Shown here piece after piece: positions 1-64,000 of a stretch of 64,000 nucleotides of DNA. The stretch comes from Watersipora subatra (taxonomy: Eukaryota; Bryozoa; Gymnolaemata; Cheilostomatida; Watersiporidae): the NCBI RefSeq assembly GCF_963576615.1, contig NC_088708.1, positions 68,344,672 through 68,408,671 on the forward strand, given 5' to 3'. The first letter of the stretch is position 1. Each line of letters opens with the position of its first letter. The translations under genes were made by a program, and so were the position numbers. The notes under the pieces were generated by a model that saw nothing but the letters and a program-made list of their open reading frames with translations, ran no database searches and was not told the origin of the DNA.

Positions 1-3000
1 TCGAAGTGGCAACGCGAGCTGCTGGAGGAGCTGCTGTTGGAGGAGCTGCTGAAGGTTGATGAACAGGCTGACTGACACCTTGCATCGACAGCAAGTCAAA
101 AAGGATGAGAGAGCCTGCAGAAGAAAGATGCACGGTTATCATGTAGCAAATGGAAATATCAAGGTGATAAACAGTGAACGCGGAGCGTTACTAAAGCCAA
201 CATCAGCTCTTTAACTGAATGAAAGAACATGGTGCTGCTGGTGATCATGGATCTGGCCAACTACCTCTAAGACCATTATTTGCAAACAGGAAATAACTCT
301 GAATAGAGTAAATAAACAAATGAAGAACAGTTGAGCCGCGACTTACTCGATTACCTCTCCATAGTATATTCATCTCGACTTACTTTTCCAAGCGTTACAG
401 TTTTGTAAAGAAAATTAATAATGCTGGTAGTAATTAAAAATAAAAAGTAGTTGGTAAAAGTAAATTAGCGCATTTAAACTGTATCTGTGGCAAGTTAGAA
501 TAAATTACATCATACATTTGTATCTGTGGCAAGTTAGAATAAATTACATCATACATTTGTATCTGTGGCAAGTTAGAATAAATTACATCATACATTTGTA
601 ACTGTGGCAAGTTAGAATAAATTACATCATACATTTGTATCTGTGGCAAGTTAGAATAAATTACATCATACATTTGTATCACTCACTGACTCCACTACTA
701 AACTTACACTTCACTGAGTCTACACTTTCGTTCGTACACATGTCTCTAAGATAAAGCAAATACAATAACTTCTCAAAGTTTGCCATTCAATTTTTACATG
801 GTTGTATATAATGCATTTGTTTTAATGCCATATCGTGGGCTGACCGCAAAACTGTTGTAACTTCTCTTTTGTGCTATATGAAGTTACAACAATTTTGCGC
901 TCAGCCACGATATGTAATAACTTAAAGTAGTGATCATGGTTTCCGTGTTCTAGAGTGAATTAAACCAAATACAATGTATTTTTATAGTAATATTTGCTCT
1001 AACATATGACAGTTTCAACATACAAAGCAAATTTTGAAGCTGATTAACATTGTATGTACAGGTTTGACTGTATCCGAAGGCCTTTTTCAAACAGAAGATG
1101 ACTAACCAGAAAAATTTAATACGAGGGAAACACTATTTTGTGAATAAGCTGATGGCATACAAGCAAAAATAGTAGCGGCATCCGTAGCTAAGAATTACTT
1201 ATAAAAAGGAAACATCAGCAGCTAACAGATACCTGTACATACATGGTATCAGCAGCTAACAGATACATGTACATACGGGGTATCAGCAGCTAACAGATAC
1301 CTGTACATACAGAGTATCAGCAGCTAACAGCTACATGTACATACGGGGTATCAGCAGCTAACAAATACCTGTACATACAGGGTATCGGCAGCTAACAGAT
1401 ATATGTACATACAGGGTATCGGCAGCTAACAGATACATGTACATACAGAGTATCAGCAGCTAACAGATACATGTACATACAGGGTATCGGCAGCTAACAG
1501 ATACATCTACATACAGAGTATCAGCAGCTAACAGATACATGTACATACAGGGTATCGGCAGCTAACAGATACCTGTAAATACAGAGTATCAGTAGCTAAC
1601 AGATACCTGTACATACAGGGTATCAGCAGCTAACAGATACATGTACATACAGGGTATCAGCAGCTAACAGATACCTAGCTAACAAATGTAAATTAGGAGC
1701 ATTTGGAGTAAAAAAAATACATGTATTGGTAAATCTCCAGATGATCCAGATTCCAGAGAAATCTTCAGATATGTATGTATATAGATAATATTACCAGCTA
1801 AAAAATCTCAATTACTAAAAATATCAGCAGCTACGATGTATATGTCAACAGAGACTATCTGCAGCTAATATGTGTAAGTAAACAAGAAATATCTACAGCT
1901 AAGATATTGTGGTAAATAGAAGATATCTGCAGCTAAGATATAGCCATAAATATAGGATGTATGTAGCAAAGAGACACTTGTAAACAGAGGATATCTGCAG
2001 CTAAGAGACAATTATGGGATATCTGCAATCAGACACATGTACCATACTTATAGAACTATTAGCCGCACCTTTTTCTGATGATTTGAGCCATGCGGCTTAA
2101 ATAAGAGTGCGGCTATTCTGTGGCTTTTTCTTTGATCGCTAGGGCGCATTAACCAGAATCTCCGGTTAGTGTACCTCTAGCGGTGAAAGAAAATACGAAA
2201 CAATGCCTAACAGTACTGTTCCGTTAGGCACTAAGTTAAAAAGCGTCGGTTAATACGAAACAGTGCCTTTAGGCACTGTTCCGTTTTAAACAGCAAAGTT
2301 GCTCCCGCGTTAAAAAGCAGCGTCCTGAGTTTTGCGGCCTATACAGAGGTGCGGCTTATGTATTGTTTTATTATCGTTTTTTGGACAATAAAGCAGATGC
2401 GGCTTATATAGGGTTGCGGTTTATAGTCCGAAAAGTACGTTACATGTAGTAGTAGAGAATATCTGCAGCCAAGATATATCTATAGCTGGATACCTGTAGC
2501 TAAAAGACAGTTTTGAATAGAGGAGAGAGCCACATTGTCATTACTGACCAAGACTGTGTCCTGCCACAGACACTTTTCCTGTCCACCCAGGATTTCTTTC
2601 ACGGAACAGAGAGTAGAGTCTGTTTAGCTCCCCACCAACCTTGTCCAGTATGCTCTGTTTAATAATTACAACTGAATAGCCAATAATCTCAAAATAGACG
2701 GGGTATATCCTACACCCTTCAATAGAAAGGCAAGTACAAGTCCATTATAGCTCAATAATCTCATGAAAGATATTTTATATCAGGCTATATCAAATCTATA
2801 TACATTATTGAGTCAGGCGTGTAACGCTAAAGTACCATATCAATGTAGTGGCTAGCGAAGTGCTACTGTAGAATGGTAGACCGACATGGGAGCCAGAAGC
2901 ATACCAGTTACATACATATATTAGCATTCTTAAAATAGATTTCACGACAAGATTTTATGACAGTATTGAATAAATTGGTAAAATGAAGAATGCATAACAT

Positions 3001-6000
3001 TATCATATATGAAGTACACTACATGGATGCAAGGACTCTAAATTTGTCCACCCAAATAGTCTGGTCGATGAAATCCATGGCGCTGTAAATTACCAACTGT
3101 AAAATGACTGACAATGAAAGGTTTGACATGTGTCAGTTGAGAGTTGTTCACTCATTTCTCAAAGATATTGTAATCCAACTAAGCTGGTTTAAAGACACAA
3201 ACAAACATTAAAAATTAAATTAATTAACAAAATTAAAAATTGCATTTCTTCCGTTACTGTCTAGCCTATTTACCACTAGCGGCTTGTCCTGCTAATATGA
3301 TTCTCAGCTAGGAGACACGCAGCTTTCCTAGAAACTACAGGAAGACATCAGTTGTTAAAACACTGACATCTTACAGTCAACCAGCTTATAATCGAGAACA
3401 ACTTGGCTACAAGTTAATTTTTCAGGATTCCATAACAATATACAAGGAAAGCCTTTTGTGATACCAGCCATTAGGATAATCGTATTATAGGGCAGAGTGA
3501 AGTCACCACTCAATACAACCTCCACTGATAATATTTGTAATGTTTTATACCGCGGCTTATTAGATGTCAATAAGAGAACTGTGAGAAGTTGATTGGGAGA
3601 GTCGGTTAAATACAGCAGACAACAAAAATTACTAAATTAGCCGGTTGGCTAGCTCAGCATCCGTTGTCTGCAGGAACAGCGAAGGAGCGACGAGGGAACA
3701 AGGATATCATTACCTGCGAGTAGACTTACCTGCGAGTAGACTGGGCTGTTGTAGAAGAGAATATCCACTAATATTTCATTAGTCAGCTCTCTTATCTTGG
3801 CAATACTGGGCAACGTTATGTTACTTAGTTTTTTGTCAACACCTGCAATAGCCAAACATCTTACATTTAGCAATCTTTCTAACTATTGTGCAGAACTCCA
3901 TCCCATTCAATACCGCTAACTGACATATTAAACTGAGACACGGCCCTTAAAATGTGGAGCTCTGTGTAAATCTGATATCTATGCATCTATATATATATAA
4001 ATCTCGGTGTTTGTCTTTCTGTCTGTCGTCTGCCTTTCGTTCATCTATCCAGTTATAGTGATAAAGTTATAGCAATAAAAAATCACCTTCGTACTGGATT
4101 TGAACTCACAACGTTCAAACCGCAAGTCAACTAATAAGAGCATGTAGCCACTAAGCTAAGCCATTCTTAACATTCTAAACTCTTTATCTATCCTTATCGC
4201 GATTGCACACGCTAAACATGCACTTTTATTATTAATTAATATTATTTTTGCGTTTGTTTTTCTTTGAAAATTTTTTTGAAAGCTTTTTTGACAATTACTC
4301 ATTACTTACTGTATGTTTTTATTTGTAATTTTCAAATGTAAAGTTTCAATTTCAAATGTGCCGCTACACTCCTATTTCCGGTTTTTCATAAGTTTGGATC
4401 ACTAAATCTGTAAAGGCTAAATACTTTTAATGTGGACAATTGTATTATCTCGAGAAGGAATTGCCTCTACATTCTCTTTATGTTCGGTCAGACAAAGACA
4501 GTCCAATATCTCATTTTTACGTTTGTACAAGTATCCTCGTATTCCAAGTTTTGATGAATAGCTTCTGCTGCAACAGTAACATTTTTATACACGCACTTCT
4601 ATGCATGAATTGTTATTATTAATTCTACATATTTATGATTTTTATTTGGTTTCTCAGTTCGTAATAATTGTATCATTACCAAATCATTTGTCATTGTAAT
4701 GGTAGCAAAACAGACATTATGTAGCCGTTGCTGATTATTTCACATTTACATATAAACACCTTTACCGCTGTTTTATTTTTTTTTCTTAATTTATTTCAAC
4801 TACACAAAACACTTCTCTCATGATATGAAGTTTGAAAACTAGAATGGTAACTGTTGTTATACGTTTAATAAAAATAAGTCTTCTGTGCAAAGACCTTTTT
4901 ATTACCTGAGCAACGCCGAGCATTCGGCTAGTCTATATGTATATAAATCTCAGTGTTTTTTGTTAACCCTTGTGTCCAGTTATAGCTATTAAATTCTAGC
5001 TATGAAAAATTCGCATGGCACTGTAATTGATCTCGGTGACATCCAAATCTAGAGGTGGCGAAAATAACCCTTAAGCTCCACGGAATACAATGGATTCATT
5101 GGGCAAATAGTCATTACATTGGTTAAGATACTCACGCTTCAAGCTCGCTTAGGGTTAATAACTAGACCCTAGTTGACTTACGCGTAACGATTGTTAAGCT
5201 AGCTCAAAATGTGTGTATCGTTTTAATAAAGGTTTTAGTAGAGATCTAGCTTTCCAGGTTAGTTACTCAAATTCATTAGGTAATTATTCTATTACTCGTT
5301 CAACGCCGGGCATTCGGCGAGAGCGTATAAATCTTAGCGTTTGTCATTTGTCTGTCATCCATATGTCCAGCTAAGTATAGCGACAAAGTTTTAGGAACGA
5401 AAAACCCCCTTCGTACAAGATTTGAACTCGGATCTTCGAGGTCTTCAGGCAGTCGTTCTATCCACCAAGCCAAGCGGCTACATTGCTATACAATGGAATA
5501 ATTGTGATCATATTCATAACATTGAGTAAAATACGCATAGTAGAAGTGCTTGCGAAAATACTATTGGTTACTACTAGCACGCTTTAAGATCATGATTGCG
5601 AGAGAGATCATAGCCTGTAACACCACACGTAATGATTACAAGCTGGTTTCATGGCTCTTATTATAGTAAAGATTTAGACAAACTTAAGTTGCTAGCTTAA
5701 GTTACTCAAATTAGTCGATTTGCTAATTTTGTCATTGACTAATTAGTCAACTTGGCCAATGACAATTGCATTATCTGCCACTGTTTATAAGCTGTTTTTA
5801 TTACCCATGCAATGCCGGACATTCACCTAGTATCTTAAATAAAGGTCTTATCACATGTGTTTATTCATCTTTAAAGCTGTAATATGGCAATTGCACACGC
5901 ACAATGCATTATCTGAGATAGAGGTAGTGAACAGGATGAGGTAGTTGAACAGGTAAATATCCTACCTATAGCATCATTTCTGAGTGCATCATACCAGTAG

Positions 6001-9000
6001 ATGGGTAGAAACTCGACCCTTCCAACTTTGTTGCAGGATTTTGCAGTCTGGAAATGAGAGGATAGTATGGACATACCACTGCTCCTCATGCCATCCACTG
6101 CAAACAAATATTTACCTGTTCGAGATGTCTGATGAAATATTACATTATACATAAAACACATTGAGACTCTAGTTTTTAGAGTACCACAGCATATTTTCTT
6201 ACCACACTCTATTATGTTTCTGAACTTGAGGTCACAGATAGGACCAATACCGTGCACCACAAACACCAGTTCATCAATCTGCTGCGCCTCCCCATTAGTA
6301 ATCGGGTCAAGACCGTCAGTGCCTCTTTTCACAACCTTGGGCCTTGCCGTTTCACTCTAACAATAGATTTACAGTACTGATATACATTCTAATGGCGCGC
6401 TTGTCTGTAGAGCAGGAGGAAAATAAGACCGATAGTAAAATAAAAACGATTCACTACTTACGAACGGAGTTCCAAAGTCATCGGGAAAGGAGCTGCGCTT
6501 AAACTGTACAAAAACAGTGGGACTGTGAAACACAAACAGGTCTTTTGTACTCTCCAGCTCATTCCTCTTATGCCAGGAGTTTTGTTCTGTTGTTCGCATG
6601 TATACATCCTATTAATAAAAAGTTTACTCCAGACTGATCTCTACTCGGGTTTTGGTGATACGCAAGTCTTATGTGAAATCCTAAAGATGACAGTGCAGAA
6701 GATTAATTAATATACTGCACAATGCCATTAAACTAGCAGCTCTCAATAGCCATATTTTATGTTATGTGTCAGTCATGTGATGTCAGTCATGTGATGGTCG
6801 CATCAAGGTCATCTTAACTAGTTATTTAACAAACATACTTCATCCGTGGCTCCCACATGATAAATGCAATAAAATGGGAACCTAACCGTTTTGCAAGGAG
6901 TTGCACACAAAACCGCAAAACCTTCCCAAAATGCATTGCCCAGATGAAGATTGGCACTGTTTGTGTATGAGGCTACTGCTATGTCTCAAAGCCGACATGA
7001 GAATGACACTCATCAATTTCCATCTTCCGTTGAAAACAGCCATGTTCAAAACCACTTTGGCACTCCAGAGCTTCCTGATCATGCAATCCCCAATGAGGCA
7101 GCTAATGTTTTGCTGTGTGAGATCGCTACCAGGTTCTTGTGAGTGACATGGAAACCATACTTGATGAGAATCCACTAAGCGTATCTCGATGAAGGCATAT
7201 CACACTCGTAGAACCCAACAGTTCATTGGAATCATATAAAACTGGTATACCACTTGTCCATGAAACTGATTAATGACAGGAAACTTTCTATATTTTAAAT
7301 AGTCTTAGTTGTAATACTAGGCTGAGAGAAAGTGCCTAACAGTATGCGTGGCGACTCCGTATGATGCACAATGCTTTACTACACTTGCTCGTTACTATCG
7401 CCTTTACTGCACTCATTATATACATACATGGTAGTTCTGAGTTAACCAACATGGAGCACCTGCAACAACTCACCTAGTGCCCTTATCTTCCAAATCTACA
7501 AGCGATTAGTCACAGAGACTTTTATACAGAGCTAGTTCACTAACCAACAGTTAATGTTTGACTTGAACTTTAGATATAATATGACCATGCTCCCCACTCT
7601 CTACCATACCTCCATTTGTTATATATAGCCAACAGCTGACAGTTCTCCAGAATTCTCTCTTAAGGCTGGTTCACACTGTATCGCCATATGTCAAAGTTGC
7701 TCTCTCTGTGATTATTTGTTTACTTTGTGTACCGTAATCTGATTACAACTCCGAGGAAATGCATACATGTCAGGAAACATTACACTTGCAAAACTTTCCT
7801 GATATTTCGTCGAGCATCCATGCCAGTCTGATAGATGTGCAGTACTTCAGCAATGGTGATTGGATGTCGGACATTGCTTAATTTATAGTTTCCTTCATAA
7901 ATTGCTGCGGGACTAGTATTTAATCAACCGCATGTTGTAATGAGAACACCATGCTGCGGACTACTTGCTGATGTAAACATGGATGGGTTTGTGATAATGT
8001 GAACAATGTTATCACAACCGAACTCCGATGTATTGTGGGACTAAAGCTGACATATTGCGATATAGTGTGGACCAACCTTTAGCCAAAACATTCTATATGA
8101 CTGATTGAAACCTACTTCAAGCTCATCCGAGACCTCTTCGCTATACGGAATATACGTCATGCTTGAGTCATCTCGGTAAAACCATGAGCACCTCCTGACC
8201 TCGCATGACTCTTCTCCCCAGTAGACTGCTTTTTTCTCCCTTTGACTCAGACTCACGTCATACCTCCCTCCATCAGTCTGTACCACATCAGACTCTCCTA
8301 AAGGACACAATGACAATCTGTCAGTACATAGCAACTGTACACACAAGCTTCACAACAATAATGTGAAAAGTTTTAGAATTTATCTTGCCTAATAAACATT
8401 TTTCGCTGAAGTACATTGTCTAGATAAAGGTATGCAGTTTGAAATAGATATACACAGCATCAAAGCTCCATTTACTACCAAAGAATTTAATTAAATGTTT
8501 GTCATTAAAATTGTGTCAAAAGAGACAGCCAAACAAATCGGCAATGCAGTATGAGATAGGTTGTATGCTCCTTCGCCAGAGAGACTTTAGCCAATCACCG
8601 TCGAGAAATGACTCCTCCAGTGTCATGGAGTCGAGATGGGAGAATGATATCCATGTTGGCTGCCCAGCAACATTCTTACAATAGTACCAATGGTGAACCA
8701 CGGGGCTATAAGGGGTGGTAGTAACAGCAGCTGTCATGAATTTTGACTCTCCAGAAAGGTTTTGTGAGTCAGAAGAGGGTCCTAGAGGCTGTTGATCATA
8801 ATGCTGTTGACTAGGCGCTAAAGCTACAACCATATGAGACTAGTAAGCTTGTAATAGAAACTGCACAACATCACAAATATGATTGGCTACTTAAAAGCCA
8901 CTTCTCCAACACAGTACTGTAGAATGAGCATCAGGATGCCTAGGAACCTAAAGTGGGAATGTTCTATGTCAATTTCAACAAAGGATAACAACATGATAAA

Positions 9001-10371
9001 CATTTATGTATCTACGAGGATTGTAATCGAGACAGTACAATATGGCATATCCTATTTTCAGTAAACTTTCAATAGAATTCCTACAATATGATATGGTTCA
9101 ACGTCTCAATCTCAATCGTAGGTTTGTAGCAGCGTCATCAGCAATACTATAACAAAAATCACTGTTGGACAATGCTGGCTGTTAACCTGAGTCTTAGGCC
9201 TACTAACTGTTGACAAGTTGCATGAAATGCACTTTGTGATTAGAATGGATTTGTAGATCATTTAAAAATACTAGCAAAAACGAGCTAAAAACAATGATAT
9301 TAAATAAGGTCTGCTGCCAAAACTGAAAATCACAGCTTTGCGGTAGCATGACTGAGATATTTTTCTGTTTTTAACTCTTTAAAAATACCATTTTAAAATA
9401 TATTTTATTGTAATACAATTACTTTTATTGTAAGCTTCTAAAAACAGTAATTGGTGAATGTTTGTATGAACATATGCTACAAAAATGCTTTGGAGCGTTG
9501 CAATTAATGATTTTATTGCATAAGACAGTAGCGCAATTGTGTCTGGATGCTTTTTCCAGGCAGCACTAAAATTGAAGAATGAATTTGAGGCTTCTCATAA
9601 TCATTAGAACATCTATTCAATTGGCACAACCCTTCTCAATACGGGCAGTGGGTAAAACGAGTGCCAGTTGATGAAATAAATAAATCATAATGCAACGTCT
9701 CATCACATTGTTTACCTTCAGATATTGGTGGAAGAGTTGGGTGAACCGAGTCAGTTGACGGAGTCTCTTGGTATGGCTCCTGATGAAGGGGTGACGCAAC
9801 GGATTTATCAACCCCATTCTCCGGGGCAGATGAGGAGGCTGATCCGTAACCAACAATGAAACTGTCGTCGACAGCTTCACCGGCAAACAAAGCCACCGAA
9901 GAATCACTTCTTGAAACAGGCGTAGTATTTGGAGGGCTGTGTTGGCCAATAAAATGATCTACTTGGTCTGCATCTGCTAAAACCCGATATAATCACGATT
10001 ACTTCTGTTGTATATAATCCTAAAGAAATTAAGTTACAGTAATATTACTAATAGAAATTGCTGCTGTCCAAAGATCAATACTAACATATAGTTCGCAATA
10101 AGTTTCTAGTCGAATCTACAGAAACACAATTATCACTTGCAATGTGCAACTAGGCTAAGGTAAAAAAGACGATGTATAAAAAGTTCTATACAGAACTGGA
10201 TAAATCCACCAAAGTTCATTAAAACATACGCTGTAGGAGTGTTGATGCAGGAGCAGTGTTGAATGGCACCAATAGCGGTATCTGTCCAGAATTGAATCCT
10301 GAAACGCCAACATTCGACCACAAAGGGCTAGCTTCTCTGCCGCCCTTTGAAGGAGGACGACTATCAGCCAT
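1..10371 (-). CDS. SEC23IP: SEC23IP/DDHD2-like intracellular phospholipase A1 (5' part, ten exons; 3' end off window)
   Basis: Exons on the minus strand: 10371-10230, 9976-9716, 8823-8599, 8297-8116, 6608-6462, 6356-6203, 6097-5966, 3842-3730, 2654-2549 and 114-1 (open at the edge). All phases agree and give about 525 residues. The N-terminus (1-~180) is Ser/Pro-rich. A WWE-like region follows (about 180-330; HHWYYC, DGGRYDV, EVRRCSWFY). The catalytic part has the oxyanion-type motif VHGIG (353-357) and the serine-hydrolase elbow GHSLG (484-488, Ser486). The SAM and metal-binding DDHD regions would lie off the left edge. Family members are PA-preferring phospholipases at ER exit sites and Golgi. 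The long N-terminus starting MADS resembles SEC23IP more than DDHD2; an invertebrate may have one pre-duplication gene. The exon 3 acceptor is the least certain (8824, or a few bases downstream). The stretch 1-86 could be exon or intron. Confidence 0.88.
471..678. repeat. 39-bp minisatellite, about 5 copies
   Basis: Five nearly identical 39-bp units containing TATCTGTGGCAAGTTAGAAT sit in intron 9 of the SEC23IP-like gene. The unit length is a multiple of three, which makes a spurious repetitive reading frame on the minus strand. Confidence 0.95.
829..913. repeat. Near-perfect hairpin, arms about 35 bp
   Basis: The left arm starts ATATCGTGGGCTGA and the right arm ends TCAGCCACGATAT, with matching GTTGTAACTTC / GAAGTTACAAC inner parts and a loop of about 15 bases. 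It is probably a very small MITE. No second copy was seen. Confidence 0.75.
1213..1675. repeat. 34-bp minisatellite, about 13-14 copies, with degenerate tail
   Basis: The unit is TATCAGCAGCTAACAGATAC followed by (A/C)TGTACATACRGRG. Units differ at a few fixed positions. Scattered decayed units with CTGCAGCTAA cores continue to about 2010 and again near 2460. All lies in intron 9 of the SEC23IP-like gene. Confidence 0.95.
2040..2442 (-). mobile_element. ~405-bp MITE, CTTTTCGGACTAT-end family, copy 1
   Basis: This is the reverse-orientation partner of the copy at 28367-28776. The two share an interior with GCCGCAC and CAGAATCTCCGGTTAGTGTA and inverted end sequence. The right end here (TATAGTCCGAAAAGTACG) is intact; the left end is mutated. 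Internal inverted subrepeats (CAGTGCC / GGCACTG) are present. The superfamily is not determined. Confidence 0.75.
3711..3742 (-). repeat. SEC23IP: 16-bp tandem duplication covering the exon 8 splice donor
   Basis: The same 16 bases occur at 3711-3726 and 3727-3742. On the minus strand each copy ends in CAGGTA, so two candidate donors lie 16 bases apart. The first (GTAAGT, intron starting 3729) keeps frame with exon 9; the second (GTAATG, intron starting 3713) would add 16 bases and shift frame. Confidence 0.9.
3960..5831 (-). repeat. Cluster of SINE-like units with tRNA-like heads
   Basis: Reverse complements at about 4079-4165 and 5397-5485 look tRNA-like: a box A-like TGGCTTAGTGG or TTGGCTTGGTGG and a box B-like GTTCAAATC. 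Each is near a shared module, AACGCCGAGCATTCGG plus TATATAAATCTCAGTG, seen at about 4905-4957, 5300-5340 and (decayed) 5805-5831. A related body and tail recur at 42150-42605. I read these as tRNA-derived SINE copies in tandem, in intron 7 of the SEC23IP-like gene. They are not functional tRNA genes. Confidence 0.5.
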
Positions 10372-11715
10372 AACTTTGTTTTGATAGATTACACGTCATG
10401 TGTAAACGCATCCCGGACTTCATCGAAAATTAGCTGAATCGCTACAAAGACTAGGTTCTGCTTGTCGTAGCATATTCACTTTCAAACGGTGAAAGAACAA
10501 CTCCAGAAGGCTAATACTGGTACCGAGAGCGCTTTTATTGGCTGGCTTGGCTCAGAAAAGTTCATCTCGAGTCCACAACGTAAAATCAGTGAAGCCACGA
10601 CTTCCACCAAAAACCAAATTAACGAGACGACCAAGGGCTTAAACTCTTAAATTTACGAAGTTGTTGATTATAAAGTACATTCTAACAAAGATCTGAACAT
10701 ACGGCTGCAATGCCATCAGGAGTATATTTCAGTAATAATTAGAGGAACAAATTCTTCAAAAACCTAATTTGTAATAACATGAATTTCACTGCTAATACAT
10801 CTACACATTTCAATCAACAGTTTATTTGACGACCTCATCAAATCGTGTACAAGGAAGAGAAAGAACCAAATAAGAACATTATAGCCAAATAATATGTTCG
10901 CAGAAAAAGTTAATGGCATGGACGTTTGCTGAAGTGCACCAAAAGCATGGATATACATGTAACACTGTTTCTATATAACTGAGCTCATTTAGTTATGAAC
11001 ATTTTATAGCTTCAGTTGAATATACTAGAATAAAAAGAAGTTATTTGAAAGCCAATAGGTATGACTATTGTTAATGGCTAAAGACAATGAGATGGTGTTG
11101 AATGATGATAATAAGGATAGTTCAGCAAGACTCCTGCAGGTATTTGATGGCAGAGGTAGTACTTTCATCAGACTCTATAAAACAATTAAGGAGCAAATTA
11201 GCCATACATATTGCACTTTCTTATAAAGTTCACAGCAGCGATGACATACGTAAATAAAAATTTCACTAACATACAACACAGTATCAACATATATTTTAAT
11301 ACGCGTTTTTTGCTTTTGATAAATGTATGTTTATGAAATAAAGGTTCGTAAGCCATGTGCAATATTAGTTTATTGAACAAATTGCCAGATCTGCAGCTAT
11401 ATTTCAATTGGGGTTTTACAAATCTAACTGCATAATTTTTCACCAACACTAAGGCAGCCATGATCTAACTGCTTAAACATGAAGGCGCTATTAACACCTG
11501 CAATTAATTCAGGTTGGCAAATGTTTCTCTTCTTTAATGTGCAATAGATTTTCAGTACGGTACTGCTAACTAACGCTAACAGAGCTGAATGTAGCTATAA
11601 TAATCTGCACCCAAAAACAACAGTAATTGCTCACAGCATTTGAAAGCTAATACAAGAGTCAGTAGTATCCAGAATTTTGTCATAACTTTATTTAGCTTTA
11701 GATCGAGACATAAAT
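10372..11715. other. Intergenic, upstream of the SEC23IP-like gene
   Basis: This lies between the SEC23IP-like start codon and the mariner relic. The first ~250 bp should hold the promoter, but I see no clear TATA box. Nothing else was recognised. Confidence 0.5.
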
Positions 11716-13690
11716 TTATTTTTCTATCAAGTCACAGCCATTTTCAACGCATCTTTCACATCCTGCTACAAAGTCATTCATTTCCTTAAAGGTTGACTGG
11801 CAACAAAAATTATATTACAGTTATTTGGTATCAAAAGATTCACCATGTCTTACTGTGTTGTGTTGTAAGTGCCAAATATGTGGAAATGTGATTACAAGCT
11901 CTTAAAGGCTCAAAAACGAAAAGCAGCCATATATTGGAATCACTTTATTTCGATGACGTAACCACGAAAATTGGTTATCGTCTGTCTAGTCACGTATGTT
12001 CTCACGTGAATTGAAAGGCCAATAAAAAGCTCAATATAAAACTTATCGTAGCACTAGTTTATGACAAACACTTCGGGTTTTACCGAAGACCCCATATCAA
12101 ATATAGATGCTCGCTACTTTACAGTTTTGTTTCGGCATTATTCAATTGTCAAGTCGTGATCTGATCACGTGACCCAATACTTCACAAATAATTTTTGCAG
12201 CACTTTTCGATTATCACAGGTGACCAACAGGCTCGTCATGATTATCAGACAATGATATGTACTCCTTCGAGCTAAGGTTAAAAAGTTTAACGAATTTTAA
12301 CGCTAAGTTATAAGATATCAGTGCTAAAAGTGGCAGCATTACAATGACGATAAAACAAACGCGTAAGAACAATAGACATAGTTTTTTTGAATGCGTGAAG
12401 TAAATTTGGGAAAATATTTCGACGAACAAGGTTGCAAGAAAGTGTAAACAGAAACCATCTCTCACAACTACATCACATTTGAGCCATTTTGGAAAGGGAA
12501 TCTAAACTACAACGGTCTCGTGTGGCCGCGATTAACTGTTCGTTTTTGAGCTTTTAAGAGCTTGTAATCACATTTCCAAATATTTGGCACTTACAACACG
12601 ACAGAGTAAGACATGGTGAATCTTTTGATACCAAATAACTGTAATGTGAATTTTGTTGCAAGTCAACCTTTAACATAGCAATCATAGGACAGCCTCCGAA
12701 GCCATTCACTCCCAGTGTTGATAACATCCTCATCACTGACAAAGTGCTCCTGCTCATCTGATTTTAAGTGGCCAAACAGATAAGTCAGATGGAGCTAAGG
12801 CTGGATTAAATGGATGTGTAAGTAGTCCCGGCTCAATTTATCAAATTTATCCAAAGTTCTCTTAGCAGTATGGGGCCGTGCATTATCCTGGTTAAAAATC
12901 ATACTTTTGTCTGGACTCTTTTTCTTTTGATTCTGATGTCCTCCTTCATTTTGTCTCGTAACTTTTTACTTCCAATGGCGGACAATAAATTCTAGAGTTG
13001 TCTACTGCACGCTGACTGTAGAGTTTATAATTATTACTATTATCATTATTGACTATTGAGTCCATAGTTATTGTCTCATATATACGTGTGTATCACAGAA
13101 CACTGTAAGCATAACTATCTGCGTCGTTCTCCGGGTTTTGAACTTTTTCTTCACCTAAAATGTAACAGGCAACCACTCAGGTGACTGCCTTTGAGAGGGC
13201 TTAAAAAGGAACACCAAAGTTTCATCAAACGTGACAGTTCTGATCAGGAAGTTGTTCCCTTCTTTTCCAAATCTGGCAAGACCATGCCTTGCAGCCATCA
13301 GACGCTGTTCTCTGTGAATGCTTGCAAGAATATTTGGAAGCTAACAGCACTTTGACTCGCAATGTTTCATAGACTATTCTGTGCATAGTACCATGAGAGA
13401 CTTTCAATTTCATCCTAATCACCCAGCTATCAGCTGAGTTGTTCAATGATGTTTATGGTATCAGAAGTAGAAATTTCTACTGATCTACTATTCCGATCTT
13501 CATCCTGAATCTCAATTTTGCCTTCCTTGAACGCTTTGGCTCATTCAAATCGATGACCATGACAGAATTACAGTCATATTGTGCATTCATTCTAGTTTAC
13601 ATTTCAGATGTTATGACGCCTTCTGCTTGTAAAAATCTTATTTCTGGTCTCCTTTCCAGGCTTGAGCAATCTTTCAGTTCAGAGGCTATG
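11716..13690 (-). pseudogene. Decayed mariner-type transposase, interrupted by a TTAA element
   Basis: Read on the minus strand, fragments match a mariner-type transposase in order. About 13690-13590 gives an N-terminus with IRFLQAEGV. About 13560-13380 continues with RFEWAKAF-like and SHGTMHRI segments. About 12890-12770 has QDNARPHTAKRTL, then in a shifted frame ALAPSD, and DEDVINTG. The C-terminal end, from KEMNDFVAG to DLIEK and a stop at 11716-11718, follows after the insertion. Frameshifts and stops make it non-functional. Its own terminal repeats were not identified. The tract sits between TIA1 and SEC23IP-like genes. Confidence 0.8.
11786..12673. mobile_element. TTAA-flanked long-TIR element, copy A (inside the mariner relic)
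   Basis: It is 888 bp with TTAA at both outer edges and inverted ends starting TTAAAGGTTGACT. Removing it and one TTAA restores an uninterrupted mariner frame across the junction, which proves both the target duplication and the element limits. No transposase is recognised inside. Confidence 0.9.
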
Positions 13691-14070
13691 TTGAATTGTT
13701 GAAAATTAAAGCAATTAGACTACTATGATGAAGTAATTTTGCGCATGAGATTGTAACTCCGCAATAATTGAGCGTTTCAAATTTGACCATCCTGCAGTGA
13801 ATAGCCCAAGAATAGACTGGCCGTCGTAAATTGAAGATACCAACAAGCAACCATATTCGATTACAAAATGTCGCTCACAGATGTGGTCTAAAAATATCTC
13901 AAAATTGTGAACAAAATGAGTAAAATATAAAAAACTAGCAAAAAGTGATTGAGCTCCTATAATGATATCCATCCAACACTACAGATATTATTTAGACAGC
14001 ATGGTGATAATGAAGTCACATACCTTATAGTATTACGATGATGTCCAGAGGAGTAATAGAGCTGACCAGG
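13691..14070. other. Downstream flank of the TIA1-like gene
   Basis: This is probably 3' UTR and intergenic sequence of the TIA1-like gene. No polyadenylation site was fixed and no other feature was recognised. Confidence 0.4.
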
Positions 14071-17000
14071 TTAATAATTGTAGTTACTATAGTTCCTAAA
14101 AAGAAAGTAGAGTACAATCACATCAAAGGCAAATGATACAAAGGCGCATAGGGCAAAGGGCTTCATAGGAATACAGAAACAACAAGGGAGACTACGAAAG
14201 GCAGCAAAAAGAAGGGAACATATGAAAATGGTGAAAGTCAAAAAGAGGGGGAGGAAAGATGGTGAGAATAAATCACGGTAAGTGGTCGAGTAAAAAAAGG
14301 TAGATAAATCGCACCCTTGCTGCTGATAGCCTTGTTGAGGCTGTTGGTATCCTTGTTGAGGCTGTTGTTGCTGCCAACTACCATCTCCACCACCCCACTG
14401 CTGCTGTTGTTGACCCCATTGCTGACCTTGGCCCCATTGCTGCTGCCCCCACTGTTGCTGTTGGCCCCATGGCTGTTGCTGTCCCCATTGTTGAAAGTTA
14501 TTGTTTGCTCCCCAGTTGGCAGCCTGAAAATTAATAAGCACTTTTTTAAAGAACATCATGGCAAACTTATATCAGTTTTTGTGAAGCAGATTTATATATA
14601 AAAGCTAATTGTTCAACGTAGCAAGTTTGCCACCTTTTTTTAATTTTGAGGCAACCAGTTTCGCAAGAAAAAAAATCCTACAGATTTGCAGTCATTTTTA
14701 TCTTTGAATTGATTATTCAATACGCAAGTAGAGCGCTCAATACTGCTATCGACTTGATTGAATTTTTGTTAGTGCTGATATTAAACTAACTTCATGCTAC
14801 TATAAGAATGTGATAATGTTCTACGATGAAATTGTTTGGTTAATATACTGCCTGGTGTTTTTGAACTCTGCATTGCTCACTCTCCAGTTTTTGCTAATCC
14901 AAGTTTGTATATAAACTTTAATGAACTTAAAGGTTGACTTGCAACAAAATTCACATTAAAGTTTTTTGGTATTAAAAGATTTACCATGTCTTACTCTGTT
15001 GTGTTGTATGTAGGTGCAAAATATGTGGAAATGTGATTACAAGTTCTTGAAAGCTCAAAGACAAAAAGCCACCGTAGATTTGAATCAGTTTATTTCTCTG
15101 ACGTTGTCATTACATTTGGTCATTGTTTTGTCACGCGATGTTCTCACGTGAATTGAAAGGCCAATACAAGGCTCAATATAAAACTTCTCATAGCACTATT
15201 TTATGACAAACACTTCGAGTTTTACCGAAGATCCCGTATCAAATATAGATGCTCGCTGCTTTACAGTTGTTTCGGCTTGGTCTAATCGTCTAGTAGTAAT
15301 CTGATCATGTGACCCATACATCGAAAATAATTTCTGCAGCATTTTTCGATTATCACAGGTGACCAACAGGGTCGTCATGTTTATCAGACAACGATATGTA
15401 CTCCTTCGAGCTAAGGTTAAAAAATTAAACGAATTTTTATGGTAAGTTATAAGATATCAGTGCTGAAAGTGACAGCATTACAATGACGATAAAATAGATG
15501 CGTAAGAACAATAGACATGGTTTTATTGAATGCATGAAATATATTTGTGAAAATATTTTGACGAATCAGGTTGCGCGAAAGTATAAACAGAAGCCATCTC
15601 TCTTGTACAACTACATACCATTTGAGCCATTTTGGAAAGAGATTCTAATCTACGGCGGTCTCGTGATAGCGGCGATTAACTGTTCGTTTTTGAGCTTTTA
15701 AGAGCTTGTAATCACATTTCTACATATTTTGCACCTACAATACAGCAGAGTAAGACATGTGAATCTTTTGATACCAAATAACTGTAATGTGAATTTTGTT
15801 GCAAGTCAACCTTTAAAGATGCAGTTCAAATGTTGGGGAAAACTCAAGTCGTGTCAAGTGAAAGACAATATACTAGAAGTGCGTAAAGTTTCAGTTCATT
15901 AGAATGGTCTACCGTAGCCCATATTCGCTCCATTTAGCTTTATACTATTTCAATTATCGGCGAAGCCTTGCGAATATTTGCCATACCTAGAAATGCATGA
16001 CAAATAATTTAGTACATGATCTGAATGCTTTTGCTTAGATGACATCCTTCTCAAATAAAGATTACATGCATTCTCATGTTCTCAGCATAGTTTTCATTAA
16101 TTTCATCAGCAGAGCAATTAATTACACGGAGTTAGTTGTTTTGTTTTTGGCTTCATTTTTGTTTGACTAATGGAATTAAAACCTGGGCTTCCGCAAAAGT
16201 CATTAGTTGAATATACAATTTAGAATAGTATGTGGAATTGCAATCATAACACCCAAATGTTTTCAAACTATTAATTTTAAAATCATTTGAGCCACATACA
16301 AATTTTTTGGCAAGTTTTTAAAATATTCTAACATTTTGTTATCATGTTCGAAGCAGATGTTGACAAGAAATATTAAAAGTTATCTACTTATTGGTCAATC
16401 AGTAAGCACACAAATAAATTTCCTGAGTTAGCCTAGAAAACTAGGAAAGAAAGCTATACATTCACACGAAAAAACACAGAATGAAGTGAGGTCCAAACCT
16501 GCTGCGCGACCTGCTGGGTACTCTGTGGCTGACCCATGCCCTGGCTATTATAGCTCTGCTGCATCGCGCCATTGTTAGAGCCCATTCCAGGCACAAAAGC
16601 GTCACTCGACTCCTTGCCCCAGGAACAACGTACTGTGTATCCTCCAATTTCTGAGCCATTCAACCCAACAATGGCCTGGGCGGCGGATTCCTTTGAATTA
16701 AGTCTATAAAATAAAATTCCATGATCAGGTATTTACAACACAAAGAAATTGTAAAACTATAATCAGTTTATGAAGTCCCATACAAGACGCAAAAGTCAGT
16801 CACAAAAACAACCATAAAACAAGAATACACATATTACGATTCTGATTATATAGAAGTTTGCTAAGAGAAAATCACTCGAAAAAGAAACCAATTGAAAGTT
16901 ACCAAAAAACCTCTGTTTGAACGGCGCCTTTATTTGACTGCCGCCTTTATTTGATCGTCACCTCCATTTGATCGCCACCTTGAGATTCTTTGATCATTAT

Positions 17001-20000
17001 GAACCCTTAATAGCAAGTGATCAATAAGAAAATGTCTACAAAATGGTACTAATCATGACTCGGTTACATCCTTAACAATTAACTCTTTCGTGGTTGCTGT
17101 TCGTATCAAAGTCCATTTTTTAACTCCAAAGCTTCACGGTTTTTCCGTTGAAAATTTAAAAGCAACCCCATAGAAACAATAACTGTATCAGACTAATTAC
17201 AGTAATTCCTTATTTAACCCAATCTTGATGCTTCGACATATGTGAAAAATGGTTTAACAATTACGGTTAATTAGGGTTAATGTCACTCTGCCCGAAGGAT
17301 AGTGTAAAATATAGGCAACAATCACTTCATCCGCTAAAAGGGTTGAATTTATCTTTCAACAATTTTGACGAGCTATTCGCAATACAACGGCGCCCTCTTT
17401 TTGAACATCACCTCTAATAAAACACCAGTATAGAGGAAGGATTGAAAAATTAAAGCGCTATGGCGTTCATATCGAGGTTTGAGGGTAAACATGTTAAGAT
17501 CTAATCAGTTTTGCAGCTATTCTAAGCAGTATTTTGGTGATAATCTAGTACAGACCTACACATACATCCAGTTTGTAATATAATTTTTGTATTAAATTTC
17601 ATTTACACCAAGTTTAAGAGAATTTCGGCACTGCATAAGTTTGTCAGGTTGTTTTGCCATGAAACAAGTAGGCACCAGGTGTCATGGCAAAATCCCAGAT
17701 TGAGAGTTGGATATCCTTGTATCTACTGAGGATTAAAACCTTACAAATACTAAATTGGCAAACTTAAAGTTACCCGTTTAATTTTCTTTTGATTAAAATA
17801 AGTAAACATTCCCTTTACTTTTTATATGAATTGCAAGAAATCTTAATCGATCGCTTGCTCAATTTATTTTGATAAACATTTTATGGCATATTTACACAGC
17901 GAATCACTGATAAACATGCTATTACATATGTTTACACAATGAATCACTGGTATAACCTATCAAAAACATATACAGTGAAACATGGATAACTCAAACTTCA
18001 CGGGACCGAGCTAAAGTGTTTGAGTTATCAGAGCGTTCAAGTTATCAGAGCACAGTCACAAGTGAATGTATTTATCAGTAGATACATATGCAAACTACAT
18101 GTATATATAAAACTAAAGTATAGGTTGTTTGTTGTAAGTTAAAGGGCATTTGATGTAGAGTTTTAAAGTATTTATCAGAAAGTATAGATATTTTTATACA
18201 CTTGAGATTTGTGTTGTTTTTGGTGATGTGACTGCCAGAACCTTTTCAGATTAAAATTGGCAAAACCTAATCGCGGTTAAAACGCTCAGAAAACATTTTT
18301 TCTTCAGTGTTTTACTCGAGATCAATTTTGCCAATTTTAATCTTAAAACGTCTTGTCAGTCACATCACCTAAAACTGCAAACAAATCTCAGCCCAATAGA
18401 AAAATATCTATTCTTTCTGATAATTTTTAAAACTGGACATAAGTAACCATTTATGACCAATGCAAAAAAGCATGCTTTACATCTGATCAGTTGTTTCATT
18501 TAAAAAACTTATCGAGTGTAGTCTGTGACAAGGTATTTTTTTGACAAAGATCAACAGTGTGACTTATTGTAGAAATAAATTTTAAACAGTTATTATAGCC
18601 CTTAAAAACTTGTTAGCCTTTTCTAACAAAAGTGGCCAATCGATAGGTACGCCTTCACTACGCACTTGTCTAAACCAAGTCAATAATACACCATCCAAAT
18701 CATCATGCGACGTTGAACGATCTCTTAGCCTTGATGAATTTTGGTCACATAACGATCTTATTCTTTCTTTTTGTTTAATCCATGTTGACACTACTTTTTG
18801 GAAGATTTTCTCTTTTTGATAATGCTGATAGCTTTTGTCCTGCTTCGATTTCCTTGAGTACTTTAAGTTTGTCAGAAGGTTTCTACGCTTTTCTTTGCTT
18901 GCGTGATGCCATCGTAAAGCGGATGTCTGTTGTAGCGGATGCCAAGCCACGAGCCTATTTGTGACATTTTATCTTTATGTATCCGCATATAATCACTGTT
19001 ACAATATGTTTTTTGCATGCTGTGTCTATCTTTATTAAATTTTTATCGCTAATACCTTCCAACATTTATAGCTTGGCCGTAACTAAGCGAACGTCTTAGT
19101 GGCCCTATTAATCATTTTTATACGATTTCTTTTTCGGTTTCATTATACGGTACGGGGGAAATTATACGTACACTATACGCGTACTAAAAGCGCTTTCGTT
19201 AAGAAAGCAGAGTACTCTCAGCTCCGCGACTAGTGGAAACTCCGTCGAAATAAATTGAACGGAAACCGTTTGTGAATTCGGCAAAAAACTGTTCGAATTA
19301 AAGGTGCCGATGTCGAGTTATATAAAGCCATTTATCATTGCGTGGGAACAGACCAAGCAAATCCATTCGAGTTAACCATGTGTTCGCTATATCCGAGGAC
19401 GAGTTATCCATGTTTCACTGTATATATTATTTATATGTTTCATCAGACATATATGTGTAACTATATATAGTTATATATGTATAATGAATTAATGTTTATA
19501 GCAAATATTATATTAAACGCTAAAACGCACAATAGATTTTCACCTCCGATTACTTTTCACTAATTGTCGTTTTACTCACACAATATCAAGCATTTACGAA
19601 ACTGAACAAAGAGAAAGCGCAAGCATCTTATCTCTTTCAGGCGTTGTGAGAGAATTGTACCAAGTAGCATATCAGCATCTTCATTATTCCAACATATTTG
19701 GCATACTGAACACCAAATTTGAATCGCGAAAGACATTTTTGTAGATGTCGAATGGCGAAAGGATGCCATAACTAAGGGACGAAACACCATCATGTTCCAC
19801 ATCGTGAGGCGAAAAACCGTAAAACAGGGTTGTCGTAACCCGGGGGTGCACTGTATCTCTTAAATCCTTATAAGGTTCACAATATCAATACACAATCATT
19901 CTTGATAGTGTATTTATCAATGTTTACCTAGAGGAAACAAATTTAACTATTCAACCTATCAACTGTTTACCATTTCACTTGTCAATGTATTTTCAATGAC

Positions 20001-23000
20001 TATCATTGACCTGATACTACGTTGGTGAAAGTAAAAAAACATCCTGCCTGAATGATTACGTGTTCTCAATTTGTTCAACCCTCATGATCACACAAAGCTC
20101 CCTGCTAGTGCTGTAACAAAGCAAGTTGAGTCGAATGAACTTGGTACATTCTACAGCATGATTTACTGCATTTAGGATTTTGCTCATGCGGAGATGTAAG
20201 ACAGATTTGAGCAGCGCCAAAGGACATGTTTTTGGTCAAAAAAACTTTTAGCGATAAAAAGACTCCCCAATAATAACAAGATTAACAAATTGAATATTAA
20301 AACTGTCTTATAGCTGATTTCTGCATCGCCTTTGGTTTAGCTTTTTATCGTTATGCCATCATGAAAACCTAGAATCTTGAAGACTAATAAAGTGATGTAA
20401 TCAATCATCAAATAATTTAAGCACATTTGTTATTGCGCAAAAGTGAGTTTTTGCTTTGAATGGAGAAACTATGCAAGAGTAAGACATCAGGCAAGCATGG
20501 GCCAGCAATGATGAGATGCGTTGAATGAAAATACACATAAAAAATAAAGAATACAACTAATATTGTGTCTTAAACAAACAGAATCCGCATGAACACTGTT
20601 CACACTACTAATCAGAAACGAACAACTTTCATGGCTCGTTAACTCCACACAACGAAGATGACCACTGAATAACGTGCATGTTTCTAAACCATTGAACAAA
20701 CTAAAACAGAATATTATCCAGTGCTACCTCTAACCTCACAAAAGCAAAGCCTTTATCCGCGAAACACCTGATCTCAGCAATGGGTCCATACTGTTCAAAG
20801 TGGGGACTGAGCAGGTCATCTAAAACAAGCAATGGTGGCAGGCATGTAGTGTAGGTGCCAGAATTGAGATAGGATTCATGAGTTTGTGGGTGACCATGCT
20901 AATAACATACAAACTATGCTACCAAATAGAGCATTATTAAAGGTTGACTTGCAACAAAATTCACATTACAGTTATTTGGTATCAAAAGCTTCACCATGTC
21001 TTACTCTGCTGTGTTGTAGGTGCAAAATATGTGGAAATGTGATTAAAAGCTCTTAAAAGCTCAAAAACAAACAGTTCACCGCAGCCATCACGAAAACGCC
21101 GTATTATCAGAATCCTTTTCCAAAACGGCTCAAATGGGACGTAGATGAACACGACGGCTTATGTTTACATTTTCATGCAAACTCATTCGTAGAATATTTT
21201 CATAAATATACTTCAGGCTTTCAATAAAACCATGTCTATTGTCATTACGCGTCTATTTCATCATCATCGTAATGCTGTCACTTTGAGCACTGATATCTCA
21301 AAGCCTACCATAAAAATTCGTTTAATTTCTTAACCTTAGCTTGAAGGAGTGCATATCATTCTCTGATAAACATGAGGAGCCTATTGGTAACCTGTGATAG
21401 TCGAAAAATGCTGCAGAAATTATTCACTCTGTTTGGCAGGAAGTATGGTTCACATGATCAGATTACGACTAGATGAATAGACCAAGCCGAAACAAAACAT
21501 TAAAGTAGCGAGCATCTGTTTTTGATGCGCGCTTTTTGGTAGAACCCGAAGTATTGTCACAAACTAGTGCTAAGACATTTTATATTGAGCCTTTTATTTC
21601 ATGTGATAACATTACGTGTCAAAACAGCATTTTAAAAGAATTTTAGTAGCAAACCATAAAAGCGAAAAATGTATTTAATCTCTTGGTAATTCAAGAAACT
21701 TGCAACATTTTGGCGTGGTTACTATGTTATACAAATGTATACCTGTATACTGCTACTAGATGGGATTTTCAGTGTTGTGACATTTACATAGCATTAGCTT
21801 TGCAATATGTAATAGACCGTAGATATGGTAATTTCCGTTAATAATACAGTCATACTTCGACTTACGAGCATAATGCGTTCCGAGACTGAGCTCGTATGTC
21901 AATTTACTCGCATGTTGGTGCAATTTATTTATATATAGAACAATTATATATATTGATTGGTTTCCATACTCTAAAAAATGCAAATAATACACTCAAAACA
22001 AGATATTGTAACAGAAAGAACATGTTGGTTATTGTCCCAACTTACCACATGCTTTCAAGAAGCAACAAATAAGAAATAATGCAAGGAAATGTGATAAATT
22101 AAAATGTAAAATTAAATACATACAGTAGCAGCTAAGTGCTAAAGCTAGCATTTGCCAGGGAGGGATATATAAGTGTTATCCTTCATTACAACAGTTGAAT
22201 TTGATAAATTTGGATTTTATCAGTCTTGAAAAACAAACTTATAAGCAAACCTAAAAGCAAACTTTCATTTTTAACTTAACGTAATTAAAATTTCTTCGGC
22301 GTTCATAGTTTGAAGTTTCTCGCTGGTTAGCTAATTTTTCCTTTGTTTCGATTTCATGACTAGCCGGCCGTTTTAAGACAAACCTATCTAAGGACGTTTG
22401 CCTTTGTCGCCCTTTCAACATGTTGCGATTAGGACGAACACTGGTGTCATCACAAAGGATTAATGCACGACTCCTAGTCAACTTGTCCGAAAGTCAATTT
22501 TTTTGTTTTGATAGATAGCACCGGCCTTTTCACATAGGTCTTTTCGCCTTTTCACCACCGGCCTTTTCGCCTTTATTGAAACATCGTTTCAGTTACGCTG
22601 TCACCGACCAATTGTTTATCTTTTATCCAATGCCGGAGCAGTCTCTCCATCAGCGGTCGTGAAGATCGCTGTGCCGTTGAGAAACTATGGTTAGTCCTTT
22701 TGCGAACTAAATGCCCTGAATATAATCCTGTTTGATAATTGTGGATGTATTTCTGTCATATTGCTGAGCTAGCTCAATCACGCATACACATTTCGCATAT
22801 TTTTCAATAATTTTCCGTTTAATATCAATCTTTCCATTATCTTTCATTTTACTGGCAAACTTTCGGTCTACGCACCGTACTTTTAATTCACATAATTCTG
22901 CACTGAAAATCGCGCACAAAAAAACACAGTACAAAAGTATAACCTGAGCAGTTGAAAAATACAGAGTGATGCTGTTCTCATAAAACACCTCCGGCATACT

Positions 23001-26000
23001 TGGCAACTGACTCACGTGCTCGTATCTCAAACATGGCTCGTATGTTAGTGCTAAAACTTGCTTAAAAGCTGGCTCGTATCTCAAGTTTCTCATACGTTGG
23101 AGCACTCGTAAGTTGAAGTATTACTGTAGATTGACGTTTCATTCAATCGACACGAAACAGAAGTGCAAAAACCAACTACTAAACTTAATTGGATTAGAAA
23201 AATAAGGAGCTAGAGAATTTAAGGTGATCATACTCTGTTTAAGTGTGGTTGTCACAACATATAAATTTCAAGCCCTTGTTTATCTTGGCACTGGATAAAA
23301 AAAGTGAAGATAAGCGACAAGTAAATTGCAGAATCAGAAATTGTGCTAAAAACAGCTGATGCCAACCTTGTAATCCCTCCTGGATGCCACCAATATAGAC
23401 TGTGGTATTAGTAGCAGAGGCCTGTGCGAACACATCATTGTAGTTGAGTTTCTGGGGTTGACGTTGTCTCCCTCGTTCTACTGGTGCCGGAGGCTTACGA
23501 GTTGCCCAATTTGTCCTAATCGCCCGACTCCCTAGCCATGCCCCATTCATTTCATTTATAGCACGCTGAGCATCCTACAGCAGCAATAGCATAGATCCAA
23601 ATAGCCCGTGAATACATGAAATATTTTCAGCATTCACCAAACAAGTCTATTATACAACAAGCACTCAAATATTATGGCTTGAAAACAATTATTATTTTTA
23701 AATGACTAGGTTTACACTTTTTAATGGTTCATTAAGACATACATTTAACCACTGCCGAAGAGGCCTACCTGGCACTTATCACCTACCATTTTGTAACTCC
23801 GCTACCTTAAGTATTACTGCGATTTGTCGACCAATGCGCATGGTACGAAATTGGAATCCACACGTCGCATACAGTCAAACTCGGATAACTCACCCTCGGA
23901 TAGCTCGAATACATGGTTAACTCGAACGGATTTGTTTGGTTCGTTCCCGCGCAATGATAAATTGCTGTAAATAACTCGAACTCAACTTCGTTAACTCGAA
24001 CAGTTTTCTGCCCAACGGCTACTGAGACGGTTATTATAGCTTTAGAATATCCAACCTATAAAGATAAACCTCAACTTTTCGTAGTTCTTAGGCATTGTTA
24101 TTACCATCATCGGCAAAAGATTTTCGTTAATGACTTTTCTAAGGGTTTGCAAAAAGTCAAATTTTACCAAACATCCGCTTAGCGATGGTTCTTCGAAAGC
24201 AAGGAAAAGCGAGGTAACCTTCTCATAAACTTTAAAAAAAATCGGCAAAATTGATCTTGGTTAAAACGCTCAAAAAAAGATGTCTTTTTTTCAGAGCATT
24301 TCAACAGCAATCAAGTTTTGCCAATTTTAATCTGAAAACGTCCTGGCAGTCACATCACCTAAAATAACAAACAAATCTCAACTGATAGAAAAATCTCTAT
24401 ACTTTCTGATAAAAATTTTTTAAACTTTACATTAGAAGCTTTTTAATTTGCAACAAGCCACCTATGCTTTTGATTTATATTATAGTATGTATATGTACAT
24501 GTATCTACTAATAAATAAATAAATGGACTTGTGACAGTGCTCTGATAACCTGAACGCTCTGATAACTCGAACACTTTCGTGCGGTCCCGTGAAGTTTGAG
24601 TTATCCGAGTTTGCCTGTACATAGCAACTACAGACGAGGAACGAGCAAGCACCTTTGACGAAAATCCAGGTGACACGCTAGTACACTTACCTCTTTGTTT
24701 ATAAATGATATGAATCCATAGCCTTTACTTTTGCCAGATGCCAAATCACATATAACCTTGCAGTCACTACAGAATGCAATGTAATGGTTAGGCAAAAAAG
24801 GCATGTGGAAAAACTGTTTTTATATATGAGCTACAAACAGAAAATGATTGATAGAGACATTGTAAGTTGCTATTATATAGTTAAATACGAGTAGATATAT
24901 TTCTGTCTTAGCACAAACATGATAACATATCATATTTCTCATAAGGATCGGAGACAATATGCAAAACCAACACAAGATAAAAACAGGAAGACAGTCAAAG
25001 GTCATACCAAAAGCAGGCTAAAAGCTTATACTTAATTGTTGTCATAAACTTACGATATTTCACCGAATGCATGGAATGCTTCCCGCAGTTGCTTTGTCTC
25101 TATATCGGAACTAAGATCTCCACAAAATATGTGAAAATGATCTACAACACGCAAAAACAAAGTTGTGAATATCTAACAGCAACATACAAGCATGACAAAA
25201 ACAATCTTACAAAAAATGTCATGTATGACTACGTTAATATAACATGTTCACCTCTCAGTAGGACCACCTGAATCTGACTAACAGGCCAGCCACCGGCTAA
25301 CACCACATCAGCGGATATGATTAAATGACATTAGATTTTCCAACAAAAAATGCTGTTGCTATGTGGTTACCAAGCATAACAAGCATTATGACTTGTTTGT
25401 GAACAAGCTAATGCAGGTTATTTCCGTATAGTAGCAAACATTTTAGCATGTAAAACAAGCTGCTGACATGAACAAGTATACCAAACATCAGCAGAAAGAG
25501 CTAAAATCATCTGTTCAACGAGCGAGACCTAAACATCCATTACACAGTCTATGAATTTTCCTAGCAAAATACATACAAAACCGATTTGGTAACATATGGC
25601 AGCATAATAGTTAAAAAAATACATTTACTGTACCTCGAGAGATGGTGAAGTCACTTTGAACTTAACATTCCTAAAGACTCAAAAATAGCATCAGACTTAC
25701 TATAAACATTAATTTAACACAGACATGTAATTACTGAGCTGAACCTACCGCTAGTGTCTACTCTGCCTCGTGCCATCTCTTGAGAGTTCTTCGAATTTGG
25801 AGAAGTAGCCCAGTTAACCTTGATCGCCTAAGCAACAATAAAACAAATTATGGTTCACAAGGAAAGAAAGTCAACATCGCGCTTATTCATTCAGAGAACG
25901 AAGCTCAGCAATATAAAAATAAGTTTGTATGTAAGTTACCTTTCCCATCACTTCCCGACCATTCATAGTTGCCAAAGCATTTGAAGCTGACTGATGATCT

Positions 26001-29000
26001 GAGAACTCAACAAAGCAGTATGGGTCTTGACCAGGCTGTAAGTTATATATAAATTAACTTATAGCAAATAGTAGCAAAAAGAGCTGACAATCTTAAGTAT
26101 CATCCACACACATTGCATAACTCTATTAGAGTGTATGTTCGAGTAGCTTCATCGCTATGTTATTACAATGAAAAGCGTGCAACTTTACACCGTAGTAATA
26201 GAGCCACATGTTTGGCAATTAATTTTCAACAAGTTTTTTTGTCGGATTTGCGTGGAAACTAAAATCAGTTTAAAGCCATCGAATGTCAGAAACTTTTGTT
26301 TAAAATGTTTCAGAAACCTTTGTTTTAAATAATGTTACAGAAACATTGGTGATAGTTAAAAAAATCGAATTCGAATTTGCATGTTCGAACTTCCTAAATT
26401 CTTACAATCACAAAACCAATTAGTCCTTATTTGTAAATTTTAATAAAAATCAGCAAATCAGCAATTCACCACTACCTTTGGATAAATATTCTGACGAGAA
26501 TTTGATGTTCAACTAGCTGACACGAGATGTCTGCTACACGCCGTTTTCAAATTTTACTAGACTGCTAAATTTATAAGAACAAAATCTGGTGAAGTTCACA
26601 TAATCCGAAGCAGTTCCAATGGACTTTTATAAATTACTTGCAACCGCTTCTTTGCTCTTGCAACGTTGTCAATCCTGATCACTTTGCAAGTCTTCTAGGA
26701 TCAAGGTTTGCACTTTCAACATGCAACTTGCCCCAAACAAATCTACCACAACTAGCAATCACACTATTGAGTGTTTAGGTTTAATGTGTGCAAACATTGT
26801 TTGTTTAGCCAATTATTGGAAATTTTAGCGTACTAACAAATCATCCATCTTATTTCGCAACGTTCAACCAGAAAGCTTTCAGCAGGTGTAGCAGCACAAA
26901 CAAAATTCATTGCTCAAAGAAACTGCTAAGTAAACTGAAAACGATTCAAAATGACAGAGTTGATACTTTTTATTTGAGAATAAAAATGGCTGCTTGCAGC
27001 AAATACTTCAATGAAATCGTCATACAAGCTCATAGTAGAGATGGTAATAATGACTGGTCATCCCCGGAAATAACGTGTTCAATGATCTTGTAGAAACTAC
27101 TCGTGTTGTCAACTAATTTTGGTGACAAGTCATAAGTGCTTTCAACATGCGTATGGGAAGACCTAACGCGTGATCTACTGCGAGACTCAAATAATCTATA
27201 TATGTTATTAATCGTAGTGAAAATTCGACTAGGTATTTGCTCACAGGAAGGATTATTAACATCCATTATCGCTACTGCTAGGAATACTTACCTACACAGA
27301 AAAAATTAGCAAAATGACTAGATGCGTATTTATTTACAAAGGTCAGCTTTTGAACTACAGTAGCAATACTGTAAAACAACTATAATTGATATTACATGTA
27401 ATTTGCGTAGCAAGTAAGCTGTTTATATAAATAAAATTGTCTGAAGCATTATGAGCATTTGGCCTGTTCAAGGCTGAGCGGTGCTAGCTTCCAATGTTTT
27501 TATTTACTCAAACATGTACGTGATGCTAACTACTTTGTAGACATGTGTCATAATTGTTTGCTTTGTACTGCTCAGAGGAATCATTAATATGAAAAACTTC
27601 CACTGAGTGATAAAGCATCAAGTGATACCATTTGCTGAGCAGGGTTGGCTCAGCAAATGATCAAATGATGTTTAAAATCAAATAATGTTTAAAATCAAAT
27701 GATTTAAAACATCCTAAAAAATCACGCTTTATGATTTTTTTGATTTTTCCATGTTAAAGGCTGTGATTTAAATCATCCTAAAATACCATGTTTGATTTAT
27801 TATCTTCAGAACTTTCCCATCTCAAAGACTGACCCCCAAAAAATGTGACTTATAGAGGGTCTACTGTGAATATGAACTGCACAACTTGGTCAAAACTTTT
27901 AATAAATTAAAGTGATGCTTTGTTTACAGTGATGCAAGTTGTTTTGTTACGTTGCTAATGTTTTCATGTGGCACACTTCAACAAAATATAAAATAGTATG
28001 TTAGCAGCTATGAAAAAAGCTTGTAATTAATGTTTTTAAAAAAATCCAATTTAAATAAAAAAAATCTCATTTTTTTTATTTTTTCCAACCCTGTTGCTGA
28101 GATTTCAGAGAAGCCTTGGACTAAGCTGACCAATTAACGGTTAATTGACAGTATTGTAAAATTACGTGTTGAGACCAATATAATTATGATCTTTTGCTTT
28201 TCAGCGTGCATTTCCCTTTTGGAAGATCATAAACCAGTTTGAGACAAAAAAACATGTCATGTATGCTTCTAGCTCTGACATGAGGCCATCATTTTTTCGG
28301 CAAAACAAAAAAATATATGATGACAACACCGATAGTTAGTCGAAGTGTGAACGTGAGATAAGCATTTACCGTACTTTTCGGACTATAAACCGTACCCCTA
28401 TTTAAGCCGCATCTGCTTTATTTTCCAAAAACGATAATAAAACAATACATAGGCCGCACCTTTGTATAGGCCGCAGAACTCAGGACGGTGCTTTTTAACA
28501 CAGCAGCAACTCTCCGGTTTAAAACAGAACAGTACCTAACGGCACTGTTTCGTATTAACCGACGCTTTTTAACCTAGTTCCTAACGGAACAGTACTGCTA
28601 GGCATTGTTTCGTATTTTTCTTTCACGGCTTGAGGTACACTAACCGGAGATTCTGGTTAATGCGCCCTAGGGATGAAAGAAAAAGCCACAGAATAGCCGC
28701 ACCCTTAGGCCTATATAAGCCGCATGGCTCAAATCATCAGAAAAAAGTAGCAGCTAATAGTCCGAAAAGTATGGTATGTTGGCCGCCACTGTTACATTTT
28801 CACATCTAGTCGCTATGACAACAAGGCAGATAATTATAACGCAGTGTCAAAGCAGATTCTACAAGTACCGAAGAAATATGTGTTGCTGTTGCTTTTATGT
28901 AACAAATATACTTTTGAGCAGCGGTGATAGAACGACACCAATAGACTTGCGCATACATCTTGTGGAGTGCACTAGCAAAAAACTTCTCCTTCACACAGAA

Positions 29001-31568
29001 TGCGAAATTTAAAAAACTTGCCCGTAAAAATTAGCTAGTCTCAGAATTCATTCATTCAAAACACAGTTCCACATGCTCTGCTTCATGAATAAAATGAGGA
29101 TTTATAGAATTTATAGATAATCTAGTTGGAAAACAAAAGGGTTTAATCTGTTTCAATCCGTTTTTTCTGTCGATATTTTGCAAATTACAAAATATTCTGT
29201 CCATTTTCACGACTTGAAAATGTTGATAAAACCTGGCATTTGTTCGGAATTAGGCAAAAATATTGTTCAAACACCAACTTGTAATGTTATCTGCAGCTGT
29301 TAACGAAATAAAAATTTGTGCTATCAATTAACCTTTAAGAAAGATGAAGAACTCGTTTATCCATTTTCATTTATTACAGTTGCCTTTATGCTGTGTGCAA
29401 TTACCTAAAGATTTTAGTGTTACGTTTTTGGGCTGTGAAACAAATTAAATAAAGTAGTGTGCATTCTCCAGTTAATATTTGCGCCAAAATTGAAATTTTC
29501 GGATATACAGATAAACTGGGAACAAATCATGTTTGTACGGTATCTTTAACACAAACTATCATCAATTTTTTTCTAAGAACTGTCCAAAAAAACTGCAATG
29601 ATAATCTAGCTATGTGCAAACTCCCTAAATAGTCTATAATACTATTTAAAGTTTTGCGGCAGCTATTATAGGTGTATAGGTGAGCAGAACTTTTGAGCAA
29701 CAGCCAATTTAAAATATTTCTTTCAATGGCTAAATGCATTATTTAATCATATCATTCTTGTACTATTTGCTTTTGCAAAGGCTAACTAAATTTATTTTTA
29801 TGTTATAAACATGGGAGGATGTTGTTAACAGTGTTATGATTATTCATATGCCTAATTAACGGTGTATTAAATGACGAATTTGATGCTAGCATGCTAAAGA
29901 AAATTAGCATAAAACCATCTCCCACCTACTGCCACAGCTGAACCTATGATGACGCTTTTATGTAGTATAATTTGATTGGCGTGAATAACAATTCAACTAT
30001 TACTTACATAAAGATGAAAGCAAGTTGTGGACAACTTCAACAGGTATTAACTATTTTTAAAACATGCTAAAATTTTTCATCGCTACAATAGTTTACTTTC
30101 TTGTTATTCTAATAGCCAAAGCTTCAACAAGGGGAAAGTAGCTCATCCTGGCCTTACCGCCAGCTGAAGTCGGTAAATAATGACCTAAATGTGATAAAGC
30201 AGGTAAAATATACTACAAACAACAGTTTTCACATGATAAATGATATGTGAAGTTGGCTGATAATTAATTCGCTCTATTTTAGACAAAATAATTTTAGATG
30301 AATTTCATTTTCAAGCTCAATCGGTGGTAATTAGTGGGTCGATCTTAACAAAGTTGTGATCATAGATATCAAATTATCAAATAAATATTAATTTGGCTAA
30401 TCCATTGTTTAGCTAGTGTTCTGATAAACAAACAATATTGTTGCAATGCGCTTACACTCGGCAATAATCATGACGAAACTAGACAGAATCAATGAGGTTA
30501 ATGCAAGCATAGGATCAAAAAGCAATTTACAAATTTGCTATAAATCCCTTTTTTTATTATTAAGCTACTATATTACCTATAATATCTAAAACTGTCTGGT
30601 CAAACGCAAGAAACAGCAGCCTACATACCTCATATATCATCTTGCAGCCCATGCATGTTCCCATTTGGCCAAAGAGTATTCCCATAAAACTCTCAGTAAT
30701 TTGATGGCTGAGATTGCCGACATACCTACAAAACAGTTGAGAATACAATATTCAAGTTAGCTCAAACCTCTTCCGCTGATATCCGTTGCATATACTTACT
30801 ATTGCACAATTCAACAGTCAAACTGGTAGGTATTCTGAATACATTATTCAGCAGGCAAACTATTTCAGTAGTGCAGCCAAACACAATACAATGTTTGCAC
30901 CGGGTAGTACAGCTCTGGATCTCTCTTGCTCTAGTCACACTACAGAGTAGTAAAGAAAGTAATAGAGTAATAAGTAGTAATGATGATGCGTAAATATTTT
31001 ACCAGGTTCGACAAGGTGACTACTACAGTTACGTTTTCTGGGGCGGCTACAAAAGACATACATCAAGTTGTTTACCATCAGTGAATAATTATGGACAAGC
31101 TATAAGCATAAGTTATTCATCGACTCGCACTACAAACAATCTATCTGCAAAGGTGTCATGAAAAGCATTACAAAATTCTGATCAGTGATATTAAATCATC
31201 ACAAATCAAGCAAAAAACGTATAATTGTTTATTGGAATAGTGCAATCAGATATGTCTGATAAAATATGCTATTAATCTAGCACATGAGTAAACGGAGTCA
31301 TTTCAACTTCAAACTGGTAATTGTTTCAGAAAGCATACAATTTGATTATGACTATCAAGTAAAGCAACAACTAAAACCCCACCTTAAAATTTGATGATGC
31401 AACAAAATTAATGAAATGATTTAAATTATAGCAAGTATCAATCCAATGCCCACGTTTACCTATTTTAAATTAACCAGATATCGTGTTGGCTACTGCTGCT
31501 TCAATAAAAAAATACTATTATAGATGAGTTTCAACATGATTTACTCACAGTGTTCTCGATTCCGACAT
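14071..31568 (-). CDS. TIA1: TIA1/TIAL1 (TIAR) RNA-binding protein, complete, 11 coding exons
   Basis: Minus-strand exons: 31568-31549, 30725-30629, 26035-25940, 25827-25749, 25141-25054, 24766-24691, 23574-23367, 20819-20735, 16703-16499, 14523-14315, 14095-14071. All phases agree; total 395 residues, close to vertebrate TIA1/TIAR. RRM1 (about 6-80) has LYVGNL and [11 protein letters not shown]2 (about 99-175) has IFCGDL and GYGFISF. RRM3 (about 211-283) has VYIGGI and GFAFVRL. RRM2 ends in the family signature [12 protein letters not shown]. Residues 319-387 are a prion-like Q/W/G-rich tail with repeated WGQQQ. The family binds U-rich RNA, promotes use of weak U-rich-flanked 5' splice sites, represses translation and nucleates stress granules. 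The last intron is unusual (separate entry). Invertebrates usually have one TIA1/TIAR gene, so the symbol is approximate. Confidence 0.95.
14096..14314 (-). promoter_or_regulatory. TIA1: Stop-free, frame-keeping last intron of the TIA1 gene with U-run after a weak donor
   Basis: The intron is 219 nt (73 codons) and contains no in-frame stop, so splicing and retention both end at the same stop codon, in the residues NYSNYNY. The donor is GTGCGA, a weak match to GTRAGT. It is followed at once by a U-rich tract (minus strand of 14309-14291, with a run of seven U). Retention would insert a hydrophobic 73-residue segment after the Q-rich tail (468 residues in total). Confidence 0.65.
14927..15816. 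mobile_element. TTAA-flanked long-TIR element, copy B
   Basis: It is 890 bp, in intron 9 of the TIA1-like gene. Both ends read TTAAAGGTTGACTTGC and its complement. The inverted ends match for about 135 bp. The interior resembles copies A and E, in the same internal orientation. Confidence 0.9.
16915..17440. repeat. Possible MITE with GGCGCC-containing ends
   Basis: A left segment, CTCTGTTTGAACGGCGCC, and short repeats GCCTTTATTTGA, GTCACCTCCATTTGA face a segment near 17385-17435 with CAACGGCGCCCTCTTTTTGA and ACACCAGTATAGAGG. The symmetry is imperfect and no target duplication was fixed. It lies in intron 8 of the TIA1-like gene. Confidence 0.3.
17971..19422 (-). mobile_element. Tigger/pogo-like DNA transposon relic (family B, copy 1)
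   Basis: Terminal inverted repeats CAGTGAAACATGGATAACTC and GAGTTATCCATGTTTCACTG are flanked by TA on each side (17971-17972 and 19421-19422), as expected for Tc1/mariner/pogo elements. A minus-strand frame at 18950-18582 matches a CENP-B-type helix-turn-helix segment ([13 protein letters not shown] ... [20 protein letters not shown] ... KANKFL). The DDE catalytic part is missing. A foldback element sits inside at 18167-18433. The insertion is in intron 8 of the TIA1-like gene. Confidence 0.85.
18167..18433. repeat. Foldback (hairpin) element, copy 1
   Basis: The arms include GTGATGTGACTGCCAGAA / CTTGTCAGTCACATCACC and AGATTAAAATTGGCAAAA / TTTTGCCAATTTTAATCT, with GGTTAAAACGCTC near the middle. 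Related copies lie at 24235-24430 and 56722-56945. Confidence 0.75.
20937..21640. mobile_element. TTAA-flanked long-TIR element, copy C, truncated
   Basis: It starts TTAAAGGTTGACTTGC and follows the family consensus, in the internal orientation of copy D, for about 690 bp. It stops after the segment resembling ACGTGTCAAAACA and lacks the right terminal repeat. It lies in intron 7 of the TIA1-like gene. Confidence 0.8.
21845..23128 (-). mobile_element. Tigger/pogo-like element, family A, copy 1, internally deleted
   Basis: TIRs CAGTCATACTTCGACTTACG and the inverse of CAGTAATACTTCAACTTACG are flanked by TA. On the minus strand, 23105-22707 encodes an N-terminal part: a [12 protein letters not shown] frame and, after a disruption, a psq-type helix-turn-helix ([14 protein letters not shown] ... 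[11 protein letters not shown]). At 22481-22251 a C-terminal tail with [17 protein letters not shown] follows. The catalytic core between them is gone, so the copy is non-autonomous. It lies in intron 7 of the TIA1-like gene. Confidence 0.85.
23870..24619. mobile_element. Tigger/pogo-like element, family B, copy 2 (short, non-autonomous)
   Basis: Ends CAGTCAAACTCGGATAACTC and GAGTTATCCGAGTTTGCCTG are flanked by TA. Subterminal blocks with GGTTAACTCGAACGGATTTG and CTCTGATAACTCGAACAC match the copy at 17971-19422. There is no coding part. A half-preserved foldback element lies inside at 24235-24430. It occupies most of intron 6 of the TIA1-like gene. Confidence 0.85.
24235..24430. repeat. Foldback element, copy 2 (left arm shortened)
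   Basis: It has ATCGGCAAAATTGATC facing ATCAAGTTTTGCCAATTTTA, then GTCCTGGCAGTCACATCACC as in the other copies. The outer left arm is missing. Confidence 0.7.
27632..28101. mobile_element. hAT-type MITE with 8-bp target duplication
   Basis: Perfect direct repeats TTGCTGAG (27632-27639 and 28094-28101) flank a 454-bp element with ends CAGGGTTGG and CCAACCCTG. The interior is AT-rich, with many TGATTTAAAATCA-like inverted motifs. An 8-bp duplication and CAGGG termini are typical of hAT elements. There is no coding part. Confidence 0.9.
28367..28776 (+). mobile_element. ~410-bp MITE, CTTTTCGGACTAT-end family, copy 2
   Basis: TIRs TACCGTACTTTTCGGACTAT and ATAGTCCGAAAAGTATGGTA are both intact except for one base. 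The interior matches 2040-2442 in inverse orientation. The target duplication is not clear. It lies in intron 2 of the TIA1-like gene. Confidence 0.85.
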
Positions 31569-32153
31569 GATGGCACTTGAAGTATTGTTGGAATATATGA
31601 GAAAAATTGTGAAACAAGTACACTGCAACAATAGTAAATCAGGGGCGCTCGTTTCAATAAAATGGCCGCCAGCTACAAAAAGAAATTAGTAACCCATTTT
31701 GTATACGGCTGCGGAACGACTTTGTCCGATTTTAAAACCGGCCTCGCAGATTGTTTCAGTTCTAGGAGGCTATGGCATAGAACTGTGCTGAAGATACGTT
31801 GTTTTTATCAGTAACAAGTCAACGTATAATTTTGGGGAGCACATTTATAAACGAGTTACAGTTGAGCAAAATTCTACGTCTATGGCATGTTTTTTATATC
31901 GTGAATGTAGAGTTTAAAGTAGAGGAGTTGTCTCTCTTCTGCTTATGTTTTCTTTACTGTTGCGCCGCAACATGCATCATGGCAGAATACATCGCTATTC
32001 GCTCGAAGTCGGTATGTACATGTACAAGTATTTAGATCGACAGTGAAAGCGAAATATTGTGGCCTGAGCTGCTAAATGGTGTTTAACAAGTTTATCGCGT
32101 TTTATAAATTGAATTAAATCATTGTTTTACTTAGCTTTTATTTAGCTGGAACA
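31569..32153. promoter_or_regulatory. Head-to-head promoter region, TIA1 (minus) and coiled-coil gene (plus)
   Basis: The two start codons are 585 bp apart and point away from each other. The region has an ATGGCCGCC block (31662-31670) but no clear TATA box on either side. A candidate leader exon for the plus gene contains ATG at 31979 and donors GTATGT (after 32011) and GTATTT (after 32027). The acceptor before 32146 is TTTATTTAG. Confidence 0.55.
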
Positions 32154-35100
32154 ATGAAGACTGGTTCCACAGATTCACCATCTTCACTGAACTCGTTCTC
32201 AACAAGCAGTGTTGCTGCTAGAAAAGATGATAGGCCCAAGTAAGTAAAGAATGTTGTACAAGTTTAAAAGTGCAATCATAATCGTTTGCTAATTTATTAT
32301 TTTAGTAAGGGTGTCTAACAAATACTCAGTTTGACTTATTTGACAGTTTTAACCATGATCAGATGTAAGCGACTGAATATGATTTGTAACCAGTATGCAA
32401 ATGGTTACGCATAATCCAGTACGCATAATGCTTTTTCATATTTTAACAGGTCAACTCCATCTAATCGTTTTCGAGTTGCATATACAAGCAATACTAGTCA
32501 GCAAAGGCCTAAGACCGCATCTCTTATATACCAGAAGTGGGTATAGCATTATAACACATCACTTGATGGTTTGAGTATTTATGCTTTTATTATTAAACAA
32601 GTGGTTATTTATTTTTATAGCAAAACACTGTTTTGTGCCACTGTATTATTTAATTGATTCAAGTTCAGTTAACCAAATTTATACCACTGCTTGTCATTCA
32701 GGTATCGTTGACCACAATACGAAAATGGTAAAGGATTTACATTATTCGTGATTTTTGACTTTTGTTAGTAGGTAAATAATAACCAGCTGCAGTCAAGTAC
32801 ATCTATTTGTATGTTGCTGCAATTTTAGTTGTTCGAGGCTAGGAGAAGTTGAAAGGGAAAGTGTACGACAGCACAAGTTCAAATCTCATCTTCCTGCAAG
32901 GCATGAAAAGCCCTCACCATGGCAGGCCCAGTTAGAGGTCCGGGAAATCTGTTTGCTAGCCATTAGCTTGTACTTTTAATGTTAGGTTTGTGTTTGGCTA
33001 GTACCAACATATTAACAGCTATAAACTGTTTGCTTTCAAAGAATTAAAGAGTTCAAAGCCAATGCGCCATATATAGTATATGCGCTAGACTCCCCAAGCT
33101 CTGTCGAATGCTATATTTTATATAAAAAAGGATAAGCTAAAATATTATAGCATAAATAAAGAGGGTAGATTAAAATAAAAAACCCATCTATAACCATTAC
33201 ACTGGGAATTGTTGATATAATAGAAGTCTACAAAGTTAGCTCACTGATGCTGGTAATGTCTAATAAATATTTACATACGGTAGAAAAATTAGCTATTCCA
33301 TAGCAACAGTTCTCTGTATTTTACTTGCACTGTATAGTGTTGTTCTAGTGTTCTTAACATCAATATTATAGTGCGCCATATTGAATTCAAAATTATGGAA
33401 TTTTGATCTATTGTACTGACAGAGTTTGATACCTCAAGTGTGAATGGTAACTAATCCTTTTGTGTACACGCCATCTTGAAGCTTTCAACTTTATTTGTGA
33501 TTATGTTGTGCTGAATATTGCTTTGATAGTGTGCTGGTACTATAACACTTGTGATAAGTTGCTTCTAGACACACTAAAGCTTGTACACCAAAAGGCGAGC
33601 CACCTAAACCTATTCACCTGCTGCGCGTTTGCTAGCCCTCACCTCTCTTACGCCTCTGCACCCTATTTTAGTTTGAACGCCTCCCTTCTCGTAAAGCTAA
33701 CCTTCTAATTGCTGATGTAAGTACAGTAACGCTCAATTCCCTTTTGTAAAAATATTTTATAGAAGCAGATGTTATATACATGATTGCTATTACGTATAGA
33801 GAATAATCAGAGTTGGAAAAATTCATGATTTTTTTTTTAAATTGTTTTTTCAATTTAATCAATTTTTCGATGCTAGATTCTTTTAGTAAATTTGATTTTT
33901 TCACTCATGTTTGCTAAAACAGGTTTTTTGAGTGTGGTATTACACATAAGGTTGCTGTATGTTACAACCCACTTTTATGTATTAGTTCCTTACTTGCTTT
34001 AATTTGACAGGTTCTTATATATCTTAGATTTAACACTCATATACAAAAATAATGTGCAAACTACATGTAAGTTAGTGGAGTAGAGATACTAGCAGTTTTA
34101 CACGAAGTACGAATGACAGCCTAAAACATCAAAAGGCACTATGAAACATTTAAGCACATTCTTGGTGTGGTCGACGCAGTTGATCATGCGAAATATAAAA
34201 AGCAGTCAACCGGTTTTTTCAGTACTGAGCTGGTTTTTATTTTCAAATGAACGAAACTAAATGTAGAGAATACTCTTTCAATGCTTGCACTTCAGATGAT
34301 TGCAGTAAAGAGTTTGATGCTATAATGTCATTAACAGAGTAGTGAGGAAAAATCATACTTACTAGTTACAGTTTGTACCCACAATTATCCTGTTTGGAGG
34401 TTTACCGAATAAACTCATAGGTCTTAACTTCAAAGGTCCTTCTGTAGTATTGTACTACACATGCAGTCAATTATCTCCATCACACTTGATAATTCACAAC
34501 AGAGGAGTGTTTACAGATTAGTTACACTCACATCAAAACTAGATTGTTTGTCAACAAACATCCATGTTTGCTGAATTATAAAAAAGCAAAGATTTTTTTT
34601 CGTAAATTTGTGATTTAAATCATTTGATTTTTTCATGATAACACTGAGAATAATATTAACTACTCCAATTATTACGACTCAATTAATATAATTATAATAA
34701 CACTGCATGAGTGTAATATAATATCATTTGGTGTATAAATACAAATCATTTGGTGTATAAATACAGAATGGGTACAGAATAGTCATGTCACATTTAGTTA
34801 GATTTTTTTTAACACTTAAAAAAAGTTGAGCCGCTACTGCAATGGCAATCCAAAACCTATTACTTATGATTTATATATATATACAATAAGGTATAGAATA
34901 AAAGTCAGCATAAAGAGCTCGATACTAAAGTTGAGCTTACTATAAATTTGGTAAAAAATTTATTAAAATTTGACGAAACATGTATGTGGTATATATATAT
35001 ACAAATGTATATATAAATATATATCATAGGTAATAGGTTTTGGATTCTCATTGCAGTAACGGCTCTATATATAACGGTATATAACAGTAACGATATATAT

Positions 35101-38100
35101 ATATATGTGCATGTATATATATATAGGCCTATATATTTATTACTTTATTGGCAATAATTTAATTTAAAATGAAAACTTTTTTTCAAATTATGCAATACAA
35201 TAATAATAAAACAAAAAAGTAAAATCATAAAGCTTTTATTCAAGCTATTTTGTCTATTACTTCTAATTGTTTTTTTAACTTAACGTTGACGCTTAAATTA
35301 CAGGGAACACAAAAACCGGTACATGTGGCTCCAGGTTACATCTTGTCTAGAAGCAAGAGCAAATATCAGATGTTAATACGTGACAAGCTGTTTGAGCTGC
35401 AGGATGCGCGAGCGAAGGAGAATCATGGCCAGGATGTCCTTAAACCAGAGATGTAAGTGTTGTTATTGTTCAAAAGTGTCATTATGGCACCTGTCACGAG
35501 ACAGTCAACTTGTGGCATTTGTCAGGGGATGATTGCATGTGTCATTACATTATGACACTTTTCAAAAGATGGTCTCATGCGGTTTTAAATTTGGGCACAT
35601 TAGGACATGGTCACATGTTTTATTTCATGACGACACCTTCACAACACTGTCACAAATATCTGTAAAAGAAATGAGTTGGCTGCTTAGCTATTCAGTGGTT
35701 TTAGTAGATTTAACAAAATTTAATTGAATTTCTCAATTTATTCTTTTCAGAGTTTATTTATGCTCTGCTCTCAAATATTTTTATGTATTTCCTACCGTTC
35801 TATATTTTCATCTACCTCCATCCTGGACTATTTGCAATCAAAATACTGATGTGAAGTGTTTAGCACAAATTTGTGTCCAAGGTTAGTTTCGCCTCAATGG
35901 GCCTTGCTTTTACTGGATTTCAGTATTGCTTGCATGGGAGCTTGGGTCAGATGGCTAATGTGTTTTTCTAGGCTGCAACATGACACATGGAATTCTGATG
36001 AAATGTCACAGCCAGTGCTTATTATTTTATGGCAGACTATAGAAGATGATGAGAAATGTGTTCATTAATCTTCTTTTATTAGCGAATTTTTTCTTTGATG
36101 TTTTAAGAGAGCAGTTGGTGAACAGTTTAAAAGAACAAGTTGCTGATCTGAGTCTACATTTGGAAGAAGAAAGAATGAACCATAGAGATACCAAACGTAA
36201 AGTAAGTACCAGAGAGATTCCAAGCATAAGGTAAGTCCCATAGAAATACCAAACGAAAGGTAATACTCATAGAGGCACCAAATGTTATGTAGGTTCAATA
36301 GAAGTACCAAATGTAAGGTAACTTCCATAAAGATACCAAACATAAGGTAAGTCATATAGGGATACCCGACATAAGGTAAGTCTCATAGAGCTACCAAACA
36401 TAAGGTAGGTCCCCTAGAGATACCAAACATAAGGTAAGTTCTCATAGAGATACTAAACGTACGGTAATGCCCATAGATGTACCAAATGTAAGGTAAGTCC
36501 CATAGAGATACCAGACATAAGGTAAGTCGCATAGAGCTACCAAACATAAGGTAAGCCCCATAGAGATACCAAACGTAAGGTTAGTCTCATTGAGATACCT
36601 AACGTAAGGTAAGTCCCATAGAAATATCAGACAAGGTAAGTCTCGTAGAGCTACCAAACATAAGGTAAGTCCTATAGAGATACCAAACATAAGGTAAGTT
36701 CTCATAGAGATACTAAACGTATGGTAATGCCCATAGATGTACCAAATGTAAGGTAAGTCCCATAGAGATACCAGACATAAGGTAAGTCTCATAGAGCTAC
36801 CAAACATAAGGTAAGTCCCATAGAGATACCAAACATACGGTAAGGCCCATAGAGGTAATAAATGTGCAGTAAATCCTATTATAGAGATACCAAGCGTATG
36901 GTAAGTCCACTTGTAATTCTTTACAATAGCTGATGTTCAATTAATTATGGTAGTAGTTTTATTAGTCACAGACTGCTGTGTTTACATGATGAATCAATAA
37001 TGCATATTTAAAATCAGTAATGCATCTAATGTGTGGTCTGTTACATTGACAATTTTGGCAGTTTCCAAAATTGTTTGTTCTGGCCACAAAAGAAAATTAG
37101 AAGAATTGTCCTGGCCACAAGAATTATTGTTGACAGAAAAGCTTTGTCTCAAGTGAAAAACCTTTGTTTTAATAGTAGTTTTTATTGAAATATCAAGATG
37201 CGTTATTTATCTAAATTGTGAGAAATTCTTATGAAGAATATTTGATAAGTAAATTATTCCTTTCTGAGTCCAGAGTAACGTTGGGTATTTCTACTGGTCA
37301 TTCATAAAATATGAATAATCTATGAATAAATAATCTATGGTAAATAATCTATGAATTCTCTTTGATAGTTCCCTTTTAGCTCAGTTCATGTGCCTTGATT
37401 AAAACAAGACAAGTTGTGATCCTTGACACAGTGCCCTCAGCACATTTATCTGATGGCCTTTCGGAATTTATGTGTGTATGAATGGAGACTGCGTCCAGGC
37501 AGAGCTAGCCGTGTTGTTACGAACTCACACGTGACTGCGTGTAACCTTACTTATCAATAAGAAAAGAGAGAGGGTTTATGAAATTCTTAGGCTGAGGAGT
37601 TTATGCAAGACAAAGTTGATGAAATGAGAAGAGATCAGAAAGAAGCCTTGAGACGACTGAGCGATGAACACAAGCAGTTCACGGAGAGCGCTGTCGCCGA
37701 CCATCAACAGGAGCTACAAACTCAGCAGGATTCCTATGAGGCTATAATAGGTAACTTTCTACAAGCCTTCATATATTATTTCTTCTAGGATGCTTGCTTT
37801 GTGGGTTGCTGATACATAACGAGCTGATCAATGACTTTTACTTTTTGAGCCAAAACCAAACTGTTTTTTTTTACCAATTGGCAACAGCGATCACATAATG
37901 TTGTACAACTATTCTGGTTGGCTGCAGCAAAACACCGGACAGAGATGGCTTTTCTCCAGGGTGCATTCGAGTCATACAAAAGTCAGCGTGATGCCGAGCA
38001 CCGAGAAGCTCTAACCAAGCTGCAGGAAGAATCCGAGCGAAATCAGAGTGAAGTTTTACAGAGCCATCTCCAGGAACTTGGTACTTCTATATTTTATAAG

Positions 38101-41100
38101 TCTTTCCATGATTTAGTTTCGCCAGTTTTGGTAGAACGACCTCTTCGCTAGAAACACCTGAGACGTTTCAAATGTAACTCCACCAATAAAACTCAGTAGA
38201 GTGATTTGCTAAATAAGGGAAACTGCTTTTAGAAACGAAACCCTAGTATTAGGTAGTAGTAGGCTCAAGTATTGCATTAGAAAGGTTCGTTAGTCAGCCA
38301 TACTCCTAAAAGAAGCATTAGTTGCGGGTGAACACCTTTGATTGATTTGGTGTGGCCGACTCATAAAATATATTATTACTAAACGTAGAGTTTTGTTATT
38401 ACTAAATGTTACTCTGATTACTAGCTGAGGTTCTTTATTAGTAAGTTATTTAGGAGTTACTTACTGTAGGTTATTTAACAGTTACTTATTGTAAGTTATT
38501 TAACAGTTACTTATTGTAAGTTATTTAAGATTTGCTTACTGTAAGTTACTTAAGAGTTACTTACTGTAAGTTACTCAAGGGTTACTTACTGTAAGTTACT
38601 TAAAGGTTACTTACTGTATGTTACTTAAGAGTTACTTACTGTAAGTTATTTAAGAGTTGCTTGCTGTAAGTTACTTAAGAGTTACTTACTGTAAGTTACT
38701 TAAGAGTTACTTACTGTAAGTTATTTAAGAGTTGGTTGCTGTAAGTTACTTAAGAGTTACTTACTGTAAGTTACTTAAGGGTTACTTACTGTAAGTTACT
38801 TAAGAGTTACTTACTGTAAGTTACTTAAGAGATAAAAGCTCTTGTTACGTGACAGCCATGACATGTCACTTTGAAATGTCATTTCTTGTCAGCTATGACA
38901 TGTCACTATCATAACATTTAAGCCACTATATCTCATAACTGATCCATTTATTACTATTTTTTAATTAAATATGCTTTCACTTTCTTTCTACATGTTTTTA
39001 TTTAGCTTCTCGCATCAGTAACAATGCGAGTGTTTAGTCAGCATATATTTACAGAAAGACAACGCCAAATATATATTTGGCAAACCCTAAAGTCGTAAAA
39101 GCTCTGCCCTTGTTGGCATTGTAAATACGTTGTAGTTTTTAGCAGATTTTAAAAATTTTTATTTCACGATTTACTGGATGAAAATCTTACAATTACATCA
39201 ACATATCCATGGCTAAACTCAGGCTGCGCAGAGTATGAGCACAACTACAATATCTAATAAGAATTGATTGATGAGTGAAAATTTTTAGCAAAGCTCAGTC
39301 GAAGTATTTCATAGCCTAAGTTTATCGGTATCTCATCAACCTTGTTATCTGTACACTACAACTTTAGTGTCTTGCCTGCCACACAGTCTAAAGCGCAGGT
39401 CAGATGAGTGTAAACAAATATCTGACTCTCAATCCTACTTCAGGAAAGAAATTGACGAATGATAAGACTGCTGCTCTAGCTGCACAAGCAAGAGAACACA
39501 ACAAGGCCATAATGAGCTTGGAGAAGCAATCAAGCCGAGAGCTAGAGGTACAAGTGTAACAGTCACATTGAACACGTGTCACTGAATTATAGCAGTGCAA
39601 TGAGCCTCTGTTGTTTAGTTGAGAAATGGGCAAGAATAATTTTTATGTCATTCGCTCACGATATCTTCATTCAGTCATGTTGAAAAATATTTCAAAAACA
39701 ACTTTTCATCACAAATATTCTGTATGTGTTCTTGCTGTAGGCTCTAAACAGACGGTTCGCCAATCACGCAGCTGATATACGTAAACTAAAGGAAGCCGAA
39801 AATGAAAAAGAGGTATGGTCGTCTTATAAGTTTCAACTATGCATTTTTTTAGTAGACCAAATATTGGATAGTGAGACGTAGAGCTTGCTTCTGCTATTGG
39901 GCCATCGAATTATCTTACGTGTTCTCTTGTGTGAAGAATAGTGAGGGCCAGCAGTGATAGAGCTGGTTACATTATAGGAGTTGACAGAGAAGTGTGATCA
40001 CATGTGCCAGAGGATCGGAGGCCTCGAGAAAGAGTTAGCCAATGTTAAGAGAGATCGAGCTGAATACGTAAGTACAAAAATTGACCCGCTTGTCAAATGC
40101 TCAATTGGAAACAAAAAATGTTTTTCATTGGTAATTATGTTGCTTCTTTTGGATCTATATATATAAATCTAAGTGTTTGTTCGTCCCACGACCAAACACG
40201 AGCGAAGCGAATGTTTGGGAGCTTTATGATAAATGCATATGTGCACACAACTCCCGAAAAATTATTCGTCAACGTCCGTTACCAAACCCTTGTACAATAA
40301 TCCCATCAAAAAATTTAACCATTTTTGTGTAGAGTCATTTAAGTATAATAATGATACAAAACACATATAAACATATTTAAATATGTTACCAAGTCTTTGA
40401 AATGTTTCTGCAATATCCTAAAACTAACCCATCTGATCAGATTATACATAAATAGACAGATTAATTTGGTCTAAAATTGCGATAAAAACTTGAACAGCTT
40501 TTTTTAATCAAAACTAAGACCGGTCAATGAAACGTCAATAAGGCCGTGCGACAAATAGTAGAACTATTAAGTTGTGCGCATTTCACCAGAAAAACGTGTA
40601 CATTTCACCAGTCTATAGCATTGTTTAATTGCCGAAGGTTTCTGTAATTAACGTAAAAGTACTGAAAAGTAATCGCTTCTTTTTTGCCGTTTCTACCAGA
40701 CTCTGACATTTTAGACACTTATAATGAGTACTTTGGTATTTCAACTGATGTCCAAAGCAGTGAAAGTAAAGGAAATGACGTTGATGTTTTTCTAACGATT
40801 CTAACAATATTTAATTATAAGAATAATTATTTGGTTTTATAAGATTATTATAAGATTTAGTTGTAAGAATATTCATTCGAATTTACAAGATCGAAGTATA
40901 TAGTGACCGATGGTGTGCAATATGTTACTGTTATTATTTTTCTAAAGATCTTGTTGATGATACTACGGCTGTGTCCAATATAGCGGTACTGCCAAGCCAT
41001 TTTTAATATCTGCAAAATTAAGTAATAGGCCTACATTTTCTTATAGATATATATCTAGTTCTATGACGACCAGCTAAAATCTGTTTAGATTTTTAAATTC

Positions 41101-44100
41101 AGCATAATTTTTTAGATATAAATACAGAAATCTATATAAATATCACTTCTTGATATTGGTTGCTATGACCAATGATATCAACCCCTCGCCCAGCCTGTGT
41201 ATATTACACAGCATCTTGCCATTTTACTTCTAATATTGCATTTCTCCTATTGCAGGGAGAGATATAAACATATAATCTTTTCCTTTCATTATTGCTGTTT
41301 GCTGTACATAATAACACCCAGTACATTACAGTTATCATTGCAGCTACCATTGCAGTTCTCCTATTGCACTGCACTGCCATTTGACTGCGAATATTGCATT
41401 TCTCAACCGGCAGTACCCGTTCTTTTTCCATTATCACTTTGGCCGTGGGCTGTATGACAGGGGAATTTCTAGTCTATCTTAAGCCTGGTTTCCATATGAT
41501 AGCGCAATGATCGTGCGCGGCCTAGTGATTGTGGGCAATGCATTTCTTGGGCTGCGACGCAGTGTTTCCATAGCGCATGTAGGCGCCATGCTTGCATTGG
41601 GCAGGATGGGAAATTTCCTTACTTTTTCGTACGGGAGACCGATTTCTTCGGAAAACAGCCCTCCGTTGCGACCTTGCGCTGTCATAGGAAAACCAGGCTT
41701 ACTCTTTCGTATGGGAGACCGATTTCTTCGGAAAACAGCTCTTCGTTTGAATTGTAGAATTGGTTGAATAGGTCAAGCGGTGTATTGTGGGATACATCAT
41801 CACGTGCACCCGTCGCAAGGATCCATTCTGTTGGATCCTTGGGATCAGCGTACGCACATCGGGCGATCGTCGTGTGTTGACTGTTCCACATCACAGCTGA
41901 CCTACGCACGACATCGTGCACCTTGTTGCGCGCCTTGCGCTGTCATATGGAAACCAGGCTTTATGTCCGGTTTATGGTGATTGGTTAAAATACGCAGCTT
42001 GCAGTGTTTGAACTACTAGAAGCAAGCTTGAGCTACTAGAAAGAAATACATGCCTAGACTTCCCAAAAAACAATGCTTTTCCGATACAGTCCGATGCGTC
42101 ATTAGAGAGTATGTGTAATGATTATATGCACAATTATTCCCAAGTATGGCAAGGTGTCTGCATGGTTTATTGGTAGTACGCTTGGCTTTACACCCGTGCA
42201 TCGGAATGTGTGGGTTCGATTGCCACGAGGAGCAATGTTTTTTCTTAACACCCAGACGGAAGGGCGGATACAGCACTTACTATAGTAAAGGTTTAGACTA
42301 GCTTCTGTTACTCAAATTTATTGGGTAAAGAAACTTAGCGAATGGCAACTACATGAGCTGCCATTGTTTATAAGCTGGGTTAAATCTTGAGCGAATCTGT
42401 AGCATTAGCAGTAAAAAATATTATTCAACAATCTGTTTTATCTTGAGCTTTCAAATATTTGAATTATGCAATGGCCGGACACACAGAAATCAACAAACAC
42501 CTTCATTTAGAGACTAAATGGTCAATGATGTATATGTTGATTAAAGATAAATGTTTTGCGCAAAAACTTTTTATTACTCGTGCAACGCCGAGCATTCTGA
42601 GAGTTTTTTACCACTTGTACATACAAGCATTTTTTACTTACATTTGCTGTTTTTCTAACATTTCTATCTGAAATCTATATGAAGATTTGCATTGTAGCAA
42701 TTCCTTTTTAAATTAAATACTTGCTGTAAAAGTTGGCATCTATTCACAAAGCATTGCACATAAACAGCGGTATGTTTTTAAAGCAGAAATGTATTATCTC
42801 AGTTAAATAGATGGTTAGATTAATGCTAAGAAGAACTATCTTTGCTCAAAGGAAAAAAGTAACATTTTTAAATTTATCAGTTTTGCTTTTAAAGATTTTT
42901 ATGACGAGACTGGAGTATTGATATTTTTGGAAATTAGCATTATACGGCGCATAGTCCACCATATTTAGTAGAAAGTTTTAAATGATTATTTGAGGTAGCC
43001 GCTTTTTATCATCAGCATCTGCTAAGATCATCGCGTTGCACATCTTATTATTTCTGCGTTATTATTACTGTTCTGTTATTACTATGACTATTATTACTGT
43101 TCTGTTATTACTATGACTATTATTACTGTTCTGTTATTACTATGACTATTATTACTGTTCTGTTATTACTATGACTATTATTACTGTTCTGTTATTACTA
43201 TTACTATTATTACTGTTCTGTTATTACTATGACTATTATTACTGTTCTGTTATTACTATTACTATTATTACTGTTCTGTTATTACTATGACTATTATTAC
43301 TGTTCTGTTATTACTATTACTATTATTACTGTTCTGTTATTACTATGACTATTATTACTGTTCTGTTATTACTATGACTATTATTACTGTTCTGTTATTA
43401 CTATTACTATTATTACTGTTCTGTTATTACTATGACTATTATTACTGTTCTGTTATTACTATGACTATTATTACTGTTCTGTTATTACTATTACTATTAT
43501 TACTGTTCTGTTATTACTATGACTATTATTACTGTTCTGTTATTACTATTACTATTATTACTGTTCTGTTATTACTATGACTATTATTACTGTTCTGTTA
43601 TTACTATTACTATTATTACTGTTCTGTTATTACTATGACTATTATTACTGTTCTGTTATTACTATTACTATTATTACTGTTCTGTTATTACTATTACTAT
43701 TATTACTGTTCTGTTATTACTATGACTATTATTACTGTTCTGTTATTACTATGACTATTATTACTGTTCTGTTATTACTATTACTATTATTACTGTTCTG
43801 TTATTACTATGACTATTATTACTGTTCTGTTATTACTATGACTATTATTACTGTTCTGTTATTACTATTACTATTATTGCTGTTCTACTATTACTATTAT
43901 TACTGTTTTACTATTATTACTGTTCTACTATTACTATTATTACTGTTCTGTTATTACTATGACTATTATTACTGTTCTGTTATTACTATTATTACTGTTT
44001 TACTATTACTATTATTACTGTTCTACTATTACTATTCCGCAATACTATTTTGTTAAAAACTGACTCTGAGAAAGAAAAGCGCTCTTGCTAGCAAATCAAA

Positions 44101-46043
44101 CTTTCATTCTGTTTGTCAGAAAGCGAAGTTGGCGGTGTTTGAGAGTGAGTTTGCTGAGAAGGTAGAGGATGTGGACAGAAGGTACAGAGCCCAGATAGCC
44201 GAGCTCATGGAACAGAATACTCAGCTCCGCAAACAGTACATGAGCAAGTGCGAGCAACTCTACGCTGTTACGGCTCAGACTGAGAGGGACAAAACAGACC
44301 AACTCCTTAGCAGTAAGGAGGCTATGAAGGTGGGCAAACCTTTGAAGCTTGGCTCCTGTTTACTCTGCCTAGTGGTATTACTTGTGTAAAAATGGTAAAG
44401 TTATAATAAGGATACAAACAGACCTCATCTCACCAAAAGTCGGTAAGCTCATTCTTTTTTGATAGAAGAGTGACAGCGAAAAAATCTTAATACGGTCAGA
44501 CCTGGATTCAAGATCGTCTTAACATAGAAATTCTCTCACAGTGGGTTTTAAATCTGAGCAAGTATTTGACGCAACGTGCCAAGGGATTTCTAACACTCGA
44601 CATTCAAAGTGTTTCAACAGACGTTTTTTGAAAAATAACTTGTATTCACTCAGTGCTCAGTCACATAGTATGGTTTTACAGTGTTAGAGCAATATTAACT
44701 ATGTGTCTGTTAGCCCGCGTAAACGCTCTGCATTTCTGCATTGTTTGGCCAGTTTCGTAAAGACTTCACACGCATGTGCTCCGTGCCTTCTACCAGGTCA
44801 GTAAAAATATTTTATTTAAAGGACCGTCCGTTTCCTATGAACCTGTCTCTTAAATACACCTGCTGGCTATCTGATAGAAAATAAAATGAATCCCAGACAT
44901 CGTCGGGCTTGTAATGTCTAAGACGGGCGGGCAACGTGCGGCCCGCGGGAAAGGTTGCCATTAGTAGCGTCTAAGGCATCTGACTTAAGTAACACAGGCT
45001 TTTGTTGAACCACCAAAAAGGCCACTAGTGGTGGCCTTGACTCTGACACTTCCTCTATAAAATCCTGCAAATTCTGTCTGCTGTGGTCACTCCAAGCCGG
45101 GAGTTGCCGAAAGATGATAGAAACAGACTTTTTGCCGTGTTCAAATTGTCCGCAATGATAGTGGTTTCCTATAAAAATTTGTCACAATGACAATCACCAT
45201 GTTTTTCTTCATTTGCAAGGCTGCTATTCCCTTTCACAGCCTCAAAATGTGTTAGGTCAAAACGTCTTTTCTGGCAAACAAGACACACACATATCCATTT
45301 ATTGATTTTTTTGTGGTACATACCATACGGAAAACATTTTTTCTATAAAATTGATTGTGGACCGACCGATAAAAAACTATATCAAAGTACTATGGTTGTC
45401 TATTAGATAGATAGTATTTCAGCAATATTAGTCAATACCATTGTTGAGCTGGCTGCAAAAATGCCTAGGTGACATCTGCCCAAAGCTCATATATGCGGTT
45501 ATCTCAACTCAGTGTTTAATTATTTTCAAGGCATAATCCTTTGTCCATCACTAATAAAATACTATAAAAGCTTTTATAGCAATTGGTCAAAATTTTAGCA
45601 TCTCCTTATCATATTTCTATTTGTTCAGCTCTGTTCCGAGCATTCAGTTGCATTGAGTAGTTTTAGTGGAGTTGTGTCACCTTGCTGGATAAATCTATTT
45701 ATGTGAGCCATGCTTGCGCCAGACCATAAGAAGCTGTCTGTATTTATTGTAGGTGCTGATACAAAGCAGAAGCAATGCCTATGTTAGTATAGCAGCCAAA
45801 GATCCTAAAATCCAACGCTCAATTCCCAAGGAACGCCCTTGCAGTGCTCCTTCCACAACCAAAGAAGTTTACATGGCCTCAGTCTCTGCGGGAGAGACAG
45901 ATGAGGTGTTGGCACGAAAAGAGGTTCCCTTTGTAAGGCCCCAATCCGTGCTGGAGCTCTCCGCCGTGTTTGATACCAAAGAACTAAATCTCCTCACTGA
46001 TGAAGAATTGGCAGAAGGCCTCGTGGCTCCTCCAGATTATTGA
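32154..46043 (+). CDS. Coiled-coil protein of unknown family, 534 residues, 12 coding exons
   Basis: Exons: 32154-32239, 32450-32536, 32829-32937, 35304-35452, 36108-36201, 37591-37750, 37928-38080, 39444-39547, 39741-39812, 39978-40067, 44120-44329, 45753-46043. All phases agree. Residues 1-95 are Ser/Thr- and basic-rich. Residues 145-440 are heptad-like and rich in E, K, Q, L and R, so a long coiled coil is expected. The tail (439-534) is conserved-looking and non-coil (NAYVSIAAKDPKI, KERPCSAPS), ending LVAPPDY. No catalytic motif, signal peptide or membrane segment is visible. It shares a promoter region with the TIA1 gene. I do not recognise the family; a cytoskeletal, centrosomal or ciliary scaffold is only a guess from the shape. 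The exon 3 donor (GTCCGG) is weak, and the N-terminus may be longer (leader exon from 31979). Confidence 0.8.
34828..35065. repeat. Hairpin / MITE with about 60-bp arms
   Basis: The left arm GAGCCGCTACTGCAATGGCA continues as CCAAAACCTATTACTTATGA and TATATATATAC. The right arm is its near complement, ending in TTGCAGTAACGGCTC. The centre is about 110 bp and not coding. It lies in intron 3 of the coiled-coil gene. Confidence 0.75.
36172..36907 (+). repeat. 29-bp minisatellite made of splice-donor junctions, about 25 copies
   Basis: The unit is close to CATAGAGATACCAAACATAA followed by GGTAAGTCC. The first unit is the real end of exon 5 and its donor (36201/36202). Later units lie in intron 5. 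About 15 units keep a GTAAGT core. Five or six neighbouring units are themselves repeated as a block (about 36395-36560 and 36640-36815), so there is a higher-order repeat. Confidence 0.95.
38425..38835 (+). repeat. 25-bp minisatellite, about 16 copies
   Basis: The unit is close to GTTACTTACTGTAAGTTACT plus TAAGA. Most units contain TGTAAGT. It lies in intron 7 of the coiled-coil gene, about 340 bp after exon 7. Confidence 0.95.
41479..41963. mobile_element. MITE with TTA target duplication, copy 1
   Basis: The ends AGCCTGGTTTCCATATGA and TCATATGGAAACCAGGCT are exact complements, flanked by TTA on both sides. An internal partial copy of the end (TCATAGGAAAACCAGGCTTA, near 41682) and a duplicated block with GGGAGACCGATTTCTTCGGA point to a rearrangement. 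A 3-bp TTA duplication fits PIF/Harbinger, but no transposase is present. Confidence 0.8.
42150..42605 (+). repeat. SINE-like unit with tRNA-like head
   Basis: The region 42158-42235 has a box A-like TGGTTTATTGGTAG and a box B-like GGTTCGATTGC. Downstream is a body with CTATAGTAAAGGTTTAGAC and a tail TTTTTATTACTCGTGCAACG plus CCGAGCATTC. The tail is shared with 3960-5831, but the head differs. Confidence 0.5.
43055..44035. repeat. 29-bp pyrimidine-rich minisatellite, about 33 copies, two unit types
   Basis: The unit is CTGTTATTACTATGACTATT plus ATTACTGTT. A second unit type has TATTAC in place of TATGAC, and both are interspersed. The last few units are shortened and diverged. Because 29 is not a multiple of three, each strand can show a long false reading frame. 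It ends about 85 bp before exon 11 of the coiled-coil gene. Confidence 0.97.
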
Positions 46044-47015
46044 AAAACATTTACGTGCTAGCAATCTCCAATGTTTTATAGTTATATCTATCTGTATCAC
46101 ACACAAAATAGACATTAGGATATCGCTGTTATGACAGGGCATTTTAAAATACTGCTTAAATTCTTATTGGCTGTTGCCATTCTACTACAGGACATTTCAT
46201 GGACCAGCCAGCGTGCGCACAAGTCAGATTGCACCATCTTGAACCAGTCAAACAAACTTTCCATGACATTAGCTGATTTAACTCTGGTATTGTACCAGTA
46301 TATGAAGAACAAATTCTTGTCAATACTTTTTGTATTATACTTTATGCATCTTTAAAAGCCAAAAATATTTTATAAATTACATACATTTTTTCATGCTAAT
46401 GTTAAATTCTCAACTCTATTTCTGTATTATTCTATTTTTATGATATATTGTCTTTTTTATTTATAGAAAACTACATAGTTACAGGGCAATGGAATTTCCT
46501 TCAGTAGATTTGCAGACCCAACAATAACAAATGGCTATGATGTCAGAGCGCTATTTCGCAGTCATCATGTTGGAGTGTTATTTGGCAGTCAGCCAACTTG
46601 GTTACGCGGTTTTATACGTCGTTGCCAGTTGCTTGCATCTCACCTATTGTTGTTACCAAGCCGTGTAACTCAAGTCTGTTTACTGTAGTTTGCCGTGGAC
46701 GTGTACTAGCACTTCCTAATGACTAAAAATCCTGATTCATTGTTTTAACGAGTTTGAATCTTTCTCACGCTGATAGCGCTAAAGCTTTCTAAAATCAATG
46801 GCCAGACAAACACATTATTTTGAAGTCTTTGTCAACACATTATAGCTCAGAGATGATTGATGTAGAAATCCCTCTGAGCCCCTTACAAAGCGTGATTAGG
46901 GGTGGATTAGCCGTTACCCCGTTAGTCTAAGGCAGACCACTGGGCATACGTAGAACAAAGCAATTCTGAAGTGAGTGCAGTCTGGGTGAATCAATCGACT
47001 GCTAGAGGAGGGAAC
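46044..47015. other. Intergenic between the coiled-coil gene and QNG1
   Basis: This contains the 3' UTR of the first gene and the promoter/leader of the second, both in the same direction. No repeat family or sure regulatory motif was recognised. Confidence 0.4.
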
Positions 47016-48038
47016 ATGCCGGACGCACTAGGACCACGTGAATCTGCACAGATTATTAGCAACAATAGTCGTTATGTTACGATTTCTCCCGATGCCATCA
47101 ACGTGATGTCTGGAGATTTGCTTGAGGAAATCAGAAGAAATCCGGAATATATCCACTTTAAAGGATGGAAAGCTCACGCCCTTAATCCAAAGACTTGTGA
47201 TGATAGAGCAGTCAATTGGATATTTCTTGTGGATGCGTTAAACTTCTCATTTTGGAGCTCGGACAGCGATAAAAAATACTGCGTGAGCTACAAAGGAAAG
47301 ACTTACACTGGCTACTGGTCAATGTGCGCGGCCATAAACAGGGCAATTGATGAGGGGATACCTATAACCTCAGCTCTTTATTGTAAGGAGTTAAGTTTGA
47401 AGGAAGCGAGGCGAGTCTTTCGTTCTGACAGTGAGACAGACCTACCCATGCTTGAGCAGAGAGTAAAGGTAATGAACGATATAGGAACAGTCCTTCTCAG
47501 CAAGTATGACGGGAAATTCACCAACTGTATCCTACAAGCTGTCGGAAATGCACAGATGTTGCTAGCGAGTGTCGTGAAATCTTTTCCTTGTTTTAAAGAT
47601 GAAGGAGTTTTTAATGGAAAAAATGTTTCTTTCTACAAACGCGCACAAATATTAGTGGCTGATATATGGGCATGCTTTGAAGGGAATGGCCTCGGTAACT
47701 TCTCGGACATTGACAGTATCACCATGTTCGCCGACTACAGGATCCCTCAAACGTTGGTTTACTTCGGAGTTATGCGATATGAGAATGAACTGCTCGAGTT
47801 GCTAGAAGCGGATCACCTTTTTGAGAATGGCGACCTCATGGAAATGGAAATAAGGGGGGTATCTGTGTGGGCTGTTGAACTTTTGGTGAAGCGAATGAAG
47901 GAACTGCTTAAAGAAAATTCTATAGAAATAAAAATAAATGCCATCCTACTAGATCACTTTCTCTGGGATTACCGACGCGAGCATGAGGCTGAGACGAAGC
48001 ACATACCATTTCACAAAGTGCGCTGCATATACTATTGA
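47016..48038 (+). CDS. QNG1: Queuosine 5'-phosphate N-glycosidase/hydrolase (QNG1, formerly C9orf64/DUF2419), intronless
   Basis: A single uninterrupted 340-residue frame, almost the length of human QNG1 (341). The family releases the base queuine from queuosine 5'-monophosphate so that it can be reused for tRNA modification. Family landmarks in order: VNWIFLVDALNFSFW (66-80), YKGKTYTGYWSMCAAINRA (92-110), KRAQILVADIWACF (208-221), MFADYRIPQTLVYFGVM (237-253), LWDYRRE (316-322) and the C-terminal RCIYY. The Asp of WDYR (Asp318) is the probable catalytic acid of the family. I chose ATG 47016 (MPDALGPRES); the frame is open upstream to a GTG at 46971, but there is no earlier ATG. It follows the coiled-coil gene and converges with the UBALD gene. 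The lack of introns is odd among its neighbours. Confidence 0.95.
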   Translation: MPDALGPRESAQIISNNSRYVTISPDAINVMSGDLLEEIRRNPEYIHFKGWKAHALNPKTCDDRAVNWIFLVDALNFSFWSSDSDKKYCVSYKGKTYTGYWSMCAAINRAIDEGIPITSALYCKELSLKEARRVFRSDSETDLPMLEQRVKVMNDIGTVLLSKYDGKFTNCILQAVGNAQMLLASVVKSFPCFKDEGVFNGKNVSFYKRAQILVADIWACFEGNGLGNFSDIDSITMFADYRIPQTLVYFGVMRYENELLELLEADHLFENGDLMEMEIRGVSVWAVELLVKRMKELLKENSIEIKINAILLDHFLWDYRREHEAETKHIPFHKVRCIYY

Positions 48039-48772
48039 AAATCTCGAAGGTTGGAGAGTTTTAGCATCTTGACTTGCTTGCTGTCACCTGTTGAATGGAG
48101 CTTGCCGACACCGATTGAGGGTGCAACTGAAGAACTATGCATTTGTAACTTTAGTTTAACTGTTGTTCACTTTTAGACAGCTTAGCGACTAAGTAGTAAA
48201 ATACAATGACTTGTGTAAACACTCAAAAAATTTATTTTTAATTTATGTTATATAATATTACTATATACACATTTTTTTATCAAAAGATAGGAGACGTAAC
48301 TCCAAATTATCACTGCTTTAGCATAGATAAAATAACTAACCTGCTAAGCAAAGACAAATTAACAGCTTATGTTGCTAGATAGGAACATATACGTATAACA
48401 TGCTTGGGAAACATAACCCCTATTTCAAACAACCCTACACGGAATATCGTTAAATCACAATCAATAGTGGAGGAAACCATCTCAAACCATTTCATTTTTA
48501 GTCAATTTGCAAGCTTACTGTAAATACATATTTCTATGGTGATGGTACAAAAACTGAAAGATGAATGCAGTGCACGAGTAGCTATACAGTATCAATTTGG
48601 AGTTGCATTCCCATGTGTTGAACCATCTGACACGATCCAGTCATGGGCTCGATCGGCGTCTAAGTATCTGCGTTCAGCAGAGCATGAAAGCAGCACAATA
48701 TTGAAAACAGGCCTAAACATAGGGCTAGCATCATATGGCGTGTACAGTTCCTGAGATTGGTATATCCGGTCC
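48039..48772. other. Convergent 3' ends of QNG1 and UBALD
   Basis: There are 734 bp between the two stop codons. It should contain both 3' UTRs. No other gene is supported. Confidence 0.5.
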
Positions 48773-51700
48773 CTATTTTCCGACCTCGATGTGCTTTGGA
48801 TTCTGAGAGACGACTTGCTGGGTTGGTGCGGCAAAAAAGTTGGGTGGTTGTTGATGCTGCGCCACGTGCTGCATCGTATGAGTCTGTGGTGTGTTAGAGT
48901 TACTAAGGGGCGTACTGCCATACCTAGTTGAGTCTGTAGCTGATAGCTTATTAAAGGCGGCGAGGGCATCTGGAAACTGCGGGGGAGTGGCTGGTGTGTT
49001 GGTAGGAGCGCATACCTACAAAACAAGCTCGGTAATTATTTCTACAACTGTATAAACCTTAAAGGTTGACTTGCAACAAAATTCACATTACAGTTATTTG
49101 GTATCAAAAGATTCACCATGTCTTGCTATGTTGTGTTGTAGGTGCAAAATATGTGGAAATGTGATTACAAGCTCTCAAAAGCTAAAAAAACAAATAGTTA
49201 ATCGCAGCCATCACGAAACCGCCGTAGATTAGAATATCTTTCCAAGAAGGCTCAAATGGGACGTAGTTGTACAAGATAGATGGCTTCTGCTTACACTTTC
49301 ACGCAACCTCATTCGTCAAAATATTTTCACAAATATACTTCATGTATTCAATAAAACCATGTCTATTGTTCTTACCCATCTATTGTCCTATCATCCTCAT
49401 TGTAATGCTATTACTTTGAGTACTGATATCTAAAATTTACCGTAAAAAATCGTTTAATTTTTTAACCTTAGCTCGAAGGAGTGCATATCATCCTCTGATA
49501 AACATGATGAGCCTGTTGGTCACCTGTGATAGTCGAAAAATGATGCAGAAATAATTCGCGGTGTTTGGCAGGAAGTATTGGGTCACATAATCAGATTACG
49601 ACTAGACGATTAGACCAAGCCGTAACAAAACTGTAAAGTAGCGAGCATCTATATTTGATACAAGGTCTTCGGTAAAACCCAGAGTGTTTGTCATAAACTA
49701 GTGCTATGAGAAGTTTTATATTGAGTTTTTTATTGGCCTTTCAATTTACGTGAGAACATCATGTGTTAAAACAATAACCAAATGTAATGACTACGTCAGA
49801 GAAATAAACTGATTTCAATCGTGATGGCGGCGATAAACTGTTCGTTTTTGAGCTTTGAAGAGTTTGTAATCACATTTCCACATATTTTGCACCTACAACA
49901 CAGCAGAGTAAGACACGGTGAATCTTTTGATACCAAATAACTGTAATGTGAATTTTATTGCAAGTCAACATTAAATGAACATAACCTCTAAAACTGGTAT
50001 TGCCACCCACCTATCATAATTCTGTTACAATACACAAATGTAACTAAGCCAATTGGGTACTGCCTCAGCCAGCCTACAGAACCTTTTAGCTCAGAACAAA
50101 CTGAGCATCGAGATGGCTTGTCAAACCTTCTCTAGAACTGTTAGACATTGCCCTCCCTATTGCGGGGAAAGAGAGAAATCTTAGCAAAAGTTGTCACTAC
50201 AGGACAGCCAGCAAAGGCCTAGGACAGATGACTAGCCAACACAGGCTATATAATGTAGATAGGTTATGCACGTTACGCACAGGTTATATATAGATAAACA
50301 AAGATGGGCAGCTCGCAATGCTTAGCATTGCCAAGTATACACAAGCTTTCAATTGTCTAACATCTCTGCTGATTACTTTAATGTATGCTGTGGAGCTCTA
50401 ACATAATACTAATTTTAATCATTTCCAGTAAGGAATCTGTTAAGGAACACAGGCTAGGGTGTGCAGTTAAATTTTTACTAACAAAAAATAAAACTAAACA
50501 ATGCTCTACACATTTTGGAATTGCACCAGTAGATTGCTGACACTGGTCTGCTAGTCACTTACTACAAGACACTACTGAGGAATGTTGATAATACGAGATG
50601 AGCTAGAGACTGCTTCGGGAAATCCATTTATACATTTGACTAATCATTCCAGTGTGTATTCAATGGAATGTGAACACGAAGGTAAGCAAAATTGCCAACA
50701 GGCTATCACATGACATTATCACTACCCTATCAACTGGCGGCTAGGCGAGGTGAAGGAAGGATAATGACACCAGCTCAAGTGACAGCACACAAAGACGAGT
50801 TGATAGTGTTTGAAAGCGTACGATGAGGCGCAATCATCGTAGTAGGATATCTGTGTTAGTAGATTTCGTAGTAATCTGCAGTGGCGACCAGATTACTGGG
50901 GTGGCACCCGAGGGCCTCAAGTGGAACATAGTATTAATCAACCGCTAAGATTGTTTGTCAAGCATCAAAGCCAGAGCTTTTTAATTAGCTGAGCGTCAAC
51001 CTTGGAGAAGGCCGACCAAATCAGTTGGATAGCATCCAATGTACTGACAGCTAAAACCAAGGGAATTCTCGTATTTTGAAAGCAATATGAATAGTTAGGC
51101 TAGCTTATATAAATTGACCAGCATAGACAACTAACCACTATGATACCTCAGTAGGATATGGTAGTCATTTGTGGTAACTCCTGCATTAGTTGAATTTGTC
51201 AACAACTAACTTTCTAGTAGTAATAGCACCATCAGTATCACAATATGGGCTACTATAAAACGTCACCATTCAAAGTAATATTGTAGTCTTTATGCTATGG
51301 TGAGTGTACTACAGCTGGTGACTAACTCCCAGCAATACAGACTGCATTAACAAAACTACAACTCAGCAATGAGTACCTTAAGAGCTGTTGTAGAGAAGCC
51401 AACTTCTCAAAGACTCCACACACTGCCAAACCAGCAAAAGAAAATGTACACCATATCTTTCCCTGATGATCATTTAATGCATATATTTGAAGTTTCGATG
51501 CAAAAATTGTGATAACTACCAAAAACTTGATCTGGACATCCAACAATGCTTAGTCACATTCTATCATCACTATGTGACCAAAAAGAGACCGCCTATCTAA
51601 TACACCATTACGTAACAATTTGGTGAGAGTCGGCAGACAGACTGCCAACTACACAGCACTTACTAACAGCTCACGTGTTCAGCAGCATTCATGTATCATT

Positions 51701-53408
51701 TTCGGTTCACTAGTCTTCTGTACACACATAGTTTTAAATTATTCTTCCTAATTCAGCAGGTAACAATAGACATTGACAGCACGCCTCAAGCACGTGTAAG
51801 GCAAGACTTGGCCAGAGTAGACTCATCGCTTACACGTAACTAGACTCATGCTTATGCAATACCAACAATCAGTCAGCTTACTACCAACTAGTAGACTACA
51901 CACATACCATACAATAGGCAAAGCTAAAACAATAAGTTATGAGATGATAGCCGGACATTGTTGGGCTCTATTGATCGGCGCATTTTAGAACATGGAATAT
52001 AAAAGTGACAGGGCTACTTACGGTTAAGTGATTATGAGTTCCTCCGCAATTTCTACATCTGTTTGGTATAGTTACTGCTGATTCTTGAAAGAAGAAACTA
52101 AGAGCCGTCTAAAACAAAGATAAAAACAAATATATATTTCTGTAAGTAGCATTCAGCGGATGCCAACTAGCAGTCATTCAACATAAGCCAATAGGCAGTC
52201 GCCTACAGGTGCATCAGTAACGAGTCCGTAAGACAATGGCATTTAGCTATCACAAAAACAAGCATATGCCAATTAAGTTGTCCAATTGAAGAGCATGCTA
52301 ACTTGGCACTTTCTACTACATTTTATATACCCATCTGATATTTCATGTGACCTAGTTTTTGATTAAAAAAATCCACCCATATTAAGGCATTCTGAAGACT
52401 TGACGACTAATGAAAATACTTAAAATAGACAGTCAACTATAATGAAGTTTCGATTATAATGTGAGCTGCAATAACGACTCGCAATAAAAAGCAATCAAAT
52501 AAATAACTTAAGTTTATGTAATGTCCTCATAGGTTAACAAAATAATGGTCATAAAATGATATTGAACATCAGTTAATGTCGATGTTTTATAGTATGTTCA
52601 AGGTTGTCCATTTCCGCACAGACAGTATAACAAATGAAAATATGTGTGGTTAAAACTCGAATACCAATAATATAGTAATAAAATAATAAAAGTACTTTAG
52701 CATAGCCAATAATTTTGCGTGCCTAAACCACTTTATAACAGCAATATTTAAACTAGTAAAAACGACACAATCACAAGGGTTAGCTACACGACGAAGTTCA
52801 ACCTTAGCACAAATAGTGATAGTAAGGTTCTTGATAACCTGAATTAATTCACTTACAAAAGTGCAAAGCAACAAAAACGATATTCGGTTTTTGAAGTAAT
52901 CAATTCAAGAGCTTGTCGATATGTCGCTGTACAATAGTAGACTGATAAATAATCGTCCTTGGCTTTTATACAGCGTATATATTGAAAGATATCCTTAACA
53001 CATGCCTCAATAATGTAGATGCACTAAAATTTAATACAGTAAGCCAGAAACTTCAACGTAATCTCGACTTAAACTTAGTTATACGCGCAGTAACTATTGG
53101 TACCGACCTAGCATGTTTAATTGATTGCTAATTATCCAGTGAAGACAAACATCAACAGCGTATGCTTACAAAATATATTATGTACTAAATTTATTGGCGC
53201 TACCTCGGCGTTATCCCGATTTGGCACGTCCAGAAGAGCTTGTTGTTAGAACAGAAGAACAGGAATTCATAAAACGGAAATAAACTGCACCACTACTCAC
53301 CTCGTATTGCCATTGACTTGCTTGAAGGTACTTTCTAGCTTGGTCTTCCGGGCAACCAGATATCATCATAAATTGGTTGAGCACAAGTTGTTCGCGCAAA
53401 GAATCCAT
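48773..53408 (-). CDS. UBALD2: UBA-like domain-containing protein (UBALD1/UBALD2, FAM100 family), complete
   Basis: Minus-strand exons 53408-53301, 52108-52022 and 49015-48773 join in phase to give 145 residues. The UBA-like fold occupies about 1-50: MDSLREQLVLNQF, GCPEDQARKYLQASQWQYE, then TALSFFFQES. The C-terminal half is low complexity (P, Q, T, N) and begins with the strong family signature APTNTPATPPQFPDAL. Vertebrate UBALD proteins are about 160-180 residues; their function is poorly known and ubiquitin binding is inferred from the fold. Whether this is nearer UBALD1 or UBALD2 cannot be decided. The intron 2 acceptor lies only 44 bp from an inserted TTAA element. Confidence 0.93.
49059..49974. 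mobile_element. TTAA-flanked long-TIR element, copy D
   Basis: A 916-bp full copy, with TTAAAGGTTGACTTGC at the left, its complement (one mismatch) at the right, and TTAA at both ends. It is inverted internally relative to copies A, B and E. It lies in intron 2 of the UBALD gene, 44 bp from exon 3. Confidence 0.9.
49975..52021. other. Rest of UBALD intron 2
   Basis: A plain intron stretch. I see no repeat family, RNA gene or supported reading frame in it. Confidence 0.4.
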
Positions 53409-55282
53409 TATATTTGATTAATTAGAAATGGCACTGCTTCCTCTGCTGTCTGTACGGTTCGAGAAAACGTAAACACCACTGATTAAAGAATGAACGACGT
53501 TATTGTAACCGTTTACACGATTGGTTCGCAAAGTTTTGGTTGTGGCTCGCGAACTGATACCAAAATATCACTTAACACGATTATTTGATTAAACTGAACT
53601 TATTCTTATTATGTATTTTATATATTTTTATATATTTTTGTATAAAAATTACACATAAGTTGTTAAATATAAAACGTATCGTAGTTTAAATATTATAACA
53701 ATATTTTTTGTATGCGAACGTGTAGCAAGTTTGTTTTTGTTTTGAATTGAGTTCAAGGTCGGTAATAATGGTTCCGTGTTTATCCAATCAAAATTTAGTT
53801 GACAAAGCTGTAATACCATTTGGTGTGGCCGTGAAAGTCTGAAATGGGAGCTCGGATAAACTAGAAAAAGTGAAATACCATTCATTTTTACGTCCGTTTA
53901 CCTGGTTGGTTCGGCGAATTATAGCAAAGACGTTTGGGGAAGCTCTTTCTGACGTAATTTTGTATAAGAAAAATCACATTACCTAATTGAAACTTTAATC
54001 TGTTTGTTTGCAGTTCCACAAACGGGAATGTGTTCGCATTGTAGGTAGCTTGAAAATGTACTTAATCTGTTAATCCCTGTTAATCTTACTGCTCAGCATT
54101 TGTATTATTTTAAAGTTTTTGATAGTAATTATTAAAGTAAAAAAGCTTATCATGGAAAAGTTATCTGTTACTTACCATAGCTTTGTCAAGGGTCACACAG
54201 GTCAACATTACATACTTCGATCTTGAACCCGTTTTATACAGTCTCGGGTGCTATGCTTTTGAAAATAGTCACATGAAAAACCTCAACTAGTAGACTGAAC
54301 TTTCTCGAGTTTTTGTCAAATTTTGTGGCCATAGGCTCCAAATCATGGAATTGCTTATCTTGTATGGTGTCCAATAAGGATAAATACTGTTGCTAACCTA
54401 TAAAGGTAGCTTTCAATATTCATGTGTTTTTAAAAATAGAAGTGATTTAGTGGTAGAACTTAGAATTTAGTGGTAGATGTAGTGCTAAGATATGGTAAAG
54501 TTGATTTTCAACCACTGATATTACTTCAAGTGATACTTCCCTTTTGCTTGCAATATGTCTTTAATAGTCCCAAGTAGCATACTATTTGAAAAAAGATGCC
54601 TTTGCCAAGGGTGCTGTAGCAATGCAATTACTTATTTTATTAGGTTGTTCTTGTTGTGATTCACATCATTTCGTCAACCAAGTGAGCCAGTTATTTTTGT
54701 TTGTACATTAAGATGGTAAGATCTCAAATAACTTGTAATGATATTGTTCCAATCTCCTCTCCAGAGATTCAAGATTTTATATGAAAGTATATTGTTATCA
54801 TTGATGTTTTTTCAATCCTTTGCTAGTCTGTTCGCTAATGTTATGTTAACAAACAGATTACATGTGGTAAAACAAAACTGTATTGACTAAGCATTATGCA
54901 AAGCAGGGCTACCAAAACATATCTATGCTACCAAAAAAGTGCAAATTTTTGAGATACAGTCACACTTTGACTACATTCACCATAACATATAAGTTCTTCA
55001 GTCTGCAATGTAAAATTTGAGAAAATATTTGATAGTTTGACTATCTCAAAATACCGCCTTCACATATATACAAATTGTCTTGTAGGCCTATGTCATTATT
55101 GTTAGACCTCTGTTCACCAGTCTTCAATGTAACACTGAAGTGACAATAAACATCTCTAATAATTAACACAAAATTACTTTAGTTCCTTACATATTATTTC
55201 GTTTATTGTATTTTGTTCCTTACACAATTTTATATAATGCATTTGTATTTAGGCAATATGTTACTGTGTGAAGTATTTATTG
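53409..55282. other. Upstream flank of the UBALD gene
   Basis: This contains the UBALD promoter near its left end. Otherwise it is AT-rich, with no supported frame. Confidence 0.4.
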
Positions 55283-56167
55283 TTAAAGGTTGATTTGCAA
55301 CAAAATTCACATTACAGTTATTTGGTATCAAAAGATTCACCATGTCTTACTCTGTTGTGTTGTAGGTGCCAAATGTGTGGAAAAGTGATTACAAGCTCTT
55401 AAAAGCTCAAAAACAAAAAGCCGCCGTAGATCGGAATCTATTTATTTTTCTGACGTAGTCATGACAGTTTGGTTATTGTCTTGTCACGCGATGTTCTCAC
55501 GTAAATTGAAAGGGCAATAAAAAGCTCAATATAAACTTATCGTAGCACTAGTTTATGACAAACACTTCGGGTTTTACCGAAGACCCCATATCAAATATAG
55601 ATGCTCGCTACTTTACAGTTTTGTTTCGGCCTGGTCTAATCGGCAAGTCATAATCTGATCATGTGACCCAATACTTCGCAAAAAACTTTTGCAGCACTTC
55701 TCGATTATCACAGGTGACCAACAGGCTCGTCACGGTTATCAGACAATGGTATGTACTCCTTCGAGGTAAGGTTAAAAAATTAAATGAATTTTTACAAAAA
55801 GTTATAAGATATCACTGCTAAAAGTGTCACCATTACAATGACGATAAAACAGACGCGTAAGAACAAGAGACATGGTTTTATTGAATACGTGAAGTATATT
55901 TGTGAAAATATTTCGACAAATAAGGTTGCATGAAAGTTTAAACAGAAACCATCTACCACAACTACGTCCCATTTGAGCCGTTTTGGAAAGAGATTCCAAA
56001 CTACAGCGGTCTCGTGCGGCTGCAATTAACTGTTCGTTTTTTAGTTTTTAAGAGCTTGTAATCACATTCTCACATATTTGGCACCTACAACACAACCTAG
56101 TAAGACACGGTGAATCTTTTGATATCAAATAACTGTAATGTGAATTTTGTTGCAAGTCAACCTTTAA
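55283..56167. mobile_element. TTAA-flanked long-TIR element, copy E
   Basis: An 885-bp full copy between UBALD and the MGRN1-like gene, with TTAA at both ends. The left end has one change (TTAAAGGTTGATTTGC). Confidence 0.9.
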
Positions 56168-56721
56168 ATCTTTAGGCTGTGATACGAATTATGTAACTCA
56201 AATAGAGTGTATTGTTATAGGAATATTTACCCCAATAAATGTCATTCAAAAAAGATTTTTGGGCGGTTCAACTGTACATCTATAATGCCTGGAAAGGTTA
56301 AGCAGGCTTGAACTTATTTCATCAAAAATTCTGCTAAAGCAGGAAATAATTTTCCTGCATTTAGTAGATTTTTTCTCAAGTCCAAAAAAATATGAAGTGA
56401 ATTAAGCATAAATATTCAGTGATTATTATGTTCGTACCTTGTTGATTTTTACATAAAAACATTTTTCTGTATAAAATTATTGCATTCGGTAGTAGCTCAA
56501 AAAATTGGACCGTCTAGACATTTGGGTAGTAAAGGCGAATCTAAAATCTCCATACATTACCTGAGTTACTTCGTTTATAAGGACTTGCGCCTTCATTATA
56601 TTCCTATACCAGAGCAGCACATCTTATGGACATTTAAAGTTTCACTCCCGTCAAGTTTTAAAAGATTCTATCAAAGATTATAGGGATTGTTGTATCATTT
56701 AATATTTTGTGTGTTGTTTGT

Positions 56722-56945
56722 TTGTTTGATCTGTCTGCCAGATTGTTGCAAGATTAAAATGGGTTAAACTTGATCGGAATTAAAACTGTTGTCATTTTTG
56801 GAGACGTTTTTCTTCTGAATGTTTCAGCCATTATAAAGTATTGCTGATTTTAATCTTAAAACATCCTGGCAGTCAGATCACCTAAAACTACAACCAAAAT
56901 CTCAAATGGCAGCAAAAATATCTAAATGTTCTGAAAAACTTGAAA
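56722..56945. repeat. Foldback element, copy 3 (free-standing)
   Basis: Arms include GATCTGTCTGCCAGATTGTT / CATCCTGGCAGTCAGATCAC and AAGATTAAAATGGG / TGCTGATTTTAATCTT. There is no Tigger end around it, unlike copies 1 and 2. Confidence 0.65.
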
Positions 56946-58463
56946 TTTAGAGTAACCCTTTAAAGCACATAAATTACATAAGTACTTTTATCATATATTT
57001 CAGTACATCAGAGTCTTGGCTTTCGAATGAGCCTATATTCAATACCCAAATAATAATAGAACTATGAAAAGCAGGGTGTCAAAAGTATGTCCTGCAATAA
57101 AAAAAACACTTGGTTTTAGTTCTCTCAATGTGATGTCATAATTATCATTTTGCCTTAGGTCGTCGATCCCTTTCGCTGCCATTGAGGCTGCGCTTTTCTG
57201 TGACAATCAGTGCTCTTAAACCCAGAGAGCGCTAATAATAAACTAGCATTCTAGATAATTAATAATGCCCTGGATCGTGCTAACGCCCGACCAATACAAA
57301 CACATGTTCTGGTTTAATAGATTTCGGGTGATTGTTAGTTTACTTTTTTCATACCTTCGTTCATTTTAAACGTTTTTAGTAATTATTATCACATCTTTTT
57401 ATATATGGCATTGTTTGTCGCATACAGAAATGATTAATAACTTGATTAATAACGAATTAGTAATTAAATATCAAAAAGAAAAAAATTAAAATATTTATAT
57501 TATATTCGAATAAATTACAGTATATGGAAAATAGAAAACAGGTGTATTGGCCAGTTAAATTAATCACTTTGTGTATGATACTAGCTTATAGGCAGATTAA
57601 GTTATTTACAGTAGGCTTATCTATTTTTAACAATCCCGGAGTGCAGTGAGTCAACCCCAACGATTGATTTAATTCAATTGATTTTTACAACAAAATTAAA
57701 CAAAAACAGAAATGACTACTAACAACATGCCTGGTTGTTAACCACCCATGGCGGTAAAGGTAATAAAATCACATCAATTAAATTGTGACCTGCATTGGCA
57801 TGGCCTTAGGACTATATGTAGGTTGCACTCTTGCGAGATCACGCAATGCTTGAAATTAATTAGCCTCAGTCATGCCCCCAACATCACAATAAAAAGAGAG
57901 GGCTAGTGCATAATATCGTAAAATTGGGAAAATATACTACTGTGCTTGAAATCTGAGTTATTTATTAAAAATAATCTGTACATGGAGAGCTAATGACACA
58001 TTCCTTTGTCATCTTCATTGGTTCTCCGGAGTTGTCCTACCTTCGCCTGCCACTAGCGTCATTATCGTAGTTAATAAATATAAGCAGTAAACGAAAAAAT
58101 AAGTGGTAAGAACACTTGACACCGAATATGAAAATTGTCGCGTCACAATTTCCGAGCCAATACCATTGAACATTTCTGCGGTAGAGCTCTGGTGAAATCC
58201 TATAAACACCAACCAATGTCTGTCTCACCATGTCAAACATTGGCTCATTTGAAAGCCAAGATATTGAAGAACCTGAATAAGCTGAAACAGTGCTTATGTA
58301 ATTGATGTGCTTTAAGGTTTCTACACTAAGCATCATCTTCATATAAAAATCATTGCTTTAAAGACCAGGCCAGTCAAAGCAGACTTCATTCTGCTAACTC
58401 CAATAACCAGTTGGCCCGTTTTTAGAACTGCAGATATAGCGAGGGCAGATCTCATCCGCTATC
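56946..58463. other. Upstream flank of the MGRN1-like gene
   Basis: Promoter and 5' leader are expected at the right end. A minus-strand frame of about 100 codons at 58342-58037 has no recognised domain. Nothing else is supported. Confidence 0.4.
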
Positions 58464-61400
58464 ATGGGACAGAGGCTAACTAGCATGCTTCCTCAACGGG
58501 AAGCTGAAGGTGTGCAAGAGGTGTCAATTGCCAGTAGCAATGCTTACAAGTGGCCTCCAAAATCAGGTATCCATTGAATCTTAGTTAATCGGTCTTCTGT
58601 TTGTATCAGAGTGTGTTCTAGGTAGGTGAAGGTTTGGCTGTCAGAAAGCTTTGCTATCTTTCAAAATCTTTACAGATGTTTTTTGTCTGACAATGATTCG
58701 CTAAAAGAATTGAAATCTGCAGAAAAGTAAGCTGTTCAAAGAAACTCCTATGTTCAAAACCAGGTTGACTTTTGTAGCTACTAGACTTATAAGAATGCTG
58801 TTACACGGCGTCCTTATTGTACTATATATATACAGTAATACTTCAACTTACCAGTGCTCCAGCGTACGAGAAACTTGAGATACGAGCCAGCTTTTAAGCA
58901 CGGTTTAGCACTAACATACGAGCCATGTTTGAGATACGAGCACGTGAGTCAGTTGCCAAGTATGCTGGAGGTGTTTTATGAGAACAGCATCACTCTGTAT
59001 TTTTCAACTGCTCAGGTTATACTTTTGTACCGTGTTTTTTGGGCGCGATTTTTAGTGCAGAATTATGTGAATTAAAAGTAACGTGCGTTGATCGAAAGTT
59101 TGCGAGTAAAATGAAAGATAATGCAAAGAAAAAGCGAATGATAACAGTTGATATTAAACGGAAAATTATTGAAAAATATGCGAAATGTGTATGCATGATT
59201 GAGCTAGCTCAGCAATATGACAGAAATACATCCACAATTATCAAACAGAATGAATATAGTCAGGGCATTTAGTTCGCAAGACTAACCATAGTTTCTAAAC
59301 GGCGCAACGATCTTCGCCACCGCTGATGGAGAGACTGCTCAGGCATTGGATAAAAGATAAACAATTGGCCGGTGACAGCGTAACTGAAACGATGTTTCAA
59401 TAAAGGCGAAAAGGTCGGTGGTTAAAAGGCGAAAAGGCCTATGTGAAAAGGCCGGTGCTATCCATAAAAATTATAAAAATTAATAGACTTTCGGACATGT
59501 TGGCTAGTGGTCGTGCATTAAACCTTTGTGACGACACCTGTGTTCGTCCTAATCGCAACATGTTTAAAGGGCGACAAAGGCCAACGTCCTTAGATAGGTT
59601 TATCTGAAAACGGCCGGCTAGTCGTGAAAGCGAAACCAAGGAAAAATTAGCTAACCAGCGAGAAACTTCTAACTACGAACGCCGAAGCAATTTTAATTAC
59701 GTAAAGTTAAAAATGAAAGTTTGCTTTTAGGTTTGCTTCCAAGATTGTTTTTTAAGACATTGATAAAATCAAAATTTATCAAAGTCAACTGTTGTAATGA
59801 AGGATAACTTATCTCCCTCCCTGGCAAATGCTAGCGTTAGCTGCTATTGTATGTATTTAATTTTACATTTTAATTAATCACATTTCCTTGCATTATTTTT
59901 TATTTGTTGCTTTTTGACAGCATATGGTAAGTTAGGACAATAACCAACATGTTCTTTCTGTTACAATATCTGGTTTTGAGTGTTTTATTTACATTTTTTA
60001 GAGTATGGAAACCAATCAATATATATTTAATTGTTCTATATATAAATAAATTGCACCAACATGCGAGTAAATCAACATACGAGCTCAGTCTCGGAACGCA
60101 TTAAGCTCGTAAGTCGAAGCATGACTGTATGTATATATATGTTGTTCTTTTGTAAAAAAAAATTTGGAGAACAAGGCTAATGGCCTATTAAGCCTGGTTT
60201 CCATATACGCCGCAAAGCACCGGCGACAGCAGTGCAGACTATCAGCGGTGAAATGTGAACCTACCCGCCGAGTACTACCGGTAGTTACTGTCGGTCTACG
60301 CAAGAGTTTGGCGCTGTTCAAATTTTGCGAAGAGCCACAGGCAAAACCTTCCCGCAATTCACTGTACAGGTGAAGGTCACCATTATTGAAACGGTATGGC
60401 GAGTGAACATTTTTATGCGGTTATTAGCGATGCAGCTTTATGTGAACAGAAGCCGCCTAGTGTCGCAAGCGTTTTGCTGCGCAATATAACCGCCAGGTCT
60501 CGCAATTGATATGGGAACCAGGCTTTACTAAGATTTCTCTTTTGTTTGATTTTCCAATTCTTTTTTAAATTCATTAGTCTGTGAAATGATCAATTTTTTT
60601 TCAAGTTTTTTTAGCCATTTTGACAACAAAAATTATGGGAAGTGTTTTTTAAGAGTTTTGAAAGTAAGAAATCTTAAATTTGTAGTTATACAGTTCACCT
60701 TTCAGTGAGTTATTTCAGTTTTTAGTCATACATAAGTTTCTATAATAGTCTCTGGAATGTTTCATCAGTTGTGACGCTGAAAATCATTTAGAGCGTTACC
60801 CAAGTATTATAAAAAAGGTAGGTACATGTAATTATTTTAATTATATGAATAGGTTTGAGCAGTTATTAAATTTTTTATTTTGACTTCCGGCACTCCTCTT
60901 TCCTACACACAAATTTCTATACTCTGCTCTCAAATTGATCAAGATTATTTGCGTTTCGTATGTAGTTTTTGGGAAAACTTATGTCAAGTGTTTATAAAGT
61001 ACAGTCATACTTCAACTTACGAACTTAATGCGTTCCGAGACTGAGCTCGTATGTCAATTTACTCGCATGTTGGTGCAATTTATTTATATATAGAACAATT
61101 ATATATATTGATTGGTTTCCATACTCTAAAAAAAGCAAATAAAACACTCAAAACAAGATATTGTAACAGAAAGAACATGTTGGTTATTGTCCTTACGTAC
61201 TACATGCTTTCAAAAAGCAACAAATAAAAAATAATGCAAGAAAATGTGATTAATTAAAATGTAAAATTAAATACATACAATAGGAGTTAACACTCACATT
61301 TGCCAGGGAGGGAGATATAAGTTATCCTTCGTTACAACAGTTGACTTTGATAAATTTAGATTTTATCAAAGTGTTAAAAGACAAACTTAGAAGCAAACCT

Positions 61401-63780
61401 AAAAGCAAACTTTCGTTTTCAACTAAACGTAATTAAAATTTCTTCGGTGTTCATAGTTTGAAGTTTCTCGCTGGTTAGCGAGAAATTTTTCCTTTTTTTT
61501 TCGCTTTCACGACTAGCCGGCCGTTTTAAAATAAACCTAACTAAGGACGTTTGCCTTTGTCGCCTTTGCAACATGTTGCGATTAGGACGAACACAGGTGT
61601 CGTCACAAATGGTTAATGCACGACCACTAGCCAGCTTGTCCGAATGTCTATTAAACAGTTTGGATAAATAGCGCCGGCCTTTTCACATAGCATCGTTTCA
61701 GTTACGCTGTCACCGGCCAATTGTTTGTCCAATGCCATCAGCGGTCGTGAAGATCGCGGCACCGTTTAGAAACTATGGTTAGTCCTTTTGCGAACTAAAT
61801 GCCCTGAATATAATCCTTCTGTTTGATAATTATGAATTTCTGTATTTCTGTCATATATTGCCAAGCTAGCTCAATCATGCATACACATTTCGCATATTTT
61901 TCCGTTTAATATCAATTGTTATCATTTGCTTTTTCTTTGTATTATCTTTCATTTTACTGGCAAACTTTTGGTCTACTCACAGTACGTTTAATTCACATAA
62001 TTCTGCACAGAAAATCGTGCACAAAAACACGGTACAACAGTATAACCTGAGCAGTTGAAAAATACAGAGTGATGCTGTTCTCATAAAACACCTCCAGCAT
62101 ACTTGGCAACTGACTCAAGTGCTCGTATCTCAAACATGGCTCGTATGTTAGTGCTGAAACTTGCTTAAAAGCTGGCTCGTATCTCAAGTTTCTCGTACGT
62201 TGGAGCACTCGTAAGTTGAAGTATTACTGTATTGTAAAGAAGAAATCGTCAATTTATAGTTACTTCAGTTAGTCTTTGGAGAGATATTTAATTTTTCATT
62301 GGTTGTGATGAATTTTTATACCCAGCTCTCAAATTCTTTAAAATTTTACATTTTTCCTCTCAAGATTGACTATAAAATTTGTGAAGAGATGTTAAAGCTT
62401 TCTAAAAAGGAAAACCTTTCTAAAGCCTTTGAAACCTTTGGAAAAGCTTTCTAAAAGGAATTTTCAGTTATTGAAGTGGGTTTGCGACAAGGTAGCTAAT
62501 TTTTTGTTCTACAGTTAGTTTTCGTTTAATGATGATAATATGGTCATTTAAATAATTTGTCACCTAAATTCTTTCCAGAAACACCAGTGATAAATGAATT
62601 CATCGTTGAATAAATCTCATGATTTTAAAAACTAAGGTTAGATTATTTTGTCATCATTTGGCTATATGGCATCTTTTAATTTTTTTCTCTTATACATTGG
62701 CTACTCTTTACCTACTCTTTTTATAAGTGTCATCGCTATCATAAGCAAGGCACAGAAATTGTTGTAAGTTCAGTTGAACTAATGTTTTGATGTGATGTTG
62801 TATCATGAAAAATACAATTTTGTCAGTATTAGCTGAACACATTTCATTGTGCTTCATGTTAGTGCTTTATGAGGCATACTTGAACTCAAAACATTTGCTA
62901 GAGATAGTTATTGGTTACAGAGTGAAGATAACAAAAACTAAGGTTTCAATCAAGTATACAATGTAGCATTATTATATACCCTAGGACATTTATATTTCGC
63001 TAGCATCTAGTTTCGTGAGTAGCATACAGAGTAAAATTTCGCTGCAACTTAATTTCACATCTCTGATGAGTGCGAAAATATAGTGATGTGAAAATAAATG
63101 CAATGGAACAAGCATAATTAGATTCCTCAGGTTCAGTTTACCTATAAAAAAAAATTTCAATTTAGGACTAGTTTGTAATTGTGAACCGCAGGTAGAATGG
63201 TGTGGGCGAGATCGATAATGCAATTTGATCGCTTGCTGCCATTTGTTTTTTGGACTATCAATGAACAAAGCTATTTAATTTCGCATTTTCGCTCGTTCGT
63301 TATGATAGTTTAGTTTCGCACATGAAACTTTCGTGAGAGGATGACTCCGCGAAAGTTAGATGAGGCGAATACATAAGTGTCCTAGGGTACGTAGTACACA
63401 AATTAAAAACATCCTGAATCTGAAGCGTATTGTGGTAAATACGCGACAGCTAGGATTTGCCGGTATGAGTAACTTTGTTTCCATTAAAGATACTATTTCT
63501 AGGTAGGACATGCTTGAAAATTGCGTATATGTGGAGTTGTTCGAGCGGACCTTTAGCACAGAGTGGATTCGAATGTCTCAAAATAGTTGAGTAGAGAGCT
63601 GATCATTTTTCAATACGCATTCATGCCATAGCATTTGTACTGTCTGGACTGTATGATGTAGGAAATTATTTTGGAAGTCATTTCATTATGGGAGGAGAGC
63701 GATTTGATAGCCAACCACCAGAAGCATTTTTATTTGGAGAAAACTCGGACCTTAACTTCCTCGGCAATCGTCCAATGCCG
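58464..63780 (+). CDS. MGRN1: E3 ubiquitin ligase MGRN1/RNF157, first two coding exons (continues off window)
   Basis: Exon 1 is 58464-58566 and exon 2 is 63662-63780; both end in good donors and join in phase 1. The 74 residues seen begin MGQRLTS. The segment AYKWPPKSG leads into NYFGSHFIMGGERFD and FGENSDLNFLGNRPMP, the highly conserved start of mahogunin-type ligases. Gly2 with Thr6 fits an N-myristoylation signal. The RING domain lies downstream, outside the window. Intron 1 (5.1 kb) holds two inverted Tigger copies and a TTA-flanked MITE. MGRN1 and RNF157 cannot be separated from this part. Confidence 0.93.
58831..60129 (+). mobile_element. Tigger/pogo-like element, family A, copy 2
   Basis: TA-flanked, with ends CAGTAATACTTCAACTTACC and the inverse of CAGTCATGCTTCGACTTACG. 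On the plus strand, 58854-59272 encodes the N-terminal frames (MLQRTRNLRYEP; then, with a frame break, [20 protein letters not shown] and the helix-turn-helix). The C-terminal tail is near 59560-59730 (RQRPTSLDRF-like), with no catalytic core between. It lies in intron 1 of the MGRN1-like gene. Confidence 0.87.
60188..60527. mobile_element. MITE with TTA target duplication, copy 2
   Basis: The ends AGCCTGGTTTCCATAT and ATGGGAACCAGGCT are flanked by TTA (60188-60190 and 60525-60527). It is 340 bp with a GC-richer interior unlike copy 1, so only the ends are shared. Confidence 0.8.
61000..62231 (-). mobile_element. Tigger/pogo-like element, family A, copy 3
   Basis: TA-flanked, with ends CAGTCATACTTCAACTTACG and the inverse of CAGTAATACTTCAACTTACG. 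It has the same internal deletion form as copies 1 and 2. The N-terminal frame ([14 protein letters not shown]) is at 62208-61993 on the minus strand. It points opposite to copy 2, 870 bp away, in the same intron. Confidence 0.87.
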
Positions 63781-64000
63781 GTAAGCAATAAGTTGATTCG
63801 TTCATGATTATTTATGTTACTTTATATTATTTATGATCTCAAACCTAGATCCAGACTTATTAAAGTTGGGTACGCTGAAACCGCTGGGTCTCTTTCTCAG
63901 TTTTTTTATAAACTTTCAAATATTATAATAGTTTTAACCCGTGTTGATTGATTTATTGTGCTATATTTTTGTGTTAATGGTTTTGTTTTAAAGTACATGC

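Follow-up and report, generated by a model that had tools for sequence, protein, structure and literature searches.

We report that, in a 64-kb window of the Watersipora subatra genome (the whole stretch of DNA analysed here), an exon-intron junction of a coiled-coil gene is itself the first unit of a minisatellite, and that the true splice donor is consequently the first in a row of 25, of which it alone keeps the protein in frame. The array belongs to a kind of structure already known, and well supported by its sequence, the 'mirage'. We consider it likely to be a tolerated by-product of a tandem duplication that spanned the junction and grew into a minisatellite. This reading is based on the anatomy of the array, the reading frame, the truncation that every other array donor would cause, comparable arrays at seven other coding junctions of the same genome, and published precedent.

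The junction lies at the end of a 94-nt coding exon (36108-36201, plus strand; exon 5 of the preliminary description), recognised from its splice sites and frame and found again by a genome protein search. This exon starts at codon position 3 and ends on a codon boundary, its translation finishing ...MNHRDTKRK, and the true donor AAA|GTAAGT follows directly (36202-36207, plus strand). Wrap-around alignment resolved the stretch 36181-36908 (plus strand) into 25 tandem 29-bp units; Tandem Repeats Finder (TRF) delimited 36180-36854, with 23.3 copies of 29 bp. Unit 1 is the junction itself, composed of the exon end CATAGAGATACCAAACGTAAA and then GTAAGTAC with the donor GTAAGT, and each unit comprises 21 exonic and 8 intronic nucleotides. 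All 25 units contain GT and 15 (counting the true donor) contain GTAAGT, bearing out the preliminary description, which had placed the exon end and its donor in unit 1 of a 29-bp minisatellite and had proposed about 25 tandem donors, some 15 of them with GTAAGT. The opposite strand of the array holds no GTAAGT, and AAGGTAAGT, present 13 times in the array, occurs nowhere else on either strand of the window.

The 24 downstream units share a mean pairwise identity of 0.79, and a lag-9 comparison revealed a higher-order repeat (36384-36818, plus strand; TRF period 260 bp) in which units 8-13 (36384-36558) reappear nine units on as units 17-22 (36644-36818) at 93-100% identity. In the one assembly analysed, this near-unchanged recurrence points to recent growth of the array. 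An open frame of 164 codons on the minus strand (36442-36936) crosses much of the array and is probably a by-product of the repeat.

Joining nine exons in frame gives 440 stop-free codons of a partial protein, annotated from 35304 on and ending with a stop at 46043. Among the 25 array donors only the first matches the phases of these exons; the next exon (37591-37750, plus strand) is in frame with donor 1. It had been claimed that reading past the first donor meets a TAA in unit 2, such that splicing from a later donor would cut the protein short, and this holds for all 24: donor 2 shifts the frame and the other 23 run into the TAA. Gain of an intron within former exon sequence, through tandem duplication of an AGGT segment, was also considered; by a simple criterion (70% pyrimidines before AG), candidate acceptors of intron 5 were found only from 37268 on, with none inside the array.

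The one donor compatible with the frame is not the one predicted to bind U1 best. Duplex energies were computed with human U1 RNA, whose first 14 nucleotides are identical to those of the U1 genes of this genome (two genes read). The true donor AAA|GTAAGT, at -7.0 kcal/mol, is outmatched by the AAG|GTAAGT found in many copies: 17 of the 24 pair more strongly, 13 of these at -10.6 kcal/mol. Exchanging the last exon codon AAA for AAG would leave the protein unchanged. Because most copies outpair donor 1, U1 strength fails to explain its use; if the gene works, the sequence implies that donor 1 must be selected by its position or by exon signals. In predicted pairing, the strength of the required donor is thus clearly out of step with the need for it.

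We looked for signs that the repeated donors are maintained by selection. Within the unit, the donor nonamer was not significantly more conserved than the remaining positions (mean minority fraction 0.102 versus 0.139, P = 0.68), and selection on the donors was rejected on this ground. The two GT columns are invariant in all 25 units, an outcome with P = 0.00065 for the pair if all 92 substitutions fall uniformly. This figure has to be discounted because the copies share history; counting distinct derived states instead (43 over the 29 columns, none in the GT pair) brings the chance to about 5% by hand calculation. The invariance of GT is therefore a weak sign of selection. Selection on the donors, a U1 sink and general RNA masking all find no good support.

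The coiled-coil gene contains two further minisatellites. One, with 25-bp units, lies in a later intron (38441-38831, plus strand), 360 bp from the donor, and is not a junction array. It also bears donor words, with GTAAGT 14 times and the complement ACTTAC 10 times, and these counts give no support to a strand-specific donor role. The other (43060-44040, plus strand; TRF end 43989, 44040 read from sequence) has a different 29-bp unit, its end lying some 80 bp short of the exon at 44120. Together the three arrays occupy about one fifth of the annotated part of the gene. When three arrays were placed at random, 6.8% of trials had at least one starting 1-29 nt ahead of a donor, and 84% had some junction covered; by these trials, the placement of the array is by itself not very surprising.

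The gene remains unnamed, since it matched no Pfam family above cut-off and no PDB structure. A DNA search of the genome (784 Mb; very common words skipped) found no second copy of the 29-bp unit. Five other hits were returned: the four scanned (L002-L005) are minisatellites of other periods and the fifth (L006) overlaps L002, so a dispersed repeat family was rejected. The genome protein search found neither a second copy of the gene nor an array-free paralogue by which the base at -1 could be polarised, and no relatives were found in viral contigs.

Elsewhere in the window, a 370-codon open frame at 46926-48038 (plus strand) encodes a queuosine salvage protein (Pfam Q_salvage, PF10343, E = 3.5e-119). 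An exon at 23239-23574 (minus strand) matches TIA-1 (PDB 2mjn, E = 2e-18), and further pieces at 16454-16732 and 14071-14571 (minus strand) were assigned to it by eye; TIA-1 helps U1 to bind weak donors. Related open frames at 58839-59272 (plus), 61993-62223 (minus) and 22707-23120 (minus) resemble what we take to be pieces of Tigger/pogo-type transposases; for the one piece searched (58982-59269) there was no Pfam match. A 39-bp repeat array at 434-682 (minus strand) carries an open frame of 13-residue repeats (MYDVIYSNLPQIQ).

Similar arrays were sought genome-wide by requiring a donor word three times in tandem at 16-47 bp spacing. Such triples were in excess over those of the reversed words: 3735 matches versus 270 for AGGTAAGT, 773 versus 22 for AAGGTAAGT and 316 versus 75 for GAGGTAAGT. 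Composition-matched nine-letter controls for AAGGTAAGT gave 169 (GATGAAGTA), 94 (AATGGAGTA) and 95 (the reverse of the latter); ATGAAGTAG, the reverse of GATGAAGTA, gave 274, and GAGGTAAGT is little higher than this. Raw match counts are inflated by long arrays, and the matches listed for AGGTAAGT reach C1:4.24 Mb. Distinct arrays among the matches listed were counted by eye: 12 for AAGGTAAGT in the first 56.38 Mb of contig C1, 9 for GAGGTAAGT in all 79.35 Mb of C1, 3 for GATGAAGTA on C1 (one a palindromic place rather than an array proper) and 9 for AATGGAGTA in the whole genome. The corresponding densities among these matches are about 0.21 and 0.11 per Mb for the two donor words versus 0.04 and 0.01 for the two composition-matched controls, a roughly 3- to 18-fold difference, part of which may reflect real donors acting as seeds because the single-copy frequency of each word lies outside these counts.

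Twenty-two arrays were inspected individually (12 with AAGGTAAGT, 8 with GAGGTAAGT and 2 others, among them loci L042-L090 on C1). L083 was left out, its array filling the fetched stretch; L060 was kept, with an approximate start, as degenerate repeats continue upstream. Seven of the 22 lie on coding junctions, six donors and one acceptor, the acceptor (L085) having raised the count from six to seven when the opposite strand was inspected for L083-L090, for which the 5' side was fetched. The exon assignments draw on Pfam or PDB matches, some strong and some weak. Donor arrays were found at a RhoGAP exon (L081; Pfam, 52 bits), where the donor and intron start are repeated and exon sequence is not; at a CUB exon (L090; Pfam, 42.8 bits), where the next unit repeats 31 of the final 35 exonic nucleotides; at a nitrilase exon (L087; Pfam, 24.8 bits; PDB NIT2, E = 3e-12), with about 41 exonic nucleotides repeated; and at a myosin heavy chain exon (L086; PDB, E = 3e-9), whose copies are more diverged (19/40 at the best shift near one unit). 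Two further donor assignments are weaker: a nuclear-receptor-like exon (L068; PDB E = 0.05 along the whole exon, no Pfam match) and L041 (C1:1753000-1757500, minus strand), in a gene that is presumably FAM135-like, where it is the next exon alone that matches DUF676, below threshold (E = 0.002 to 0.005). The L041 gene carries minisatellites in two successive introns, one of 34-bp units on a donor and one of 37-bp units starting about 16 bp after a donor.

The acceptor array (L085, C1:22283900-22284480, minus strand) lies on the junction of an exon that matches glycine dehydrogenase (Pfam, 34.1 bits; PDB, E = 1e-5). Its 42-bp unit holds the acceptor TTTGATATTTACAG|GATACAATGCTC and the start of the exon, on the strand opposite its donor word, and the next two units match at 46 and 44 of 50 nucleotides; it is the acceptor-side counterpart of the array in the window. 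None of the seven donor-array periods (29 in the window, then 34, 23, 26, 44, 44 and 41) is divisible by three, and the acceptor period is. A weak true donor is not the rule: copies stronger than the true donor number 10 of 11 at the FAM135-like junction, but 0 of 10 (four equal) at the nuclear-receptor-like and 0 of 6 at the RhoGAP junction. No coding junction was recognised at the other 15 arrays, so recognised junctions account for the smaller part of the excess. Two of these arrays lie near likely exons, one about 100 bp after a likely donor (L088) and one some 45 bp ahead of a likely exon on the opposite strand (L084).

Several other explanations for the array were weighed. The row of donors could be a regulatory 'poison' array, its downstream members being used conditionally to yield truncated, decay-prone transcripts that tune the gene. 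The superior U1 pairing of 17 of the 24 copies and the truncation caused by each of them are what such a device would call for. There is also a human parallel: the minisatellite of IFI6 (6-16) was reportedly found by Turri and colleagues in 1995 to supply multiple splice donor sites. The present array resembles IFI6 in offering multiple, here predicted, donor sites; it departs from IFI6, whose 12-bp unit keeps the frame, in having 29-bp units and in that splicing from any downstream donor would disrupt the frame or truncate the protein. According to the cited passage, IFI6 employs two downstream repeat units as donors and produces three mRNAs (PMC4526556, citing Turri et al. 1995). We nevertheless regard a poison array as unlikely, given that conservation of the donor nonamer is not significantly raised, that no copy exceeds the true donor in two of the three other junction arrays tested, and that the cited passages on lancelet arrays report normal splicing (PMC3087553, PMC3902484). 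The preliminary description had further suggested that the array could sequester U1 snRNP, and a related possibility is that it serves as a landing strip for U1 that guards the transcript from premature cleavage and polyadenylation. The 1389-bp intron does combine many strong U1 sites with AATAAA/ATTAAA at 36857, 37325 and 37398, and donor words are in excess within arrays genome-wide. So short an intron, however, generally needs little protection, the donors again show no significant extra conservation, and we hold either role to be highly improbable. A sink in particular is implausible, as at most 25 sites per transcript face the product of at least 42 U1 snRNA genes, all on contig C5 (tandem cluster at C5:45786606-45984104).

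Modelling of RNA structure offered an explanation of how donor 1 might be singled out: the copies would fold on themselves (GGUA with UACC), and donor 1 alone, with A rather than G at -1, would stay open. In local folding donor 1 was the most open of the 25 donors in three set-ups of one analysis and in five of another, its openness in one set-up being 0.27 where the median was 0.006; changing A to G at -1 in silico closed it (0.27 to 0.0045), and only 2.4% of the 589 other GT nonamers of the gene equal or exceed it. The same prediction failed in one global fold, where donor 1 was surpassed (mean openness per base 0.57, others up to 0.61), and in three other junction arrays, where the true donor was among the least open (ranks 12 of 12, 9 of 11 and 6 of 7). 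It failed also against U1 strength, because 13-17 of the 24 copies are computed to bind U1 better even when the cost of opening is included; and the real unit falls merely in the lowest 10% relative to shuffled spacers and the lowest 15% relative to random ones. Masking by RNA structure, rejected as a general account, is therefore very unlikely here. Least credible of all is an assembly artefact or a misplaced exon boundary. Tandem arrays are often misassembled, and one lancelet array was, by the cited passage, aberrantly assembled in a draft (PMC3087553), but the units differ from one another and comparable arrays occupy seven other coding junctions. As for the boundary, each plus-strand frame runs into stop codons in the opening units, and of the array donors only the first suits the phases of all nine exons.

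The precedent for a mirage comes from lancelets, where tandem repeats across exon-intron boundaries are described in the cited passages for Branchiostoma Adh3, troponin C, globin and PGBD5; numerous copies bear splice signals there, the repeat number is unstable and regular splicing is reported as undisturbed (PMC3087553, PMC3902484). Acceptor as well as donor cases are on record in the globin paper. The array in the window shares with them a unit holding exon-end and intron-start sequence and a head-to-tail array, here with 25 GT and 15 GTAAGT. It is unlike them in its 25 units of 29 bp and in a true donor weaker than most of its copies, and the genome-wide excess of donor-word arrays found here goes unmentioned in those lancelet passages. 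Internal tandem repeats at exon-intron boundaries of human segmental duplications, where the cited passage describes altered gene structure and proposes novel introns (PMC2812944), likewise involve minisatellite expansion at such a boundary; those cases are recent primate paralogues, whereas no second copy of the present gene was found and its exon frame is kept.

We therefore favour a mirage, in which a tandem duplication would have fallen by chance across the junction and given rise to the minisatellite, probably by slippage or unequal exchange. All extra copies lie downstream of the first donor and are intronic, hence tolerated, as long as the cell uses that donor, as it presumably does. 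Placements of copies that changed the protein would have been purged by selection, leaving one exonic copy and then a long intronic row. The upstream exon is short and may be defined by its acceptor and exonic signals, in which case the first donor would probably win despite its weaker U1 pairing. Consistent with a passenger, unit 1 is the junction, one of the 25 donors yields an intact frame, and the nonamer is not significantly better conserved; against it count the invariant GT and the 17 stronger copies, and against a purely passive model the genome-wide excess, with 15 of the 22 arrays off any recognised coding junction. Of the three suggestions made in the preliminary description (U1 sequestration, altered donor choice, by-product of slippage), the by-product is best supported, by the seven other junction arrays and the lancelet precedent, with slippage itself the conjectural part.

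What is new is that such arrays appear common in this genome; searching the open-licence literature by title or abstract start, we found no genome-wide count of donor minisatellites. We tentatively raise the possibility that minisatellites in this genome start preferentially from splice junctions, or preferentially contain donor words, with arrays often exactly on exon ends. Either junctions would be prone to tandem duplication or intronic arrays that bind U1 would be kept, and where such repeats arise is a separate question posed by the donor-word excess.

Looking ahead, the array in the window amounts to a natural competition series, a weak donor ahead of 24 copies, of which 17 are predicted to be stronger for U1, in which the first must be chosen or the protein is lost. 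With at least seven donor arrays at coding-exon ends in one genome (the one described here and six others), rules of donor choice such as position, exon length, U1 strength and structure become testable. If junctions or donor words are indeed favoured, many genes of this bryozoan would carry rows of decoy splice sites, the array described here would belong to a large class, whose members may in some cases tune splicing or transcript stability.
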